From assembly GCF_014203395.1 (NCBI RefSeq), contig NZ_JACHIW010000004.1, positions 62,001 through 126,000 of the forward strand: DNA of 64,000 nucleotides, in the 5' to 3' direction. This DNA comes from Saccharopolyspora phatthalungensis (lineage in GTDB: Bacteria; Actinomycetota; Actinomycetes; Mycobacteriales; Pseudonocardiaceae). Under the pieces are notes generated by a model. It had not been told where the DNA came from. It did not search any database and saw only the letters and a program-made list of their open reading frames with translations. The position numbers and the translations under genes were made by a program. Shown here one piece after another: positions 1 through 64,000 of the stretch (its first letter is position 1; each line of letters starts with the position of its first letter).

Positions 1-3000
1 TTCGGCCAGTCGGCGACATCCGGACTGTCGTTGCTCGCCGGCCGGACGCATCTGGGCGGAACCGAGACGATCGAGTTCGTTGTCCGCGCTCGATACGCGC
101 CGGACGCGAAGGCGACGCCGAACACGCAGCTCAAAGCCGACACCTACTTCCAGCACACGGAGAAATGGGCCCGCTCCGCATCGCGGACGCTCGGCGGCGG
201 CATCAGCGGGAGCGTGCTGGCGGCTCGCCGGCTCACTGGCCAAGCGCGTCGGGTCGGCGCCAATCCGGAAGCGGCGTATGGCAGGGAATTGGTGCGCAGC
301 CAACGCGAAACCAGCACCGATGCGATCAAGTGGCGCATCGCCGGGGAAGAGGAGACCTCTTACTCCTATACCTGGCCGGTCTGGTTCCAGGTGGAGATGT
401 ATCGCTCGTGGACCCCGAACGCGGTACTGAACAACCTGCTGCTGAACGCGCCGCAACGCGGCATCCAGCTGTGGTCGGCGATGCAGGCTGCCACGCGGAC
501 CCCGGAACAACGACGCGTGACCGGTGAAGGCACGGCCGTCTTCACCATGCCGGGAGGCCTGACCGCGACAGAGCTGCCGGTGCCGCGCCCGGTGCGGATC
601 ACCGGCAAGGCGGTGCCCGCAGGAGGCCCAACCGAGCTGGGACCGATGCCGCAGGACCTGCATGGTGTGGACGTCCTCCCGGTGGCGTTGCCCGGCAGCG
701 AACGGCTATTCCCTTGGCTGGCGGCAACGTTGGCACATCCGACCCGGCATCCGGACAATGATGCCGACCCGGCAAGCGCGGCAGCGTCGATGCAGGCGCC
801 CGCAGGCGACGGCTGGGTGCGCCCGGCCACCCTGCCGGGGCAACTGCTGTGGCAGCTCGGCGGCGAAGAAGGTTTGACCGCGATGATGCCGGAGCTGCTC
901 AACGCCCCGGTTTCCTTCCCGGTCTTGGTCAACGGCGGGATGCTCTGGGACGAAGAGCACAGCCTGTCCGTGGCCCTGCGGTTCGCCGACGTCGAGTACG
1001 CCGGCTCCTTCACCGCGACCGGTGAGCTGACCCAGGAGCGGAAGACCGAGCAGGAAATCACCCGATTAGCGAGCAGCAACGCGACCGGATCGGTCCTCGC
1101 GCTGGCGCTGCTGAAGGGAAACGATGCCGGCCACCAGCGCGACGTGATCCTTCCTGGCGAGACGAGCATGACCAATCCGTCGGGCGGCGCGTCGGGCGGC
1201 AGGTCAATTCCGAGCGGCCAAGTCTCCACCCGCAGCACCGCCCGAGAGCTCACCAGCGAGAAGAAGGGCACGTACCACGTGTACCGGGCGGGCAAGGCGA
1301 TCTACACGATCACCGACCAGACCCGAAATCGCGTACTTTTCCTCGCGTCGCCCGGAAAACCAGCCGAATACAAGGTGACCATCGACAACGGCGGATACTT
1401 CGCCGTGGCGGCCGACCAGGCGGCGGCGAGGAACCTCCCCGGTCCGCCGCCCGAGCCGTCCCAGCCCGCTAGCACGCCGGATCCGGGCCCGGCCATGCTG
1501 CCGGACGTCTGGATGCCCGGTGCCTACGATCAGGCGGCCGCGGAACTGCTGCCCCGCGTCCCCGGGCATCTGGTGATCGGTCTGACCGCCGAGACACCCG
1601 GCACCATTTCCGACGGATTCGGTGGCACACTCACCGTGCCCGAGCTCGCCACGCGAATCGAGGGCGTGCGGGGCTGGGCCCGGCGGCCGCTCGTGCTGGT
1701 CGGCGACGTCGGCCTGGCCGATGCGGGCGCGCTGCGCGACACCCTCGGCGTCGACATCGTCACGGCCGACCAGCAGGTCTGGCACGGCACCGACGGCCGC
1801 ATCCTCGCCGGCAATTTGACCTTCCTGCGCAGCGGGTTGCCGACCTGGCGCGAGTGGGCCGAATCCGTCGTCGGGGGCGAGGAGTCAGCCGCGAAAGCCG
1901 GGCACTGGTACCTGTTGTCGTCCAGCGGAGGCATGCGGCAGCTCCCCGGTGCGGACCTGGTACCGGCGCTGGCAAGTTCCGGTCTCCAGGCATCGCCGGG
2001 CAACGCCCCACGATTCGACTTCCGGTGGGGCGTGCGTAGCGCTCCGGTGAGCCTTCCGATCCACGGACGCGACGAAAACGCCGAGTACCAGACGTGGACC
2101 CGGTCACCGTACTATGCCGCCGCTGCCCCGGAAGGCACTCGGCCACTGCTGGTGCTCGGGCACGACAACACCGTGGTCTCCGCCGCTGCCGCTGCCGAGG
2201 CGCGAGGTACCGGTGCGGACGTGCTGGCACGGGTCAACCGGGGCCGGGGGCCGAAGTGGATGCTGCACCGCGCCGACGGGAGCCGACCGCGGCCGGTGGC
2301 GCCGCCCGCCGAGCTGACCCAGCCGCCGCGACCGGAACCGCTGCTGTTCGGCGGACCCGGTGATTCCGGCGAGATGATCGAACATGCCGCGAAGCTGGCG
2401 CCAGAACTGCCGGACACCCTGATCGTCGGTGTGCATGTCACCGCGGACGGACTTGCCAGGCTCAAGGGCGGCCGGAAGGTCGGGCCGGAGGAATTCGCCG
2501 CGGAGCTGCGGCAGAACCGGCGTTTCGTCCCGGGGCTGAAAGTCGCGTTGCTGGGCTGCGCCGCACACCGGCGATCGGCGCCGAACAAGTTGTCGTTCGC
2601 ACAGCGTCTCGCCCTGTCCCTCCGGACGCAAATTTGGGCGGCGGATAAAGATGTGTGCCAAACCGAGGACGGCTTCGTCCATGCGACGGAGGTCTCGGCC
2701 ACCGCGGACGGCAGGCTGTTGCCGAAGTTCGTCGACGGGCTGGGTACCGGACGCTGGTCGTTGCTGGGTACCCGGGGCGAATTGCTGGATTCATCCGGTC
2801 CGGAATTGCGGGCGGCGGCGACCAATTCCGCCCCGCAGCGGTATCCGCTCGGTGCGCAGCCGGAGGCCGGCATGCGGTGGTCCGGGCAGGCGAACACCGA
2901 CGCCGAACCGGCCCCGCGAGCTGTCCAAGACCTGTTGGCCAGCTGGGGAACCACGCCCACCGATCGGGAATTGTGGCGGCTGGTAGAAGAATTGGGCTTA

Positions 3001-6000
3001 CCTTACGCGGATCGCATTGGTGGACCCGGCACGCGCTCCTGGAACCTGTTGCGGCACCGGGTTTTCAACGTCCTCGAATTGACCGCGGCGCTCGGTGAAC
3101 GACCCACGGTCGAGGACGCGAAGGCAACCCGGCTGCTGGCGGACTGGATCCGGGATGCCGACCGGATGGACGGCACGACGGTGACCGCCGGGGACGTGCA
3201 TCGAGCCGTCCAGGACGTGTCCGACGATGCTACGGGCGTTCGCCTGCACGAAGTGCGATACCTGGCCGACGTGCTTCGGCGGTTCGGAGAACAACCGGCG
3301 ACCTTGGCGGCCCTGCGGGCGGAGTGGCGGCGTGGAGCCACCCAGGCCGTCACGCTGAGCATGGGCGGACGGCGGGAGAACGCCGTGGCCTATGCGGCGG
3401 ACGAGGAATCAGCGCGGTGGTGGCAAGGTTTTCCAGGTAGCCGGGTCGATCTGGACCAGGTGCGGCGCGAGATGGGCATCGCCGCGGACCAGGATCCGAT
3501 CATCGTGGTGGTGCAGACGCGGCGGCGTTCCCCGAATGGCACCGATCGGCTCTTCCTGATCAGCGATGCGGTTCGCGGGACGACCTTTCAGCTCGAAACG
3601 CCGCAAGAGCTCGGGCGGTGGGTGGCCGGGACCGCGCAGTACCAACGGATAACCGGCACCAACGACGCAGGCCCGGTCGTCCTGGTGACCCTGGGCGGGA
3701 ATGCGGGACTCGGGCAGGACCTCAGGCGCGAGCAGCTCATTCGCGGATTCGTCACGGGATTGACCGAGGGCGGGGAAGGTACCCGAACGCGGGATGCCCT
3801 GCTGGCGTACGGCTACATAGCACGGAATCCTTCCGGCCTCGGGCTGGTGGCCGCGCGAGAACCAGCTGACCCGCGGGACAGTGGAGTCGTGCTGAGGTCC
3901 GGTGCGCGGCCGAACATGGCGTCGCTCCGGTTGGATTCCACCCGTGCGAACACGCTCGCCTACCCCATTGATGCGGCCAACGCGCGCGAATTCCAGAACA
4001 TTGCCGCGTCGAGCATTCGGATGCAGAGCGTGCGACGGGTTGTTGGCAGTAATTCGCCCCTCTACGTGTTGGCGTGGCTGGCACCGAATGGCAGGTTCAC
4101 CGTCGCCGGCGGAGACACCTGGGTGCGAGAAGACCTGGCACCGCGTGAGTTCGCTCGTCAGGTGATCGAGGACGCGAGAAACCACCGGTTGTCTCGCACA
4201 GACGACCGCCCGATCGTCGTCTTCACATACTTCCGGCAGGACGCGGGGGCGATGGCAGAGGTAGGTCGGCAGGAGCTGGCCGCGGCCTTCCATGAGGCAG
4301 GACATCACGGACCGATTTTCGTGACCGTGGCGGACAGCCGGACGCACGGACCCAACCTCTTTTCCGCGGACGGTCCGATCATGGTTCAGCAATTCCACCG
4401 TGTGGTCCCGAGATCGCCGCTGATGCGGCTTGCGGTGGATTCGGCCGTCGAGAACCTGGTCGCATACCCGCAGAACAGCGGAGAGGAAACCGCGTGCCGC
4501 GAATGGGCGGAGTCGGGAGTCGACCTGGGCTGGCTACGCGCGGCGGTGCACGATCAGTCACCGACTCTTGTGTTGGCGTTCTGGAACAACGATGGAACCT
4601 TCGGATACGTCAACCCGGCGACCTTGCGCCTCGGTCGCCTGACTCCCGGCCTGTTCGGTCGGAGAATGGCGGGAAGCGCGGCGTTCCGCGAGATGACGAA
4701 TCCCGGCAATGCCGTCGTGCTGCTTGCCGCGGTGCCGGACGAGCATAGTGTCATGGACGACGTAGCGCGCCAGGAATTCGCCAGGGGAGTAGTCCGATCC
4801 GGCCACGAGGGGCCGGTTTACGTTGCGTCCGTCATGGAAAACGTCGAAGGAAACCAGTCCCGGATGGAAGTTCGGGATTTAACCCATGCCGGCGGTGCTC
4901 CGCACGCCGCCGGACTGCCGGTGCAGCAGCTGACATCCACCAACGTGCCACACCGCCTGCTCGGCGTAGCTGGATCCAACGCGGAACTGGAATGGTGGAG
5001 CGAGTGGTCGTCGGGCGGTTTCCGCCTCAACGTCGAGCGCTCGACCGGGCTGAAGTCGGCTACCGTGGTGCTCGCTCGCCTTTGGGGAGACGAGTTCGTC
5101 ACGCCTTCAGGCACCATGCCGGCGTTCGAATTCGGCCGCCAGTTGGCGTTCAGCGAGTCATTCCAAGAGCCGATCATGCTGAATCCGGCCGATCCTGTCC
5201 TGTTGGCGACCGTGGGAGCGGAGACCGGACTCAGCGAGCAAGCCGCGCGCGAGTTCGCCCGCGGCTTGCGCAGCGATGCCCCGGACCGTGCGGTCTTCGT
5301 CACGGACCGGGATTTCAGGTTGCGGTCGGATACCAGGGGCGTCGGCGTTCTGGACTTCGACGTAGATCCCCCGAGGTTCGTGCCGCCGCAGGACTGGGCC
5401 CCGTGGGTGGGGTCGGCCTCGAACGTCGACGCCCACAGCGGGCCAGTGCTGCGATATCCATCTTTAGTCGGATGGCTGCCACGCATCACCCTGGATAGGG
5501 ACTGGATTGCCTCGGAGGCCGGCCATCCGGCCCCCGTCGTGCTCGTGGTGCATGCAGTGCGCGGACGCATCCGCGCGGTTGATCCGTCGACCGGCGAGAC
5601 GCGAGTGCTCGGTGCTTCGGATTTCGGTACGAGCGCGGTCAGCGACCCGGACGTACGGCAGTTCCTCGACGCTGATCCGGACCGGCCGGTTGTGGTGTTG
5701 TTCGACAAGTGGCCGTACGGCCTGACCGAGCAGGATGCGAGGTCGCTGGCGCAGGGTTTGCGCAGCGATGGGAACCGGCGGCCTGTCTTCCTGTCCATCG
5801 GCCATTTCACCGCGCACTCCGCGGGCTGGCGGTCATACGCCCTGGTCGAGGCGCCGTCGGTACAGTCTGGGGTCCTCGCGCAGCCTGCCGGCGCCGCCGA
5901 TGCGCGGCAGCCGCAGCTCATCTCCTATCTGATGCCGGGGGACGCGCACGTTGTCGGACGGCTTCGTTCCTTCGGGGTTTCCCGGCTGTTGTCGGAGTTG

Positions 6001-8298
6001 GGGTATCGCGACCGGCAACAGCCGATCGTCGTTCTGGCAAGCAGAGTGGGCGACGTCCTCATCGACCCGGAGCGGGGCAACGAATTGCGTTCCGAAGCCC
6101 TGGGCCGGAAGCTGGCGCGAGACCCGAATTACCTGGAGGCGACCCGAGGGGACTGGCGCAGGCCGGTCGTGATCCTCACCACGGGGTCGCCGAACGACGC
6201 CGATCTGACGAGAAACCTGAACGCGCTCACCGTGAACTTGCTCGGCGGGCCCGATGCCGTTCGGCCCCTTTACATCTCGCGCCGCAACGTGTCGAGTTCG
6301 ATCGGCGGCCGCCTCGTTTTCTCCGGCGGGCTGCGGGCGTTGACGCCCAACCGGATGCAAAGTCACTTTCCGCACCAGCCCTTATCGGCGCATACCTTGC
6401 GGATTGGTGAGGCGTCGACCGACAACGCCGTGGGTTTCCCGGTGGACGAGTACGACGAGGCAGACTGGGAGCAATGGAGCTCGGCGGACTACGACTGGTG
6501 CGGGCCGATGCTGCGGCGCACGGTGGCCGAGTTCGATCCGGACCCGGTGTTCATTTTCGCGTCGGTGCGGGCAGGAGTGATGGAAGCGTTGAACCTGCAC
6601 GATCGGCCGATGCCCTCGGATCCCGTTGCGCTGGGCATCGAGATCTCGCGTTCCCCGGCCTTCCAAGCGGTGGATGGCGCGGCCCCTGGACGAACGGTGG
6701 TGATCGTGGCGGTGTCGAAGGACCACACGCCACTCCAGGACTGGTACGCCGCGGCACTCGCCGAAGGCTTGCGCGGGCTCGGTGGGCCGCCGCGAAGTGT
6801 GTTCGTCTACGACGGTTACCACATCGAGGCCAGCCGGACCGACATAGCGTTGGACCGCCTGCGAAACGTGACACCCGAGCTGAACTGGCGGCTGGACGGG
6901 GCGATCCGCGACGTGGACGATCCCGGCGAAACCGTGCCGCGCTACGAACACGACCCGGTGCCGAAATATGACGACGCCGGAGCGGTTGCGGCCGGGATCG
7001 CGGCGGTTGACGGGCAGCGCGAGTCGGTCGCGGCGGGCGGGACCCGGCCCGCCGCGATCACTGAGGTCGAGATCGGCGAGGCCTACCAACGATGGAACGA
7101 GGACTTCTGGGAAGCCGAACGCACACTGGGCGCGCTGCCCGCTGACTGGCTGGCGGACCTGCAGGCACGGGCCAGGATGATCCTCGGCAGTTTGTGGGAA
7201 CGTCCCGAGCAGGGGCACGCTCCCGCGCAGATGGAGTTGCAGAGCCTGTGGGACCGGATGGCGCAGCGAGTTGCTTTCCGGCTGCACGGCGATGCCCGGT
7301 CGGAGACGGACGCGTGGGCGACGGCCTCTGCGATGGTGGCAGCCGTCATGCCTCCGCCGGTCGTATTGACGGTACTGGGGTCGGGCGAAACGATCAGCTA
7401 TCCGGAGTGGACGAGGTCGTGGGGGTTCGCGGAGGTCGCGCCGGATCGAGGCCGGCTGTTGTTCGTCCTGGGCCATGACAGCGTGCTCACGCACGGGGAA
7501 CTGATCCGCAATACGCGGCAGGCCGGTGTGAATGTGCTGGCGCGAACCAGTATCGACAATGCGCCACAGTGGATTTTGTGCCCGTCGGATGGGAGCGAGC
7601 CGCGGCGGGTGGAGCCGCCGATCGAGGTAGCCCGTGCGCCGCGTGCGAAGCCGTTGATGTTCTTCGGTCCTGATGACGGTGCGACGGCTGTCGCGGCGGC
7701 GGCGTTGGCGACGGGCCTGGACGGTGTGCAGGTGGTCGGTTTGCACGTGACGCCGGACGGGCAGGCGCAGTGGCCGGATGGACTGGTGGGACCGGCGGAG
7801 TCCGCCGAACGAATTTGGCGGAACAAGGATTACGTTCCGGGGCTGCCGGTGGCGTTGTTCGGATGCGGTGCGGGACAGCGGTCGGAGTCGGACGAAGCGC
7901 CCTTCGCGCAGCGGTTTGCGAGGGCGCTGCGGCAGTATGTGTGGGCGACGGATGCCAGCGGTGTGTGGCAGACGCAGGACGGTGCGGTTCATGCCACGGA
8001 CACATTGGTCACCGGCGAGGGACGGATGCTGCCGGTGTTCGCCGACGGCAGGGGAACCGGCCAGTGGTCGCTGCTCGATCGAAACGGGTGGGAGGTGGGT
8101 TCGCCGCGCGGTTCGGAGTTGCGGGCCGCAGTGACCGGCTCGGCCGCGCCGCAGTACGCGCCGAACGCGCACCCGGAGCCGGTGATCAGGTGGGCGAGCG
8201 ATTTTCCCAACCCCACCACGGGGAGGGGCCGGCAGGCTGGGAGAATGGGCCCCGAACCGGCCCCGCGGAGCCCCGATTCCGCACCTGTGTGCAAGTGA
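1..8298 (+). CDS. Giant repeat protein with two 'lonely Cys' domains (5' end outside window)
   Basis: The frame is open from the first base, so the gene almost certainly starts upstream; at least 2,765 codons are visible. Two related blocks of about 230 residues (bases ~2140-2890 and ~7450-8200) share a GHD motif, a V(A)LxGC motif (Cys codons at 2557 and 7864), a FAQR helix and a WSLL end. They match actinobacterial 'lonely Cys domain' proteins, usually thousands of residues long. Between them are seven degenerate repeats of roughly 160-190 aa, starting near 3376, 3949, 4450, 4951, 5446, 5914 and 6421. Each pairs an opening like NAVAYP with a beta strand such as PIVVL and a later R(Q)EFARGL helix. 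I see no membrane segment or enzyme signature. A gene 94 bp downstream probably shares its transcript. A secreted or surface effector role is inference only. Confidence 0.7.
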   Translation, partial: FGQSATSGLSLLAGRTHLGGTETIEFVVRARYAPDAKATPNTQLKADTYFQHTEKWARSASRTLGGGISGSVLAARRLTGQARRVGANPEAAYGRELVRSQRETSTDAIKWRIAGEEETSYSYTWPVWFQVEMYRSWTPNAVLNNLLLNAPQRGIQLWSAMQAATRTPEQRRVTGEGTAVFTMPGGLTATELPVPRPVRITGKAVPAGGPTELGPMPQDLHGVDVLPVALPGSERLFPWLAATLAHPTRHPDNDADPASAAASMQAPAGDGWVRPATLPGQLLWQLGGEEGLTAMMPELLNAPVSFPVLVNGGMLWDEEHSLSVALRFADVEYAGSFTATGELTQERKTEQEITRLASSNATGSVLALALLKGNDAGHQRDVILPGETSMTNPSGGASGGRSIPSGQVSTRSTARELTSEKKGTYHVYRAGKAIYTITDQTRNRVLFLASPGKPAEYKVTIDNGGYFAVAADQAAARNLPGPPPEPSQPASTPDPGPAMLPDVWMPGAYDQAAAELLPRVPGHLVIGLTAETPGTISDGFGGTLTVPELATRIEGVRGWARRPLVLVGDVGLADAGALRDTLGVDIVTADQQVWHGTDGRILAGNLTFLRSGLPTWREWAESVVGGEESAAKAGHWYLLSSSGGMRQLPGADLVPALASSGLQASPGNAPRFDFRWGVRSAPVSLPIHGRDENAEYQTWTRSPYYAAAAPEGTRPLLVLGHDNTVVSAAAAAEARGTGADVLARVNRGRGPKWMLHRADGSRPRPVAPPAELTQPPRPEPLLFGGPGDSGEMIEHAAKLAPELPDTLIVGVHVTADGLARLKGGRKVGPEEFAAELRQNRRFVPGLKVALLGCAAHRRSAPNKLSFAQRLALSLRTQIWAADKDVCQTEDGFVHATEVSATADGRLLPKFVDGLGTGRWSLLGTRGELLDSSGPELRAAATNSAPQRYPLGAQPEAGMRWSGQANTDAEPAPRAVQDLLASWGTTPTDRELWRLVEELGLPYADRIGGPGTRSWNLLRHRVFNVLELTAALGERPTVEDAKATRLLADWIRDADRMDGTTVTAGDVHRAVQDVSDDATGVRLHEVRYLADVLRRFGEQPATLAALRAEWRRGATQAVTLSMGGRRENAVAYAADEESARWWQGFPGSRVDLDQVRREMGIAADQDPIIVVVQTRRRSPNGTDRLFLISDAVRGTTFQLETPQELGRWVAGTAQYQRITGTNDAGPVVLVTLGGNAGLGQDLRREQLIRGFVTGLTEGGEGTRTRDALLAYGYIARNPSGLGLVAAREPADPRDSGVVLRSGARPNMASLRLDSTRANTLAYPIDAANAREFQNIAASSIRMQSVRRVVGSNSPLYVLAWLAPNGRFTVAGGDTWVREDLAPREFARQVIEDARNHRLSRTDDRPIVVFTYFRQDAGAMAEVGRQELAAAFHEAGHHGPIFVTVADSRTHGPNLFSADGPIMVQQFHRVVPRSPLMRLAVDSAVENLVAYPQNSGEETACREWAESGVDLGWLRAAVHDQSPTLVLAFWNNDGTFGYVNPATLRLGRLTPGLFGRRMAGSAAFREMTNPGNAVVLLAAVPDEHSVMDDVARQEFARGVVRSGHEGPVYVASVMENVEGNQSRMEVRDLTHAGGAPHAAGLPVQQLTSTNVPHRLLGVAGSNAELEWWSEWSSGGFRLNVERSTGLKSATVVLARLWGDEFVTPSGTMPAFEFGRQLAFSESFQEPIMLNPADPVLLATVGAETGLSEQAAREFARGLRSDAPDRAVFVTDRDFRLRSDTRGVGVLDFDVDPPRFVPPQDWAPWVGSASNVDAHSGPVLRYPSLVGWLPRITLDRDWIASEAGHPAPVVLVVHAVRGRIRAVDPSTGETRVLGASDFGTSAVSDPDVRQFLDADPDRPVVVLFDKWPYGLTEQDARSLAQGLRSDGNRRPVFLSIGHFTAHSAGWRSYALVEAPSVQSGVLAQPAGAADARQPQLISYLMPGDAHVVGRLRSFGVSRLLSELGYRDRQQPIVVLASRVGDVLIDPERGNELRSEALGRKLARDPNYLEATRGDWRRPVVILTTGSPNDADLTRNLNALTVNLLGGPDAVRPLYISRRNVSSSIGGRLVFSGGLRALTPNRMQSHFPHQPLSAHTLRIGEASTDNAVGFPVDEYDEADWEQWSSADYDWCGPMLRRTVAEFDPDPVFIFASVRAGVMEALNLHDRPMPSDPVALGIEISRSPAFQAVDGAAPGRTVVIVAVSKDHTPLQDWYAAALAEGLRGLGGPPRSVFVYDGYHIEASRTDIALDRLRNVTPELNWRLDGAIRDVDDPGETVPRYEHDPVPKYDDAGAVAAGIAAVDGQRESVAAGGTRPAAITEVEIGEAYQRWNEDFWEAERTLGALPADWLADLQARARMILGSLWERPEQGHAPAQMELQSLWDRMAQRVAFRLHGDARSETDAWATASAMVAAVMPPPVVLTVLGSGETISYPEWTRSWGFAEVAPDRGRLLFVLGHDSVLTHGELIRNTRQAGVNVLARTSIDNAPQWILCPSDGSEPRRVEPPIEVARAPRAKPLMFFGPDDGATAVAAAALATGLDGVQVVGLHVTPDGQAQWPDGLVGPAESAERIWRNKDYVPGLPVALFGCGAGQRSESDEAPFAQRFARALRQYVWATDASGVWQTQDGAVHATDTLVTGEGRMLPVFADGRGTGQWSLLDRNGWEVGSPRGSELRAAVTGSAAPQYAPNAHPEPVIRWASDFPNPTTGRGRQAGRMGPEPAPRSPDSAPVCK

Positions 8299-8392
8299 GA
8301 TCCATGAGAGACGAGCCCGGGCCGGCACCCGCCGCGAACCCAGCAGGCGGGCCCACGAGCTTTGACGATCACAAACCGTTGAGGAGCTGAAC

Positions 8393-9433
8393 ATGACTTC
8401 CCCTGAGCAGCAAGCGGCCGTCAAGGCGGCGATGCACGGCGTGCTTCTGCGGCAGGCCGGTCTCGCGCCCGACGAGTTGGTGGCGGAGGCTCGTGGCTGG
8501 CTCGCCGAAGACCGGTTGGGCGAGGTCGCCCGCGCGATGGCGTCCGCCGCCGCGCGATACGGCCTGCCGCTCACCGAGGCGGACTTAAGCGTGCTCGCGG
8601 CCGTTCTTCAGGCGGAAGGTGCACCGCTCGACGCGCTGGAAGGCATTGACCCGGCCGTCGACGATCCGCCGCTGGCGTGGCAGTTCAGCGTCGACCGGCC
8701 GGATGCTCCGGTCGCCGAGGACGATCCCGCGTTGGCGGCAGTGATCGATATCGTCAATGGTGAGCCGACCGCGCATGGGCTGTGGCGTGCGTGGCGGATG
8801 CCCGCGGACGGCGCGCCGTACCCGCCGCCGCGGCCGGTCTACGTCGTCGAGGCTGACGACGGTGATCTGCCGGCGCTCACCGCCCGGCTTCAGCAGGCGC
8901 TGACCGCCGCCGGTGAAGCCGCGCCGCAGGTGGAGGTCACCTCGGTCAATGGCTACGTGCCCCTGTACCAGCGCGCGGCCCGCGCTTACGGCGCGCTCCG
9001 CTGGGCCGCGACCGAGGCCCCGGACATCAAGGTGGCGCGGGTTTTCGACGCGGTCGACCCGGCTTCCGGTCCGAGCTTTGCCCCGGACCACCCCCGGATG
9101 ACCAGCGAGGCCGAGCGCGATCAGGTGCTTGACTACCTGCGGGCCGGCACCGCGCTGATGATCACGACCGCCACGCTGGACGACGTCGTCGACCCGGCCC
9201 GCAAGGGCGTCGTGCCGATGAGCTTCCGCACCGACGGCACCTGGATCTGGCCGGATACGGTCACGTACTACCTGGAACACCACCACCTGGAGCCGGATCC
9301 GGAACTGCTGGCGCACATTCGTGACTCCGGCCCGCGCCCGCCGGAGCTCGACGCGGTGGCGCTGCACCGCGCGATGGAGGTGCTGCGCCGGCCACCGGAA
9401 AGCGAGCCGGTCTGGAACACCAGAAACGGCTGA
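8393..9433 (+). CDS. Conserved hypothetical partner protein (TDGTWIW family), copy 1
   Basis: This 346-aa protein starts at ATG behind a good GAGGAG ribosome site, 94 bp after the giant gene. Its C-terminal half carries the motif FRTDGTWIW followed by TYYLEHHHL, preceded by ARVFDAVDP and a PDHPRM motif. The gene at 18147 has the same order of motifs (FRSDGTWIW, TYYLDRYHL, ARVFDGADP, PDHPRL) at the same spacing, so the two are paralogues. Both lie directly downstream of a very large protein gene. That placement suggests a chaperone, adaptor or immunity-like partner of the large protein, which is inference. No catalytic motif, signal peptide or membrane segment is visible. Confidence 0.75.
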   Translation: MTSPEQQAAVKAAMHGVLLRQAGLAPDELVAEARGWLAEDRLGEVARAMASAAARYGLPLTEADLSVLAAVLQAEGAPLDALEGIDPAVDDPPLAWQFSVDRPDAPVAEDDPALAAVIDIVNGEPTAHGLWRAWRMPADGAPYPPPRPVYVVEADDGDLPALTARLQQALTAAGEAAPQVEVTSVNGYVPLYQRAARAYGALRWAATEAPDIKVARVFDAVDPASGPSFAPDHPRMTSEAERDQVLDYLRAGTALMITTATLDDVVDPARKGVVPMSFRTDGTWIWPDTVTYYLEHHHLEPDPELLAHIRDSGPRPPELDAVALHRAMEVLRRPPESEPVWNTRNG

Positions 9434-9447
9434 GGCGGTCGTGCGGT

Positions 9448-9489
9448 GCGATTTCAATGGAAACCGGTTGTGATTTCCATTGAAATCGC
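9448..9489. repeat. Dispersed palindromic repeat, copy 1
   Basis: Arms GATTTCAATGGAAA and TTTCCATTGAAATC face each other around a short centre. The element lies just after the stop of the 8393 gene and before the convergent cutA. It belongs to a family with copies at 22560 (interrupted), 26186 and 49523. This copy has a diverged centre (CCGGTTGTG instead of CGGCGCGCCG). It could act as a bidirectional terminator. Confidence 0.8.
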
Positions 9490-9514
9490 CACACCGAGCA
9501 CCGAAGTCCTAGCG

Positions 9515-9832
9515 TCAGGCCCGAGTCTCGTCGTCAACCCACGACAGGTAGGCATCGTGGCCGCCGACGATCGGCGTGGCGATGATCTCGGGAACGTCGT
9601 AGGTGTGGTTCGCCTTGATGTGCTCAATGAGCCCGTCGAGGGCACCCACCGAAGTCTTGATCTGTAGCTGCCATTCGGGGTCGTCCTGAACAGCGCTTTC
9701 CCAGCGGTAGAAACTACGGATCGGTACCACCTGCACGCAGGCACCGCGACGAGCCGCAACGATGCTCCGCGCCAGCGTCGCTGCTGCCTCCTCCGAATCC
9801 GTGGTCGTCACAACCTGCACGTAGTCAGTCAT
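9515..9832 (-). CDS. cutA: CutA1-like divalent-cation tolerance protein
   Basis: At 105 aa this has normal CutA length. It opens with VQVVTTTDSEEAAATLA and has the conserved ACVQVVPIRSFYRW segment, where the family usually has CVNI/V...S.Y.W. It ends with a HTYDVPEIIATPI motif typical of the family's subunit contact region. CutA proteins are small trimeric ferredoxin-like folds in the cytoplasm; the name refers to copper tolerance but the biochemical role is unsettled. It is transcribed towards the 8393 gene, with palindrome copy 1 between them. The ATG at 9832 is the only sensible start. Confidence 0.92.
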   Translation of the reverse strand: MTDYVQVVTTTDSEEAAATLARSIVAARRGACVQVVPIRSFYRWESAVQDDPEWQLQIKTSVGALDGLIEHIKANHTYDVPEIIATPIVGGHDAYLSWVDDETRA

Positions 9833-9979
9833 GCGGCCAGCGTATCGGGTGGATCACGGTCCGGATTCGGCCGCGCCACTCCCGGCGACGGGGCCCTTGG
9901 GACGAAAACGGTTCGGACCTCCCATCATCTTCGGAATGTGTCGCCACGTGCTGTTCGGCTCCTGCACCGGCGGAGCTGA

Positions 9980-10427
9980 TCAATCGGTGAGCGTCAGGGG
10001 TGTGTGGCTCAATCGATCCGCGAGCAGGTCGTCGAGCAGAGCGGACAGGGTGGCGGGCAGGAACTTCTCGCGGCACGGCCGCAGGTCGTCGGCCGACCAT
10101 ATCGGCCAGCAACGGCACCCACGGGGCAAGATCGGTATAGCTAATCTCGGCCCCCGGATCGTCAAACCGTTGCGCCCCAACAGGATCGGACGCCACCCGA
10201 TGCGAACGCAGCTCCATGAATCCCACCTGCATGGCCGCCGCGTGCCCCGTCGCGGTTCCGTCCTCGCCGACGACGAACCGCACCAGCGGACCGGATGCGA
10301 GAGCAGCCCGCATCGGCGCGAGGATCACCCCGCCCGGCCGGGTATGCGCCACCCACGGATACGGCAACTGTCCCATGTGGACACCGGCAGTCGCGATCAG
10401 AACGGGCAGCCGCCGAGGAACGTGCCC
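9980..10427 (-). pseudogene. Remnant of an isoaspartyl methyltransferase-like gene
   Basis: The reading frame from 10427 downwards gives VLIATAGVHMGQLPYPWV, then TRPGGVILAPM and VGEDGTATGHAAAMQVGFM. This is the middle and C-terminal part of the protein-L-isoaspartate O-methyltransferase-like family found in actinomycetes. The N-terminal SAM-binding half is absent. The frame is entered straight after a TGA at 10428-10430. Near 10090 the likely continuation (ending LSALLDDLLADRL) moves to another frame and stops at 9980, which suggests a frameshift. It is probably not functional. Confidence 0.6.
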
Positions 10428-10790
10428 TCAGTCGATGTGCGTCGCGATGTCCGTGTAGAGCTCAGGTCGTCGTTGCTCGAGCAGGGGATACCGGGCGCGA
10501 ATCACGTCGATGAACCCTAGGTCGAGGTGTGTGGTGACGACTCCCTCGACGTCCGAGGCTGTGGCGACGACGGTGCCCCAGGGTCGGCGATCATGGAGCG
10601 TCCGACGAAACCGATCCCGCTGACAGGTTCGGTGCCCACTTGTCCGGAGGCGACGACGAAGACCTGGTTCTCGGCTGCCCGAGCCCGGATGAAGAACTCC
10701 CAGTGGTCCAGTCGAGGGCTGAGGAAGGCCGAGGCGCACACGATTATGCGAGCCCCGCGCAGGAAGAACTCGCCCTCCTGGCAGTCGACC
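10428..10790 (-). pseudogene. Remnant of a nitrilase-superfamily amidohydrolase
   Basis: One frame reads DCQEGEFFLRGARIIV, then WEFFIRARAAENQVFVV and GIGFVGRSMIADP. After about base 10585 the sense moves to another frame, PWGTVVATASDVEGVV, ending ARYPLLEQRRPELY. Joined, these form the C-terminal third of a carbon-nitrogen hydrolase, with the usual ARAxEN and S.I.DPwG signatures. A TAG lies directly upstream of the remnant and one frameshift lies within it. The N-terminal catalytic Glu and Lys region is missing, so this is a decayed gene. It adjoins a second decayed gene. Confidence 0.75.
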
Positions 10791-11077
10791 TACTGCTAGA
10801 CCGTCTGAACGGTCAACCTGCCCCAGCAACGCCCGCCGTCCTACTGCCCGAACTGCGATGGCGCCCGTCAACCATGAGAAATCGATAGCGCCCGCGTCGA
10901 ATGCTTCACTGCGCGTTTAACGGCGCTTCATGCACCACGTGCTATGACCGAAGCGACTCGCAGGCCCACACTGCGTGCTACCAGGCCGCGCAGGAGGAGT
11001 GGGATCAGGCTGTGGCCGGAATGTGGGAGAACGTGCGTGAGATGCATCAGCGCCTGGTGTCTCTGATTGGCGTATGG

Positions 11078-11959
11078 TCAGCCTGGTTGTGCGGCCGGAT
11101 GTGCGCCCGCGGGGTCGAGTTGTTGGCTCAGCCAGGTGGCGAAACCCGCGTGGTCGGCAGCGGTGCTGATCGTGATCTGTTCGCCGTTGTCGGCCAGTCG
11201 GGTGCGTCCGATCTCGTCGACCGCGACGCGGTCGGACTCGAACTGGACGAACGGCTCGCCCAACGCCGCGGACAGGGTCAGTGGCGTGTGCGGGATGGTG
11301 CTGGGGTAGTAGCCGGCGTAGTACAGGTCGCATTGGGCGACCAGTGCCGTGGCCCATTCCGCCGGGGAATCCGCGAGTACTTGGTACAGCTGGGATTCCG
11401 CGGAGATGGCGATGTCCGGGGCGAAGGTGACGTCGTAGGTCACCAGCCTCGGGTGGGTCAGGGCGGTCAGGGCGGCACGGGCGGCGGCCGGGTCGAGCCG
11501 GAAGTTGTACTGGGCCGTGGTCGGGTCGCGGTAGGCCAGGGCCCCGCCCATCTGGGTCAGTTCCAGTCGGTTGGCCAGCCCCGGTCGGCTCGCGAGCACG
11601 GCGGCGAGGTTGGACATCGGGCCCAGCCCCAGCCACCGCACCGGACCCGGCTCCCGATCGCACAGCGCGGCCACGGCGGCCACCGGGTCCGTCGGCTGCG
11701 CCGGGATGTCGGTCGGTATCAGATCAGCGATCCAGAAGTAAGGCGAGTCGGACAGCCGGGCCCCGGCCACCACCGGAACGTCGGGCCTGCCCAGCAGGTC
11801 CAGGAACGCGCGGGCGAAGCGGGCACGTTGCCCGCCGGCCTCGTCGGTGGTGAGCACCAATGCGAGCTCCGGGCAGCTCCGCGCGGCGATGGCCAGCGTC
11901 ATCGCGTCGTCCGGCTCGCCGCCGATGTCGGTGTCGATGATCAGCGGTGCAGTGGTCAT
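11078..11959 (-). CDS. Nucleoside hydrolase (inosine/uridine-preferring family)
   Basis: The 293-aa protein begins APLIIDTDIGGEPDDAM, the calcium-binding DTDxGxxxDD signature of nucleoside N-ribohydrolases, which cleave the N-glycosidic bond of ribonucleosides. GPMSNLAAVL and a later VTYDVTFAP segment also fit the family. Its ATG at 11959 lies 6 bp after the stop of the NAD synthase-like gene, so the two are very likely co-transcribed. A shared role in nicotinamide or nucleoside salvage is reasonable. Substrate preference cannot be read from sequence. Confidence 0.88.
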   Translation of the reverse strand: MTTAPLIIDTDIGGEPDDAMTLAIAARSCPELALVLTTDEAGGQRARFARAFLDLLGRPDVPVVAGARLSDSPYFWIADLIPTDIPAQPTDPVAAVAALCDREPGPVRWLGLGPMSNLAAVLASRPGLANRLELTQMGGALAYRDPTTAQYNFRLDPAAARAALTALTHPRLVTYDVTFAPDIAISAESQLYQVLADSPAEWATALVAQCDLYYAGYYPSTIPHTPLTLSAALGEPFVQFESDRVAVDEIGRTRLADNGEQITISTAADHAGFATWLSQQLDPAGAHPAAQPG

Positions 11960-11965
11960 GGCCGC

Positions 11966-13762
11966 TTATCCCAACGCCAGGTCGTGCTGGGGGAAATAGA
12001 CCGCGGAGCGTCCGTGCGGGACGAACTGGTTGGTGATCGGCATCCGGCGGTCCCGGCCGAACGCCTTGATCGAGATCTTCGGCCCGGGCGGGGCCTGACG
12101 CCGTTTGAACTCGCTCCGTTCGATCATCTCGATCACCCTGTCTACCACGATGGCCTCGATCCCGGTGCGGATCAGGTCGTCGCGACCGAGGTCGTTCTCG
12201 ATGTAGCCGGTGATGATCTGGTCCATCACCTCGTACGAGGCGGGCAGGAGCTGCGAGTCGACCTGACCGGGCTGCAGTTCCGGGCTGGGCTCCTTGGTGA
12301 TGATGTTGACCGGCACCGGCTCCGGCTGCTCTTGCCTGCGGGCCTGGTCGTTGCGCCAGCGCGCCAAGGCCCACACCAACGTCTTGGGCACGTCGATCAG
12401 CGGCGCGTAGCCCCCCACTTGGTCGCCATAAAGGGTGTTGTGACCGCAGCCGTACTCGGTTTTGTTGCCGGTGTTCAACGGCAGCCGGTCTTCCTGGTTC
12501 GCCACCCCCATCAAGAGCAGGCCGCGCGCGCGGGCCTGTACGTTTTCCAGCGCCACGTTGTCCACGGGCAGCAGCGACAGCACCGCGTCCACGATGGGCT
12601 GGATCGGCACAATCCGGAAGTCCACCCCGGTCCGTCGAGTCAGTTCGGCGGCGTCGGATTTGGAGTGGTCGCTGGAGAACAAGCTGGGCATCGAGATCGC
12701 GGTGACGTTGCCCGCGCCGAGCGCGTCGGCGGCGAGCACGGTGACCACCGCTGAGTCGATGCCCCCGGACAACGCCACCACGGCCGATTCGAACCCGTTT
12801 TTGCGCGCATAGTCACGGGTGCCGGTGACGAGTGCCTGCCACACCTCGCGCAGGTCGTCCGGCCGCGAGGCTTGCTGTTCCGGTACCAGGTCGGCGAGCG
12901 ACAGTTGCGGCCACGTCGGTTCGACGCGATCCGCCACGCCCAGCGGCACTTCTCGCAAATGCTGCCCCTGCGGGTTGCTCGCCTTGGCGAGCTCCAACTC
13001 GGTGACCAGCAGGTCCTCGGCAAAACTGGCGCCCTCGGCGAGCACCTGACCGCTGGGCTCGATGATCGCCGAACCGCCATCGAAGACCAGCTCGTCTTGC
13101 CCGCCTACCACGTTCACCGAGGCGATCGGGGCCCCGACTGCGCCGGTCAGCCGCGTCAACCGGTCCATGCGAGCCCGCCGGTGCCCGCGCCAGTACGGTG
13201 CGGCGCATAAATGTAAGACCAGACCCACCTGCGCCTGCGCCGCCGTGGCGAACGGCGCCGCGTCCTCATTCATGTCATCGCCGATGACCAAGGCAACGTC
13301 CACGCCGTTGACCTGGGCGACCACGAGTTCCTGCCCCGACGCGAACACTCGTTTCTCGTCGAAAACGCCGTGGTTGGGCAGCCTGTGTTTGAAGGAGCGG
13401 GCCACCACCTCGCCATTGCGGAGCAAGGCCACTGCGTTGCGCGGCTCGCGGCAAGGGCCGCCGTCCCCGCCTGCCGCCGCACCGTCATCGAGGTAGCCGA
13501 CGGCCACCGTCAGCTCGCCAAACCCATCCGCCTTAAGGTCGGCCGCCACCTGCGATAAGCCGGCCACGGACGCGGCCACGAACTCCGGGCGGGCCCCCAG
13601 GTCCTGCACCGGGCAGCCGGTCAGCGCGAGTTCCGGGAATGCGACCAGGTCGGCGCCCAGCTCCGCCGCCTTCCGAGACCAGCGAAGAACTTCGGCCGAA
13701 TTTCCCTGTATATCCCCTAGAACCGGGTTGATCTGCGCCAATGCCACCCGCAGCGTGGTCAT
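11966..13762 (-). CDS. nadE: Two-domain NAD synthase, amidase nucleophile replaced by Gly
   Basis: At 598 aa, with ATG at 13762 behind a perfect AGGAGGT, this matches the layout of glutamine-dependent NAD synthase: an N-terminal nitrilase-like amidase and a C-terminal synthetase. The synthetase P-loop SGGIDSA (residues 332-338), SMPSLFSSDHSKSDA and the NTGNKTE signature are intact. In the amidase, Glu44 (FPELALTG) and Lys125 (KHRLPNHGVFDE) are present. The usual ICEDxW nucleophile site reads VIGDDMN, with Gly161 in place of Cys. The protein therefore probably cannot hydrolyse glutamine and would use free ammonia or another amine donor. It may be a second, specialised copy in the genome. The nucleoside hydrolase follows after 6 bp. 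Confidence 0.88.
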   Translation of the reverse strand: MTTLRVALAQINPVLGDIQGNSAEVLRWSRKAAELGADLVAFPELALTGCPVQDLGARPEFVAASVAGLSQVAADLKADGFGELTVAVGYLDDGAAAGGDGGPCREPRNAVALLRNGEVVARSFKHRLPNHGVFDEKRVFASGQELVVAQVNGVDVALVIGDDMNEDAAPFATAAQAQVGLVLHLCAAPYWRGHRRARMDRLTRLTGAVGAPIASVNVVGGQDELVFDGGSAIIEPSGQVLAEGASFAEDLLVTELELAKASNPQGQHLREVPLGVADRVEPTWPQLSLADLVPEQQASRPDDLREVWQALVTGTRDYARKNGFESAVVALSGGIDSAVVTVLAADALGAGNVTAISMPSLFSSDHSKSDAAELTRRTGVDFRIVPIQPIVDAVLSLLPVDNVALENVQARARGLLLMGVANQEDRLPLNTGNKTEYGCGHNTLYGDQVGGYAPLIDVPKTLVWALARWRNDQARRQEQPEPVPVNIITKEPSPELQPGQVDSQLLPASYEVMDQIITGYIENDLGRDDLIRTGIEAIVVDRVIEMIERSEFKRRQAPPGPKISIKAFGRDRRMPITNQFVPHGRSAVYFPQHDLALG

Positions 13763-14718
13763 TTCAACCTCCTGGGTCGGATGTCCCCGTCGCAAGCTAG
13801 TCGACGAGCGCCAGGTGAACGCCTTTTGCTGCCCTTTTACGCGAGTTGCCGAAGTACGAAAGGGCAAGATGCGTGGTCTGAGGTGGTGCGGGAAGGATTC
13901 AGATTCCGCGGAATAGCGCCCGGAATCGCTGGTATCCGCACCAGGTTGGCCGAGATCGTTCGCGAGGTCGGCGCCGGTCGGGAAAACTCGTTCAGATGAA
14001 CGGTCTCCAAATAAACCGTGACGATTGCGGTGTGATCGAGGCGCTCGTGCCCGAGCAGTCGCAGAATGCGGCGGAAGTGTTGTCGTCGTACCCTCGTGGC
14101 CGGTGATTGGATCGCCGGCCGAAATCGGTTCGTGCGCAATGAATGGATCACTGAGGCAGGTCCGCTTGGAAGTGGCCGGGGGTCTCCGGGGTGGGTGGCG
14201 GCTGCTGGACCAGCAAAGACCTCCGGACACGTGATGGGCGACACTCGCGCCGAAGGCTGCCTTGCACTCGCTGGCCCGGATACATCACTGCGCTGGCCCG
14301 GATACATCTTCGTCTGCTACCGCGAATTACCGAAATCTTTGCGAATCCCGACCACTAGGTGTGACGGTGCGCGGTGTGGTTCTCGGCGGAGTCGGTGTCG
14401 CCCCGGGTAAAGGGCGCCCCTGCCGCACTTGCTCGGGCCTTAGTGGGAGCGGCAGATCCGCATTCGAAATCCGGACCGGATGGTCGCTTTCGCGCGGCCC
14501 GTCTCGCTACCGCAGCGCCCGGGCGGAAAAGCTCCGCGACCTCGCTCCGGTGGTGCCGAACTTGCGGGTGCACCGCTGCGATTAGGGTGCACCGGAGGGC
14601 GGTCACGGAACCCGACTGGTCGTCTTTCCCGAAGGGGCAGGCCTTGCCGAATGGGTGAACTCCCCGGGCTTGGCAGCCGTGGAACAAGTGACGGTGTTGG
14701 CGCGGAGGTGTGTTGCGG
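13763..14718. other. Long intergenic region, divergent promoters
   Basis: This stretch of about 950 bp separates the minus-strand nadE-like gene from the plus-strand operon at 14719. I found no convincing gene; the short open frames have no recognisable motif or good ribosome site. It must hold the promoters for both directions. The only clear structure is the direct repeat at 14269-14308. Confidence 0.55.
14269..14308 (+). repeat. 18-bp perfect direct repeat with 22-bp period
   Basis: CGCTGGCCCGGATACATC occurs at 14269-14286 and again at 14291-14308, separated by 4 bp. The 22-bp period is two helical turns, the spacing used by regulators that bind same-face direct repeats. It lies about 410 bp upstream of the 14719 start. 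A regulatory role is inference. Confidence 0.75.
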
Positions 14719-17700
14719 ATGACTGCGATCGTGGTAGAGCGGGCGGGCGCGTCGGTGCTGGTTCGCGCCGGCGGGGCCCGGAATCCTGGCCTCGCGTTCG
14801 CGGAAAAGGTTGCCGCCGAGGATCACCGCAGGGCAGTTGTGGTGGACCAGGCGGGATATACGGCCTTGCACGGACTTGACTCCCGTGTGCTGACCGACCT
14901 CGGCGGTGTGCTGTCGCGCGGTCTTGGCCGTCGGCCGGACAACGTGCGGCTGGTGGCCAGCGGCTCCGGTCGAACGAACCCGGACGGCACGCCACCGCTC
15001 GCGGCGCGCTTGGCACACCAGTTGGGTGTCGAAGTGATCGCCCCCGACGGTGAACTGGTCATCCTCAGTGGCGGCGAGCTTTTCTCGGTGGGCCCGGGCG
15101 CGGGCTGGCTGCGCTTCCGGCGCGGCCGCAAGACCAAGCGCGACGGGCCCCGGTTCCCCGCACCGCCCTGGGAATCGGACTTGCCGGGGGACTTCGCGGC
15201 GCAGGTCGCGGGCCGGGCCAGCGTGGTCGCGATCCCGGCCGGCCTGTGGGTGCGGACCGCGAACGCTCGCCCGGCGCCGCTGTTCGACAGCGGTTTCGGC
15301 ATTCCACCGGAGGACCGGCTTCGCATCGTGGCGGGCGCCCCTGGCGAGGGCCTGCCCGACGTGACTGAGATCGCCAGAATCGCTCAGTCTCTTCCGGAGC
15401 CGATCCGGCACAACTTCGTGCTTACCGTGTACGGGCCCGAGCCTGTCGGGCCGGTGCCGTTCGCGCAGCGTCTCGCCGACTGCCTTGGCGTTCCGGTGCG
15501 GGCGAGCCATGCCGTGCCGCATTACGCCGAGACCGGTGCGCGCAGCATGATCGTGATCAACCGGACCGGCCACCCGACCTGGCGGCCGTTCCTGCACGAG
15601 AGCATCTACCTTCCCCACGGTGCACCGACACCGTGCAGCGGAGTGGCTCCGGCGCCCGGTCTGCACAGCGCTGGCCCGGGTCGTTACTGGCTCACCGACG
15701 GCTGGCTGGTCGACACGATTCCGTGCGGATTGCAGGTGCGCCCGGCCGCCACCCCGCCGGAGTCGGTCGCCACTCGGCTGCCCATCGACCCGGAGCACGT
15801 CAGCCTCGTGGTCACCGCGGTCACGCGGACCTCCGACGCGGTGCCCGCATCGGTCCTCGCCGCAATCGACAAGCTCTGCCGCTCGCTGTCGCCGGATGCC
15901 CGGGCTCGGCTGCGTTTGGTGGCCGGTCCTTGGGTTGATCCCGCGGCACTCGCGGGTGTGGGCGCGGCCCTGCAGGCGCCCGTCACCGTCCTGACCCCGA
16001 CCGGCATCGTCCCCGCCGGGCCCGCGCCGCAGGAGGCTCCCGCTCGAATCGACCGGTCCAGCCCGGAGCAGGTCTTCGGGACCGACAACGCGATAGAGGC
16101 CGCGCCCGCGCCCGCAGTTGAGCGCGAGCCCGAATGGAGCCGATCCGCGTCGGCCGAGGCCGCCGTTGGCCTTGCCGGTGTGGCCAACGGGCCGCAGGCG
16201 CCGGAATCGGTGCCCGGTCAGCCGCTCGGCAACGCGGAGCGAAACGTCAGCGCTCCGCCCGTGCGGCCGGGTGAAGTCGAGCGGGTTCCGGCCGAGCGTC
16301 CTCAGGCCAACGAACCGGTGCCGTCCGAGGCGGCCGGCCGGGTGGACGTAACGGCCACCCGGCCAACGGTTTCCTCGAACACCGTGACCCCGTCCGCGGC
16401 GCATCCGCCCGCGCGTCGTGCCGCGCCGGTCGCACCGACCGCGGTGGACCAGGACGGCCGGATTCGACCGATCCGGACGCGTCGTGCCACGCCAGTCGCA
16501 CCGACCGCGGTGGACCAGGACGGCCGGGTGCGACCGATCGGGACGACGTGGAGGCGGAAAAGTCAACCCGGCCCAAGCACGCCGGGTCCCGTGACCCCAC
16601 CACCATCCGAGCAGCCGACCGAAAATCCGCCCGCGCCGTCGACCGAACTCCCTCCGACCACGTCACTCCCTCCGACCACGTCGTTGGTGTCGAGCCTGGC
16701 GCTTTCGGACCGGACCGTCCCGAGCGCACCGGCCGTGCGACCGCACTCGCATCAGGCGCCGAGAGCATCGGTTTCGGCCAGCGCAGCAGGGGAATCGTCA
16801 GCTCCGGCCGGTCCGCCGGAGCCGCCGGAACGCTTGCCGCGGCCGGACGCGGGTCATGAGCCCAAGCCGGGTCCTGCGGGAATGCCCGAGGCCAAGCCGG
16901 GTCCTGCCGGAATGGGTCACGAGCCCATGCCGGCTCCTGCGGGAATGCCCGAGCACAAGCCGGGTCCCGCCGGAGCGCCCGAGCCCAAGCCCGGTCCTGC
17001 CGGAGCGCCCGAGCCCAAGCCCGGTCCTGCCGGAGCGGCCGACGCCAAGCCGGCTCCTGCTGGAGCGCCCGAGCCCAAGCCGGCCCCCGTCCATGATTTC
17101 GATGACGGGCCAACCTTGGTCCTGCCGATCGTGCCCATGATGCAAACGACGCCGGGTGCCGCCGAATCGCCGATTCCGCCGGTGTCGACCGCGACCGAGG
17201 CATGGGCCGTGCCGTCCACGCCGCAGCAACCGATGCGACCCGAGGATGCCGAAAGCGACGCCATCGGTAGCGGCCCGGCGGCCGACCAGACGGATCCGGT
17301 GGCGGCCGAGCCGGAGCCATCGGCCCCACCGGAGGCGGAGCACGAGCAGCAGGAACCCGAGCCGAAGGCCACTCCGCTGCTGCTGGCCGACCACTCCAGC
17401 ACGGACGAGGACCGCAGGAGTTTCCGCTCCTCGCTCGGCTGGCGGTACGACGCGGCGACGCAGATGGTGTCCCGGATGCTGGCCGAGCGTCCCGGCATGC
17501 GATCGGCGGCGCCGAAGGGCGACGTGCTGATGACGGAGTTGGCGGCCGTCCAGGTGTTCGCCTCGTCCGGGCAGGTCGACGTGGTGGAAGCGTTCCGCAC
17601 CGGCAATGACCTGGCGGACCGGGCCTACCTGTCCTGCATCGCCAGCGGTCTGCGGTGGTTGCCATCGTTGCAGGGCGTCGTCGTCCGCGGCGGTCCGTCC

Positions 17701-18150
17701 GACCCCGCCGAGGTGGACGACTACGTGGTGGGTGCCAAGCTGCTCGAACCGGCCCCGGTCGTGGCAAAAGCCGATGCGGAAACGGTCGTCCCGGGCGCGG
17801 TCGAGGTGCTCATCTGGTCGATCACGGCCCGTCGGCTGGCGGGACTGGTCGAAGGGGAGCGCCAGGCCGACGTCGCGTTCGCGCCGAGCACGACCTTCGA
17901 GGTGGTGGCCGTCGACCGCGGCTCCACCCGCAGCCGGGTGCTGCTGACCGAGGTGCCACCCGGCTGGAACGGAACCGGCGACAACGCCGAGCGTCGGGCC
18001 GCGCGCATCCGGAAGAAGCTGGAGGATGCCGCCGCCGCACGCGAAGACCTGCGAACCGACGAATCGGCCGCCGACGATGAGGAGAGGTTCGCCGCGCTGC
18101 CCGGTATGCCCGCGAGTCCCGTAGCGGTGAGCACCGGGGGCACGTCTTGA
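14719..18150 (+). CDS. Large Pro/Ala-rich protein with degenerate ADP-ribosyltransferase-like C-terminus
   Basis: The ATG at 14719 has a strong GGAGGTG at 14704-14710, giving 1,143 aa; an in-frame GTG at 14710 overlaps that site and is less likely. The N-terminal ~450 residues are globular and unrecognised. Residues ~450-890 are low-complexity Pro/Ala/Glu linker, including tandem units like EPKPGPAGAP (bases ~16856-17090). The C-terminus (~900-1080) runs YDAATQMVSRML, then VVVRGGP, VLIWSITARRLAGL, VAFAPSTTFEVVAV. This order resembles actinobacterial ADP-ribosyltransferase folds (R..., S-T..., E-x-E-V.F.P.T.F.V). Where the catalytic E-x-E should be, the sequence reads QAD, so activity is doubtful. 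The stop overlaps the next gene's TTG start (TTGA). Confidence 0.65.
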   Translation: MTAIVVERAGASVLVRAGGARNPGLAFAEKVAAEDHRRAVVVDQAGYTALHGLDSRVLTDLGGVLSRGLGRRPDNVRLVASGSGRTNPDGTPPLAARLAHQLGVEVIAPDGELVILSGGELFSVGPGAGWLRFRRGRKTKRDGPRFPAPPWESDLPGDFAAQVAGRASVVAIPAGLWVRTANARPAPLFDSGFGIPPEDRLRIVAGAPGEGLPDVTEIARIAQSLPEPIRHNFVLTVYGPEPVGPVPFAQRLADCLGVPVRASHAVPHYAETGARSMIVINRTGHPTWRPFLHESIYLPHGAPTPCSGVAPAPGLHSAGPGRYWLTDGWLVDTIPCGLQVRPAATPPESVATRLPIDPEHVSLVVTAVTRTSDAVPASVLAAIDKLCRSLSPDARARLRLVAGPWVDPAALAGVGAALQAPVTVLTPTGIVPAGPAPQEAPARIDRSSPEQVFGTDNAIEAAPAPAVEREPEWSRSASAEAAVGLAGVANGPQAPESVPGQPLGNAERNVSAPPVRPGEVERVPAERPQANEPVPSEAAGRVDVTATRPTVSSNTVTPSAAHPPARRAAPVAPTAVDQDGRIRPIRTRRATPVAPTAVDQDGRVRPIGTTWRRKSQPGPSTPGPVTPPPSEQPTENPPAPSTELPPTTSLPPTTSLVSSLALSDRTVPSAPAVRPHSHQAPRASVSASAAGESSAPAGPPEPPERLPRPDAGHEPKPGPAGMPEAKPGPAGMGHEPMPAPAGMPEHKPGPAGAPEPKPGPAGAPEPKPGPAGAADAKPAPAGAPEPKPAPVHDFDDGPTLVLPIVPMMQTTPGAAESPIPPVSTATEAWAVPSTPQQPMRPEDAESDAIGSGPAADQTDPVAAEPEPSAPPEAEHEQQEPEPKATPLLLADHSSTDEDRRSFRSSLGWRYDAATQMVSRMLAERPGMRSAAPKGDVLMTELAAVQVFASSGQVDVVEAFRTGNDLADRAYLSCIASGLRWLPSLQGVVVRGGPSDPAEVDDYVVGAKLLEPAPVVAKADAETVVPGAVEVLIWSITARRLAGLVEGERQADVAFAPSTTFEVVAVDRGSTRSRVLLTEVPPGWNGTGDNAERRAARIRKKLEDAAAAREDLRTDESAADDEERFAALPGMPASPVAVSTGGTS

Positions 18151-19148
18151 GTCCTGAAACGTCGGTCGTGGAGCGCGACGACCTCCACCAGCTCTTGCTG
18201 CACCTCGCCGGTCGGGTACCGGACGACGGCTTGGCGGCCGTGCGTACCTGTCTGGCCGACGGTGAGCAGGACCAGGTGGCCGGTTTTCTCGCCGCCGCCG
18301 TCGGGACCGGGCGGCTCGCGTTGACCCAGGACGAAGCGGACCTGATCGAAGCGGTGGCCGTCGAGCAGGGCGAGAACATCAGCGGGCTGGACAAGGCGCC
18401 ACGCCTCGCCGAACTGCCGCCGTCGGCTTTCGAGTTCACCGCGCTCGACCAGGAAGCGATGGACCACCAGGACGCGACCGTGGTCGAAGCGGCAAGCCGG
18501 GTCGGCGGGCTCCGTGGTCTGTGGCGGGTCATTCGCAGCTCCGCGGCCCGGGATGTGCGGGTCTATCTCGGGGAGACCGAGCAGACCGCGGACGTGGTCG
18601 AGCTGGTCGCCGAGGTGCAGCACAGTCTGGCCGAGGCGGGTACCGAGCCCCGCATCGAGATGTTCGCCGAAGGCACGGAGTTGGCGCCCTACCACGAAGC
18701 CGCGCTGGAGACGGCCGAGCTCGTGTGGACGGCCGAGCCGCCGCCACGCATCCACCTGGCTCGCGTCTTCGACGGTGCGGATCCGGCGCAGGGCCCGTAT
18801 TTCGAGCCGGATCATCCGCGACTGCGCGGTGCTGATTCCGAAAGAGTCCTGGCATTTCTGCGGTCCGGAGAGGTCGTGCTCAGCAACGACGGAATGATGG
18901 ACGACGTGGTGCGATCCGATCAGGTTGGCACCGTGCCGGTCAACTTCCGTTCCGACGGCACGTGGATCTGGACCGACTCGATAACCTACTACCTCGATCG
19001 ATATCACCTTTCCCCGGAACCCGACCTGGTCGAACACGCGTTGGCCGCGACCGGACCAACGCCCCCGCTGAGCCGGATCGCTTTCCACCAGGTCCTCGCC
19101 GAATTGTTCGCGCCCGCACCGCAGGAGCCGATGTGGCAGGCAAGCTGA
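18147..19148 (+). CDS. Conserved hypothetical partner protein (TDGTWIW family), copy 2
   Basis: This 333-aa paralogue of the 8393 gene starts at a TTG overlapping the stop of the upstream large gene by 4 bp, so translation is probably coupled. The C-terminal core keeps ARVFDGADP, PDHPRL, FRSDGTWIW and TYYLDRYHL in the same order as copy 1. The N-terminal ~100 residues are helical and more diverged. Its downstream neighbour, a beta-helix AAA+ protein, starts inside its 3' end. The repeated pairing of a very large protein with this family suggests a dedicated partner. The biochemical role is unknown. Confidence 0.8.
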   Translation: MSPETSVVERDDLHQLLLHLAGRVPDDGLAAVRTCLADGEQDQVAGFLAAAVGTGRLALTQDEADLIEAVAVEQGENISGLDKAPRLAELPPSAFEFTALDQEAMDHQDATVVEAASRVGGLRGLWRVIRSSAARDVRVYLGETEQTADVVELVAEVQHSLAEAGTEPRIEMFAEGTELAPYHEAALETAELVWTAEPPPRIHLARVFDGADPAQGPYFEPDHPRLRGADSERVLAFLRSGEVVLSNDGMMDDVVRSDQVGTVPVNFRSDGTWIWTDSITYYLDRYHLSPEPDLVEHALAATGPTPPLSRIAFHQVLAELFAPAPQEPMWQAS

Positions 19149-22100
19149 TCACTACAGGCAATTCCAGGTCGATGCTGACCGTTTCCGCTACCGAGGCCGA
19201 TTGCTACCGCACCATCGGCGATGCAGTGGCGGCGGCCAGTGCCGGCGACGTCATTTCCATTCAGCCCGGCACATACCGGGAATCGGTGGTACTGCACCGC
19301 GACGTGACGTTGTCGGCGGCCGGGCCACCGGGGGCCGTGCGCATCGAATCCGGCGGCGACCCGACGATCCGCATGACCACTGAATCGGCCGCACTGTCCG
19401 GCATCGTCGTGGTGCACGAGGGGTCGGAAACGTCGGCGATCGACGTGCCCATCGGTCGTCTTCGGTTGGACGAGTGCACTGTAGAGGCTCAGTCGGCCGC
19501 CGCGTTGTTCGTGCGCGGCCAGGCCGAGCTGCTGGCGCATGCCTGCACCTTCATCAACCCCGCGGGTGCCGGGATAATCGTCGTGGACCGCGGCGGCGGC
19601 AATTTCGACCAGTGCACGCTGCGCGAGATGAAGAACTCGGCCGTGGTGGTCCGCACCGGCGCCGACCCGCAATTCGTGGGCTGCACGATCACCGACGTCT
19701 CGGGCAGTGCGGTGCTGGCTGCCCAGCGGTCGCGGGGGACGGTGCGCAACTGCCGCATCGCGCGTGCCGGAAACCCCGCGTTGGTCATCGAGAGCGGCAG
19801 CACCTTGCACGTGTCCGGCACGACCATTTCGGAAGGCAACGGCGCGGGTGTGCTCGTGGCGGCCACCGCGGCGCCGGTGCTGGAAGACTGCCAGATCGAT
19901 GACTCCGCCGCGCAGGGCATCGTGCTGATGCAGCAGGCCGCGGCGGAGATGCGTCGAATCCGGGTCCGCCGTCCGGCCGGATACGGCATCCACGTGCTGG
20001 AAGGGGCGGCCGGGACCGTCACCGACTGCGAGATCAGCGGTGCCGGCGACGTCGGCGTGTGGATCTCCGAGTCCAGCACGGTGTTCAACGGTCTTCGGAT
20101 CGAAGACAGCGCGGGAACGGGGATCCTGGTCCGCGACTCGGCCACTCCGTCCTTTTCGGACGTTCAGGTGCAGCGCGCCGGCGGCTACGGCCTGGAGGTC
20201 CGCGCGGGCGGCTCGCCCAAGCTGGCGGGCGCGCTGATCAACGCGGCTGCCTCGGACGGTGTCCTGGTGACCGAGCAGGGTCGCCTGAGCGTCGAGGACC
20301 TGTCCGTCACGGGCTCGGAGGCCGCGGGTGTGCGGGCCGTCGATGGCGGCTATCTCGATCTGAACGGCGTCACGGTGTCCGACAGCGGCGAAATCAACGT
20401 GCTCGTCGCGGACAGCGAGGCGGCGCTGCACGGATGCGACCTGTCCGGCGCCGGCCAGCAAGGCATGCTCGTCTCCGGCGGGTCGTCGGTGGAGCTGACC
20501 CAGATCCGGGCCAGCACTTCGGAAGGCTCCGGCATCGAATGGGCCGCCGGTACCACGGGAACCATGTCGCAGTGCGAGGCATCCAACAACGGTGGTGACG
20601 GCCTCGTGGTCGCTTCCACCGCGCCGCTCACGATCCGGGACTGCCTGCTCGAAGCCAACGGCGGCGCCGGGATGCGCATCACGGTGCGGCGGGACAACCT
20701 GCAGCTCAGCGGAATCGAGAGCAAGCGCAACAAGGACCCGGAAAGCGACAACTCCGGCAGCAACCCGCAGGTGTCCCAGCAACTGAAGCGGACCGGGAGC
20801 ACCGGTAACACCCGCCGGTTCGCCAAAGACTCCGAGGACGAGGCCCCCAAGCAGACCACTTCACCGAAGCGCGAAGGACCGCTGGGCGAGCTGCTCGACG
20901 AGCTCAATTCGCTCGTGGGCTTGGCCGATGTCAAGCGGGAAGTGGAGATCCTGACCCGGTTGGAGCAGATGGCCGAACGGCGCGCGGCGGCTGGCCTTCC
21001 GATGCCCCCGATGAGCAGGCACCTCGTCTTCACCGGCTCGCCCGGTACCGGTAAGACGACCGTGGCGCGGCTTTACGGCAAGATCCTCGCGGAACTGGGA
21101 GTGCTGCGCAGCGGGCAACTCGTCGAGGTGGGCCGGGCCGATCTGGTCGCCAGCATCGTCGGTGGGACGGCCATGAAGACCACCGAGTGCTTCGAGCGCG
21201 CACTGGGCGGCGTGCTGTTCATCGACGAGGCATACACGCTGTCGGCCACCAGCGGCGGCGGCGCGGACTTCGGTCGCGAGGCGATCGACACCCTGGTGAA
21301 GCTGATGGAGGACCACCGCGAGGACGTCGTGGTGATCGTGGCCGGGTACACCCTGGAGATGCGCAAGTTCCTGGCCTCCAACCCCGGTCTCGGCTCCCGG
21401 TTCTCCCGCACGATCGAATTCGCCGATTACTCGTCGTCCGACCTGGTCACGATCATCGAGGGACTGTGCCGGTCCAACGACTACCGGCTGGAGTTCGAGA
21501 CCCGCGAAGCGGTCCTGAGCTACTTCGAGAAGCTGCCGCGCGACGAGTCCTTCGGCAACGGTCGTACCGCGCGGAAGGTGTTCGAGGAAATGATCGGACG
21601 CCAGGCGTACCGGCTCGCCGATTCCCCGGAGGCCAATGCGGTCGAGATGACTCGCCTGCTGCCCGAGGACATCGGCGCGCTGCCCGGCAGCGGGATCGGT
21701 GCGGGCGCGGCGAACGTGGACACCGACAAGGTGGAGTCGCTGCTGAACAAGCTGCAGCAGATGGTGGGGCTGGCCGAGGTGAAGCACGAGGTCAGCAACA
21801 TGGTGGACCTGCTGGCCTCGGCTCGGCAGCGGCAGGCCGCCGGGCTCCCGGTGCCGTCGCTGAGCCGACACCTGATCTTCGGTGGCCCGCCCGGTACCGG
21901 TAAAACGACCGTGGCCAGGCTCTACGGCGAGATCCTCACCGCGCTCGGGGTGCTCGCCCGCGGGCAGGTGATCGAGGTCGGCCGCGCCAACCTGGTCGGG
22001 GAGTACGTCGGCCACACCGCGCAGCGCACGACCGAGGCGTTCGACCGCGCCCGCGGCGGCCTACTGTTCATCGACGAGGCGTACACGCTGTCGTCGCAGC

Positions 22101-22552
22101 GGGGGTCCGGGACCGATTTCGGTCGGGAAGCCATCGACACGCTGGTGAAGTTGATGGAGGACCACCGCGACGAGGTCGTGGTGGTGGCGGCCGGGTACGA
22201 GGAGCAGATGGAGGACTTCCTGGCGGCCAACCCCGGGTTGTCGTCGCGGTTCTCCCACCGGGTCCGGTTCGCCAACTACAGCAACGACGAGCTGGTCACC
22301 ATCGTCACCCAGCACGCCGCGTCGGCCGGTTACGAATGCACCGGCCCGACGGTCGCGGCGCTGCGCGCGCACTTCGTGGCCGTGCCGCGCGGGGTGTCGT
22401 TCGGCAACGGCCGGTACGCCCGTCAGGTCATGGACGCGGCGGTGACCCGCCACGCCAAACGCCTACGGCTCACGGCTTCGCCGACGCTGGAGGATTTGTG
22501 CGTGCTGCTGCCGGAAGACATCCCAGGACCGGATGAGATCGTCGGCACGTGA
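19133..22552 (+). CDS. Right-handed beta-helix protein with two CbxX-type AAA+ ATPase domains
   Basis: I prefer GTG 19133, with AGGAG at 19123-19127 and a 16-bp overlap with the upstream gene; ATG 19172 is the alternative. The N-terminal ~500 residues are parallel beta-helix repeats rich in DC.I..., GI.V and NGG.G turns, opening with TIGDAVAAASAGDVI. A charged linker follows. Two AAA+ modules then carry Walker A GSPGTGKTT (~635) and GGPPGTGKTT (~916), each with Walker B LFIDEAYTL and sensor segments like AGYTLEM and AGYEEQM. They resemble CbxX/CfqX and the EccA ATPase of type VII secretion. It probably remodels or delivers proteins encoded in the same operon, which is inference. The stop is followed by palindrome copy 2, interrupted by an IS. 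Confidence 0.88.
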   Translation: MAGKLITTGNSRSMLTVSATEADCYRTIGDAVAAASAGDVISIQPGTYRESVVLHRDVTLSAAGPPGAVRIESGGDPTIRMTTESAALSGIVVVHEGSETSAIDVPIGRLRLDECTVEAQSAAALFVRGQAELLAHACTFINPAGAGIIVVDRGGGNFDQCTLREMKNSAVVVRTGADPQFVGCTITDVSGSAVLAAQRSRGTVRNCRIARAGNPALVIESGSTLHVSGTTISEGNGAGVLVAATAAPVLEDCQIDDSAAQGIVLMQQAAAEMRRIRVRRPAGYGIHVLEGAAGTVTDCEISGAGDVGVWISESSTVFNGLRIEDSAGTGILVRDSATPSFSDVQVQRAGGYGLEVRAGGSPKLAGALINAAASDGVLVTEQGRLSVEDLSVTGSEAAGVRAVDGGYLDLNGVTVSDSGEINVLVADSEAALHGCDLSGAGQQGMLVSGGSSVELTQIRASTSEGSGIEWAAGTTGTMSQCEASNNGGDGLVVASTAPLTIRDCLLEANGGAGMRITVRRDNLQLSGIESKRNKDPESDNSGSNPQVSQQLKRTGSTGNTRRFAKDSEDEAPKQTTSPKREGPLGELLDELNSLVGLADVKREVEILTRLEQMAERRAAAGLPMPPMSRHLVFTGSPGTGKTTVARLYGKILAELGVLRSGQLVEVGRADLVASIVGGTAMKTTECFERALGGVLFIDEAYTLSATSGGGADFGREAIDTLVKLMEDHREDVVVIVAGYTLEMRKFLASNPGLGSRFSRTIEFADYSSSDLVTIIEGLCRSNDYRLEFETREAVLSYFEKLPRDESFGNGRTARKVFEEMIGRQAYRLADSPEANAVEMTRLLPEDIGALPGSGIGAGAANVDTDKVESLLNKLQQMVGLAEVKHEVSNMVDLLASARQRQAAGLPVPSLSRHLIFGGPPGTGKTTVARLYGEILTALGVLARGQVIEVGRANLVGEYVGHTAQRTTEAFDRARGGLLFIDEAYTLSSQRGSGTDFGREAIDTLVKLMEDHRDEVVVVAAGYEEQMEDFLAANPGLSSRFSHRVRFANYSNDELVTIVTQHAASAGYECTGPTVAALRAHFVAVPRGVSFGNGRYARQVMDAAVTRHAKRLRLTASPTLEDLCVLLPEDIPGPDEIVGT

Positions 22553-22593
22553 TCGCGCCGATTTCAATGGAGATCGGCGCGCTGATTTCCATT

Positions 22594-23570
22594 GAGGTGA
22601 TCTCAGAGAAATGGGGGCGGGGTGCGGGAGGCTTGTGAGCAGGGGGTTGTGGAGACAGGACGTGGGGTCCTGGTAGAAGAAGGTCTCGCTACAAGATCGT
22701 CTTCGTTACCAAGGACCCCACGTGATTACCTATACTGCCACGCTCGATGTCGACGACGAACTCACCCACTACCTGTCGCGGCTGCTGGCCGCCGAACGCC
22801 GCCGGCGCCTCACCCCGCGCGGGCGACGGGCGTTGACCCCGTTCAAACAAGCGGTTCTGGGGCTGCGGTGGTTCCTCGACCGCACCCCGATCCCGAAACT
22901 GGCCAGGGACAACAACATCGGCCGCGCCACCGGGTACCGCTATATCGACGAGGTCATCGACGTCCTCGCCGATCAGGCCCCTGATCTGCACGAAGCACTC
23001 GAAGACGCCGCCGCACAGGGGGCGGCCTACGTCATGGTGGACGGCAAACTGTTCAGCACCGACCGCCTCGGCGAAACCACCGAGAACAAAAACGGCACCC
23101 TCATCGACCGGTGGTTTTCCGGCAAACACCACACCCAGGGCGGCAACGTCCTGATGATCACCGACCCCACCGGATTCCCACTGTGGACCTCACCGGTGGA
23201 ACCCGGCAGCGTCCACGACAGCACCAGCGCCCAAGAGCACGTCCTGGGCGCCCTGTACTGGGCCTATTCCGAACTCGACCTACCGACCCTGGGCGACGGC
23301 GGATTCCAGGGCTCCGGCATCGGGGTGTTCACCCCGATCAAACACAGCAAAAGCGCCCCCAAGGGCTGCCCACTGGATATCGACAACAAAACCTACAACG
23401 CCCTGCTCAGAGGCCTACGCGCACTCTGCGAACGCGGCTTCGCCCTGCTCACCCAACGCTGGCGCACCCTCCAACACATCACCGCCAGCCCCCGCAAGAT
23501 CACCACCATCGTCCAAGCCGCGCTCACCCTCACCCGCCACGAACACGGCAAAATCCACTGAGATCACCTC
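22594..23570 (+). mobile_element. Insertion sequence (977 bp), DDE transposase, complete
   Basis: The ends are perfect 13-bp inverted repeats, GAGGTGATCTCAG at 22594-22606 and its complement at 23558-23570. They are flanked by ATT at 22591-22593 and 23571-23573, a 3-bp target duplication; because of base sharing, up to 5 bp (CATTG) is equally possible. The uninterrupted copies of the palindrome at 26186 and 49523 show what the empty site looked like. One transposase gene fills the element, and its stop codon lies in the right terminal repeat. Confidence 0.9.
22722..23561 (+). CDS. IS transposase (IS5-like DDE superfamily)
   Basis: The 279-aa protein has an N-terminal helix-turn-helix region (PIPKLARDNNIGRATGYRY). 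A catalytic core follows, with YVMVDGKLFSTDR for the first Asp, LPTLGDGGFQG for the second, and an ALCERGFALL segment carrying the terminal Glu. The start is a GTG or ATT-proximal codon just inside the left end. The spacing fits IS5-type DDE transposases. The reading frame is intact and the inverted repeats are perfect, so the element may still be active. Confidence 0.88.
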   Translation: MITYTATLDVDDELTHYLSRLLAAERRRRLTPRGRRALTPFKQAVLGLRWFLDRTPIPKLARDNNIGRATGYRYIDEVIDVLADQAPDLHEALEDAAAQGAAYVMVDGKLFSTDRLGETTENKNGTLIDRWFSGKHHTQGGNVLMITDPTGFPLWTSPVEPGSVHDSTSAQEHVLGALYWAYSELDLPTLGDGGFQGSGIGVFTPIKHSKSAPKGCPLDIDNKTYNALLRGLRALCERGFALLTQRWRTLQHITASPRKITTIVQAALTLTRHEHGKIH

Positions 23571-23590
23571 ATTGAAATCGCCGGCAACAG

Positions 23591-23629
23591 AAGCGCCCCC
23601 GGCACGTGGTTGGGATGCCGGGGGCGCTT
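23591..23629. terminator. Bidirectional hairpin terminator
   Basis: AAGCGCCCCCGGCA (23591-23604) pairs perfectly with TGCCGGGGGCGCTT (23616-23629) across an 11-nt loop. It lies between convergent genes, the IS/AAA+ side and the DUF397 gene. Confidence 0.82.
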
Positions 23630-23641
23630 CGCTGTGCACGG

Positions 23642-23836
23642 TCAGAACCGGCCGGACTTCACGGCGTCGATGAACGCCGACCACTGCGCGGCGGTTGTAG
23701 TGAAGTACCCGGCGGCCCTGTCCTTCGTGTCGCGGACAGCGGCGCCGTTGTCGATCCGGCCAACCTCTACGCAGTTGGTTTCCTGGTTGGATCGGCTGGA
23801 CTTCCGCCAGTTGGCAGGGTGCTTCGATAACGTCAT
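23642..23836 (-). CDS. DUF397 small protein
   Basis: This 64-aa protein contains WRKSSRSNQETNCVEVG, then AAVRDTKDR and FIDAVKSGRF, the standard DUF397 pattern (W.KSS.S...CVEV...VRDSK...W..F...vk.G). These proteins are nearly always encoded beside an XRE/DUF5753 regulator in actinomycetes, and the pair is thought to act together in development or antibiotic control (as in the Streptomyces abaA locus). Its ATG overlaps the upstream regulator's stop by 4 bp. Confidence 0.92.
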   Translation of the reverse strand: MTLSKHPANWRKSSRSNQETNCVEVGRIDNGAAVRDTKDRAAGYFTTTAAQWSAFIDAVKSGRF

Positions 23837-24690
23837 GTCGTCGTCTCCTCACCGTTGATGGCACCGGCGATGAGCTCGCGCGACTCGTCCGGGCTCATCG
23901 CCACCCGATCGATATCTTCTCGCGCGGAGACGAACGCCCGCACATCGCCCTCATCACGAAGAAACGCGCTTGACCTGTGGTGCTCCAGATGCACCACGGG
24001 CGCGGCTTTCAGGAACTCCAGCAGCACGAACGGACCTGCGTGCGCCGGTGTCCATCCTGCGGACTGCGGGATGACTCGAATCTCGACGTTGTCGCGGTCG
24101 GTCATCTCCAGCAGGAAATGTAGTTGGTCCGTCATCACCACGGGGCCACCGATCGACTGGTGCAACGCGGCCTCCAACAAGAACGCCGCGAACCGCACTG
24201 GCGATCGCCGACGGGTAATCAGGTCGCGGCGACCAAGCCGCATCATCACCCGTTTATCCGTCTCATCGCAAGGAATCCCGGCACTCATGATCGCCCGCGC
24301 GTAGTCGGAGGTCTGCAACAGCCCTGGTACGACGATTGGCGAAACGTCAGTGATGGATGTTGCGATGCGTTCGAACTTCAGCAGTGCGGCAAGCTGGTCC
24401 GCCTCACCGCCTGGGCCGACCGACACGGTGTTCGGTGGTTCCGAGACCGCGTCACGCGCCAGCCGCATCAACCGCTCGCGGGCAGCCGTGCTTAGCCTGA
24501 GCACGGCGCACACCGTGGCGACGGATTCGGTTGAAGGTACTCGTTCGCCGCGTTCCCAGCGCACGAGAACCGAGTGCGAGACGTCCAAATTGGTCGCTAG
24601 CTGCCGCAGCGAACGACCAGTTTTCTCTCGTGCGTCGCGTAGCTCCGCACCGAGAACGTAGGCAAGTGGCGCTGGCGTGGTCTCGCTCAT
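23833..24690 (-). CDS. XRE-family regulator with DUF5753 domain
   Basis: The ATG at 24690 gives 285 aa. An N-terminal helix-turn-helix (residues ~12-65: LRQLATNLDVSHSVLVRWERG) is followed by the DUF5753 ligand-like domain with VPGLLQTSDYARA, VRFAAFLLEAALHQ and a C-terminal FVLLEF segment. It is divergent from the small-gene operon at 24865, and the space between holds strong GAGACC/GGTCTC palindromes that are probably its operators. It partners the DUF397 protein downstream. Confidence 0.92.
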   Translation of the reverse strand: MSETTPAPLAYVLGAELRDAREKTGRSLRQLATNLDVSHSVLVRWERGERVPSTESVATVCAVLRLSTAARERLMRLARDAVSEPPNTVSVGPGGEADQLAALLKFERIATSITDVSPIVVPGLLQTSDYARAIMSAGIPCDETDKRVMMRLGRRDLITRRRSPVRFAAFLLEAALHQSIGGPVVMTDQLHFLLEMTDRDNVEIRVIPQSAGWTPAHAGPFVLLEFLKAAPVVHLEHHRSSAFLRDEGDVRAFVSAREDIDRVAMSPDESRELIAGAINGEETTT

Positions 24691-24758
24691 GCACCGAACC
24701 CTAATGCACACCGCAGCCGCCGTGGATCAGTCGTTTAGGTGATTGATCAACTGGTGTC

Positions 24759-24802
24759 GAGACCATCAATATTGGTCTCGAAAGTTTCGAGACCGAGAGA
24801 CC
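24759..24802. promoter_or_regulatory. Putative operator: four GAGACC boxes
   Basis: GAGACC (24759-24764) faces GGTCTC (24774-24779). That GGTCTC also begins an almost continuous palindrome, arms GGTCTCGAAA and TTTCGAGACC with a 1-nt centre (24774-24794). A fourth GAGACC lies at 24797-24802. The site sits between the divergent XRE/DUF5753 gene and the 24865 operon, so it probably controls both. Confidence 0.7.
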
Positions 24803-24864
24803 GGAGGCTGTATGCGTTACTTCGCCGGTTCTAAGTCCAGCCCCTCACACCGGATGGTGTCCTA

Positions 24865-25098
24865 ATGTTCAGGCCACATCCGTTCCATTGGGTGCCTGCC
24901 GAAGGCAAGCGGCACGCCAGCACCGACCCCAAACCTTTCAAGGGCTACCCGACCGGTTTCGTGGTGGCCACCCTGTGCGGTCACCAGTTGGCCGCCGACA
25001 ACTCCGAACCGGCGTGGTTTTGGGAAATGTGCGCCGCCTGCGACGTCAAGGCCCGCGACCTCGCTAAGACCCCGACGCCACCCGTGGGGGGTGCTTGA
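24865..25098 (+). CDS. Small zinc-ribbon-like protein
   Basis: This 77-aa protein opens with HPFHWVPAEGKRHAS and contains TLCGHQL and later WFWEMCAACDVKA, giving a CxxH...CxxC set that could hold one zinc. Proteins of this layout are commonly encoded beside XRE/DUF397 pairs in actinomycetes. It is the first gene of a four-gene operon with 1-4 bp overlaps. The function is unknown; a role in regulation or protein contact is plausible. Confidence 0.75.
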   Translation: MFRPHPFHWVPAEGKRHASTDPKPFKGYPTGFVVATLCGHQLAADNSEPAWFWEMCAACDVKARDLAKTPTPPVGGA

Positions 25099-25322
25099 TG
25101 AGCGCTGCCGATGCCGGGCGGTCGGCCGTTCTCGCCGCGCTGTCGGTCAAAACAGCCGTCAAGCTCGAAGACCTCGCCGAATCCGTCCGTAGTGGACGGA
25201 CGACTAATGGCGATTACCTCGACATGTCACGGCTGTTGTCCGAACTGGCTGCGCTACTAAGAGATCGATGTACGGGCTACGTGCCGCCGCGCGCGGTTGG
25301 CCCGAAGCAGGTCGAGCAGTGA
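25098..25322 (+). CDS. Small helical hypothetical protein
   Basis: It starts at ATG 25098, whose first base is the last of the previous stop (TGATG); TTG 25095 is also possible. The 74 residues are mostly helical (VLAALSVKTAVKLEDLAE, MSRLLSELAALLRD) without recognisable motifs. The next gene's GTG overlaps its stop. It is retained in the operon by tight coupling. Confidence 0.65.
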   Translation: MSAADAGRSAVLAALSVKTAVKLEDLAESVRSGRTTNGDYLDMSRLLSELAALLRDRCTGYVPPRAVGPKQVEQ

Positions 25323-25672
25323 CGACCGCGTTCGTCTCCACTGGCCTGCTGGTTGTCAGCGCGCTCGCAATGTGGGCGACGTTCTACTACGCCCCGGCCC
25401 GGCACGCCGGAGGTGGTGAAGGCGCGTTGACGGTCTCCTACCTGATCGCGCGGGTGGAGGCCGAGACCACCGGCGGCCGACATCGGCTGCGGGAGCCCCG
25501 CATCGTGCAGCTGCGCGGCGATCTCGCCGATGCCCTTGCCGACGAGGAAACCCGAATCCTGCCGCTCGTCGACACCGGCCGACCAGTCAACAACCGTGAC
25601 GCGTTCGCACGGCATCGGGGGATGCTGCGGCGAATTCTGGCCAGACTTGACCGGATAGACGTGAATCGATGA
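25319..25672 (+). CDS. Small single-pass membrane protein
   Basis: The GTG at 25319 overlaps the preceding stop (GTGA), giving 117 aa. Residues ~5-25 (FVSTGLLVVSALAMWATFYY) form one membrane segment with a short N-terminal tail. The rest is a charged cytoplasmic or outer domain with two helices, ending in GMLRRILARLDRI. The same ending, in altered form, recurs near 30455-30509. No family is recognised. Confidence 0.62.
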   Translation: MTTAFVSTGLLVVSALAMWATFYYAPARHAGGGEGALTVSYLIARVEAETTGGRHRLREPRIVQLRGDLADALADEETRILPLVDTGRPVNNRDAFARHRGMLRRILARLDRIDVNR

Positions 25673-25941
25673 GCAAGCCCAGGGGCAAGACACCGGGGGA
25701 GCAGATCGGGTCGGTGGCGTTGACCTTGAGGGAGCCTTTGGAGCACGCCGAACAACTGCACCGGCGTACGAGCAAACTCGTGATGCGCGACGAGCCCACT
25801 GCGAACAGTGTGGCAGGACATTCCCTGCTGGCGCACCTCGAAGTGGGCAGTGACATTGGACGGGATCTCCTGCGACATAAGGCAGAAGCCGACGCGCTAG
25901 CAGTCGGGGTACTAGCCGGATTGCCGACCGCCGAGGAGTAG
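25669..25941 (+). CDS. Small helical hypothetical protein
   Basis: This 90-aa protein starts at ATG 25669 overlapping the preceding TGA. It is hydrophilic, with a helix containing LREPLEHAEQLHRRTSKLVM, and ends GVLAGLPTAEE. It is last in the four-gene operon. After the stop, hairpin-rich non-coding DNA follows to 26132, part of which has a diverged counterpart near 30507-30645. Confidence 0.62.
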   Translation: MSKPRGKTPGEQIGSVALTLREPLEHAEQLHRRTSKLVMRDEPTANSVAGHSLLAHLEVGSDIGRDLLRHKAEADALAVGVLAGLPTAEE

Positions 25942-26132
25942 ACCCGGTGAAAGCTTCGCTGCCGACACTCCTCCCCCCTCGGCAAGTGCTCTCACCGACA
26001 GTGCCCTGTACTGCCGATCCCCAGCGGCGCGCGGGGCACCGGGATGGCCGGGCCGCGGAAACCTCTCGACGCGGCCCGGTCATCCCCGACCTTCGGCCCA
26101 GCACGGCCCGTTCTCGTGACGCACACGGACCA

Positions 26133-26252
26133 GCTGCCGGAAGACATCCCAGGACCGGATGAGATCGTCGGCACGTGATCGCGCCGATTTCAATGGAGAT
26201 CGGGCGCGCTGATTTCCGTTGAAATCGCCGGCAACAGAAGCGCCCCCGGCAC
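26133..26252. repeat. Right copy of the 120-bp duplication (IS-free)
   Basis: The sequence repeats the 3' end of the AAA+ gene, including its TGA at 26176-26178, then a complete palindrome (26186-26226) and a terminator arm. Because the palindrome is unbroken here, it reveals the IS target in the left copy. The preceding reading frame is unrelated, so the 15-codon AAA+ tail is not expressed as such. Confidence 0.88.
26186..26226. repeat. Dispersed palindromic repeat, copy 3
   Basis: Arms GATTTCAATGGAGATC and GATTTCCGTTGAAATC flank a GGGCGCGCT-type centre. Two mismatches and one extra G separate it from the perfect copy at 49523. Like the other copies it lies after a stop codon. Confidence 0.8.
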
Positions 26253-26337
26253 CACTTCAACCCTGAAGTGGAAGTGGTCCCGGGTGCGGGGCGCTCTCGT
26301 CGTACTGTGGTCCAGCACTACGACGGGAAGGATAACG

Positions 26338-26637
26338 ATGCTGCGGCCAATGCCATCCCCTGCTGAGTTCGGCATGTGGGACACCTTGCCCGAAGACCCG
26401 CCCGAGCATCTGCTCGATCTGTCCGATGAGGACGTCAAGGACACCATCCGGCGCCGCGACATCCTCAAACAAGAGTGGCGCGGGTACCTGAACTACCCGC
26501 ACGGATTCTGGCCGGACGCCTCGATCGAGCGGGACACCATTGGGCAGGGCGAAGCATGGCGCAACTGGCTTCTCCGCCGCGCGTGGGATGCAGTAGCTAC
26601 GCTAAACGCCCATCTGCGCCGCCGGGCCGGTATCTAG
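26338..26637 (+). CDS. Hypothetical protein
   Basis: The ATG at 26338 follows GGGAAGGA at a good distance, giving 99 aa. It is acidic in the first half (PEDPPEHLLDLSDEDVKD) and basic and tryptophan-containing in the second (WRNWLLRRAWDAVATLNAHLRRR). I recognise no family. It stands alone, ~85 bp after the right duplication copy, and is followed by a strong hairpin at 26840. Confidence 0.6.
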   Translation: MLRPMPSPAEFGMWDTLPEDPPEHLLDLSDEDVKDTIRRRDILKQEWRGYLNYPHGFWPDASIERDTIGQGEAWRNWLLRRAWDAVATLNAHLRRRAGI

Positions 26638-26839
26638 TCGCCTGGGTCCACCGCCGACTGGCAACCTTCGCACAAGTCTCCGTCGCGGTCGGCTGCCCCG
26701 CCGCACATCCTGAACGCCCGCCATGTGATCACCTCCGGCAAGCAGTCTCCGCAGATGATCTTGGTGCCGCGTCTTCCGATTGAGTGATGAAGCGCCCCAC
26801 ACCCTGCGCCGGGACGCTGTTGGCGAATTGATCAAGGCG

Positions 26840-26879
26840 GGATGCCCCTGCATGATCACCCGATCATGCAGGGGCATCC
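26840..26879. terminator. Strong hairpin terminator
   Basis: An 18-bp perfect stem (GGATGCCCCTGCATGATC and its complement) with a 4-nt loop lies between the plus-strand 26338 gene and the convergent regulator ending at 26950. It can serve both directions. Confidence 0.82.
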
Positions 26880-26949
26880 GTCGTGGGAGGTCTGAAGTGT
26901 CGTTGCGGCTCGGCAGCGTGGTGGTGTAAGAAGCGTCGAGTTTGGCTAC

Positions 26950-28149
26950 TCACATTTGGATCCCGGCCCAGCGTGCAAATCCTGCCAGGGAAGTGGTGGC
27001 GCGGCGGTCGGCGGTCGCGAGTGCGCGGACGGTCTCGCGTACGGAGGGGTGAGTGCGGGTGTGATGGGGCGAGAACCTTCGTGCCAGGTTGAGTTCTGCC
27101 AGTGCTCGTTCTCTGTCGCCGTGCAGCATCCAGGCGCGTGCTTGGTCGATGTGGTGGTGCCCGACGCGCTCCGGCCGTGTCGGGTCCGCGACGGTGATGC
27201 GGCTGGCACGGGCGACGGCTTCGGTTCCGTCGTAGCGCTCGACGGGCACCGCGCACCAGTGGATCAAGACGTTGAGCTCGCTGGCGTCGGTGTTGTAGTA
27301 GGGGGATGGCGAGGCGCCGAGTGAAACCCGCGTGCGTGCTTCCCGGATGTGGTCGTCGGCGCGTTCGGCGTCGTCGTTGCGCGCGGCCAAGACCGCCGCT
27401 CGGAGTTGCAGTTGCGCGGCCACGCCATGAGCGGCATGGCTCCCGGGTTGGTCCTCGACGTGTTGCAGAGCGCGGTTGAGAAGCCGTAGCCCGCCTGCGT
27501 AATGGCCGTTCTGCAGGAAGTGCGTTGACCTGTGCCAGTCGGATACTGCGCTGCGTAGCGGATCGCCGGTCGCGGGGGCGAGCGTCACGTGTCGCTCGGA
27601 GGCGGTTGCGGCGATGTCAGGATGTCCGAACCGGCCTCCTACGGTCGCGGCGAGTCGGTAGGCGTCGTGCAGCATGCCGCGGTTCTGTTCGCCTTGCCAG
27701 GTCGTCGGGGACGTCTCCGCGACTTGCACGAAGAGGTGGTGCAGCACCTGGGGGAGAATTAGCGCCAGATCCGCGTATTTCTGGCCCCTCCGGAAGGACT
27801 CAGCTCGGTTGAGGTGAGCCCGGATGTGGTCGGGGCGCAGGGCGGGCTCCGCGGGTTGCGGATCATCGAAGCACTGAAGTGCTTCACGTAGCTCGGAGAT
27901 TCCTGCGCTTTCGCTGTGGAACTCGGAGATGTTGTCGGCAACTCGCACGCCATAGAGCTCGCGGACCTCGACGCCGAGCGCCGCCGCGCACGAGGTGACG
28001 AATGCAGGGCTCGGCGGTGTCCTTCCCTGCTCAACTTTCTTGACCAAGCTGGTCGACACGAAGATGCGCGCCGCCAACTGCGGCTGCGTCCACCCGGCCA
28101 GCTTGCGGAGCCTGGCAATCCGGGCTCCTGCTCCCGCATCCGCGTTCAT
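26950..28149 (-). CDS. XRE-family regulator with TPR-like C-terminal region
   Basis: The ATG at 28149 gives 399 aa. The N-terminal helix-turn-helix (residues ~8-62) contains LRKLAGWTQPQLAARIFVS and TSLVKKVEQGRTPPS. The remaining ~320 residues are helical with TPR-like spacing (LRLLNRALQHVEDQ, AAVLAARNDDAERAD, RERALAELNLARRF). This architecture is common among actinomycete XRE regulators that may sense a peptide or small ligand. A 30-bp-plus hairpin sequence lies between it and the next upstream regulator. Confidence 0.85.
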   Translation of the reverse strand: MNADAGAGARIARLRKLAGWTQPQLAARIFVSTSLVKKVEQGRTPPSPAFVTSCAAALGVEVRELYGVRVADNISEFHSESAGISELREALQCFDDPQPAEPALRPDHIRAHLNRAESFRRGQKYADLALILPQVLHHLFVQVAETSPTTWQGEQNRGMLHDAYRLAATVGGRFGHPDIAATASERHVTLAPATGDPLRSAVSDWHRSTHFLQNGHYAGGLRLLNRALQHVEDQPGSHAAHGVAAQLQLRAAVLAARNDDAERADDHIREARTRVSLGASPSPYYNTDASELNVLIHWCAVPVERYDGTEAVARASRITVADPTRPERVGHHHIDQARAWMLHGDRERALAELNLARRFSPHHTRTHPSVRETVRALATADRRATTSLAGFARWAGIQM

Positions 28150-28183
28150 GCGCGCATTGTCCTGCACAATCCAGCTGCGCGGC

Positions 28184-28271
28184 GCGCGGCACGGGGTCGA
28201 CAAGCGGCATTCGCCGCAACCGGCCCACGCGTCGGGCGCTGGTCGGCGTGCGCCCCTTGCACGCCGACCAG
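28184..28271. repeat. 88-bp repeat with hairpin, copy 1
   Basis: This segment is nearly identical to 30651-30739. It ends in a perfect 13-bp stem CTGGTCGGCGTGC (28239-28251) pairing with 28259-28271. Its inner part (AGCGGCATTCGCCGCAACC) recurs a third time near 30947. It lies between two minus-strand regulator genes. Confidence 0.85.
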
Positions 28272-28278
28272 CTCACCG

Positions 28279-29007
28279 TCATCTGCCGAGGACTGGCGCG
28301 AGCTTCTTGAGCATGTAGGCCCCGCACCAACGGCTCTCGGTGTCGTTCGGGTCCGTCACTTCCTTGACTAGCTTGCGTGCGAACCGCTTCGGGTTCGGGC
28401 AGCTGGGGATGTCCCGCGCGATCACCTTGCACGTCTCCCAATCCAGCTGGAGAATGCGCGAGATCTCCGACGTAATGCAGAGCCTTCTGACAGCTGGATC
28501 GTTCTCAAGAACATCGGCCACAAGCTGGGCGTTTTCTACACCCGGAGTCTTGGCGATAACGGCTAGCGCGTTGGTGCGGAGGGTCGAGGTTTTCCCCTCG
28601 ACCATCCACCGCCGGATTTCCCCGATTCCGTCCGGAGTCACCCGGTGGATGATCGCGAGGTCCGTGGCGTGGGCCGTGGGTGCCTCCGCTAGAACGCCGG
28701 GGTTGCCCTCCGCTATCCCCTTCGTCAGCTGGGCGAGCTTCGCCGCGCCGCGAACCTTGGCTAGTGCAGGGTGCGTTATGTCTCGTCGCCAAAACACGGT
28801 GTCTCCTACCTCGATCTCAACCGACCCGATCACTCGTTCGTATGCCTCGATGATCTCCGGCGTAGCCCTCCGCCGTCCAGTCTCAACGTGCCCAAGCGTT
28901 GACTTGCTGTAGTGAGTCTCTCTCGACATCGCGTCGAGGCTCAGGCCGACAGACCTCCGCACCTCCCGGAGCAGCAGACCTATGTCTAGATCGTTTGTAG
29001 ACGCCAT
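28279..29007 (-). CDS. XRE-type helix-turn-helix regulator
   Basis: The ATG at 29007 gives 242 aa. The helix-turn-helix (residues ~10-60) reads LREVRRSVGLSLDAMSRET then STLGHVETGRRR. The remainder is helical, with repeated leucine-rich segments and a C-terminal KRFARKLVKEVTDPND, and matches no domain I know. It is divergent from the 29138 operon, whose unusual small genes it may control. Confidence 0.82.
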   Translation of the reverse strand: MASTNDLDIGLLLREVRRSVGLSLDAMSRETHYSKSTLGHVETGRRRATPEIIEAYERVIGSVEIEVGDTVFWRRDITHPALAKVRGAAKLAQLTKGIAEGNPGVLAEAPTAHATDLAIIHRVTPDGIGEIRRWMVEGKTSTLRTNALAVIAKTPGVENAQLVADVLENDPAVRRLCITSEISRILQLDWETCKVIARDIPSCPNPKRFARKLVKEVTDPNDTESRWCGAYMLKKLAPVLGR

Positions 29008-29137
29008 GTAGACCCCCACACGCTTCCAGTCGCCGTATGTGATCGGGAGACTACTCCTTGGACAGCCCCCGTCGATCGTTATCCGATCCCCGACCGGTCG
29101 GCGGGGGCCGTCCTTCCAACGGATGGAGGGTGACCCA

Positions 29138-29230
29138 TTGAGAAATCCGTTCAAAGCCTGCCTAGAACGTAGGCGCAGGAACCGAGCTCGGCGAGACATG
29201 ATCCGCAGGCGAGTGCGGGTGTACCTGTGA
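29138..29230 (+). CDS. Short, very basic peptide
   Basis: A TTG at 29138 follows GGAGGG with 7-nt spacing and encodes about 30 residues, with ERRRRNRARRDMIRRR in the middle. The stop overlaps the next gene's GTG (GTGA). The strong ribosome site and coupling favour real translation. The function is unknown; nucleic-acid binding or a purely leader role are both possible. ATG 29123 is an alternative start. Confidence 0.4.
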   Translation: MRNPFKACLERRRRNRARRDMIRRRVRVYL

Positions 29231-29433
29231 CCGAGCCATCCGAGCCGGAGCTCGTCGACAGCTTCTCTAGCCCGGCACCGACGCTAGATGTAGTCCTGCG
29301 TAAAGTCTCTTGGAATCTAGATCAGATGGCGTTTAAGCTGCCTCGTCGTGACGTATCTAAATCCGACTTGGATCAGCTCGCTGACACTCTCACTGAGCTA
29401 GTGGAACTCCTCCGAAAGGAGGACCTTTGTTGA
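29227..29433 (+). CDS. Small acidic hypothetical protein
   Basis: A GTG start overlapping the preceding stop gives 68 aa: an acidic Ser/Pro-rich head followed by two helices (LDVVLRKVSWNLDQMAFKL and LDQLADTLTELVELLRK). Codon use is less GC-biased than in the flanks (CTA, AGA, TCT codons), which suggests a transferred segment. Its 3' end contains the AAAGGAGG ribosome site of the next gene, which starts inside it. Confidence 0.6.
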   Translation: MTEPSEPELVDSFSSPAPTLDVVLRKVSWNLDQMAFKLPRRDVSKSDLDQLADTLTELVELLRKEDLC

Positions 29434-29864
29434 CTGGGTTTAGGCGATTACTTCTGTGCCTTGCGATAGCCCTGATAATCCTCTTGCCGGTTGCATCGGC
29501 ACCGTTCGAGGAAAGGAGGACTGCGGAAAGGAGAACTTACGCTGATGTACTCACAGACGTGGGCTCAGGTGCTGATTATAGGACTACCCCTTTTGTCTAT
29601 CCTCTGGGCTACAAAGAGAGACCGGTGATGCCGGTCCCTGAATTTGCTAACTGGATGGCTGGTGAGAACGAGGCGAGGTGGCATCAGATCGAGAAGGCGG
29701 GGCCTCGGCCCCTAGCCTACTGTGGCCATAGGATTAAGGGCGAAGTCCATAGGCGGATTACCGAGAACTTGCCTAACTACCAAGACGGCAGGATGATCTG
29801 CCGTGGCTGTCTCGCCACGACGATAAGCATGAAGCAATCCCGAGAGTCGAAAGGTCCCCGGTAG
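29430..29864 (+). CDS. Membrane-anchored protein with CxxH/CxxC zinc-ribbon-like end
   Basis: TTG 29430 overlaps the previous stop (TTGA), with AAAGGAGG 7 nt upstream, giving 144 aa. Residues ~7-24 (LLLCLAIALIILLPVASA) are a signal anchor or signal peptide. The C-terminal region has YCGHRI and MICRGC, a CxxH...CxxC pair like that of the 24865 protein. Base composition is lower in GC than the surroundings. It may be a membrane-tethered relative of the 24865-type proteins; its function is unknown. Confidence 0.6.
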   Translation: MTGFRRLLLCLAIALIILLPVASAPFEERRTAERRTYADVLTDVGSGADYRTTPFVYPLGYKERPVMPVPEFANWMAGENEARWHQIEKAGPRPLAYCGHRIKGEVHRRITENLPNYQDGRMICRGCLATTISMKQSRESKGPR

Positions 29865-29933
29865 CAGCTACCTACCGGGGACCGCCAAAGACTCTACCGC
29901 ACGTACCCGTGTGACGATGAATGGAGGCCCCAG

Positions 29934-30107
29934 TTGCCTACAGAAACGTTTAACTCCGACGAACCCGTATTGTGGAAGTGCGACGCGGATAAGTGTCTTT
30001 TTACTGACGAAGACCCTGATGTCGTGGGGCAGCACGAATATCAAGCGCACGGCCCTGCGTGGATGGCGGAAGGGCCGACCGTGATCATTATGACGAACGG
30101 CAAATAG
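29934..30107 (+). CDS. 57-aa zinc-finger-like small protein
   Basis: TTG 29934 follows GGAGG (29923-29927) at 6 nt. The product includes WKCDADKCLF and VVGQHEYQAHG, a C...C...H...H arrangement that could bind one metal like a short C2H2 finger. It ends IIMTNGK just before a strong terminator, so it is the last gene of the 29138 operon. Codon use again differs from the flanks. Confidence 0.55.
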   Translation: MPTETFNSDEPVLWKCDADKCLFTDEDPDVVGQHEYQAHGPAWMAEGPTVIIMTNGK

Positions 30108-30111
30108 GCCC

Positions 30112-30166
30112 GGTGCAGGCCCTACGCCGGATGCTTCCCCCGTCCGTCCGGCGTAGGGCCTGCACC
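30112..30166. terminator. Strong hairpin terminator (20-bp stem)
   Basis: Bases 30112-30131 pair perfectly with 30147-30166 across a 15-nt loop, 4 bp after the stop of the 29934 gene. Confidence 0.88.
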
Positions 30167-30302
30167 ATCTACGCCCTTGCAGCGCGCGAGACGAGCGCAG
30201 CGCGCAGGGCACGGTGCGGCCGGGCTGGGGCAGACGGCCCGGCCGCCCCCTAATACCCCACACGATTCGAAAGGAGACGAATATGACAGATAGCCCCTGA
30301 GG

Positions 30303-30497
30303 ATGAGCCGCAGGGAGCCGAACGCGGCTGACGAGAATCAGCCCGTATTCCCTTTACCTCCGGCACCCCAATTTGGCCTTCCGACGGGGCATGAACCCTC
30401 GACCAGTGTCCACGTAGGACCCCGGCCCGGGACCGTGACGCGCTGGCCCGGAATTGGGGATGCTGCGGAAAATTCTGGCCGGGTTGCTGCCCGATGA
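30303..30497 (+). CDS. Possible small protein preceded by a five-codon leader
   Basis: A strong AAAGGAGA ribosome site serves an ATG at 30283 that opens only a five-codon frame (MTDSP, stop at 30298-30300). Two bases later ATG 30303 begins a 64-aa Pro-rich frame. Either the minicistron couples translation of the second frame or a frameshift has broken a longer gene. The 3' end (30455-30509) resembles, in another frame, the end of the 25319 gene. Coding status is uncertain. Confidence 0.35.
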   Translation: MSRREPNAADENQPVFPLPPAPQFGLPTGHEPSTSVHVGPRPGTVTRWPGIGDAAENSGRVAAR

Positions 30498-30650
30498 GAA
30501 ATAGACCTGGTGGGAGCGCTGCTGCCGACTCCCTCACTCTCCCTGGCGCGTGCTCTCACCAATATGTGCCCGTGCTGCCGTCCCCAGCGGCGCGCGGGCA
30601 CGGGATGACCGGACCGGATCAGGAAAGGTCCGGTCATCCCTTGATCTCCG

Positions 30651-30739
30651 GCGCGGCATGGGGTCGACGAGCGGCATTCGCCGCAACCGGCCCACCGCGT
30701 CGGGTGCTGGTCGGCGTGCGCCCCTTGCACGCCGACCAG
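30651..30739. repeat. 88-bp repeat with hairpin, copy 2
   Basis: This is nearly identical to 28184-28271, with four or five differences. The 13-bp stem lies at 30707-30719 and 30727-30739. It ends about 40 bp upstream of the 30780 start, so here the hairpin is upstream of a gene rather than between regulators. Confidence 0.85.
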
Positions 30740-30779
30740 CACGTCAACCGACCAGCACAGCAATGGAAAGGAGGTGCAC

Positions 30780-31046
30780 ATGTCCAACAACCCTGAAACC
30801 GAGCCAGAGCCAAAGCCGGAACCGGCAGGCGGCGAGGGTGAGCAGCCCGTCTACGACTCGGCCGGGACCCTGCGTTGGTCAGTCGGAGTCGAAGCCCCAT
30901 TGCGCCGGGGCGTGACACGGCTCGACTCGATGAACGTCGTGGGGCCGAGCGGAATTCGCTGCAACCGGCCCCACCGCGCCGGGGGACCTGCCACGCTATC
31001 CGGCGCGGCGAACTTTAAGAGGGGGTGGCGTGTCGGCGGTCGGTGA
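30780..31046 (+). CDS. Hypothetical protein upstream of the deaminase gene
   Basis: ATG 30780 follows a perfect AAAGGAGGTG, giving 88 aa. The N-terminus is Glu/Pro-rich (TEPEPKPEPAGGEGE) and the C-terminus is Arg/Gly-rich. Part of it (PSGIRCNRPHRAG) is encoded by a third partial copy of the 88-bp repeat core, so the repeat has been absorbed into the frame or the reverse. Its last 17 bp overlap the deaminase start. No family is recognised. Confidence 0.5.
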   Translation: MSNNPETEPEPKPEPAGGEGEQPVYDSAGTLRWSVGVEAPLRRGVTRLDSMNVVGPSGIRCNRPHRAGGPATLSGAANFKRGWRVGGR

Positions 31047-31770
31047 TCTCGATCAGACATTGGCACAGGTGGTTGATCGAATCACTGCCGCCCTCGGCCT
31101 TCTGACCACCGCACAGGACGCCTGCGACGAAGCCGGTGAAGTCCTGGGGTTTGCACTGGAAGGCACCGCCTCCCCGGAAGCGTTGGAAGTCCTCGCCATA
31201 GTGGAGCCGACTAGCGACGAGTTGATCCACGCCTACCAGTCGGGAAGCCGTGTGATCGAGCTGATCACGACCTACCGCCGAGGTCTGGAAGTGCAGTCGG
31301 CCGTCGACTCCACCCCGCCCAGCGCGGCGCACCCCTCAACCGCGGGCCGGATACCCACCGACGCCGCCCACGATCGCGACTGGGCCAACCAGGTGCGAAA
31401 GCGGTTACCCAAATGGATGGACGGACACCAGACCACCGGATTCGGCTATGACTGCGACGGAACCGAACATCGCATCACCAGCGGATATGACCTGTCCCTG
31501 TCTGAACCAGCGCGGCTCGCCTTGCACAATTCCGAGACGTTTCCGACCGACGATCGCGGAGCGCCTACGGTGACGTTGCACGTTGAGGTTAAATACGCCC
31601 AGATGATGCGACGGGCCGGACAGACTTACGGCGTCGTGATCATCAACAAACTGATGTGCGACGGGTGCCGCGACGCAGTGCCCGAGATCCTGCCGCAAGG
31701 GTCGGTACTGGCAGTGTGGGAACCGGGCGCGGCGCAGCCGCACATCTTGAAAGGTGCAGCGAGACCATGA
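31030..31770 (+). CDS. SCP1.201/DddA-like cytidine deaminase-fold protein
   Basis: A GTG at 31030 gives 246 aa. Residues ~1-90 form a helical, coiled-coil-like region. After a Pro-rich hinge, residues ~115-240 carry TVTLHVEVK (His184, Glu186), then VVIINKLMCDGC (Cys210, Cys213) and ILPQGSVLAVWEP. This HxE...CxxC zinc-deaminase pattern with a VxxNxxxCxxC strand matches the SCP1.201-like deaminases, the family that contains the DddA toxin domain. All four zinc/catalytic residues are present. The downstream gene, overlapping by 4 bp, looks like an Imm1 immunity protein, so a toxin-immunity pair is likely. The substrate (DNA, RNA or nucleotide) cannot be read from sequence. No secretion signal is seen. 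Confidence 0.85.
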   Translation: MSAVGDLDQTLAQVVDRITAALGLLTTAQDACDEAGEVLGFALEGTASPEALEVLAIVEPTSDELIHAYQSGSRVIELITTYRRGLEVQSAVDSTPPSAAHPSTAGRIPTDAAHDRDWANQVRKRLPKWMDGHQTTGFGYDCDGTEHRITSGYDLSLSEPARLALHNSETFPTDDRGAPTVTLHVEVKYAQMMRRAGQTYGVVIINKLMCDGCRDAVPEILPQGSVLAVWEPGAAQPHILKGAARP

Positions 31771-32228
31771 CCGCTACGGATACCACGACCGTGATCACGG
31801 TCGTGTTCAACGCCGATTTCTACTACGCACGCAGCGCAGCCGACGTCGCTGGCCTCGTGCGGATGATCGTCGAGGAGCCACCGGGGCGGGTCTGCACGGT
31901 ATATGCGTGGGACCGCCCATGCCTTTCGTTCCGGGAGGCGGGTGGTCCGGCGTACCCGACCGGTCGGCTGCGGGTCTCCACGTCGCCCGCCACCGGTTGG
32001 GGCGCAATCAACTACTGGGACCACGGCACACCGGACGGCCGTGTAGTCGATTCGTTCAACCCCGACGGCGACGAGCAGGCGCCCGTCCTGCCGTTGGACA
32101 CCGACGGGGCCGACTTCCCGGCATCCGCCGCGCTGCCGCTCGACCAGGTGCGCGAGGCCATTGCCGAGTACTGCCGGACCGGGGTGCGGCCTACGTGCGT
32201 GCAGTGGCAGCCCGGCAAGTGGACCTGA
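31767..32228 (+). CDS. Imm1-like immunity protein
   Basis: ATG 31767 overlaps the deaminase stop (ATGA), giving 153 aa. A central RLRVSTSPATGWGAINYWD segment and the C-terminal LDQVREAIAEYCRTGVRPTCVQW resemble the Imm1 family, which is found paired with DddA-type and other deaminase toxins. It is acidic and soluble, as expected for a protein that caps a toxin. Its assignment rests on these motifs and on the tight coupling with the deaminase. Confidence 0.72.
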   Translation: MTATDTTTVITVVFNADFYYARSAADVAGLVRMIVEEPPGRVCTVYAWDRPCLSFREAGGPAYPTGRLRVSTSPATGWGAINYWDHGTPDGRVVDSFNPDGDEQAPVLPLDTDGADFPASAALPLDQVREAIAEYCRTGVRPTCVQWQPGKWT

Positions 32229-33276
32229 CCTGGAGACGACGAAGGAATACCGCGGCTGGCGTTGCTGGGCCATGCGGCGGGGTTTGCGAAGCCGGTTGCG
32301 TCACCTCGCCTTGCTCGATGGTGTCCCGGAGCGAGGCGTCCGGCCGTAGCCGTGCGGGTGGCGTTTCGGGTCTTTCGCACACTCCTGCGTGTTCGACCAG
32401 GCAAACCTGTACGCTGGACTTGTTTATGCCGGGGGCAAGGCGATAAAAATCAAGCAACGCGCGTTGACCTGCTACCGGCGCGGGATGTACCTAGAAGTCG
32501 CTGACCACGACCACAATGCGGGTGGCAACGTCGCGTACCCATCGGATCAGCGACGACGTGTGGTGCCCTTGTGCACGTCCGCAAAGTGAGGGTCACGGTA
32601 AATGGTGATGCGCCGCTCCAGGTCTTGGGCAGGTGTTGACGAGAACCGCATATCGGCCAATCTGTCCGCTCGATCCGGACATCGTTGGCGACGCCGAGGC
32701 CCTGGGAATGTCCGGGAATTCGTCGAAGCAGAACCAGGAAATCATGAAAACCATTTCCGGTGGTGACCCGGCACGCACGCCCCGACTCAGTTGGCTCGGC
32801 TACAAAAAGCCGGCCGAATCGGTGGTCGCTCTTACGCCGGGCTCGGCGGCTCGACGGAATGCCGGGGCTAGAGATGACCGAGCGATTCGTCGCTGCCGCG
32901 AACGCCCAGGACCGATCCACGGCCCGCCCCCACGGGAGGGTGTGAATGGCGCCGGATCGAGTCGGGCGGTCTGGAGTCGAGCGCGGCTCGCGCGCACTTT
33001 CTGTTCCGCTGGCCACGGCCGCTGATCCCGCTACCGCCGGTGACCGGACATCCGCCGCCAGCCGCCGCCAACGCGAGCCGCGGGCGGTCCACTTAGGAAA
33101 TCGCGGTGGTGTCAAGGTCGGGACCTGCGGAGATCGCCGACCACCCGATCGGGTTACCTGCGCGGTGCCCGAAAAGGCAAGTTTGAGTGCCTACGGCGGA
33201 AGCGCCCGCCGAATTGCCTGTACATCAACGGGCGCTTCGTGCAACGGTGGCCGCAATTCGAAGACGAGGCAATGCA
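32229..33276. other. Intergenic region without a supported gene
   Basis: About 1 kb holds only short frames without recognisable motifs or good ribosome sites on either strand. The single clear structure is the hairpin at 33199-33238. The stretch may be debris from the rearrangement that removed most of the neighbouring transporter operon. Confidence 0.5.
33199..33238. terminator. Hairpin, possible terminator
   Basis: GAAGCGCCCG (33199-33208) pairs with CGGGCGCTTC (33229-33238) around a 20-nt loop, just upstream of the decayed transporter genes. Confidence 0.5.
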
Positions 33277-33423
33277 ATGACAGGAAGCCGTTCGTTGTGA
33301 GCCGCTCCCGCGGTGGCCACGGTCTTGTCGGTCGCCATTACGGGGTGCGTGGGAAGCGTCGGCGCGGACGGCGAGACCGTGATCAAGCGGGTTGGCATGC
33401 GGCCGCTGATGTCGTTGCGGTGA
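33277..33423 (+). pseudogene. Remnant of a solute-binding lipoprotein gene
   Basis: From ATG 33277 the frame reads MTGSRSL and then meets TGA at 33298. Continuing past it gives AAPAVATVLSVAITGC, a signal peptide with lipobox, then VGSVGADGETVIK before stopping at 33421. This is the N-terminus of an ABC-transporter binding protein, broken by a stop and lacking its body. It precedes fused permease remnants and a glycosidase, the order expected of a cellobiose-type operon. Confidence 0.6.
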
Positions 33424-33539
33424 AGGAGCAGTACGTGCCGCTTCGGGTGCTGATGGCGCCTTTCCGCCAGCCGGCCCGCGTTGGTCGTGGGCGGGCTGAC
33501 GGGGCGTGTCGGGGGCGGGCGCTGGCACCGATCGATGGG

Positions 33540-33767
33540 CGGGTGACGCCGTTGTTGTTCATCGCTCCCCTTTTTGTGTCGTCGGTGGTGTTCTCGCTGT
33601 GTACCGCGTGGGTGTCGTTGCATGACTGGCATTTGATCAATAGTGATCGGGCTTATGTGGCGTTATCGCGGTTGGCCAGTGGGTATTTCCTGGATGTGAT
33701 CATCGTTTTCATCGTGTTGGCGAGGCAGATCGTCAACGGAATCGCACGCGTGTCGGTTAACGGATGA
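33540..33767 (+). pseudogene. Fused remnants of two sugar ABC permeases
   Basis: The frame reads RVTPLLFIAPLFVSSVVFSL and SLHDWHLINSDRAYVAL, the N-terminal membrane segment of a MalF-type permease. After a few residues it switches to FLDVIIVFIVLARQIVNGI, the last segment of a MalG-type permease, and stops at 33765. Everything between, including the second half of one permease and most of the other, is missing. An internal deletion has joined the outer ends of two adjacent genes in frame. Confidence 0.7.
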
Positions 33768-33774
33768 GGTGGTT

Positions 33775-35184
33775 ATGACCAACGAACAGGTACTCGGTTT
33801 CCCGCAGGGTTTCATATGGGGGGCGGCGACGGCCTCTTACCAGATCGAAGGCGGGGCTAAGGAAGATGGCCGCGGCCCGTCGATCTGGGACACCTTCGCC
33901 GCCCAGGAAGGCAAGGTCCTGGGCGGTGATACCGGTGAGGTGGCGTGTGATCATTTCCATCGTTATGCCGAGGACGTGGCGTTGATGGCCGAGCTGGGCC
34001 TGCCGTCGTACCGGTTCTCGGTGTCCTGGCCCAGGGTGATGCCTGATGGTCGGACGCTCAATCCTTCCGGGGTCGCGTTCTATGACCGGCTGGTGGATGA
34101 GTTGCTGGCTCGGGGTATCTCGCCGATGGTCACGCTGTACCACTGGGATTTGCCGCAGGCGCTGGAGGACCAGGGTGGCTGGCGGGTGCGGGATACCGCC
34201 GCGCGGTTCGCCGATTATGCCGTGGCGGTGCACGGTGTGCTGGGTGACCGGGTGCGGGACTGGACGACGTTGAACGAGCCGTTCTGTTCGGCGTTTCTGG
34301 GTTATGGCAACGGGGTGCACGCGCCGGGTATCGCCGAGCCTGGGACCGCGTTGGTGGCCGCGCATCATCATCTGCTGGCTCATGGGCAGGGGATGGCCGC
34401 GTTGCGGGCCCTCGCTCGTCCGGATCAGCGGTTTTCGCTGGTGCTGAACTTTTCGCCGGTGCTCACCGATGCCGATGATGCGGCTCATCGTGAGGCGGCG
34501 CGCAAGTTCGATGGCATGCATAACAGGATGTTTCTTGACCCGGTGCTGGGGCGTGGTTATCCGCAGGACGTGCTGGCTGATCTTGAGCACCTGAACGCTC
34601 TGGAGCCGGCGATCCGGGAGGGTGATATGGAGTTGATCACCACGCCGCTGGACTGGCTTGGGGTCAACTATTACGCGCCGACACGGGTGGCGCCGTTGCC
34701 TGATGTGTCCGCGCCCAGCAATTGCGGGTTGCCCGGTATGCGCGGTTTCGATGTGTTGCCGCCTCGGGGTCCGTTGACGTCGTTCGGGTGGGAGCAGACT
34801 CCGGGTTCGCTGACCGATTTGCTGGTCTGGCTGCACGAGCACTGTCCGGAGTTGCCGATCGTGGTGGCGGAGAACGGGGCTGCTTTCCCGGACACGCTGG
34901 ACAATGGCCGGGTTCGTGATTCCCAGCGGGTCCGTTATATCGCGGACCATCTGCGGGCCGTGCATGCCGCTATCGAGCGTGGTGCCGATGTCCGTGGTTA
35001 TTTGGCGTGGTCCTTGCTGGACAACTTCGAGTGGGCGATGGGTTATACCCAGCGTTTCGGCCTGATCCACGTCGACTTCGACACCCAGCAACGCACCATC
35101 AAGGACAGCGCCCGCTTCTACTCCAGCGTCGTGGAAAACAACACCGTACCGGCCGAGGGTCCCGCGGAGCTCATTATGGACTGA
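33775..35184 (+). CDS. bglC: GH1 family beta-glucosidase
   Basis: ATG 33775 lies a few bases after the permease remnant's stop, giving 469 aa, normal for GH1. FIWGAATASYQIEGG opens the barrel. The acid/base Glu168 lies in TTLNEPF and the nucleophile Glu366 in VVAENGAAF. The C-terminal WSLLDNFEWAMGYTQRFGL motif is intact. It hydrolyses terminal beta-glucosides such as cellobiose in the cytoplasm. The remnants upstream suggest it once ended a cebEFG-bglC type operon; the symbol follows that analogy. A second job on glycosylated metabolites of the adjacent cluster is possible but unsupported. Confidence 0.93.
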   Translation: MTNEQVLGFPQGFIWGAATASYQIEGGAKEDGRGPSIWDTFAAQEGKVLGGDTGEVACDHFHRYAEDVALMAELGLPSYRFSVSWPRVMPDGRTLNPSGVAFYDRLVDELLARGISPMVTLYHWDLPQALEDQGGWRVRDTAARFADYAVAVHGVLGDRVRDWTTLNEPFCSAFLGYGNGVHAPGIAEPGTALVAAHHHLLAHGQGMAALRALARPDQRFSLVLNFSPVLTDADDAAHREAARKFDGMHNRMFLDPVLGRGYPQDVLADLEHLNALEPAIREGDMELITTPLDWLGVNYYAPTRVAPLPDVSAPSNCGLPGMRGFDVLPPRGPLTSFGWEQTPGSLTDLLVWLHEHCPELPIVVAENGAAFPDTLDNGRVRDSQRVRYIADHLRAVHAAIERGADVRGYLAWSLLDNFEWAMGYTQRFGLIHVDFDTQQRTIKDSARFYSSVVENNTVPAEGPAELIMD

Positions 35185-35232
35185 GCACACCCCGAAAAAC
35201 CGACTTTGAACTCCAGCGCCATGGTCCGACGG

Positions 35233-36093
35233 TCAGCTGAGGACCTGTTCGCGGCTGCTCTTGGTGGCGGCATGCTTCGACAACGCGGCGAGATCGTCCT
35301 CCACGGTCAGGTATCTTCCGGAGAGCGCGTCGGCCTGGCCCGCGGCAAGTTGGATCAGCACCTCGTTGGCACGTTCCGGCGTCGTGAAGTTACCGCTGTC
35401 CCGTTGTTCTTGAAGCCAGTCGCCGATGCGATCGGTCCAGACGTCTCCGGTCGGTCCCTGACGCAGGTGGTCGCCGGTCAGGCCGATGTCGAGCAGACCG
35501 GGGTGGTAGCTGAGGACCACCACCCCGTAGTCCCGGGTTTCCGGCGCTAGGTTCTCGGTGAGCTTGATGACGGCCGCCTTGGAGACCGAATACGCGGAGG
35601 CATGCGGCCAGCGGTACTTGCCGGCGGCGCTGACGATGTTGATGATGCGTCCGAAACCCCGTTCGGTCATTGCCGGGAGCACCGCTCGGCAGGCGCGCGT
35701 GGTTCCGCGCAGATTGACTTCGAGGGTGTGCCACCACTGGTCGGTATCCGTTTCCCACAGCGGCCCGTGCGGGCCGGGCACGCCCGCGTTGTTGACCAGG
35801 ATGTCGACCGCGCCGAAGGCGGCCGTGGCGTCGCTGACGACCCGGGTCATCGCGTCCGGGTCGGTCAGGTCGGCCTGGCAGGCCAGCACTTGATCGGTGC
35901 GGTCGGCTAACTCCTTGGCCACCACGCTAAGACTCTCCCGGTCCCGAGCGGTGATCACCAGATTGGCACCCGCACTGGCGAGGGCGTCGGCGAAGAGACG
36001 GCCGAGCCCTCGTGCCCCGCCGGTGAGCAACACGGTTCGACCCGACAACGGTTTCGCGTTGCTTGTGCGATCTCTCGGTTCCGGAACGACCAT
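35233..36093 (-). CDS. Short-chain dehydrogenase/reductase
   Basis: The 286-aa protein has the NAD(P)-binding TGGARGLG motif (residues ~24-31), NNAG at 101-104 and the catalytic set Ser155, Tyr168 and Lys172 (YSVSK). It is a classical cytoplasmic SDR with a C-terminal extension. Transcribed on the minus strand after the alcohol dehydrogenase (55-bp gap), it appears to be the last gene of the aromatic operon. It could reduce a keto group or oxidise an alcohol in the pathway; the substrate is unknown. Confidence 0.88.
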   Translation of the reverse strand: MVVPEPRDRTSNAKPLSGRTVLLTGGARGLGRLFADALASAGANLVITARDRESLSVVAKELADRTDQVLACQADLTDPDAMTRVVSDATAAFGAVDILVNNAGVPGPHGPLWETDTDQWWHTLEVNLRGTTRACRAVLPAMTERGFGRIINIVSAAGKYRWPHASAYSVSKAAVIKLTENLAPETRDYGVVVLSYHPGLLDIGLTGDHLRQGPTGDVWTDRIGDWLQEQRDSGNFTTPERANEVLIQLAAGQADALSGRYLTVEDDLAALSKHAATKSSREQVLS

Positions 36094-36148
36094 TGTGGTG
36101 ATCTCCTGATTATCGGCTGTATCGCTTATCGCCCACTATGGACGTTGC

Positions 36149-37174
36149 TCAGAGGCGGGCCAGGGCCTTGATCGCGGTGCGGTCGGCCATGGCTTGGTAG
36201 GCGTCCGGGATGCCGTCGAGGTCGACGGTCATGTCGAACACCGGCGACGGGTCCAGGTCACCGGACAGCACGTCGGCGAGGAGCGTCGGGGCCACCTCGC
36301 GGACCGGTGTCAGTCCGCCGCTCAGGGTGAGGTTGCGAAGGAAGATGGGCGATACGTCGTTGATCGTGAAGTGGGGAGCGCCGATCATCGCGATCGATCC
36401 GCCATCGCGCACCACGTCCAGCGCGGTGTCGATGGAGGACTGGACGCCGACGCATTCCACGACGCAGTGCGCTCCTCGCCCATTGGTCAGTTCGCGGACG
36501 CGAGCGCCGGCCTCGGCGCCGCGCTCCGAAACGATGGACGTGGCTCCGAATCCCGCACCGACCGAAAGGCGCGATTGGTGCGAACCGAGCAGAATGATCT
36601 GCTCTGCGCCCGCACGACGAGCAGCGAGCACAGCGCATAGCCCAACCGCGCCGTCCCCGACAACGGCCACTGTGGACCCCTGCCGCACCGCCGCTGCCCG
36701 CACGCCGTGCGTTCCGGTCGCCATCACATCCGTCAAGGTCAGCAAGGCGGGCAGGCGTTCGTCCCCGACGGTGAGCGGCAACCGCGTCAGGTTGGCGTCG
36801 GCGAACGGCACCCGGACGGCCTCGCCCTGCCCACCGTCGTTTTCGCCTCCCCACATGCCGCCGCTGCGGCAGGAAGTCGAAAGCCCGTCCTGACATGCGT
36901 CGCACGTGCCGTCGGAATACCAAAACGGCGCCAAGACCACGTCGCCGCGGCGCAATCCCGCGACGTCCTTGCCGATATCTTCGATCACGCCGAGGAATTC
37001 ATGCCCGGCTCGCGGCCCGGGCAGGATCGCCTCGCCGCTGCGATATCCCCACAAATCGGTCCCGCACACGGCGGCGAGCACGACGCGCACGACTGCGTCG
37101 GTCGGCTCCTTGATCTCGGGGTCTGGGAGATCGGAAACGCGGACATTCCCGGATTCACGAACTATGGCGCGCAT
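36149..37174 (-). CDS. Zinc-dependent alcohol dehydrogenase (MDR family)
   Basis: At 341 aa this is a medium-chain dehydrogenase. Catalytic zinc ligands lie in AAVCGTD and AGHEFLG, with VAVVGDGAVGLCAVLAA as the nucleotide-binding loop. The structural zinc lobe GTCDACQDGLSTSC shows three Cys, with Asp where a fourth is common. It lies 134 bp after the CoA ligase and 55 bp before the SDR on the same strand. It could interconvert an alcohol and an aldehyde in the aromatic pathway. Confidence 0.88.
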   Translation of the reverse strand: MRAIVRESGNVRVSDLPDPEIKEPTDAVVRVVLAAVCGTDLWGYRSGEAILPGPRAGHEFLGVIEDIGKDVAGLRRGDVVLAPFWYSDGTCDACQDGLSTSCRSGGMWGGENDGGQGEAVRVPFADANLTRLPLTVGDERLPALLTLTDVMATGTHGVRAAAVRQGSTVAVVGDGAVGLCAVLAARRAGAEQIILLGSHQSRLSVGAGFGATSIVSERGAEAGARVRELTNGRGAHCVVECVGVQSSIDTALDVVRDGGSIAMIGAPHFTINDVSPIFLRNLTLSGGLTPVREVAPTLLADVLSGDLDPSPVFDMTVDLDGIPDAYQAMADRTAIKALARL

Positions 37175-37308
37175 TCTGCTGCCCTCCGTGTTGTGCTGTT
37201 CGCCCCGCGCTGGTCGGGGAGTGGTTCAGTGGTGGAACGGACTGTTCGTTGCGGTCGATCGGTGTGAACGTCCGTTCGCTCTGGCTCACCACCGCACGTT
37301 GGAGGGAC

Positions 37309-38823
37309 TTACGTCCGTGCCGCCGGTACTTCCGGAGTGCGATCTGGTGCACCTTCGCGGCGCCGTAGCGCTTGTTTGTCGACTTTGCCCGTCGGGTTTC
37401 GTGGCAGGCCGTCCACGAACACGACGACCTTCGGGATCTTGTACTTGCCGAGATGTGCTCGCGCGAAGTTCCGGAGTTCGTCGGCGGTCAGGCCCGGTTC
37501 GGCAACGACCAGGGCCTTGCCGACCTCGCCCCACACCGGATCCGGCATGCCGATGACGGCGACGTCGACCACACCGGGGTGGTCGCGCAGGGCCGCTTCG
37601 ACCTCGGCGGGGTAGACGTTCTCCCCGCCGGAGATGAACATGTCCTTGAGCCGGTCGATGATGCGGTAGTCGCCGATCTCATCGACGACGGCGACATCGC
37701 CCGTGCACAGCCAGCCGTCCTCGTTGAGGGGACTGACATCGGGGCGCCGCCAGTATTCCGAGACGACGTTGGGACCGAACACCTCCAGCTCGCCGGGTTC
37801 GTCGACCGCCGCAGGGCGCCCGTCCGGGGTTCGCAGCCGGACATCGGTGAAGAAGGCGGGCGCGCCCGCCGCCCCGGCGTGCTCGACTCCGTCGCCGGGG
37901 GATTGCATCAGCACACTGGGCGCGGCCTCGGTCAAGCCATAACCCTGCATCAGCGGCAGGTTTCGTGCCTGGTAGCGCTCGATGAGCTCGGCCGTCAGCG
38001 GTGCGCCGCCGCAAAGCAGGAACCGCAGGCTGGACAGGTTGGCCCCGGGCCAGCGCGGCGAGCGGGCCAGCGCCTCGAACATCGTGGGAACGCCGGCTAA
38101 GAACGTGATTCGGTGCCGTTCGATCAGGTCGAAGCTGCGCTCGACGTCGAACTTATTCTCCAGCACGACAGTGCCGCCCTTGAGCAGCGTTGGCAGGCAA
38201 GCCATCCCGAGCGCGGCGGTGTGGAACAGGGGCGCGGACAGCAACGCGACGTCGGTTCCGCACAGGTCTATGTCAATGACGACATTGACCGAGTTCCAGG
38301 TGAGGTTCCCGTGGGTGAGCAGAGCGCCTTTGGGACGACCGGTGGTGCCCGAGGTGTAGAGAATCAGGGCCACGTCATCGAGCACAACGGGCTTGCGCAC
38401 CGGTTCGCTAGCTGTGAGTGCGTCGAAGTCGGCGACGTCGACCGTGCGCAGACCCGGGCGATCGGCGGCGAGTGCGTGGGCGTTCTCGCCGTACCGCGAG
38501 TCGTACACCAGCAGCGTCGCGCCCGAGTCATCGAGCAGGAAGCCCAGTTCGGCGTCGGCCAGGCGGGTGTTCAGCGGCACGAATACCGCGCCCACCTGTC
38601 CGGCGCCGAACAGGGTCGTCAGGAAACCCGGCTGGTTGGGGCCCAGGAACGCCACCCGGTCCCCGTGGTGAATTCCTTGTTCGACAAGGAAACGCGCAAC
38701 CCCGTGGCTGTGCGCCGCCAACTGTGCGTAGGTGTAGGAGTCGTCGCCGTAGATCACGGCCACGGACTCGGGTGTCCTGCGTGCGCGGCGAGCAGGCCAG
38801 GAACCCAATCCCTGATTAAGCAT
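37309..38823 (-). CDS. Acyl/aryl-CoA ligase (AMP-forming)
   Basis: The 504-aa adenylating enzyme has the P-loop LYTSGTTGRPKGALLTH, the GYGLTEAAP motif, TGDVAVVDEIGDYRIIDR and the terminal PRNPTGKVDK lysine motif, so both half-reactions look intact. It resembles medium-chain or cinnamate-type CoA ligases. Located 39 bp after the O-methyltransferase in the operon with the ammonia-lyase, it most likely activates the arylacrylic acid as its CoA thioester. A starter unit for the PKS is a natural use, but that is inference. Confidence 0.9.
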   Translation of the reverse strand: MLNQGLGSWPARRARRTPESVAVIYGDDSYTYAQLAAHSHGVARFLVEQGIHHGDRVAFLGPNQPGFLTTLFGAGQVGAVFVPLNTRLADAELGFLLDDSGATLLVYDSRYGENAHALAADRPGLRTVDVADFDALTASEPVRKPVVLDDVALILYTSGTTGRPKGALLTHGNLTWNSVNVVIDIDLCGTDVALLSAPLFHTAALGMACLPTLLKGGTVVLENKFDVERSFDLIERHRITFLAGVPTMFEALARSPRWPGANLSSLRFLLCGGAPLTAELIERYQARNLPLMQGYGLTEAAPSVLMQSPGDGVEHAGAAGAPAFFTDVRLRTPDGRPAAVDEPGELEVFGPNVVSEYWRRPDVSPLNEDGWLCTGDVAVVDEIGDYRIIDRLKDMFISGGENVYPAEVEAALRDHPGVVDVAVIGMPDPVWGEVGKALVVAEPGLTADELRNFARAHLGKYKIPKVVVFVDGLPRNPTGKVDKQALRRREGAPDRTPEVPAART

Positions 38824-38862
38824 TCCGCTCCCCTGTCAAACATCGCTCGGTTTCTCGGCGGT

Positions 38863-39531
38863 CTAGCGCTTGCGTGCCATGGTTAGCCCGTCGGCGATCG
38901 GGAGCATGACCGATTCGACGCGCTCGTCGGCTCGGACCCGGTCGTTGAAGGCCCGAATGGCGCTGGCATTGCCGGTGGCGTCCGGATCGGCCGCCTCGCC
39001 TCCGTACAGGACGTTGTCGGCGAGCAGCAGTCCGCCGGGGCGTACCCGGGGCACGAGCTCTTCCCAGTAGGTCTCGTATCCGGGCTTGTCGGCATCGAGG
39101 AACACCAGGTCGATCAGCGGCTCTTCGGGCAACGACCGGAGGGTGTCCGCCGCGGGCCCGATGCGCGGTTCGATGCGGTCGTCGACGCCGGCTCGCTTCC
39201 AGGCGTCCCGCGCGATGCTCATCCATTCCTCGGACAGGTCGCAGGTGGTCACCCGGCCATCCGGCGGCAGGCCCAGCGCGAACGCGAGGGTGGAATACCC
39301 GGTGAAGGTCCCCACTTCGACGATCCACCTGGCATTGACCAGGCGAGTGAGCAGGGTCAGGAACGCCGCCTGTTCGTGCGGGACCTGCATCTCGGCACAC
39401 CCACCGAGAGTGTGCGTCCGGTTGATCAGGTCCCGCTGCACCGGGGTGGGCGGCTTGGCCTGGTCCAGCAGGTACTCGTACAGGGCGGGAGTGATCTGCA
39501 GCGTCTTGATGTCGCCCGCGGTGGTGTTCAT
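38863..39531 (-). CDS. Caffeoyl-CoA/catechol-type O-methyltransferase
   Basis: ATG 39531 overlaps the upstream stop by 4 bp and has GAAGGGA in front, giving 222 aa, typical for the metal-dependent catechol/caffeoyl-CoA OMT family. WIVEVGTFTGYSTLAFAL is the SAM-binding motif. LVFLDADKPGYETYW provides the metal-binding Asp, and LLLADNVLYGG the second metal ligand pair. Such enzymes methylate one hydroxyl of a catechol. With an aromatic ammonia-lyase and CoA ligase beside it, a ferulate- or isoferulate-type product is likely. Confidence 0.9.
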   Translation of the reverse strand: MNTTAGDIKTLQITPALYEYLLDQAKPPTPVQRDLINRTHTLGGCAEMQVPHEQAAFLTLLTRLVNARWIVEVGTFTGYSTLAFALGLPPDGRVTTCDLSEEWMSIARDAWKRAGVDDRIEPRIGPAADTLRSLPEEPLIDLVFLDADKPGYETYWEELVPRVRPGGLLLADNVLYGGEAADPDATGNASAIRAFNDRVRADERVESVMLPIADGLTMARKR

Positions 39532-40523
39532 GGACGTCCCTTCATAGGTAGGGCAAACGATGGGGCGCCGCCGGCACGCTGCGCCACGATCTTTTCGGCG
39601 ACTGAGTCTTGGGACGCGACGGCCTCGGCGATCCCCAGCAGAAGGTCCCCGGCCTTTTCCTCGAATTCCGCGAATGCGTCGCGGAGCGTGGCGTCCAGCA
39701 GCGCCGGCGGAGAATCGGGCCCGCTCAAGCCGTGGACGGCGATGTCGGACATGACCTGGGCGAAGCGCCGGACGAGCTGCGCGGTGAACGCTCGCCGGCA
39801 CAGCGGGCGTCGCTCGACCTGGAAGAAGGCGTCGTAGGCGACACGTTCGGCCTCGGTCGGTCCCTGCGGGCGGCGCCCGGCATCCCGGAGGAGGGAGCCG
39901 CCGTCCGGCACGAGTTTCTTGGCGACGGCCATGTGCACCCGGTGATTGGCCTTGGCGGCCTCTCTGAGCGGTGCGATGGCCGCGGCGGGGTGGGTGTTTC
40001 GGATGTGCCGCAGGAGTCCCGGAATCATCTCGTAGTCGCGGGCCCACAGACCGCTGAAAGCCGGGTCGCAGGACATCATGTCAACGCGCACGGTGGCCGC
40101 GTAGTGCTCGGCCGAGCAGCTTCCGGTGTAAAGGAACAGCAGGGAGTACGCCTCATACAGGCGCGCCGCCATGCCGATCGCATCGGCAGAGGGTTCGGGA
40201 TCGGCGGCGATCGCGCGCAGCCATCGTTGCTTCAGCTGCCAGACGCCGAAAGCGGCGTGGTGACCGACCATCCAGCGGTAGCGGATCCGCTGCACCAGGT
40301 CCAGCGGCGCCCGCAGCTGGGCGGCGGGTCCGCCGTGGGCAGCCTGGGTAAGTGTCCGCACATCGTCTTCGATCGGTTGGGGGCACCCCGGCGCGTCCTC
40401 GGCCGGATGGGAGCACGGCGATAGGCTTTCGTCCGGATTGGCCAGTACAAGTGGACTGACTTCACCATACGTTGACGGGTCGGAAACCCGTAAACACACA
40501 TCGCCCGGCGCGGAAGGTTTCAT
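39528..40523 (-). CDS. Unrecognised His-rich helical protein; possible heme-type aromatic hydroxylase
   Basis: This 331-aa protein starts 12 bp after the ammonia-lyase stop and overlaps the O-methyltransferase by 4 bp. It is predicted largely helical, with conserved-looking histidines in RWMVGHHAAFGVWQLKQRW, SAEHYAATVRVDMM, RHIRNTHPA and NHRVHMAVAKKL. No named domain is certain. A catechol methyltransferase in the operon calls for a ring 3-hydroxylation. The size, helical content and histidines would suit a heme-dependent tyrosine hydroxylase (LmbB2/TyrH type), making DOPA before the lyase step. That identity is inference from context, not motif proof. Confidence 0.45.
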   Translation of the reverse strand: MKPSAPGDVCLRVSDPSTYGEVSPLVLANPDESLSPCSHPAEDAPGCPQPIEDDVRTLTQAAHGGPAAQLRAPLDLVQRIRYRWMVGHHAAFGVWQLKQRWLRAIAADPEPSADAIGMAARLYEAYSLLFLYTGSCSAEHYAATVRVDMMSCDPAFSGLWARDYEMIPGLLRHIRNTHPAAAIAPLREAAKANHRVHMAVAKKLVPDGGSLLRDAGRRPQGPTEAERVAYDAFFQVERRPLCRRAFTAQLVRRFAQVMSDIAVHGLSGPDSPPALLDATLRDAFAEFEEKAGDLLLGIAEAVASQDSVAEKIVAQRAGGAPSFALPMKGRP

Positions 40524-40535
40524 CAGAGGCTCCCC

Positions 40536-42047
40536 TCATAACGAGTGCTGGCCGGCGCAGCTCTCATCGAGAACGTCAGCCGCCTTGCGGACGTCCTCGT
40601 CCAATGGACGGTCAGGATTGACCGGTGCGACGACCTCGGCGAGCCGGTCGAACAAAGCGACACACCCGGGTGCGGTCGGGCGGCGTCCGCCGACGTGAAC
40701 GGCCTGCCGCAGGGCGACGGCAAGCGAGCCGTGCAGCAGGCGCAGGGTTTGCGCTTGGTCCAAAGCGTTCAGGGCGGCCTGGGTTCCGAAGGGGATGACG
40801 TCCTGGTTGTGCCAGTTCGTGGGCAGGCTTTGGATCGATGCGGGAGTCGCGGACCGCCGCATTGACGCCACCATCGCGGTGGCCGCGAGTTGCACACCCT
40901 GCACGGCGTGTTGGGCGCCGGGATTGGCGGCGAGCATCGGTGGCATCCCGCCATTGCGATGCGGGTCGATCAGCAGGTCCAGTTGCCGTTCGGCGAGGTT
41001 GCCCAGTTGCGTGGCGACGAGCGTCAGCAAGTCGGTGGAGAATGCCGCCGGCTGGCCGAAGAAGTTCCCGCCGTGCGCCACGAAATCGTCCTCGGGGAAG
41101 AACAGCGGGTTGTCACTGATGCTGTTGATGTCGTCGCGCACCACGCCGTCGGCGTAGTCGAGCGCGGAGGTGGCGGCGCCGATGAGCTGCGGGGTGCAGC
41201 GGATGCTGTAGGGCTCTTGCAGCGCCCTGGTTCCGGAGGGCACCAGGCCTTCGAGCAGTCCGCGCAGCTCGCTGCCAACCTGGCCGGCATGCGGGTGGCC
41301 GAAAGCCGCGAGCAAGCGCGAATCCAGGAAGGCGGGGGAGCAGCCGAGGACATCGATGAGCAGCGCCGACAATGACACCGCGGCGAGGCGGGAGCGAGAC
41401 AGGGACGCCACCGCGAGTCCGGCCGCGGCAGCCGTCAGGGAGGTCCCGTTCACCAGCGCCAGGGCATCGCGTCCGTCGAGGTCGACCGGTTCCAGGTGGG
41501 CACGCCGCAGCGCCTCGGCGGCCGGCAGCCGCTCTTGGCCGACGTAGGCATGTCCCTCACCTCGAAGCGCTCGGGCGACGTAGGACAGCGGAACCAGGTC
41601 GCCACTGGCTCCCAGCGACCCCAAGCGCGGTACCGCCGGGGTGAAATCCGTGCGCAAGGCGTTCGCGAGACTGTCGACGACGCCGAGCGACACCCCGGAA
41701 CGCCCCTGTGCGAGCGACCACATCCGGATCAGCATCGCGGCCCGCACCACGGGCTGTGCCAGATCGGGCCCCTGGCCGGCGCCCAGATGCAGCAGCGCGT
41801 TGTCGCACTGCTCGCTGGTGGTTTCACGCCCGTCGAAGACCACCAGCGGACCGAAGCCGGTGGTAGCCCCATAAACCGATCGACCGCTGTCGAGGGTCTG
41901 GAGGACGAATGCCCGGCAGGTCTCGATTCGCTCCCGTGCCGCGGCGTCCACGGTGACATCGATGTGTCCGCGCGCGCGTTCGAGGTCGCCAATGGTCAGT
42001 GGAGATTCGGGAGTCACCGCAATTGTGCGGACCGGCGCCGAGGTCAT
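40536..42047 (-). CDS. Aromatic amino-acid ammonia-lyase (MIO type, tyrosine-like pocket)
   Basis: This 503-aa protein has the self-cyclising ASG triad at 147-149 (LGSLGASGDLVPLS), the catalytic Tyr59 in YGATTGFG, and NSISDNPLFF. These are hallmarks of the histidine/phenylalanine/tyrosine ammonia-lyase family. The selectivity position reads His87-Leu88 (NALLHLGAG), the pair that favours a hydroxylated ring in bacterial tyrosine ammonia-lyases, rather than the Ser-His of histidases. It should release ammonia to give coumarate- or caffeate-type acids; some relatives are aminomutases instead. It is first in a six-gene minus-strand operon and divergent from the monooxygenase at 42588. GGAGA precedes the ATG. 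Confidence 0.88.
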   Translation of the reverse strand: MTSAPVRTIAVTPESPLTIGDLERARGHIDVTVDAAARERIETCRAFVLQTLDSGRSVYGATTGFGPLVVFDGRETTSEQCDNALLHLGAGQGPDLAQPVVRAAMLIRMWSLAQGRSGVSLGVVDSLANALRTDFTPAVPRLGSLGASGDLVPLSYVARALRGEGHAYVGQERLPAAEALRRAHLEPVDLDGRDALALVNGTSLTAAAAGLAVASLSRSRLAAVSLSALLIDVLGCSPAFLDSRLLAAFGHPHAGQVGSELRGLLEGLVPSGTRALQEPYSIRCTPQLIGAATSALDYADGVVRDDINSISDNPLFFPEDDFVAHGGNFFGQPAAFSTDLLTLVATQLGNLAERQLDLLIDPHRNGGMPPMLAANPGAQHAVQGVQLAATAMVASMRRSATPASIQSLPTNWHNQDVIPFGTQAALNALDQAQTLRLLHGSLAVALRQAVHVGGRRPTAPGCVALFDRLAEVVAPVNPDRPLDEDVRKAADVLDESCAGQHSL

Positions 42048-42518
42048 TTATGTCTCCGTCGGTTGGAGTGAAGCCCAGTTCGGTGCGCGAGCCGGTCGAG
42101 TCCGAGTGAATCCCCCAAGCAAGCCGTTCGGTTGCGCTGGGACAACGCCGACTTCGGCACGGTTGTCACCTTATGAGTCGCGAGTGGGCAACGGCACAGA
42201 GGGGGAGTTAAAGAGGCAAGAATCTATGTACTTCTGGCCATCAAGTCGGGGCGGGAAATGTTTTCCCGGCCCGTCGGCGCCGGGAACGGGGGGCGCCGAC
42301 GGGTGAGCGCCTGCCTTTTAGGGCACTTTTTCCGGGGGAGGCGGGCAGTGTTGTGGAATGGCTTCCGTTGTGGAGATTTCGGCGCGCGGCCGAGTCTTGC
42401 CGCCGGTGCTGGGCGAACTGCCGACAGTGGGCACGCGGGCCGGTCGGACCTCGTTGCGGCTGTCCGAAATGGTCCGATCCTTTTCGGACGCGGTGACCAA
42501 GTTTGGGGTAACCGAGTG
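42048..42518. promoter_or_regulatory. Divergent intergenic region
   Basis: About 470 bp separates the ammonia-lyase operon from the promoter of the monooxygenase. It holds no gene. An inverted repeat GTCCGAAA/TTTCGGAC at 42462-42489, with GGTCCGAT between and CGGTCGGACC nearby, may be a second regulator site. Confidence 0.5.
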
Positions 42519-42568
42519 TTGACTTACGCCGAATGGGCGACGTAGCGTGCAAGTCAACGGTTGGTTAC
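42519..42568 (+). promoter_or_regulatory. Promoter and putative TetR operator of the monooxygenase gene
   Basis: TTGACT (42519-42524) and TAGCGT (42543-42548) are an 18-bp-spaced -35/-10 pair. Directly downstream, GTCAACGGTTGGTTAC (42553-42568) matches the reverse complement of a site in front of the tetR gene at 13 of 16 positions. A repressor bound here would block transcription start. Confidence 0.55.
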
Positions 42569-42587
42569 AAGGCGACGAGGAGGAGCG

Positions 42588-44045
42588 ATGGGGCAGGTGG
42601 AGGTGGTTGTTGTAGGGGGTGGACCGACGGGCATGACGGTCGCTGGCGATCTTGCTCGGATGGGCCATTCGGTGACGGTGTTGGAGCGGTGGCCGCAGAT
42701 CAATCCGTCGAGCCGGGCGTTCGCGACGATGGCCCGGACCCTGGAGGTGCTTGACAGCCGGGGGCTGGCCGAGGATTTGCTGGCGAAGGGGAACGCGACT
42801 CCGGCGGTGTCGCTGTTCAAGGGCGCCAAGATGGATCTCACCCGCCTTCCCTCGCGCTACCAATGCGTGCTGGTCACCCCGCAGACCAACGTTGATCAGG
42901 CGCTCGGTGAGTACGCCGTGGCGCAGGGCGCGCAGGTCCTGCGGGGCGTCGAGGTCGTCGGACTTGATCAGGATGCCGACGGGGTCACCGTGACCGCTCG
43001 CCCCAAGGGCGGCGGTGCGCCGACTTCGTGGCGAGCGTCCTACGTGGTGGGGGCCGACGGTGCGCACAGCACGGTGCGTGACCTGATCGGCAAGGAATTC
43101 CCGGGTAAGTCGGTGTTGCACTCGATGGTCCTCGCCGACGTCCGTCTCACCAACGGTCCGGCAGGTGGCGGTCTGACGCTGGGCAGTACGCCCGAGGTGA
43201 TCGGTTTCCTTGTGTCCTACGGACATGGCGGCTGGTACCGCTCGATGACCTGGGATCGCCATCGTCAACTCCCCGACGACGCCCCGGTGACCGAGAACGA
43301 GATTCGTGACGTGCTCAACCGCGCCATGAAACACGACGTCGGGCTCGCCGAGATCAGTTGGAAGTCGCGCTTCCATGCCGACGAGCGCCAAGTCGCCAAC
43401 TATCGCGATGGCCGGGTGTTCCTCGCCGGCGACGCGGCGCACGTGCACTCGCCGATGGGCGGGCAGGGGATGAACACCGGCATCCAGGACGCCGCCAACC
43501 TCGCGTGGAAGCTCGCACTGGCCCTCGACGGAGCCGACGACGCCATCCTGGACACCTACCAGGCCGAACGGCACCCGATCGGACGCCGAGTGGTGATGCA
43601 GAGCGGCGTCATGATGCGCATGGTCACCTCCGAATCGGCGGCGCTACGGTGGCTGCGCGACCAGTTCTTTCCACGGCTGATGCGGGCCCGCCCGCTGTCG
43701 AACGCGATCGCCGGCAGCTTCTCCGGGGTGGGCCTGCGCTACAAATCCGGTAGACACCAAGACAAACTCGTCGGAACGCGGGCCACCGAGGTGCCCTTGG
43801 TCGAGGGCAGGCTGACCGAACTGCAACGCCACCCCGGCTTCGTCCTGATCCGCGAGAAAGGGACTCCCCGGCTCGACACGGACCTGATCCAAGCCGAACG
43901 CACCGACGGCGGACCCGCGCTGCTCGTGCGTCCCGACGGGTACGTCGCGTGGGCAGGAGCGACCGATGCCCGCGAACACGGTTGGCGGGACGCGCTCGCC
44001 GGCTGGACCGGCGGCGAAGTCGGGACGGCCACGACTGCTTCCTGA
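42588..44045 (+). CDS. FAD-dependent aromatic monooxygenase (group A)
   Basis: ATG 42588 with GAGGAGGAG upstream gives 485 aa. The FAD fold is marked by VVVVGGGPTGMTVAGDL, the second FAD/NADPH motif VVGADGAHSTVR, and FLAGDAAHVHSPMGGQGMN. This is the p-hydroxybenzoate/phenol hydroxylase class used in polyketide tailoring and ring hydroxylation. The C-terminal thioredoxin-like tail is short. Divergent from the ammonia-lyase operon and preceded by a putative TetR site, it probably acts on the phenolic product of the same pathway, or as a resistance enzyme. Exact substrate is unknown. Confidence 0.9.
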   Translation: MGQVEVVVVGGGPTGMTVAGDLARMGHSVTVLERWPQINPSSRAFATMARTLEVLDSRGLAEDLLAKGNATPAVSLFKGAKMDLTRLPSRYQCVLVTPQTNVDQALGEYAVAQGAQVLRGVEVVGLDQDADGVTVTARPKGGGAPTSWRASYVVGADGAHSTVRDLIGKEFPGKSVLHSMVLADVRLTNGPAGGGLTLGSTPEVIGFLVSYGHGGWYRSMTWDRHRQLPDDAPVTENEIRDVLNRAMKHDVGLAEISWKSRFHADERQVANYRDGRVFLAGDAAHVHSPMGGQGMNTGIQDAANLAWKLALALDGADDAILDTYQAERHPIGRRVVMQSGVMMRMVTSESAALRWLRDQFFPRLMRARPLSNAIAGSFSGVGLRYKSGRHQDKLVGTRATEVPLVEGRLTELQRHPGFVLIREKGTPRLDTDLIQAERTDGGPALLVRPDGYVAWAGATDAREHGWRDALAGWTGGEVGTATTAS

Positions 44046-44156
44046 GTCGCGACCTTCCCGCGACCGCAAACTGTCGCTGCCTCAGCGACTTCGACAGATC
44101 ATCCGGCAACAATCATGCGACCACCGCGTGGCATGCATCTAACGAAAGGAACTACT

Positions 44157-44558
44157 GTGACCGTTCGGGCAATTCAGATCGGACTCGACCCCGACGTCAT
44201 CGACTACGACTCACCCGACTTCGCGCGTTTCCCCGGCCTGAACGCCGAAACCTTGCGGGAAGCCCATGACAAGAACATCGAGCAGCTGCGCGAAGCGGGC
44301 TACGCGGTCGATGGCTGCCCCATCGATTTCGGTGAGACCGCGCTGGATGTCGTCAAGCAGAAGATCACCGAGAAGACCTACGACGCGGTCCTCATCGGTG
44401 CCGGCGTGCGCCTGGTCGCGAGCAACACGCTCTTATTCGAGGCACTGGTCAATCTCGTCCACGTCCACCTGCCCAACGCCCGGTTCGTGTTCAACCAGCG
44501 CGCCGAGACCAGCCCCGACGACATCCGGCGCTGGTTCCCCACCCCCGACGACCGCTGA
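44157..44558 (+). CDS. Conserved hypothetical protein, Rossmann-like
   Basis: GTG 44157, preceded by GAAAGGA, gives 133 aa. The pattern RAIQIGLDPDVIDY, then YDAVLIGAGVRL and LVNLVHVHLPNARFVFN, suggests a small alternating beta/alpha fold. Proteins like this occur as unnamed genes in actinobacteria beside TetR regulators. It lies between the monooxygenase and the tetR gene, 111 bp after the former. No active-site motif is evident. Confidence 0.72.
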   Translation: MTVRAIQIGLDPDVIDYDSPDFARFPGLNAETLREAHDKNIEQLREAGYAVDGCPIDFGETALDVVKQKITEKTYDAVLIGAGVRLVASNTLLFEALVNLVHVHLPNARFVFNQRAETSPDDIRRWFPTPDDR

Positions 44559-44584
44559 TGAAAGACCGCGAGGGCGCTGGACAA

Positions 44585-44600
44585 GTCAACAACCGGTGAC
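44585..44600. promoter_or_regulatory. Putative TetR operator upstream of tetR
   Basis: GTCAACAACCGGTGAC, 14 bp before the tetR start codon, is a partial palindrome and matches the monooxygenase-promoter site in reverse orientation (13 of 16). This supports autoregulation. Confidence 0.5.
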
Positions 44601-44614
44601 ATAGGTTTGGGGGC

Positions 44615-45208
44615 GTGGCCATCTCACGACCTCGCAACGCCGAAGCGACACGCGCGGACATTCTTTCGGCCGCGCGTGTCCGCTTCGGCGCCGACGGCTA
44701 TGAGCGGACGACGTTGCGTGCGATCGCCGCCGATGTGGGTGTTAACCCGGCGCTGGTGATCCGCTACTTCGGCAGCAAGGAAGACCTGTTCGCCGCCGCC
44801 GCGGATTTCACCCTGGATTTCCCCGACCTGGCCGACATCGCGCCACCGGACCTGGCCGCGGTGCTTTTGAACCGCTTCCTGGCCGTCTGGGAGCGCGACA
44901 GTACCTTCGTCGCGCTTCTGCGCGCGGCCGCCAGTAGTCCCACCGCCGCGGAGAGGATGCGGGAGGTGTTCGCCACCCAGGTAGCACCCGCGCTCGCCGC
45001 AGCCACGCCCGACCACCCCGGCCAGCGCGCGGCGCTCATGGGCGCCTTCATGGTCGGGCTGGCCACGTCCCGCTACATCCTGCGCACACCCGGTATCGCC
45101 GAAATGGGACATGAAGACCTCACCCGCTGGGCGGGCCCGATCATCACCAACATCCTCACCGACACCACGCAGTTCAGTCATCTGACGGGTCGCGGAAGCG
45201 CCCGATGA
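44615..45208 (+). CDS. TetR/AcrR-family repressor
   Basis: This 197-aa protein has an N-terminal helix-turn-helix (residues ~8-55: ADILSAARVRFGADGYERT, then ALVIRYFGSKEDLF). A C-terminal ligand domain ends RWAGPIITNILTD. A GTG start sits behind a GGGGG run. Shared operator-like sites before this gene and before the monooxygenase suggest it represses both and responds to a pathway product. Confidence 0.9.
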   Translation: MAISRPRNAEATRADILSAARVRFGADGYERTTLRAIAADVGVNPALVIRYFGSKEDLFAAAADFTLDFPDLADIAPPDLAAVLLNRFLAVWERDSTFVALLRAAASSPTAAERMREVFATQVAPALAAATPDHPGQRAALMGAFMVGLATSRYILRTPGIAEMGHEDLTRWAGPIITNILTDTTQFSHLTGRGSAR

Positions 45209-45524
45209 ATGTGCCTTTTCCGGCACGCTACGCGGGAATTTCAGGCAGTTCCCACTCGCCGGGAAAGATCGGCGATGGGGTCATCTTTGCCGATGCCCGA
45301 ACGCTCTGCGAAAAAGGAACAATTCGGCCACGGTGTTGAGCGATCGCCTTGTGGTGGACCGACCACGCACCTACCGTTGTGCGCGGCATCAGACGTTTGT
45401 GGGGGCCGACAAAGTCGAAGGATTGCGCCGCTGCGGATTGGTCTCTTGTCGCCGCACATTCGACCGGTGCGTCAACATCCGCTCAGCTCGATTCGATCTT
45501 CGAGCCTCGTGATCCGGAGCCGTC
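45209..45524. other. Intergenic region
   Basis: About 315 bp between tetR and the DUF742 gene. I see no gene, hairpin or clear promoter beyond what the downstream gene needs. Confidence 0.5.
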
Positions 45525-46145
45525 ATGAGCTCGCATAGGAGAGACAGCCGGGCCGAATTCCACCCGCTTTCCTTCGGCGGCTGGCGCGACTACCAGGAGT
45601 GGGCGGATAACGAGTTCCGGCCGCGGCCCGCTCCGCCTAGCTCCGATGAAACCGCCGAGGAACCTGACGAGGAAGCACGGCTCACCGATGACCGGGCCGC
45701 CGACCCGACCCAGGAAGCGGAAGACCCGGCCGAGCCCGGTCAGCCCGGGGACACCGACTCCGCAGACGGTGAGAACGATGCAGCGGAACCGGACTCCGTT
45801 GAGTTGCTGCGCCCCTACGTCCGGACCGGCGGACGCGCCAGGCCCGAATACGAGCTTTTAGTGGAGACCTTGCTGTCGTCGGCCCAGTTGCCCGAGGCGC
45901 CCGACCGCCCGCACTCGCCGATGAACGTGGACCTGCAACGAATCCACGCGCTTTGCGCGGCACCGCAGTCGGTTGCCGAGATCTCCGCACACCTGGGGGT
46001 CCCGCTGACGGTCGCGCGCATCCTCATCAGCGACGCGATCAACGCCGGGCTGGTCGTTGTCCACGAAGGCCGGCTGACCCGCGGCAGCCAGCCGTCGCTG
46101 GAGCTGCTGCGCCAAGTCCACGAAGGTCTGCGCAAACTGGCCTGA
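45525..46145 (+). CDS. DUF742 protein with acidic N-terminal extension
   Basis: This 206-aa protein has a DUF742 core in its C-terminal ~115 residues: LLRPYVRTGGRARPE, then HALCAAPQSVAEISAHLGV with winged-helix-like character, and VVVHEGRL. DUF742 proteins normally sit in conservon operons (cvnA-D: histidine kinase, roadblock, DUF742, GTPase). Here it is alone and has an unusual ~85-residue Asp/Glu/Pro-rich N-terminus. It may be an orphan adaptor. Confidence 0.85.
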   Translation: MSSHRRDSRAEFHPLSFGGWRDYQEWADNEFRPRPAPPSSDETAEEPDEEARLTDDRAADPTQEAEDPAEPGQPGDTDSADGENDAAEPDSVELLRPYVRTGGRARPEYELLVETLLSSAQLPEAPDRPHSPMNVDLQRIHALCAAPQSVAEISAHLGVPLTVARILISDAINAGLVVVHEGRLTRGSQPSLELLRQVHEGLRKLA

Positions 46146-46165
46146 CGCCATCGCGGTGTTTCCCG

Positions 46166-46438
46166 TCAGTCGAACGCGCCGACGTCTCGCCCGAGCAGGT
46201 TGACCAGGTCCTGCAACGCGGACTTCGCGCGAGAACCGTGAGCGTAGAGCACCACCTCGGTGCCCTGGTCCACATCGAGCGCCAGCACATCCAGGATGCT
46301 GGTGGCATCCACCCGCTGGCCGTTGCGCTTGCCGATCGTGATCGGGAAGCGGCATTTCGCCGCGGCCATGCAGAAATCGGCCACCAGCTTCCGGCGCAGA
46401 CCGTGCACTGATCGCAATTCGACCTTGGCCTGTTCCAT
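46166..46438 (-). CDS. HPr-like protein lacking the phosphorylatable histidine
   Basis: ATG 46438 gives 90 aa, the usual HPr size. The fold pattern is clear: VHGLRRKLVADFCMAAAK, PITIGKRNGQRVDATSILDVLALDV and a C-terminal LQDLVNLL. In HPr the sequence GLHARPA supplies His15; here the same place reads GLRRKLV, with Arg15. The regulatory serine region (Ser47 in ATSILDVLAL) is kept. It therefore cannot pass phosphate in the PTS in the normal way and may be a Crh-like regulator. GGAGG lies 9 nt before the start. Confidence 0.8.
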   Translation of the reverse strand: MEQAKVELRSVHGLRRKLVADFCMAAAKCRFPITIGKRNGQRVDATSILDVLALDVDQGTEVVLYAHGSRAKSALQDLVNLLGRDVGAFD

Positions 46439-46748
46439 GAGTGCGGTCCTCCAGGGCAACGGGGCGCGCGTCGCCTCACCCGCGCGCCAGTTCTGTTGTC
46501 ATCACCATTGCGGAGTCGAGCGGCGCTATTTCGCCAAGTCGGCCGTGATGACCTGTCGAAAAGCGCCGCTCCTAAGCACACCGCCGCTGCTTCCCGCGGA
46601 CAACGGGGAACGCGGAGAAAATGCATTTTGTCACCGGCGGATATGCCCGTCGGCACAAGGTTCTCCGCTGGCCTGGGCGATACGAACAGCACAATCCGCA
46701 GAGCAGTGCGGTGCGCGAGATCCGGCCAGTTCAGCGGCGCCGCACGGC
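46439..46748. other. Intergenic region
   Basis: About 310 bp between the MFS gene and the HPr-like gene, both on the minus strand. It probably carries the HPr-like gene's promoter. I see nothing else. Confidence 0.5.
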
Positions 46749-48008
46749 TTATCCATCCGACGGCTTCATGGCAAGGACCAGTACGGTGCTCAGCAGGTGC
46801 AGCGCCGCGTAGATCCACATGACGCCCTGGATACCGAGTGACCCGATGAACACCGTCCCGATCAGCGGTCCGAAGGCCATGCTGGCCCCCGCGCCGAGCG
46901 TGTAAGACGACATCACCTGACCCTTGCGTTCGGGCGCCAGCATTGTCATCAGGGGCGGCAGCGGCACGTACCCGGCCATCCCCACTCCCAGCGCTCCCGC
47001 GGCGATGGCGACGAGAAGGTAATCGTGGCCGGCCAACGCCGGTACGTAATAGAGCGCGAGACACGCGAATGCCGAGACGACGCCGCCGAGCCAGGCGACC
47101 GTCTTGCGGCGGCTCCAGCGGTCGCCGAGCGCGCCGAAAAGCACCACGCAGGCCAGGTTGCTGACCATCATGACGACCAGAATCGAGGCCCATTCCTCGG
47201 CGGTGAAGCCCACCTGCTCAATGAGGTACAGCGGGGTGAAGACCCACACACCGAACTGGGAGGTGGTGTTGATGAGCCGGACCAACGCACCCATGCCGAC
47301 CTTGGGCTGGTTGAGCATGATCGTGAGGCAGCCCACGAGCGTGCTTACCAGGCTCGTCCGCTCGGTTTCGGCGGCCAGGCCCTGGTAGCCGGAGCGTTCC
47401 CGGAGCAGGGTGAAGGCGATCCCGGCGCCCGCGACGATCAGTACCAGCGAGACCCACAGGGTCGGGTAGAACCCGATCGCCGGCTTCAGGCCGGAAACCA
47501 GCGCGGCGCCGAGCACCGGGTAACCCATGGTGAAGCTGAACCAGAACCAGCCCAGGGCCTTGCCCAGTTGCTTTTCCGGTGCGCCGGCCATGATCCAGAC
47601 CAGGAAGCCGTAGGCGAACAGGGGGTAGCCGAAGCCCCGGGCCCCGTAGCTGAGCAGGATCAGCAGATAGCTGCCGGTGGGGACGGCGACCGCGAGCATG
47701 ACGGCGTGACAGGTGGCCCAGCAGGTGGCGCCGATCATCATCACGCGGCGCGGGCCCCATAGGTCGGACAGACCACCGGAGAGGAACGCGCCGATCGCGG
47801 CGGTGATGCCGTAGGCGGTGAACACGACACCGACACTGGTTTCGCTGAAGCCGAGATCGGCTTTGAAGTAGGTCGACAGATAGCTGGTTTCCACACCGTC
47901 GCCGACCATGAACAGCAATAGCCCCAGGTAGCCCCAGACCAGGGTGTGGGGGATGCCAATGCGGTCGAGTAGTGGTGCTGGGGTGGGCGGCGCGTGCGTA
48001 GTGGACAC
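46749..48008 (-). CDS. MFS transporter, polyol permease-like
   Basis: GTG 48008, with AGGAGGT upstream, gives 419 aa with twelve predicted membrane segments. The start, RIGIPHTLVWGYLGLLLFM then GDGVETSYLS, matches the ribitol/polyol permease group of the major facilitator family. Motif A (GGLSDLWGPRRVMM and GALGDRWSRRKTV) occurs in both halves. It is divergent from a polyol dehydrogenase and a DeoR remnant, so import of a sugar alcohol is likely; export of a metabolite is less so. Confidence 0.88.
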   Translation of the reverse strand: MSTTHAPPTPAPLLDRIGIPHTLVWGYLGLLLFMVGDGVETSYLSTYFKADLGFSETSVGVVFTAYGITAAIGAFLSGGLSDLWGPRRVMMIGATCWATCHAVMLAVAVPTGSYLLILLSYGARGFGYPLFAYGFLVWIMAGAPEKQLGKALGWFWFSFTMGYPVLGAALVSGLKPAIGFYPTLWVSLVLIVAGAGIAFTLLRERSGYQGLAAETERTSLVSTLVGCLTIMLNQPKVGMGALVRLINTTSQFGVWVFTPLYLIEQVGFTAEEWASILVVMMVSNLACVVLFGALGDRWSRRKTVAWLGGVVSAFACLALYYVPALAGHDYLLVAIAAGALGVGMAGYVPLPPLMTMLAPERKGQVMSSYTLGAGASMAFGPLIGTVFIGSLGIQGVMWIYAALHLLSTVLVLAMKPSDG

Positions 48009-48204
48009 GATGGTTAAGGACCTCCTGACAGGCCGGGCCACGATGCTCGGTGCCAGCCGCACCGGATGCGACCGGGAATTGTCCGATCTGGGAAAGCCGC
48101 TTATCGCGGCGAGGATGCCGCAGCGGCGACGCCCGGATCCGGGACGTTGTCCGGGCGGGCGTCGGCGCACAGCCTGAAACAGATCTCAGAGAATTTCAAT
48201 AGGT

Positions 48205-48221
48205 TCACAGATAATATGTGA
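48205..48221. promoter_or_regulatory. Putative operator, TCACA-N7-TGTGA
   Basis: TCACAGATAATATGTGA is a near-perfect palindrome in an AT-rich stretch between the divergent MFS and polyol dehydrogenase genes. It may have been the site for the DeoR regulator whose remnant follows. Confidence 0.5.
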
Positions 48222-48279
48222 TAAGTTCCCCGTCGCAGTAGAGCGCTGGGGAAGTCGGAGTAGTGCGCGGGGGAAGGAG

Positions 48280-48497
48280 ATGCCAGTACGCGAACAACAA
48301 AGAGGCTTACCCGCGCATCGCCGACCGTGCCACACTTACCGTTGAACCACACCAAGTTCGGCCGTACCGCCAGCTACGCGTACGGCGATCTGAGCGGCTA
48401 CGGGCTGCTGGTCACCGACGCCGCAGCGCCCGAAGACGAGTTGCAGACCGCCCGGGACCTCGGCGTTGAGGTCCGAGCCGTCGATATCCAAGCCTGA
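48280..48497 (+). pseudogene. Remnant of a DeoR-type regulator
   Basis: A strong GGGGAAGGAG site precedes ATG 48280 (MPVREQQR...), which soon stops. In another frame, bases ~48340-48497 read LNHTKFGRTASYAYGDL and GYGLLVTDAAAPEDEL, the end of a DeoR/GlpR sugar-phosphate-sensing domain (D-H-T-K-x-G-R ... VLVTD). The helix-turn-helix and most of the effector domain are missing, so an internal deletion has fused the two ends out of frame. It probably regulated the flanking polyol genes. Confidence 0.65.
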
Positions 48498-48520
48498 CCG
48501 CCCGAGGAAGAGATCCACCC

Positions 48521-49519
48521 ATGCGAGCCGTCGTCATCGAAACTCCCGGACGCTACTCCGTCACCACGGTCGCCGACCCCACCCCGGCCCCCGGCGAAGT
48601 CGTCGTCGCGCCTGCCGCGGTCGGTATCTGCGGCACCGATGTGCACATCGTGGAGGGCGAGTTCGCCCCGACTCCGTACCCGATCATCCCCGGCCACGAG
48701 TTCACCGGCGAGGTGGTCGCACTCGGCCCCGGGGTCACCGGCATCTCGGCCGGTGACCAGGTGGCCGTCGATCCGTCGCTGTTCTGCGGGTCCTGCCACT
48801 ACTGCGCCATCGGACGCGGCAACCTGTGCGAACGGTGGGGCGCGATCGGGGACACTGTGGACGGTGCGATGGCCGAGTACGTCAAGGTGCCGGTCGGCAA
48901 CTGCCACCGGCTGCCGGCCGGTGTCGACATCGCGCAGGGGACCTTGATCGAGCCGCTGTCCTGCGCGGTGCGCGGGTTCGACGTGCTGCCGCGCCGCCTG
49001 GGCGACCATTACCTGATCTACGGGGCGGGCACCATGGGCCTGCTGATGCTCCAGCTCGCCAAGACCGCCGGGGCGGCTTCACTGTCCGTTGTGGACATCA
49101 ACGACGACCGTCTGAAGATCGCCGAGCGCCTTGGCGCCGATGCCGTCGCCACCCACGCCGACGGCCTCGATCGTCCCCAGGGGTGGGAAACGGTCATCGA
49201 TTGCACCGGTGTCATCCCCGTAATCGAGGACGGGCTGACCCGGGTCCGCCGCGGCGGGGTGTTCCTGCAGTTCGGGGTCGCACCCAGCGAGGCCAAGGCG
49301 AGTTTCTCGCCGTTCCGCGTCTACAACGACGAGATCACCATTCTCGGCTCGATGGCCGTCCTGCACAGCTTCGGTCGCGCCGTCGACCTGATGGCCAAGG
49401 GAGTCATCGACGCCGAGACGATGATCACGCACAGCTTCGGCCTCGACGAGTTCACCCAGGCATTACAGGCGTTCCGGGACGGCTCGGGCCGCAAGATCCA
49501 GGTCCGGCCGGGGGAGTGA
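48521..49519 (+). CDS. Zinc-dependent polyol (sorbitol-like) dehydrogenase
   Basis: At 332 aa this is a medium-chain dehydrogenase. VGICGTDVHIVEGEF and PGHEFTGEVV hold catalytic zinc ligands, FCGSCHYCAIGRGNLC carries the four structural-zinc cysteines, and YLIYGAGTMGLLMLQLAK binds NAD. EPLSCAVRG is typical of sorbitol/polyol dehydrogenases. With the divergent polyol-type permease it forms a small catabolic unit. The stop is followed after 3 bp by palindrome copy 4. Confidence 0.9.
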   Translation: MRAVVIETPGRYSVTTVADPTPAPGEVVVAPAAVGICGTDVHIVEGEFAPTPYPIIPGHEFTGEVVALGPGVTGISAGDQVAVDPSLFCGSCHYCAIGRGNLCERWGAIGDTVDGAMAEYVKVPVGNCHRLPAGVDIAQGTLIEPLSCAVRGFDVLPRRLGDHYLIYGAGTMGLLMLQLAKTAGAASLSVVDINDDRLKIAERLGADAVATHADGLDRPQGWETVIDCTGVIPVIEDGLTRVRRGGVFLQFGVAPSEAKASFSPFRVYNDEITILGSMAVLHSFGRAVDLMAKGVIDAETMITHSFGLDEFTQALQAFRDGSGRKIQVRPGE

Positions 49520-49522
49520 GCC

Positions 49523-49562
49523 GATTTCAATGGAAATCGGCGCGCCGATTTCCATTGAAATC
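49523..49562. repeat. Dispersed palindromic repeat, copy 4 (perfect)
   Basis: A perfect 40-bp palindrome: arms GATTTCAATGGAAATCGG and its complement meet at GCGC. It lies between the convergent polyol dehydrogenase and methyltransferase genes, 3 bp and 10 bp from their stops. Each arm also contains the weaker palindrome GATTTC-AATG-GAAATC. Confidence 0.9.
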
Positions 49563-49572
49563 GCCGATGAGT

Positions 49573-51237
49573 TCACACCGGCTTGGCCACCAGCAGGTTC
49601 AGGTCCACGGGAAGCGGCCTGACCTCGTCGAGCACGAATCCCCCACGCATCAGCAGCGTTTCGTACTCCGACTTGCTCCGTTCCCGGCCCCCGGTGATAG
49701 CGAGCATTTGCATGTCCCAGGGTGCGGCCAGCGAATCCTCCGGCGCGTCCCCCACCTTGTCCGACAAGAGCCGTTCGAGCACCAGCAGCGTGGCGTTGGG
49801 ATGGCACGCGCGCCGGCAAGTTTCCAGGACTCGGACGCAGTCCTCGTCGTTCCAGTCGTGCAGAACCCGCGACAGCAGGTAGATGTCGCCGCCGCCCGGA
49901 ACCTCGGTGAAAAAGTCGCCGGACGCCGAGCCTAAACGACCGTGTTCGATCGCGGCATGCTGGGAAACGTGGTCGCGATCGAACACGATTCCGGACACGT
50001 CGGGGTTGTCGCGCAGGATCGCGCCTAGCAGCGTTCCGTTTCCCCCGCCGATGTCGATCACGGTTGTCTCGGCCGGGAAGGTGAACGCCCGGCAGAGCCC
50101 GTCGGCAACCAGATTCGCGACCGCCTGCATCGAGCGGTCGAACGTGCGTGCCGCCGTCGGGTGGTCCGCGAAGTAGTCGAAGTGCTCGGCTCCGTACCGG
50201 TGGCTGAACGCGGTACGCCCCGTCCGCACGGCCGATGCGAACTCGTCCCAAGCGCCGTAGAACTCGCCACCGTACATGCGGGTCAGATCGCTGAACGGAT
50301 TGTCGGCTCGCAGCAGTTCACCGAGGGCCGTGTTCGAATATGCGCTCTGGCCAACCTGCCGGACCACGCCGAGATGCGTGAGGTAGCGGAGCAGCCGGTC
50401 GACCGCGCCGGGGTCGCAACTGGTCTGCTGCGCCACTTCCCGCGCGGTCAGCGGTTCCCGCCGCAGCACGTCGGCGAGTCCGATCTCCGCCGCCACGTGG
50501 ACCGCTCGGGCAGCCCAGTGACCGGAGAGGATCGACAACAACTTCGTATGCTCGTCGGAGGTTTCCGCGCTGCTGCCGATGTGCGCGGCGAGGACGTCGG
50601 GGTAGTGCCCGGTGCAAGTCAGCTCCAAGCGGACGGGGAGGTCCGACTGCGCCAGAGGTGCCGGTAAGCGGAAATACAGCACCGAACGCCCGCCGGACTC
50701 GATGTCCTGGTACGGGTTGTGGCCGCCTCCGTCCGGACGCATCAGCAGCCGTTCCTTGCAGATTCGCCGCATTTTGTCGAGATCCCCGGTCACCACCCAT
50801 GCCAGGTGCGACTCCGGGTTGTTCGTGCGTTCGTAGGCCACCATGCCGGGCGCGACCCGATCCGCGCAGGAGCGGGGCACGGCGAACACCTCAAGTCCCC
50901 CCTGCCCCTCGTGCCGCGAGAACGCGCGAATGATCGAAACTTCAAGGTCCTCTTCGGCAACGCCGTAGCGGCGCGCCAGGCGGCCACGCACGACCGCGCT
51001 GGAAACCGGCGCACAGACGTCGAATCCCCGCTCGGCGAGGAAGTCCTGGACATCCTCGACGGTGTCCGGGAAAATCAGCGCCGCGACATGGTCGAAGACC
51101 ATTTCCGCCGGGAGGTCCCGGATGTCCTCCTCGTTGGCGAACGCGCCGGCCACGCTTGCGAACGAGTCTTGCCCAGCGAGTTTGGTCGTCTGGTCGATGG
51201 CGGTCTTCAGCCGTTGTTCGTCTTGGCTATCAAGCAA
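49573..51237 (-). CDS. Two-domain protein: unknown N-terminal domain plus SAM O-methyltransferase
   Basis: TTG 51237, overlapping the upstream gene by 31 bp, gives 554 aa. Residues ~1-225 match no domain I know; they are globular, with acidic helices and strands such as GLEVFAVPR and SVLYFRLPAPL. Residues ~230-554 are a plant-type/AcnH-like methyltransferase: HWAARAVHVAAEIGLADVL (dimerisation winged helix), TTVIDIGGGNGTLLGAIL (SAM), GGDIYLLSRVLHDWNDEDC and a TLLVLERLL strand. The HDWND motif supplies the usual catalytic His. It is third in an operon with acid-activating and reducing enzymes, which suggests joint work on one small molecule. Confidence 0.85.
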   Translation of the reverse strand: MLDSQDEQRLKTAIDQTTKLAGQDSFASVAGAFANEEDIRDLPAEMVFDHVAALIFPDTVEDVQDFLAERGFDVCAPVSSAVVRGRLARRYGVAEEDLEVSIIRAFSRHEGQGGLEVFAVPRSCADRVAPGMVAYERTNNPESHLAWVVTGDLDKMRRICKERLLMRPDGGGHNPYQDIESGGRSVLYFRLPAPLAQSDLPVRLELTCTGHYPDVLAAHIGSSAETSDEHTKLLSILSGHWAARAVHVAAEIGLADVLRREPLTAREVAQQTSCDPGAVDRLLRYLTHLGVVRQVGQSAYSNTALGELLRADNPFSDLTRMYGGEFYGAWDEFASAVRTGRTAFSHRYGAEHFDYFADHPTAARTFDRSMQAVANLVADGLCRAFTFPAETTVIDIGGGNGTLLGAILRDNPDVSGIVFDRDHVSQHAAIEHGRLGSASGDFFTEVPGGGDIYLLSRVLHDWNDEDCVRVLETCRRACHPNATLLVLERLLSDKVGDAPEDSLAAPWDMQMLAITGGRERSKSEYETLLMRGGFVLDEVRPLPVDLNLLVAKPV

Positions 51238-52649
51238 GGCATGTCCTTCGGTCGAAGCTGCTCGGGAACGACAGGGAGATCACGCATGACGGTCTTGCTG
51301 CGCATCAGGAACTCCGCCAAGTGGCCGTCATGCGGGAGTCCTGGACGCATCAGATACGTGGGCTGGTCACCGATGTGCAGGTTTCTGATCGAGGGCTCCT
51401 CGATCAGCCGGGACAGAAGTGCTTCGTCGGGTGTGATCGCGGTGAGCGTCAGGGTGTTGCGCAACGGATCGACTCCGACATCAAGTGACCAAGGAGCGAC
51501 CCACACGCACGGAAACGGCAGTTCGATGTTGACCTGAGGCGCGTCGGCCCGATCCAGCAGCACGACCGCCGGCCGAAGCACGGCGCCGCCACCGGGTAGT
51601 TCCGCGACGAGGTCCGGGCCCGAGACCAGTTTGGCATCGCCGAGCCTGCTCCGGAGGTGCTTTTCGAGCGCCCTCGCCTGGTCGATGCCGAATGCGGGCA
51701 GGACGGCGTCGTCGGCTTCGGGTGGGCGAACGGGGATCTTCGACAACGAGCGGGCGATCTCGGCCGCGACACCCGCGGCGTCGCCGTTGACGAACACCGC
51801 CGAGGCGTTGACGCAGGCCGTTGCGCCATGGCCGATGACGGAGTCGACCACCGTCCCGATGTGTTGCTCGTGGTTGCCGTCGGCGAGGAGCACTTTGGAC
51901 CGGCCAGGCCCCTGCACGAGGGTGTCCGCTCGCGCCCCGTATCTGGCCGCGACCTCGTCACCGCCGTAGACCATCGCCAGGTCCGCCTCCCGGACGAAGA
52001 CGTCGGCCACGTCGTGATCGGTGGGCAGCAGGACGACCTGGTCGGTGCCGAACCCGCTCTGCCGCAACGCGCTGACCAGGCGGTGCGGCGTGAATGGCTC
52101 ACGCCTCGACGGTCGCACCGCCACGCGATATCCCATCGCCAGCGCTTCGAGCCATATCGTGTGCGTTGCCGGGTGGTTACCGGGGGCGAGGACGGCGAAG
52201 ACCTCTCCCTTGCGCACCCACACCGTCCCGGCCGCCGCTCCGGAGCGCCAGTCGTTGACAGCGCCGGCCGGTCGCGCCTGTTGCACGGATTCTTCCGCCA
52301 CCCGCGCGCTTTCGGCTATCGACAGCGATGCCCTGCGGACGACCGGCATGGCGACACCCGATGCGCGGCACACCGCGAGTTCGTGCTCGCGCAGCGATAC
52401 GCCGTCCACTTCGCCTAAGAACAGCTCACCGGCGGCGGCCAGGCATTGTGCGCGCTCCTGGGCCGGCATGGGGTGCGCTCGGCGCAGCGCGTCGAGGTTC
52501 CGCTTGATGTACAGCTTGGGGACCAGGCTCAAGTGCGCCAGCGTGGTACCGTCCACGCCGACCACGGGAACGGATCGCGAGGCCCGGAACGGGCCCGAAG
52601 CGCCGAGTGCATCGAGCTGACGGGTATCCGTCCACAGCAGACTCGTCAT
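51207..52649 (-). CDS. LuxC-like acyl reductase / aldehyde dehydrogenase family
   Basis: The 480-aa protein starts at ATG 52649, sharing one base with the upstream stop (TGATG). VFAVLAPGNHPATHTIW and LAMGYRVAVRPSRREPF form the nucleotide-binding part of an aldehyde-dehydrogenase fold. GHGATACVNASAVFV presents the catalytic Cys279. Together with the LuxE-like partner upstream it recalls the LuxC/LuxE pair that reduces fatty acids to aldehydes through an acyl-enzyme. Here it more likely reduces a pathway acid; the substrate is unknown. Confidence 0.82.
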   Translation of the reverse strand: MTSLLWTDTRQLDALGASGPFRASRSVPVVGVDGTTLAHLSLVPKLYIKRNLDALRRAHPMPAQERAQCLAAAGELFLGEVDGVSLREHELAVCRASGVAMPVVRRASLSIAESARVAEESVQQARPAGAVNDWRSGAAAGTVWVRKGEVFAVLAPGNHPATHTIWLEALAMGYRVAVRPSRREPFTPHRLVSALRQSGFGTDQVVLLPTDHDVADVFVREADLAMVYGGDEVAARYGARADTLVQGPGRSKVLLADGNHEQHIGTVVDSVIGHGATACVNASAVFVNGDAAGVAAEIARSLSKIPVRPPEADDAVLPAFGIDQARALEKHLRSRLGDAKLVSGPDLVAELPGGGAVLRPAVVLLDRADAPQVNIELPFPCVWVAPWSLDVGVDPLRNTLTLTAITPDEALLSRLIEEPSIRNLHIGDQPTYLMRPGLPHDGHLAEFLMRSKTVMRDLPVVPEQLRPKDMPCLIAKTNNG

Positions 52650-53749
52650 CAGTAGACTCCCTCGATCACAGTGGAGTCCTCGAACATCGACACCGGGGCC
52701 ACGTCCGCGACGGACACTCCGAGCGCTCCGGGCGGTGCGGCCACCCGCGTAGCCATGTCGCGTTCCAGGTTGTTGGGCAACAGCAGGGACTTGCTCAGGT
52801 GATGCATCACGACCTGACCGCGCGCGCCTTCGGCCACGTCGAGGTGTGAAACCGGGTCTACGACCGAGAACGTCGTGTACGGCGAGAAGGAATCGAACAC
52901 GCACGACCGGTCGCCCGGCTCACTCGTGGCCCGTTCCATGCTGCCGCCCAGGATCATGGTGCTGCCGTACTGGCCGCGAAGTGCGACGTTCGGGAAGATC
53001 TCGTGCTGCAGGATGTACCTGGTATCCGGGTCCATGTGCGCGCCGCCCCACATGATCACCTTCACCTTTGTGTTGATCGCGTCGATGAGCTCATCGCGAG
53101 CGGTCATGCGCTCCAGCAACGGCGGCGTCGCCACGAGCACGCCGATGTCCTGCTGAATCAAAATGGACGCCACCTGGTCCACAACGTGCTCGGCATAGCG
53201 CTCCGCTTCCTGGGCGCGGCCCTCGCTCAGGCACTTTCGGACCCAACGCGGATCCAGGTCGACCGTGAAGCCGATGCCGCCGCGCATTCTGGGTAGTTCG
53301 GCCATCAGCCGACCGAAGATGTGCGGTCCGCTCGGTGCCACGGTTAACCAATTTGCGCCAGTGGGAAAACCTAACTCGTCCATCCGACCGGATTTCCATG
53401 CCAGCGAACGCTCGAACCAATCGGCCAGCAGGGCGACGCGCTTGGGCGCCCCCGTCGTTCCTCCGCTGTCGTAGGAACCGATGACATCGGCTTGGCCGTG
53501 GTAGCCGCGCGGGATCAGGTCTTCGAGCGGGATCTCCCGGAGTTCGTTGACAACGTTGGGGAACAGCCTGAGGTCCGCGTGGGTGCGCACGTCGCGGCGC
53601 GGGTCGAACTCCAGCGAGCCCGCCCGTTCCAACCAGAACGGAGATCCCGTTGCGGGGCTGAAGTGCCATTCCATCGCGGCGGAGATGAACTCGCTTTCGG
53701 TCCAGTTCCGGTCCGTGTCAAGATCGGCAGTCGCCACGGCCTTGGACAT
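52649..53749 (-). CDS. LuxE-like acyl-activating synthetase
   Basis: ATG 53749, behind GGGG, gives 366 aa; an in-frame TTG at 53791 would add 14 residues. IGSYDSGGTTGAPKRVALL is the AMP-binding loop, and GQYGSTMILGG and VVMHHLSKSLLLPNN fit the LuxE/acyl-protein synthetase branch of adenylating enzymes. Residues lie close to family length (~370). It is the first gene of a three-gene minus-strand operon. It should activate a carboxylic acid and pass the acyl group to the LuxC-like reductase. Confidence 0.82.
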   Translation of the reverse strand: MSKAVATADLDTDRNWTESEFISAAMEWHFSPATGSPFWLERAGSLEFDPRRDVRTHADLRLFPNVVNELREIPLEDLIPRGYHGQADVIGSYDSGGTTGAPKRVALLADWFERSLAWKSGRMDELGFPTGANWLTVAPSGPHIFGRLMAELPRMRGGIGFTVDLDPRWVRKCLSEGRAQEAERYAEHVVDQVASILIQQDIGVLVATPPLLERMTARDELIDAINTKVKVIMWGGAHMDPDTRYILQHEIFPNVALRGQYGSTMILGGSMERATSEPGDRSCVFDSFSPYTTFSVVDPVSHLDVAEGARGQVVMHHLSKSLLLPNNLERDMATRVAAPPGALGVSVADVAPVSMFEDSTVIEGVY

Positions 53750-54993
53750 CACGTTCCCCAAACTCTTCGGATGGTATTGGTGAGTTTTCAACGCTCGTTA
53801 ACAGTTCGTTCACACTGGGCGCGTTAGTCTCCGCGCCGCTCGCGTGACGGTCTGTCCCCAGCTCATTTGACCCCGATTTTGCGCACGATAAATGCCAATG
53901 CGGTCGTGCTCGCTCGAATACTTCGAAATGCTGCCGATCGCGACTGTTCTCGATCTGTCTCTCTGCGGCCGACAGTATGCGCAGCGCAAGAGCCTCCAAA
54001 AGATCCCAGCGCTGACGAATGCCTTAAGGTCCACGCGACACTGCCCAAAAGTCTAGGGCGAAGAGGTTGAAAAACTTTAAACAATAGTGCTCGCCGTCGC
54101 GATCCGCAATAACGGTTCTGTCTCGTCCCACGGAATGGGCCCAGCCGGCGCGTCCTGCGGGCAGGTCACGCCCGGCTGGCAGCGGTGGACGGTCGATCGT
54201 CCAGGAGCAACGGCTCTCGCCCAAAGGGAGTCGGTCCTGGGTCGCAGCTCGCCAAGCGCCGCCATCGCCGCGCCGGGACTGCCGTACTGGTCGGCGGGCC
54301 GGCTCGTACGGGCTGATGCCGCTGATCGAGCGGGTTCAGCCGGTGCGAAGCCAGCGTGGTCAGGCGTCCAAGCGCAACGACGAGATCTTCGCTGATCCGG
54401 CCAACGCATACGATAAACACCGCCAGGCGGGATATGTCAAGCAATCCTGCTGCGGTTTAGCACACTACCGATCCGACCTGTGCATCTACCGACCTGTAGA
54501 GCGCGTCGCGGCTGCCCCGTCCCCTTGGTAACGCCTCGCCCGCGGGGACCGATAGACCAACGTCAGGGCCCGCACCGGTGCGGCGATACCGTGGGCAGAC
54601 CGTCTTGGGCAAAAGGCGGTCGCACTCGTGGTCGGACACGCGATTGAGCCGCCGACGCCGCCCGAAGCCGAACTCGACGGTGCCATAGGACGGTGCGCAT
54701 TCGAGGTCGCCGGCGGGCCGAACGGTGATTTTCTCGGCCCGCCGTTCCCTTCGATAACCCGGAATTCTGGTGTAGATCCGGGCGAAACATGTTGTACGGC
54801 AACGGTCATCGAGAGTAATCCCGCATAACGCGTTTCTTCGGCGTGGTCATCTTCTGATCGACTCAAGCGCGCGGGCGCGTCACGCTGCCTGGCGGTGCGA
54901 TAGGCGATGTTCTAAACTCGAACACGCAGGCAGTCATGCCGACGTAGCGTGTTTCCCGCTACGAGTTCACTCACTTGTAGTTTAGGTGGCGCA
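53750..54993. other. Long intergenic region, divergent promoters
   Basis: About 1.2 kb between the LuxE-like gene (minus) and the Lsr2-like gene (plus). No frame here has a motif or convincing ribosome site. GC content drops in parts (53860-54080), as expected around promoters and as Lsr2-type proteins prefer. Confidence 0.5.
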
Positions 54994-55434
54994 TTGGCCG
55001 AGCAGACCGTGGTTGAGTTCGTCGATGACATCGACGGGACGCCAGCCCAGCAGACCATCACCTTCGCGCTGGACGGGGTGACATACGAGATCGATCTCAG
55101 TGATCGTCACGCTAAGCAACTCCGGTCCGTTTTGGAGCGCCACATCGAGCATGCGCGCACCGTGCCCGCCCCCGGCGAGAAGAAGGCACCGGCCGTGCGG
55201 GCGAAGCAGCAGGCTCGCCGGTCCAACAAGGACCTGACCGAGCAGATCCGCGGCGCGGCGCAGCGCACTCGCGAGTACCTGAACAAAAAGGTCGCCGCGG
55301 AGCAGGCAATGCGGATCGATCAGGAACCGGTCGAAGAGGTGGAGACGATGTTGGTCGAGCCGCCCACAACCGATCGGCCGGAGAGGACCGCGAGCGCTCC
55401 GGAGTTGCTTCCACCGCAGTTCTTGTCTGCGTAG
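54994..55434 (+). CDS. lsr2: Lsr2-like nucleoid protein with divergent C-terminus
   Basis: TTG 54994 with AGGTGG upstream gives 146 aa. The N-terminal ~60 residues are classical Lsr2: EQTVVEFVDDIDGTPAQQT, TFALDGVTYEIDLS and the AKQLRSVLERHIEHAR helix for dimerisation. Normal Lsr2 proteins (~110 aa) end in a DNA-binding domain with an RGR hook. Here the rest is a basic coil (RRSNKDLTEQIRGAAQRT) followed by an acidic/Pro-rich tail without RGR. It may modulate Lsr2 by mixed dimers or bind DNA differently. It lies within the secondary-metabolite region. Confidence 0.88.
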   Translation: MAEQTVVEFVDDIDGTPAQQTITFALDGVTYEIDLSDRHAKQLRSVLERHIEHARTVPAPGEKKAPAVRAKQQARRSNKDLTEQIRGAAQRTREYLNKKVAAEQAMRIDQEPVEEVETMLVEPPTTDRPERTASAPELLPPQFLSA

Positions 55435-55654
55435 TCCCGCGCTCTCGGCAATAGCGGGAGAGTCCACTGTCGACGTCGGCAGTCACTTGAGACAGTGCGA
55501 AGTCGGAGTCGGGCCGGAAGTCGGTGGGGCATGGGTTCTGCACGAGGACGCAGTCGTGGCCGGATGGGGGTTCCGGTCTGCGTACTTTTCCCAGTACAGT
55601 CCGTAGCACGCGGTGTGACGCAGGTTGCAGTCCTGTCGTCCCCGACGTTCGTAG

Positions 55655-55807
55655 AGACCGCCGGACAGGGCGAAAGCGCAGCTCAGCGCGCTTGATCGCG
55701 AGCTTGCCCGGCGCTATCGATCTTGGCGTGAACTTGAGGCTCTCCAGACGTCTGAAGACGTCGTGAAGAAGATCTTGACTGACTTGAGTCAAGCTCGAAT
55801 CAGCTAG
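55655..55807 (+). pseudogene. Coding-like helical fragment without a start
   Basis: After a TAG at 55652 the frame reads RAKAQLSALDRELARRYRSW, LEALQTSEDVVKKIL and LSQARIS to TAG 55805. It looks like the C-terminal coil of a small actinobacterial protein, but there is no start codon in the open part. It may be a decayed gene; a frameshift from the frame ending at 55695 is possible. The SsgA-like gene starts 26 bp later. Confidence 0.3.
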
Positions 55808-55833
55808 GGAGTCAACGCCAAGGAGTGCACAAA

Positions 55834-56259
55834 ATGATGGCCAGCGACCACAAGACGATCCAGACCGCCACCTTCTTCCACCTGGTGGCCCCGGCCAGCG
55901 TGAACGCGCCGGTGGGCGTGGAGCTGCGGTACGACAGCCGTAACCCCTACGAGGTGTCGATGAGCTTCAACACCGGTAAGCCCAACACGGTCGACTGGGT
56001 GTTCGGCCGCGATCTCCTGGCCGACGGCCTGTTAATCGACAGCGGGGAAGGCGACGTGCGGATCAGCCCCCAAGCGGGCGAGACCGCGCTGGTTCTGATC
56101 ACGTTGACCTCGCCGGCCGGACAGGCCACCTTCGAAGCCGACGCCGATCTGCTGTCGGAGTTCTTGAACGACAGCTACGAGGTCGTCGCGCCCGGTGACG
56201 AGCACCTGTTCATGGATGTCGACGAGGCGCTGAGCCGGCTGATGCAGCACGAGCTGTGA
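55834..56259 (+). CDS. SsgA-like sporulation/cell-division regulator
   Basis: ATG 55834, 8 nt after AAGGAG, gives 141 aa, the normal SALP length. PVGVELRYDSRNPYEVSMSF, TVDWVFGRDLLADGL, then GEGDVRISPQ and FLNDSYEVVAPGDEH follow the SsgA/SsgB pattern closely. These proteins occur only in sporulating or morphologically complex actinomycetes and guide septum placement and wall remodelling. Whether this is the SsgB orthologue cannot be decided here. It may link the cluster to development. Confidence 0.93.
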   Translation: MMASDHKTIQTATFFHLVAPASVNAPVGVELRYDSRNPYEVSMSFNTGKPNTVDWVFGRDLLADGLLIDSGEGDVRISPQAGETALVLITLTSPAGQATFEADADLLSEFLNDSYEVVAPGDEHLFMDVDEALSRLMQHEL

Positions 56260-57279
56260 GCGGTCGCTTACCGGACTGGGCGCGGTTACTGACAGCCGCC
56301 GACCGGTCAGCTCAAGATCCCGCGCTGATCAGCGCGTAGTTGTGGTGGTCGCCGATGCCAGGATTACCAGAAGGCGGCCACCGGAGGATGTCCCCGACAA
56401 CGCCCGGCCCACGGCCCAATGATCTGGGCGGCCCGCCGACAGCTCGCAATCCCGTGAACCTGTCCTGCTTGAGCATCGGCGAGGCCCCGTTGGCGGCCAG
56501 GAACCAAACTTTCTCGCAAAATTCACGATCACTGTTGTAGACTGCCGCCGCTGTCGTGTGCTCGCACATGCGGATTGTCGAGCCTCCGCGGGTATTTTCC
56601 GTCGAGTCGGTCCGGTGGTCGCAACCGGGCCACCGCCCAGTCTCGGTCGATTTCAGTCTCGGTCGATTTCAGCTGATCCCGGTCTCCGCTCGCCACTTCG
56701 GCGAGCGCACGCCGATCGGGCAGGCCCCACACCGCGCCGCGCGGCAGCCGAAAACGGTTAGCACGCCCCGGATTCGCTATCTCCTAGCCCGTTCGCGGCA
56801 GCAGCGGCAGCGCCCCTCGGCGGATCACCGGCTGCCCGAATAGCTCTAATTTCTTGGTACGAACGGGCAGACCTATCGCGCAACTGGCTGATTTCACACC
56901 ATGATGACTTGGCGTAAGGGACATCACGCTGGTGTTCGCCCGACGTGGGTTGGAGTCCGACGTGCAGTATGACTTTCACGGCATAGCGCTCGTCATCAGG
57001 GGTAGCTCCACCCACATCGGCGCGGGCCGCAGCCGTTGCGGGGCCAGCGTCGTTGTCCGCGGAATCAGTGAGGCGGAGGGCAAGTCCGCTGTGAACGAGC
57101 TCGGGGCCTGGCAGGAGAAGTGACCTTCGCGTTTTCGACCTGCGCGACGTGAACCGGGTGCAGATCAGCTGCCGTTGGCAGCGACAGACCATCCCGATCA
57201 GCGGGATGGGAGCCGAACCGGAAGAACTCCGGGGTCAACGCCCGCCCCCCTTTGGCTACAGATAGTTACGGAGCACCGC
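56260..57279. other. Long intergenic region before the PKS operon
   Basis: About 1 kb without a supported gene; short frames here lack motifs. It should contain the promoter of the 57280-64000 gene set. A 2 x 16-bp tandem repeat lies at 56638-56669. Confidence 0.5.
56638..56669 (+). repeat. Tandem 16-bp repeat, two copies
   Basis: CAGTCTCGGTCGATTT occurs twice in direct succession (56638-56653, 56654-56669), followed by CAG. It lies ~610 bp upstream of the nitronate monooxygenase gene and could be a replication-slippage product or a binding site. Confidence 0.7.
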
Positions 57280-58398
57280 ATGGCACTGAGCACTCCTTTG
57301 AGTGAACGAATCGGGATCGAGCTGCCGTTCATGCAGTCCGGAATGGGCGGCATCGGCCCCATCACGCTTGCTCGTCTCGCCGCGGCGATCTCGAATGCGG
57401 GTGCGCTGGGCACCTTGGCGCATCCGGCGATCGTCCTGGAGGAACCCGGGGTCAGCGGGGAACGCCTTGCCGAGCTCGTGCAAGACGTAGTGAGACAGGT
57501 GCGTGAGGGGATCCGGCTGGCCGTTTCGCTCACCGACAAGCCGTTGGCCATCAACGTGCGGATCGCACAAGAGCAGCCGGACGCTCCGGAAGTGCTCAAG
57601 GCGATCCTGGAGGAGCGCGAGCGCGACCCCAAGGTCAAGGCGCAGTTGCGAGTGCTCACCACCTCCGGTGGCCACCCCCGGATGTACGGAATGAACGACA
57701 GCTTCCGGGAATCCGGGATGCTCCACTTCCACGCGGTCTCGAACGTGCGGCACGCGCTCTCGGCCCAGGCCGAGGGCATGGACGGCGTGATCGCGACGGG
57801 ATTCGAGGCCGCGGGCCACGTCGGCCACCACCCGGTCCACACCTTCGTGCTGGTTCCCTCCATCGCGGCGGCGGTGGACATCCCCGTGCTGTGCGCCGGC
57901 GGCGTGGTCGACGGTGCGGCACTCGCCGGAGCGCTCACGCTCGGCGCTCAGATGGGGTACATCGGTTCGCGCTTCCTCGCCGCTGAGGAGTGCGAGTACA
58001 ACGACGGCAACAAGAAGTTCATCGTCGAAGCGTCGGAGACGCAAACCGAGGTGGTCCCGGCCTTCTTCGGTCCCGGCCGGTTCATCGAGAACGGCTTCAC
58101 CGCGGAGGTTCAGCGGTTGGTGGACACCAATGCGCCGTATCTGGAGCGAATTCGCATCGAGGGTGCGGCAATGCGTCGCGGTGCGATGGAGGGCGACCTG
58201 GAGACCGGCATGATGGTCGGGGGCCAGGGGATCGGACGCATCAAATCCATCCTGTCGGCGGGCGAAATCGTGCGGCAAATTCATGCCGAGGCGGAGCAGG
58301 CATTGATGCGCGCCGGCGGATTCGTTACGTCCGTTGCCGCGGCCGTCCCGGAGCAGGTGGCGCGGCGCGAGTCCCAACCTCAGGAACTGGCGAAGTAG
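57280..58398 (+). CDS. Nitronate monooxygenase-family flavoprotein
   Basis: ATG 57280 (GGAG 6 nt upstream) gives 372 aa. PFMQSGMGGIGPITLARLAA, then ATGFEAAGHVGHH, and VLCAGGVVDGAALAGALTLGAQM form the FMN-binding TIM barrel of the 2-nitropropane dioxygenase family, with the family His in AGHVGHH. Members oxidise nitronates, but the same fold supplies trans-acting enoyl reductases (PfaD-type) to some polyketide synthases. Its place just before a cyclase-like gene and a PKS makes a tailoring or enoyl-reducing role worth considering. Confidence 0.88.
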   Translation: MALSTPLSERIGIELPFMQSGMGGIGPITLARLAAAISNAGALGTLAHPAIVLEEPGVSGERLAELVQDVVRQVREGIRLAVSLTDKPLAINVRIAQEQPDAPEVLKAILEERERDPKVKAQLRVLTTSGGHPRMYGMNDSFRESGMLHFHAVSNVRHALSAQAEGMDGVIATGFEAAGHVGHHPVHTFVLVPSIAAAVDIPVLCAGGVVDGAALAGALTLGAQMGYIGSRFLAAEECEYNDGNKKFIVEASETQTEVVPAFFGPGRFIENGFTAEVQRLVDTNAPYLERIRIEGAAMRRGAMEGDLETGMMVGGQGIGRIKSILSAGEIVRQIHAEAEQALMRAGGFVTSVAAAVPEQVARRESQPQELAK

Positions 58399-58501
58399 GT
58401 TCGCGGGAACGTGCCGTGCCCGGCCCGGAGGGCTTTCCTCCGGGCACGCGGGGCGTGTTTCTGGTGTTTGTCAGCTTTTTGCTACTTGGATCTGGGCGCG
58501 C

Positions 58502-59512
58502 ATGCTTAAACGTATCTTTGACCAGCAGGGCATGACGATCGATGGTGTGGTAAGTGAGGCGCTCGCGTACTTTCAACGGGGTCAGTTCGCGGATGGATCA
58601 ATACCAGACCCTTCCATCACGGAGTTTCCCACCGCGACACTCCTAAAATATTGGGACACGATCAACGCGCTCAAGGCGATCGCGTTGTGGCGAGATCAGG
58701 TCGACTACGACGACCGCGGCACCGTCGACGCGGTACTCAAGTACTTGCGGTCCTGCGAGAAGCCGAACGGGCTGATCAGCTGGGGCACGCTCGAAACCGC
58801 ACCGTCCGAGTACTGCACCGAGACGACCAGCGAGTACATCTCCAGCCTCACCCACCTTGGCCTCGTCGACGAGGCGAAGAAGAAGGCCATGGTGTTGCGC
58901 AGTCAGCAGCTTCCCTCCGGCCCGTGGTCGGAGGTGCATCCGCATGTCCCGAAGGCGTTTCAGACCGTTCCGTCGGTGACCGGGTTCGCATTGGGCGCGC
59001 TGCTCGGACTGGACATCGAACCGCTCTACGTGGACGAAGCGCTGAATTTCCTCGTCAGCACGCAGCACGACGACGGGCATTTCGGCATCAACTGGTTTTA
59101 TTACAACACCTACTACTACCTCACGCGGCCGGTTACCGCGGCCTTGGCGAACTTTGGGCACTACACGGCGGTCGCCGCCACCCGTGACTTCGTGCTGAGT
59201 CAGCAGCGCGAGGACGGCAGCTGGTACACCCAGGTCCAGGGTTTCTCTGACTTCTCCTCGCCCGAGCTGCACACGACGCTCGCGCTCGAAACGCTCGTCC
59301 ATGCCGGCATGGACGCCGATGAGCGGGCCGTGAGCAAGGGCATCGCCTGGCTGCTGACCAGGCTCCGGCCAGATGGCTCCTGGTATGGGGGGCCGTATCC
59401 ATATCCCGAAACCGACAGCTACCGCGACTTCCGGGCCTTGCAGGACGTTTACGCGACCTCTCAGGTGCTCGGGCTCCTCAAATTACTCGTGGATCTGGAG
59501 AACGAACAATGA
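58502..59512 (+). CDS. Alpha/alpha-toroid protein (prenyltransferase/squalene-cyclase repeat family)
   Basis: ATG 58502 gives 336 aa built from repeats with DG-x-W/F turns: DGSIPDPS, NGLISWGT, SGPWSEVHP, DDGHFGINWFYY, EDGSWYTQ and DGSWYGGPY. This is the alpha/alpha-barrel repeat seen in squalene-hopene cyclases and protein prenyltransferase beta subunits, about half the length of a triterpene cyclase. The protonating DxDD motif of class II cyclases is not visible. Its stop overlaps the PKS start (ATGA), so the two are translationally coupled. It might fold or cyclise the polyketide chain or another hydrophobic substrate, which is inference. Confidence 0.82.
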   Translation: MLKRIFDQQGMTIDGVVSEALAYFQRGQFADGSIPDPSITEFPTATLLKYWDTINALKAIALWRDQVDYDDRGTVDAVLKYLRSCEKPNGLISWGTLETAPSEYCTETTSEYISSLTHLGLVDEAKKKAMVLRSQQLPSGPWSEVHPHVPKAFQTVPSVTGFALGALLGLDIEPLYVDEALNFLVSTQHDDGHFGINWFYYNTYYYLTRPVTAALANFGHYTAVAATRDFVLSQQREDGSWYTQVQGFSDFSSPELHTTLALETLVHAGMDADERAVSKGIAWLLTRLRPDGSWYGGPYPYPETDSYRDFRALQDVYATSQVLGLLKLLVDLENEQ

Positions 59513-62500
59513 CGAAACCGGACGATTACGCAGGGGAGCCCGTCGCCGTCATCGGGATCGGATGCCGGCTGCCTGGCGGTGTGACGGATGGCGAGTCGCT
59601 TTGGAAGTTGCTGGAGGGGCAGGTCGACGCCATCGGGCCGATTCCCCAGGATCGGTGGGACGTCGAACGATACTACGCGGCAAGTTCCCAGCAGCCGGGA
59701 CGAATGAATGCGCGGGAGGGCGGCTTCCTCGACGAGGTCGATACCTTCGACGCCGCGTTCTTCGGCATCTCGGGCCGCATCGCTGAGCAGATGGACCCCC
59801 AGCAGCGTCTCCTCCTGGAGGTGTGCTGGGAGGCGTTCGAGGACGGCGGCGTCTCGCCGCACGGGCTAGCGGGCAGCCGGACCGGTGTCTTCATGGGCGG
59901 CTGCAGCCAGGATTACGGTGCGCTCCAAGGGGAGCCCTCCCAGATCGAGGGCCTGGGCCCGCACTCGGCCACCGGCACCTTCATGAGCATCATCTCCAAC
60001 AGGTTGTCCTACACGTTCGACCTGCGCGGGCCGAGCATGACGATCGATACCGCCTGCTCGTCGTCGCTGGCGGCCGTCCACCTGGCCTGCCAGAGCCTGC
60101 AGAACGGCGAGAGCGACCTGGCGCTGGCCGGCGGTGTCAACCTGATGCTGACACCGCAGTTCGCCATTGCCTTGAGCCAGGCGTCCATGCTGTCGCCAGA
60201 CGGCCGCTCGAAGGCTTTCGACGCGGCGGCCAACGGCTACGTGCGTGGCGAGGGTGCCGGCGTCGTTTTGTTGAAGCCGCTGAGCAAGGCATTGCTGGAT
60301 CGCGATCGCATCTACGCCGTGATCCGGGGTTCGGCGGTGAACCAGGACGGCCGGACACAAGGGATCACGGTGCCCAGCGGCGCCTCGCAGGAAGCCAACT
60401 TCCGTGCGGCCTTGTCCCGCGCCAGGGTCGCGGCGCAGGACATCGGTTACGTGGAGGCGCACGGTACGGGGACGCCGGTGGGCGACCCCATCGAGGCCAA
60501 CGCGCTGGGCCGGGTGCTCAGCGACAAGCGCGAGTCCGACCGGGTTGCCTTCGTCGGGTCGATCAAGACCAACATCGGTCACCTCGAAGCCGGTGCGGGT
60601 ATCGCGGGCTTGATCAAGGCCGTGCTGAGCGTCTACAAGCGGCAGATCCCCGGAAACCTGCACTTCCAGGCGCCCAACCCCGAGATCGACTTTGACCGCT
60701 GGGGCATGGAGGTGCCGACGAGCACGCGCGCCTGGCCGGAGTATTTCGACCGGGCCATCGCGAGCGTCAACTCCTTCGGTTTCGGTGGCACGAACGCGAA
60801 CGTGGTGCTGGAAGAGCCCCCGTCCGCACAACTCACGGTGGACGAACAGGCCGAGCCGCGCCCCGCGGTGCTTGCGCTCAGCGCGGGGAGTGCTCAGGCA
60901 CTTACCCAGCTGGCGGAGAACTACGCCTCCTGGCTGGAGGCCGAGCCCGTCGACCTGGAGCAGCTGGGCGCCAACCTCGCGCTGCGGCGCAGCCACCACG
61001 CTCATCGTCTCGCGGTCATCGCCTCGGACGCCGCGGATGCGGCGACGAAACTCCGCGGCTTCGCCACCGGCGAGCTCACTCCGGGTGCGATCAGCGGCGG
61101 CACCAAGCCGGGCGGGACCGGCAAGCTGGCGTTCCTGTTCAACGGCCAGGGCCCGCAGTGGTTCGCGATGGGCCGGACCCTGCTGAACACCAGCGAGGTC
61201 TTCCGCGCGAAGATCATGGAATGCGACCAGGTCGCGCGCAAGTACATCGACTGGTCGATCTACGACGAGCTGCTCGCCCCCGACGAGTCGTCTTCCAAGG
61301 TCAACGACACGTACTGCCTACAGCCCACGATGTTCAGCGTCCAGGTCGCGCTGGCCGAGCTATGGAAGTCGTGGGGCATCGTTCCCGACGGCGTCGCAGG
61401 GCACAGCATGGGCGAGATCGCCGCGGCGCACGTGTCCGGCGCGCTCGACCTCGATGCCGCCCTGAAGGTGATCTGCCGGCGGGCCGCGATCCAGGAGAAG
61501 GCGGACCCCACCGGGGCCATGATGTTCGTCGCCCTCAACAAGGACGACGCGCAGAAGCTGTGCGCCGAACACCCGGACCAGTTGTGGGTGTCCGCGGAAA
61601 ACGGCCCGGTCGCCTCCACCCTCTCCGGCCGCCGGGACCTGATCGAGGAGCTGGAAGTCAAGCTCCGCGGGCAAGGCGTGTTCGCGCGGGTGCTCCGGGT
61701 GAACTGCGCGTGCCACAGCCCGGACATGGAGCCCCTGCGCGAAGAGCTGCTTCGCGACCTGGACGGCGTCACGGGCGGTGACACCGCTGTTCCGATGTAC
61801 TCCACGGTCACCGGTGCCCGGATCGAGGGCCACGAGCTGGCGACTTCGTACTGGTGGAACAACTTCCGCCAGCCGGTGCTGTTCGCGCCGGCCATCCGCG
61901 CGATGCTGGCCGACGGGTTCGACGGTTTCGTCGAACTGAGCCCGCACCCCGTGCTGGCCAACTCCCTCAAGGAAATCCTGGCCGCCGAGGGCACCGACGC
62001 GCAGGTGGTTTCGTCGCTGGCGCGCAAGAAGGACGACTGGGAGTGCTTCCTGGAGGCGTTCGGGACCCTGGCCGTCCGGCGCGATGTGGCGTGGGAACGC
62101 CGTTACCCCACCAGCGCGCCCGTGCTCGACCTGCCGAAGAATCCCTGGATCCGGGAAACCTACTGGAACGAGAGCGAGACCTCGCGCCAGTACCGGGCCG
62201 GTGGGCAGGCGCACCCGATGCTCAAGCGGGTGGATGCCGTTCGGCCGACCTGGGAGATCAGGTGGGACGACCACCGCCTCACCTGGGTCAAGGAACACGA
62301 CGTGCTGGGTTCGGTGATCGTCCCCGGTGCGTCCTACGTGGAGGCCGCGTTGGCGGCGGCCCGGGAACTGACCGGCGAGAATTGTGCGCTGGAGTACCTC
62401 GAATTCGAGCGCGCCTGCGTGCTCGACGCCGACGAGCAGCAGGTGACTCGGCTCGAACTCGACCCCGTCCAGGGCACGTTCGAATTCCACCACCGGCCGG

Positions 62501-64000
62501 TTCGCAAGGACGGCTGGCGGCGCGCCTCGCGCGGCCGGTTCTACCGCACACCCCAGGACAGCGTGGTTCGCGTCTTCGATGTGGACGCCATCCGCGAGCG
62601 GTGCGCGACCGTCCACAAGCCCTTGGACGTCTACGGCGTGTTCCGTGAAAAGGGGTACTCCTACGGCCCCGCCTTCTGCGGAATCAGCAAGTTGCACATG
62701 GGCGACGGCGAGGCCCTGGCGCGCATCCAGGCGCCGAGGGTGCTCAAGAAGTCGCTGGATGGCTACCTGTTGCATCCCGCGGTGCTCGACGCCTGCTTCC
62801 AGTCCGCCATCCTGCACCCGTCCCAGGACCGGCCGGGCGAACTCCTGCCCTTCTCGTACCTGCCGACGGGCATCGACAACGTGCGGATCCACGACGAGCT
62901 GAGCCTGCCGTTGTGGTGCTACACGTTGGTGCGCAAGCTTGATGCGAGCGGGCTGCGCATCGAGATCTACGTCCTGGACGAACAGGGACGGGTGGTCGCC
63001 GAGTACGCCGGACTGCACGGCAAGGTCGTACCGCGGCCCGAAGCGGACGCGGCCGATCGCATCGATTCCCACTTCTACCGCACGATGTGGCAGCCCGACC
63101 GCCACACCGTTGCGGCACACGGCCCGTTGCCGACCGCGTTCACGCTGAACCACGAGACTCTGTTGTCCGAGCTGGAACCCGTGTCTCGCGAGCTGTCGCA
63201 GCGTGTTGCTCGGCCGGCGGAAACGGCGGGCTACCAGGCGGACGTGCACGGTCTGTGCGCCGCGTACGTGGTGGGCGCGCTGCGCAAGTTCGGCCGCGAG
63301 CTGACCATCGGCGAATCCTTCAAGGTCGAGGACTTTGCCGCACTGTTGCCATCGTTCAGCCGTGCCTTCACCCGGTTCCTCCGGTTCCTGGTCGAAGACG
63401 GCGTGCTGAGCGAGCAGGACGGCGTGTTCCAGGTCGTGTCCACACTGGACACCGACCCCGAGGGCCAGTGGTCCGAGGCGTTGTCCCGGCACCCGTCGCG
63501 GGTCTGGGAGTTGTTGCTGGTTCGCCGGACCGGCGAACACCTCCACGAGGTGCTCACCGGCGATGCCGACCCGCTGACCTTGCTCTTCCCCGCCGGGGCC
63601 GCCGAGGGCGTAGGCCCGATCTACGAGACCTCCCCGGTGAGCCGGTTCTACAACCTGCTGGCCAAGGAAGCGATCGAGCGGCTGGTCCGCACGGCCGACC
63701 CACGACGCACCCTGCGGGTGCTGGAGGTGGGCGGTGGTACCGGCGGGCTGACGGCGACCGTGCTTCCGGTGCTTCCCGCCGACCGGTGCGAGTACACCTT
63801 CACGGACGTATCGCCGGCGTTCACGCAGAGCGCCAGCGAGCTGTTCCAGGATTACGATTTCGTCGAGTACCGCACGCTGGACATCGAGAATGACCCCCTG
63901 GACCAGGGCATCGAGGAAGGCTCGTACGACCTCGTGCTGGCGGCGGACGTCGTGCACGCCACGGCCGACCTCAAGAAGACCCTGTCGTACCTCCAGTCGA
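59509..64000 (+). CDS. Type I polyketide synthase, KS-AT-DH-cMT... (3' end outside window)
   Basis: ATG 59509 overlaps the upstream stop; 1,497 codons are visible. The KS begins at once (EPVAVIGIGCRLPGG, no docking or loading region), with Cys183 in DTACSSS, His318 in EAHGTGT and His358 in IKTNIGHLE. The AT has GHSMGE (Ser633), but its specificity position reads CACHS rather than the HAFH or YASH of standard modules. The DH keeps H930 (HDVLGSVIVPG) and Asp1094 (LLHPAVLDACFQ). A C-methyltransferase follows with LEVGGGTGGL (~1406). This order resembles single-module, iterative highly reducing synthases. ER, KR and ACP would lie beyond the window. Confidence 0.92.
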   Translation, partial: MTKPDDYAGEPVAVIGIGCRLPGGVTDGESLWKLLEGQVDAIGPIPQDRWDVERYYAASSQQPGRMNAREGGFLDEVDTFDAAFFGISGRIAEQMDPQQRLLLEVCWEAFEDGGVSPHGLAGSRTGVFMGGCSQDYGALQGEPSQIEGLGPHSATGTFMSIISNRLSYTFDLRGPSMTIDTACSSSLAAVHLACQSLQNGESDLALAGGVNLMLTPQFAIALSQASMLSPDGRSKAFDAAANGYVRGEGAGVVLLKPLSKALLDRDRIYAVIRGSAVNQDGRTQGITVPSGASQEANFRAALSRARVAAQDIGYVEAHGTGTPVGDPIEANALGRVLSDKRESDRVAFVGSIKTNIGHLEAGAGIAGLIKAVLSVYKRQIPGNLHFQAPNPEIDFDRWGMEVPTSTRAWPEYFDRAIASVNSFGFGGTNANVVLEEPPSAQLTVDEQAEPRPAVLALSAGSAQALTQLAENYASWLEAEPVDLEQLGANLALRRSHHAHRLAVIASDAADAATKLRGFATGELTPGAISGGTKPGGTGKLAFLFNGQGPQWFAMGRTLLNTSEVFRAKIMECDQVARKYIDWSIYDELLAPDESSSKVNDTYCLQPTMFSVQVALAELWKSWGIVPDGVAGHSMGEIAAAHVSGALDLDAALKVICRRAAIQEKADPTGAMMFVALNKDDAQKLCAEHPDQLWVSAENGPVASTLSGRRDLIEELEVKLRGQGVFARVLRVNCACHSPDMEPLREELLRDLDGVTGGDTAVPMYSTVTGARIEGHELATSYWWNNFRQPVLFAPAIRAMLADGFDGFVELSPHPVLANSLKEILAAEGTDAQVVSSLARKKDDWECFLEAFGTLAVRRDVAWERRYPTSAPVLDLPKNPWIRETYWNESETSRQYRAGGQAHPMLKRVDAVRPTWEIRWDDHRLTWVKEHDVLGSVIVPGASYVEAALAAARELTGENCALEYLEFERACVLDADEQQVTRLELDPVQGTFEFHHRPVRKDGWRRASRGRFYRTPQDSVVRVFDVDAIRERCATVHKPLDVYGVFREKGYSYGPAFCGISKLHMGDGEALARIQAPRVLKKSLDGYLLHPAVLDACFQSAILHPSQDRPGELLPFSYLPTGIDNVRIHDELSLPLWCYTLVRKLDASGLRIEIYVLDEQGRVVAEYAGLHGKVVPRPEADAADRIDSHFYRTMWQPDRHTVAAHGPLPTAFTLNHETLLSELEPVSRELSQRVARPAETAGYQADVHGLCAAYVVGALRKFGRELTIGESFKVEDFAALLPSFSRAFTRFLRFLVEDGVLSEQDGVFQVVSTLDTDPEGQWSEALSRHPSRVWELLLVRRTGEHLHEVLTGDADPLTLLFPAGAAEGVGPIYETSPVSRFYNLLAKEAIERLVRTADPRRTLRVLEVGGGTGGLTATVLPVLPADRCEYTFTDVSPAFTQSASELFQDYDFVEYRTLDIENDPLDQGIEEGSYDLVLAADVVHATADLKKTLSYLQS

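Follow-up and report, generated by a model that had tools for sequence, protein, structure and literature searches.

Operon organization and the question it raises

How actinobacteria form ferulate is a matter on which, according to a 2022 review, little information exists (PMC8773403), and a gene cluster in the 64,000-nucleotide stretch of Saccharopolyspora phatthalungensis DNA analysed here (the window) poses the question in a specific form: where would the second ring hydroxyl of a ferulate-type unit come from? Six genes lie on the minus strand from 42047 to 35233, and a check of reading frames and Pfam domains bears out the operon that had been proposed from the sequence alone. In order, they encode an MIO aromatic amino acid ammonia-lyase with a TAL-like pocket (40536..42047; 503 aa; PF00221, E 9e-130), a homologue of heme-dependent L-tyrosine hydroxylases (TyrH; 39528..40523; 331 aa), a class I catechol O-methyltransferase (COMT; 38863..39531; 222 aa; PF01596, E 1.6e-52), a feruloyl-CoA synthetase-like acyl-CoA ligase (37309..38823; 504 aa; PF00501/PF13193), a zinc-type medium-chain alcohol dehydrogenase (36149..37174; 341 aa; PF08240/PF00107) and a classical SDR (35233..36093; 286 aa; PF00106, E 3.5e-52). 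Intergenic gaps are, in the same order, 12, -4, 39, 134 and 55 nt, and Shine-Dalgarno-like sites precede five starts, the exception being that of COMT, which overlaps TyrH. On the plus strand, a divergent FAD aromatic hydroxylase-like monooxygenase (42561..44045; PF01494), which we judge to lie outside the module, is followed downstream by a TetR-family gene (44615..45208; PF00440, E 4.5e-15) that is a possible local regulator.

We consider it likely that this operon encodes all that is needed to convert L-tyrosine to feruloyl-CoA, with the ring finished before the nitrogen is removed. The TyrH homologue would hydroxylate free L-tyrosine to L-DOPA, with hydrogen peroxide, by analogy with the TyrH family, as the probable oxidant; the coupled COMT would methylate the 3-hydroxyl to give 3-O-methyl-DOPA; the MIO lyase would remove ammonia to leave ferulate; and the ligase would convert ferulate to feruloyl-CoA. 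Support for these four predicted steps comes from homology and from gene pairings that recur in nature. Beyond them, the SDR and the zinc alcohol dehydrogenase may reduce feruloyl-CoA through coniferaldehyde to coniferyl alcohol, a step that we put forward tentatively.

A tyrosine hydroxylase homologue as the probable source of the second hydroxyl

The product of 39528-40523, the unrecognised His-rich protein of the sequence-only reading, had no Pfam or NCBIfam match in profile searches with the copies that we used, while PF27188 is precomputed on its relatives. Comparison with heme-dependent tyrosine hydroxylases, suggested in the sequence-only reading, places it among them: over about 235 residues it is homologous to the solved enzymes 7kqr (E 1.1e-25), which we take to be from S. 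sclerotialus, and 8r2s (E 6.6e-25). R83, W84, G87, H88 and H197 are kept in 62/62 rows, a set that includes the window itself and one repeated locus (L061 = L005), and alignment A1, of 21 rows, shows H88 and H197 without variation and R83 and W84 at 90% or above. The protein thus carries an RWx3H motif, as described for LmbB2 (PMC3851162), together with the later conserved histidine H197. LmbB2 and Orf13 act in the lincomycin and anthramycin pathways, whereas the clade of the operon enzyme is linked to COMT and mostly also to an MIO lyase; this clade has 100/100 support in a tree rooted at its midpoint, in which L062 and L063 fall in a distant clade.

Because the 39528-40523 product is, by its sequence, a heme-dependent L-tyrosine hydroxylase homologue, the evidence from homology and comparative genomics is best read as a DOPA-first route to a CoA ester of the ferulate type. 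Either this protein or the divergent flavin monooxygenase had been named as the possible source of the second hydroxyl; the former stands as the candidate. The monooxygenase at 42561-44045 is the weaker choice and was rejected because none of the other 43 TyrH rows, which represent 42 distinct loci and include a few short contigs, has a match to it of at least 40% within 9 kb of TyrH. The apparent absence of a canonical 4-coumarate 3-hydroxylase also extends to the whole genome (99.4% complete), where the best HpaB-type (PF11794) score is 22.3 bits, below the cut-off of 35; among 14 control genomes the model found a match in 6, above cut-off in 4, and E. coli was positive. Searches for TyrH elsewhere gave no match in the plasmid collection, no further TyrH genome in the order of G408 (22 genomes) and only two loci in a genome-contig scan that was run once.

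Methyltransferase and lyase

The COMT scores 178 bits against the PF01596 cut-off of 22, in a scan of the frame from 39558, which is nine residues longer. Its solved relatives include 5lhm (E 3e-59) and the caffeoyl-CoA O-methyltransferase 1sui, and it contains FLDADK and ADNVL segments that we take to form the acidic/Asn metal site. Its start and the end of the TyrH gene share 4 nt (ATGA), and in Streptomyces-like relatives TyrH and COMT are a single fused protein (P0004, P0008, P0016). TyrH and COMT are also paired without a lyase in outer branches of the clade, and in L004 and L005 the pair stands beside a tyrosine phenol-lyase, an arrangement that would yield guaiacol in whichever order the enzymes act.

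MIO lyases are recognized by an Ala-Ser-Gly triad, a catalytic Tyr and a ring-selecting His, and here A147-S148-G149, Y59 and H87 are present in 50/50 MIO rows. In these enzymes a His-Leu pair selects tyrosine, and His87 aligns with the histidine of that pair in 2o6y, presumably a TAL, so that the tyrosine-type pocket attributed to the lyase holds. Its best solved relatives are 2o6y and the tyrosine aminomutase 2rjr. A histidase or an aminomutase in this position would have undone the proposal; the lyase falls below the cut-offs of all eight NCBIfam models that it matched, including HutH (341/539) and tyrosine mutase (280/501), although the best-scoring of them is a histidase model (356 of 524 bits). 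With that cut-off not reached, histidase identity seems less likely, and the partner genes favour a hydroxycinnamate-forming lyase. BagA and FevW, of bagremycin and ferroverdin, are likewise actinomycete MIO lyases, but the operon enzyme is far under the cut-off of their model, NF041222 (246 bits; cut-off 1000), and we know of no TyrH or COMT step in those two pathways. Because the MIO family occurs without TyrH as well (50/94 places; loci L080-L099), the lyase's own substrate may be tyrosine; no residue separated TyrH-linked from unlinked enzymes among the 50 MIO rows checked.

Ligase and reductases

The operon ligase is, at the sequence level, a relative of feruloyl-CoA synthetase: it is 54.5% identical to the solved protein 8wev over 488 aligned residues (266 identities; E 5.9e-162), a protein whose name, Feruloyl-CoA Synthetase, is that of its depositors, while 8weu, aligned with the same letters, was deposited as Fatty-acyl-CoA synthase. 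It differs from 8wev in lying beside biosynthetic genes, and its next-best homologue in its own genome is 38% identical. The zinc alcohol dehydrogenase, whose nearest solved proteins are general alcohol dehydrogenases, has counterparts 52-60% identical in 13 other TyrH rows, and one such gene stands beside an MIO gene without a ligase match in L098. The classical-type SDR reaches the cut-off of none of the 25 best NCBIfam models shown and is 40-54% identical to cassette-adjoining SDRs in relatives, several of which form the C-terminal half of a fusion with a 4CL-like ligase. Reduction to coniferyl alcohol draws its support from these fusions, from the presence of the alcohol dehydrogenase in 14/44 TyrH rows and from the wax-ester-synthase-family gene that L023 and L113 carry close to the cassette.

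Conservation of the module in relatives

TyrH and MIO genes cluster far above chance. Across the bacterial family, an MIO gene lies within 3 kb in 44/50 closer TyrH places (the window counted) and in 0/26 weaker ones, with a rough chance expectation of 0.001 per place; 16 of the 50, all in genus g26, enter this linkage count only, their adjacency being taken from match coordinates, and one of the six closer places without an MIO gene (G232:C19) may be a contig break. In the neighbourhood table, 10/44 TyrH rows have no MIO gene nearby (43 distinct loci, as L061 repeats L005, and some contigs are short), one of which, L022, is also without COMT. A hydroxycinnamate-type enzyme accompanies 32/34 of the MIO-linked loci that were read, namely the feruloyl-CoA synthetase-like ligase of the window, a 4CL-like ligase in 26 and a phenolic acid decarboxylase in 5, under near-gene rules that are loose for generic AMP ligases (33% identity) and SDRs (38% identity). 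These ligase and decarboxylase partners support a hydroxycinnamate product.

Related bacteria thus keep the core and differ in their finishing enzymes, which suggests a widespread actinomycete module with a predicted exchangeable end: CoA ligase with reductases, decarboxylase, or tyrosine phenol-lyase. A laccase gene lies with the module in some genomes. Judged by titles and the openings of abstracts, the open-licence PMC literature yielded no description of this module.

Relation to the neighbouring PKS

The start of a type I PKS lies on the plus strand near 59509, at a distance of 17.5 kb from the MIO end, and the gene continues past the edge of the window (59509..64000; 2527 aa, KS-AT-DH-MT-ER-KR-ACP, L002:3509-11092); we judge it to belong to a separate cluster. 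The nearby PKS of the sequence-only reading is therefore present, and what fares badly is the idea that the operon product primes it. That feruloyl-CoA is the starter of this PKS seems improbable to us, even with both in one 64-kb window, and even though 12/37 module rows have sequences similar to this PKS, mostly to its KS, at most about 10 kb away from TyrH; for L024, L040 and L043, Pfam confirms the KS domains. Roughly 17 kb, including an Lsr2-type and an SsgA-family gene, separate the two; the PKS starts with a KS and Pfam shows no loading domain; and it has its own AMP ligase downstream. Moreover, a marker of the PKS cluster (58334-59512) was found in 0/39 other TyrH-module genomes and in 0/21 other genomes of the genus, in a search with this single marker protein of 40 module genomes including its own (among them G348, with TyrH and COMT and no MIO gene), a set outside which lie G202, G045, G679 and six Streptomyces-like genomes. 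In a Lentzea-like genus, housekeeping genes flank the cassette and there is no PKS match. Conservation of the operon in strains lacking both a PKS and aromatic products had been named as evidence against the proposal. The half of this that concerns the PKS is what we find, given the marker's absence from the other module genomes searched and the lack of a PKS match at the Lentzea-like cassette, though other KS genes do lie near TyrH in the 12/37 rows. A 2755-aa reading frame at 31-8298 has no Pfam match at 1e-5 and was ruled out as a PKS.

Order of steps and alternative readings

That methylation precedes elimination is the somewhat more probable order, supported by the fusion and pairing of TyrH with COMT in the absence of a lyase and also beside tyrosine phenol-lyase. 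The main competitor, to which we give a minor share, has the MIO lyase convert DOPA to caffeate and the COMT then act on caffeate or caffeoyl-CoA to give ferulate. Such an order would suit the position of the MIO gene as first in the operon, the presence of 1sui among the solved COMT relatives and the methylation of caffeate by Streptomyces O-methyltransferases reported in PMC8773403; it sits poorly with a COMT whose fusion or 4-nt coupling is with TyrH and with neither lyase nor ligase, and with the occurrence of TyrH and COMT where there is no lyase.

Under the tyrosine-to-feruloyl-CoA reading, the MIO enzyme is a lyase. An aminomutase supplying 3-methoxy-beta-tyrosine for activation by the ligase is very improbable: tyrosine aminomutases such as 2rjr are among the nearest solved relatives, but the tyrosine and phenylalanine aminomutase models score far under their cut-offs, the ligase is nearest to feruloyl-CoA synthetase, and related cassettes end in a phenolic acid decarboxylase, which requires a hydroxycinnamate. 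Most known feruloyl-CoA synthetases are catabolic, and the ligase, having no other close homologue in its genome, could be imagined as a ferulate catabolic gene on the feruloyl-CoA synthetase route to vanillin that adjoins the others by chance. We give this equally little credence, as the three upstream genes build an aromatic acid instead of degrading one, and the operon genes include no crotonase-type hydratase-lyase or vanillin dehydrogenase.

Comparison with known systems and significance

Saccharothrix espanaensis, the saccharomicin producer, is likewise an actinomycete that makes a 3,4-dioxygenated cinnamate; its lyase is presumably Sam8, of the MIO type, and we take Sam5 to be HpaB-like. 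In the operon, a heme tyrosine hydroxylase and COMT would replace the HpaB-type enzyme, of which none in the genome scores above cut-off. The saccharomicin pathway proceeds through p-coumarate and Sam5, which hydroxylates the free acid after deamination (PMC8773403). The plant monolignol route comprises lyase, 3-hydroxylation, O-methylation, 4CL, CCR and CAD, and each of these six reaction classes has a plausible counterpart in the operon, but the hydroxylase comes from a different family, with an amino acid as its predicted substrate, and the SDR is classical, not plant-CCR-like. It is conceivable, if rather doubtful, that the operon is a full bacterial monolignol pathway from tyrosine to coniferyl alcohol, independent of plants and part of a widespread module with exchangeable ends. 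Were this so, the decarboxylase end would lead to vinylguaiacol and the tyrosine phenol-lyase end to guaiacol, and the laccase found in some genomes could couple phenols into lignan- or lignin-like products.

In conclusion, the operon and its relatives would offer a gene-level answer to how ferulate is formed in actinobacteria, by an unusual order in which the amino acid would be hydroxylated and methylated before it is deaminated. They also provide candidate enzymes for the production of ferulate, vinylguaiacol or guaiacol without a coumarate hydroxylase, and suggest that bacteria may make phenylpropanoid alcohols and couple them by means of laccase.

Results and Discussion

The operon runs along the minus strand from 42047 to 35233 of the window, in a genome of 8.54 Mb, and encodes, in order, an MIO aromatic ammonia-lyase (40536-42047), a tyrosine hydroxylase (TyrH) homologue (39528-40523), a class I catechol O-methyltransferase (COMT, 38863-39531), an acyl-CoA ligase (37309-38823), a zinc alcohol dehydrogenase (ZnADH, 36149-37174), and an SDR (35233-36093). 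Shine-Dalgarno-like sites precede five of the six starts, and the COMT start at 39531 overlaps the TyrH stop by 4 bases. A divergent FAD monooxygenase (42561-44045), a small ORF, and a TetR regulator (44615-45208) then follow on the opposite strand.

The second gene product, described in the sequence-only reading as an unrecognised His-rich protein to be compared with heme-dependent tyrosine hydroxylases, does appear by sequence to be their homologue: phmmer against solved structures matched it to a heme-dependent L-tyrosine hydroxylase (E 1.1e-25) and an L-tyrosine 3-hydroxylase (E 6.6e-25). Profile searches with the Pfam and NCBIfam versions used here gave it no match; the newer Pfam family PF27188 is found on all 25 proteins listed by a TyrH protein search (one of them a fragment of the query), three of which carry a fused PF01596 methyltransferase. 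Residues R83, W84, G87, H88, and H197 are kept in 62 of 62 TyrH rows, and the homologue shares with LmbB2, which makes DOPA from tyrosine, the RWx3H motif as described in PMC3851162; PMC13394420 names the group histidine-ligated heme proteins.

The MIO lyase keeps the Ala-Ser-Gly triad and the catalytic Tyr in 50 of 50 rows, and its ring-selecting position is a His in all of them. Among NCBIfam models a histidase one scores highest, but the enzyme falls below the cut-offs of all eight matched models, histidase and aminomutase included. The ligase is feruloyl-CoA synthetase-like (FCS-like), sharing 266 of 488 aligned residues with the solved chain 8wev, deposited as feruloyl-CoA synthetase, whose sister entry 8weu carries the name fatty-acyl-CoA synthase; its next-best homologue within its own genome is 38% identical. 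The proposed absence of a canonical 4-coumarate 3-hydroxylase held when the whole genome was searched, with no HpaB-type match over cut-off from a search that rings in 6 of 14 controls, including E. coli.

TyrH homologues (E 1e-8 or better) occur at 76 places in 65 of 390 genomes of the family, and 63 of these genomes have the MIO gene (threshold E 1e-120), which makes 94 places in all. MIO lies within 3 kb of 44 of the 50 TyrH places scoring at least 119 bits and of none of the 26 weaker ones; around 50 of the 94 MIO places there is no TyrH. TyrH was found in 6 of 394 genomes of a class sample, this genome among the six, and at E 1e-34 in 6 of 387 Streptomyces-like genomes. Separately, 14 loci (L080-L091, L096, and L097), many from genera g8 and g26, carry a member of this MIO family but no TyrH, and 13 of them have a weakly similar AMP ligase close by.

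Of the 50 family places, 34 had their neighbourhoods read, as did nine further loci (44 rows, one a duplicate). COMT is near TyrH in 43 rows, MIO in 34, a 4-coumarate--CoA ligase-like (4CL-like) gene in 28 (26 with MIO), an SDR in 25, and ZnADH in 14; laccase occurs in six (two without MIO), phenolic acid decarboxylase in five, and a tyrosine phenol-lyase-like gene in five (one the duplicate). The FCS-like ligase and the flavin monooxygenase were each seen in the window only. A hydroxycinnamate-type partner enzyme accompanies 32 of the 34 MIO-bearing loci, the exceptions being L035 and L113.

The commonest partner in the family is a ligase whose closest solved relatives, examined for locus L043, are 4-coumarate--CoA ligases, and in several loci it is fused to the SDR. 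Locus L060 combines MIO, TyrH, and COMT with a decarboxylase closest among solved proteins to phenolic and ferulic acid decarboxylases, and in three Streptomyces-like loci (L112, L114, L115) the genes for MIO, a fused TyrH-COMT protein, another methyltransferase, and phenolic acid decarboxylase stand side by side. The strongest indirect argument for ferulate as the product of this three-gene core is that three different kinds of hydroxycinnamate-using enzyme follow it. Two further loci, L004 and L005, where no MIO gene lies within 10 kb, encode a tyrosine phenol-lyase, which would yield guaiacol; TyrH, COMT, and this gene share one strand (L004:9968-13145; L005:9914-14865, with an extra methyltransferase between), a candidate tyrosine-to-guaiacol operon. 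Another locus (L048:5243-13650) is a possible phenol-coupling operon, with a 4CL-SDR-like ORF, MIO, COMT, TyrH, a multicopper oxidase, a 179-aa ORF without Pfam match, and a SnoaL-like protein nearly gapless on one strand.

Known TyrH enzymes, LmbB2 for example, use free tyrosine, and TyrH and COMT occur coupled, fused, or without the lyase; for these reasons we consider it probable that methylation comes first, such that TyrH would convert tyrosine to DOPA, COMT would form 3-O-methyl-DOPA, and the lyase would release ferulate, rather than the order running through caffeate. Beyond the ligase, our best guess, a tentative one, is that the SDR and ZnADH would reduce feruloyl-CoA to coniferaldehyde and coniferyl alcohol, because relatives have the SDR fused to the ligase and neighbouring genes include laccase and a wax-ester-synthase-family gene (L023, L113); the classical type of the SDR argues for caution here.

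In a midpoint-rooted TyrH tree of 68 rows, the 43 module-linked rows are set off from distant homologues with 100/100 support. The outer branches of this clade (L117, L118, L021) have COMT and lack MIO, and the TyrH-COMT pair may therefore predate the lyase link. The window TyrH sits beside L004 (100/97) in a sub-clade of decarboxylase loci plus L004 and L005 (97/91), but the SDR and ZnADH of the window resemble their counterparts in the 4CL sub-clade (52% and 60% to those of L023), so the cassette looks recombined, with an FCS-like ligase where others have a 4CL-like one.

Several other ORFs of the window deserve mention. The ORF at 31030-31770 (+) has a DddA-like deaminase domain (PF14428, E 8e-17) and is overlapped by a second at 31754-32446 (+), without Pfam match; the first resembles a toxin gene, and the second may confer immunity. 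The 1196-aa product of 18962-22552 (+) has an unusual architecture of right-handed beta helix and AAA ATPase domains with AAA lids, and the 2755-aa ORF at 31-8298 (+), with no Pfam match at 1e-5, may not be a single gene, because it failed the GC3 filter. At 49573-53791 (-), an O-methyltransferase with an N-terminal extension of about 220 residues adjoins an aldehyde-dehydrogenase-like ORF and a 380-aa ORF without Pfam match, which we read as LuxC-like and LuxE-like, respectively; a 39% homologue of the methyltransferase (571 aligned positions) lies near the TyrH cassette of locus L024.

Every enzyme family involved is known already. Their combination, the proposed order, and the exchangeable ends did not turn up in searches of the open-licence literature, outside which most subscription papers fall, so novelty is unproven. 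The type I PKS starting at 59509 (+) and running off the window is real, and its priming by a ferulate-type CoA unit, raised as a possibility in the sequence-only reading, is possible but unsupported: it lies 17.5 kb from the operon, with an Lsr2-type gene and an SsgA-family gene in between, and a marker beside it (58334-59512) was found neither in the 39 other TyrH-module genomes searched nor in 21 other genomes of the genus. In a Lentzea-like genus, the cassette is flanked by a penicillin-binding-protein gene on one side and glucan-metabolism genes on the other. In 12 of the 37 rows examined, TyrH nonetheless has PKS-like sequence close by, and some cassettes may thus serve polyketides.
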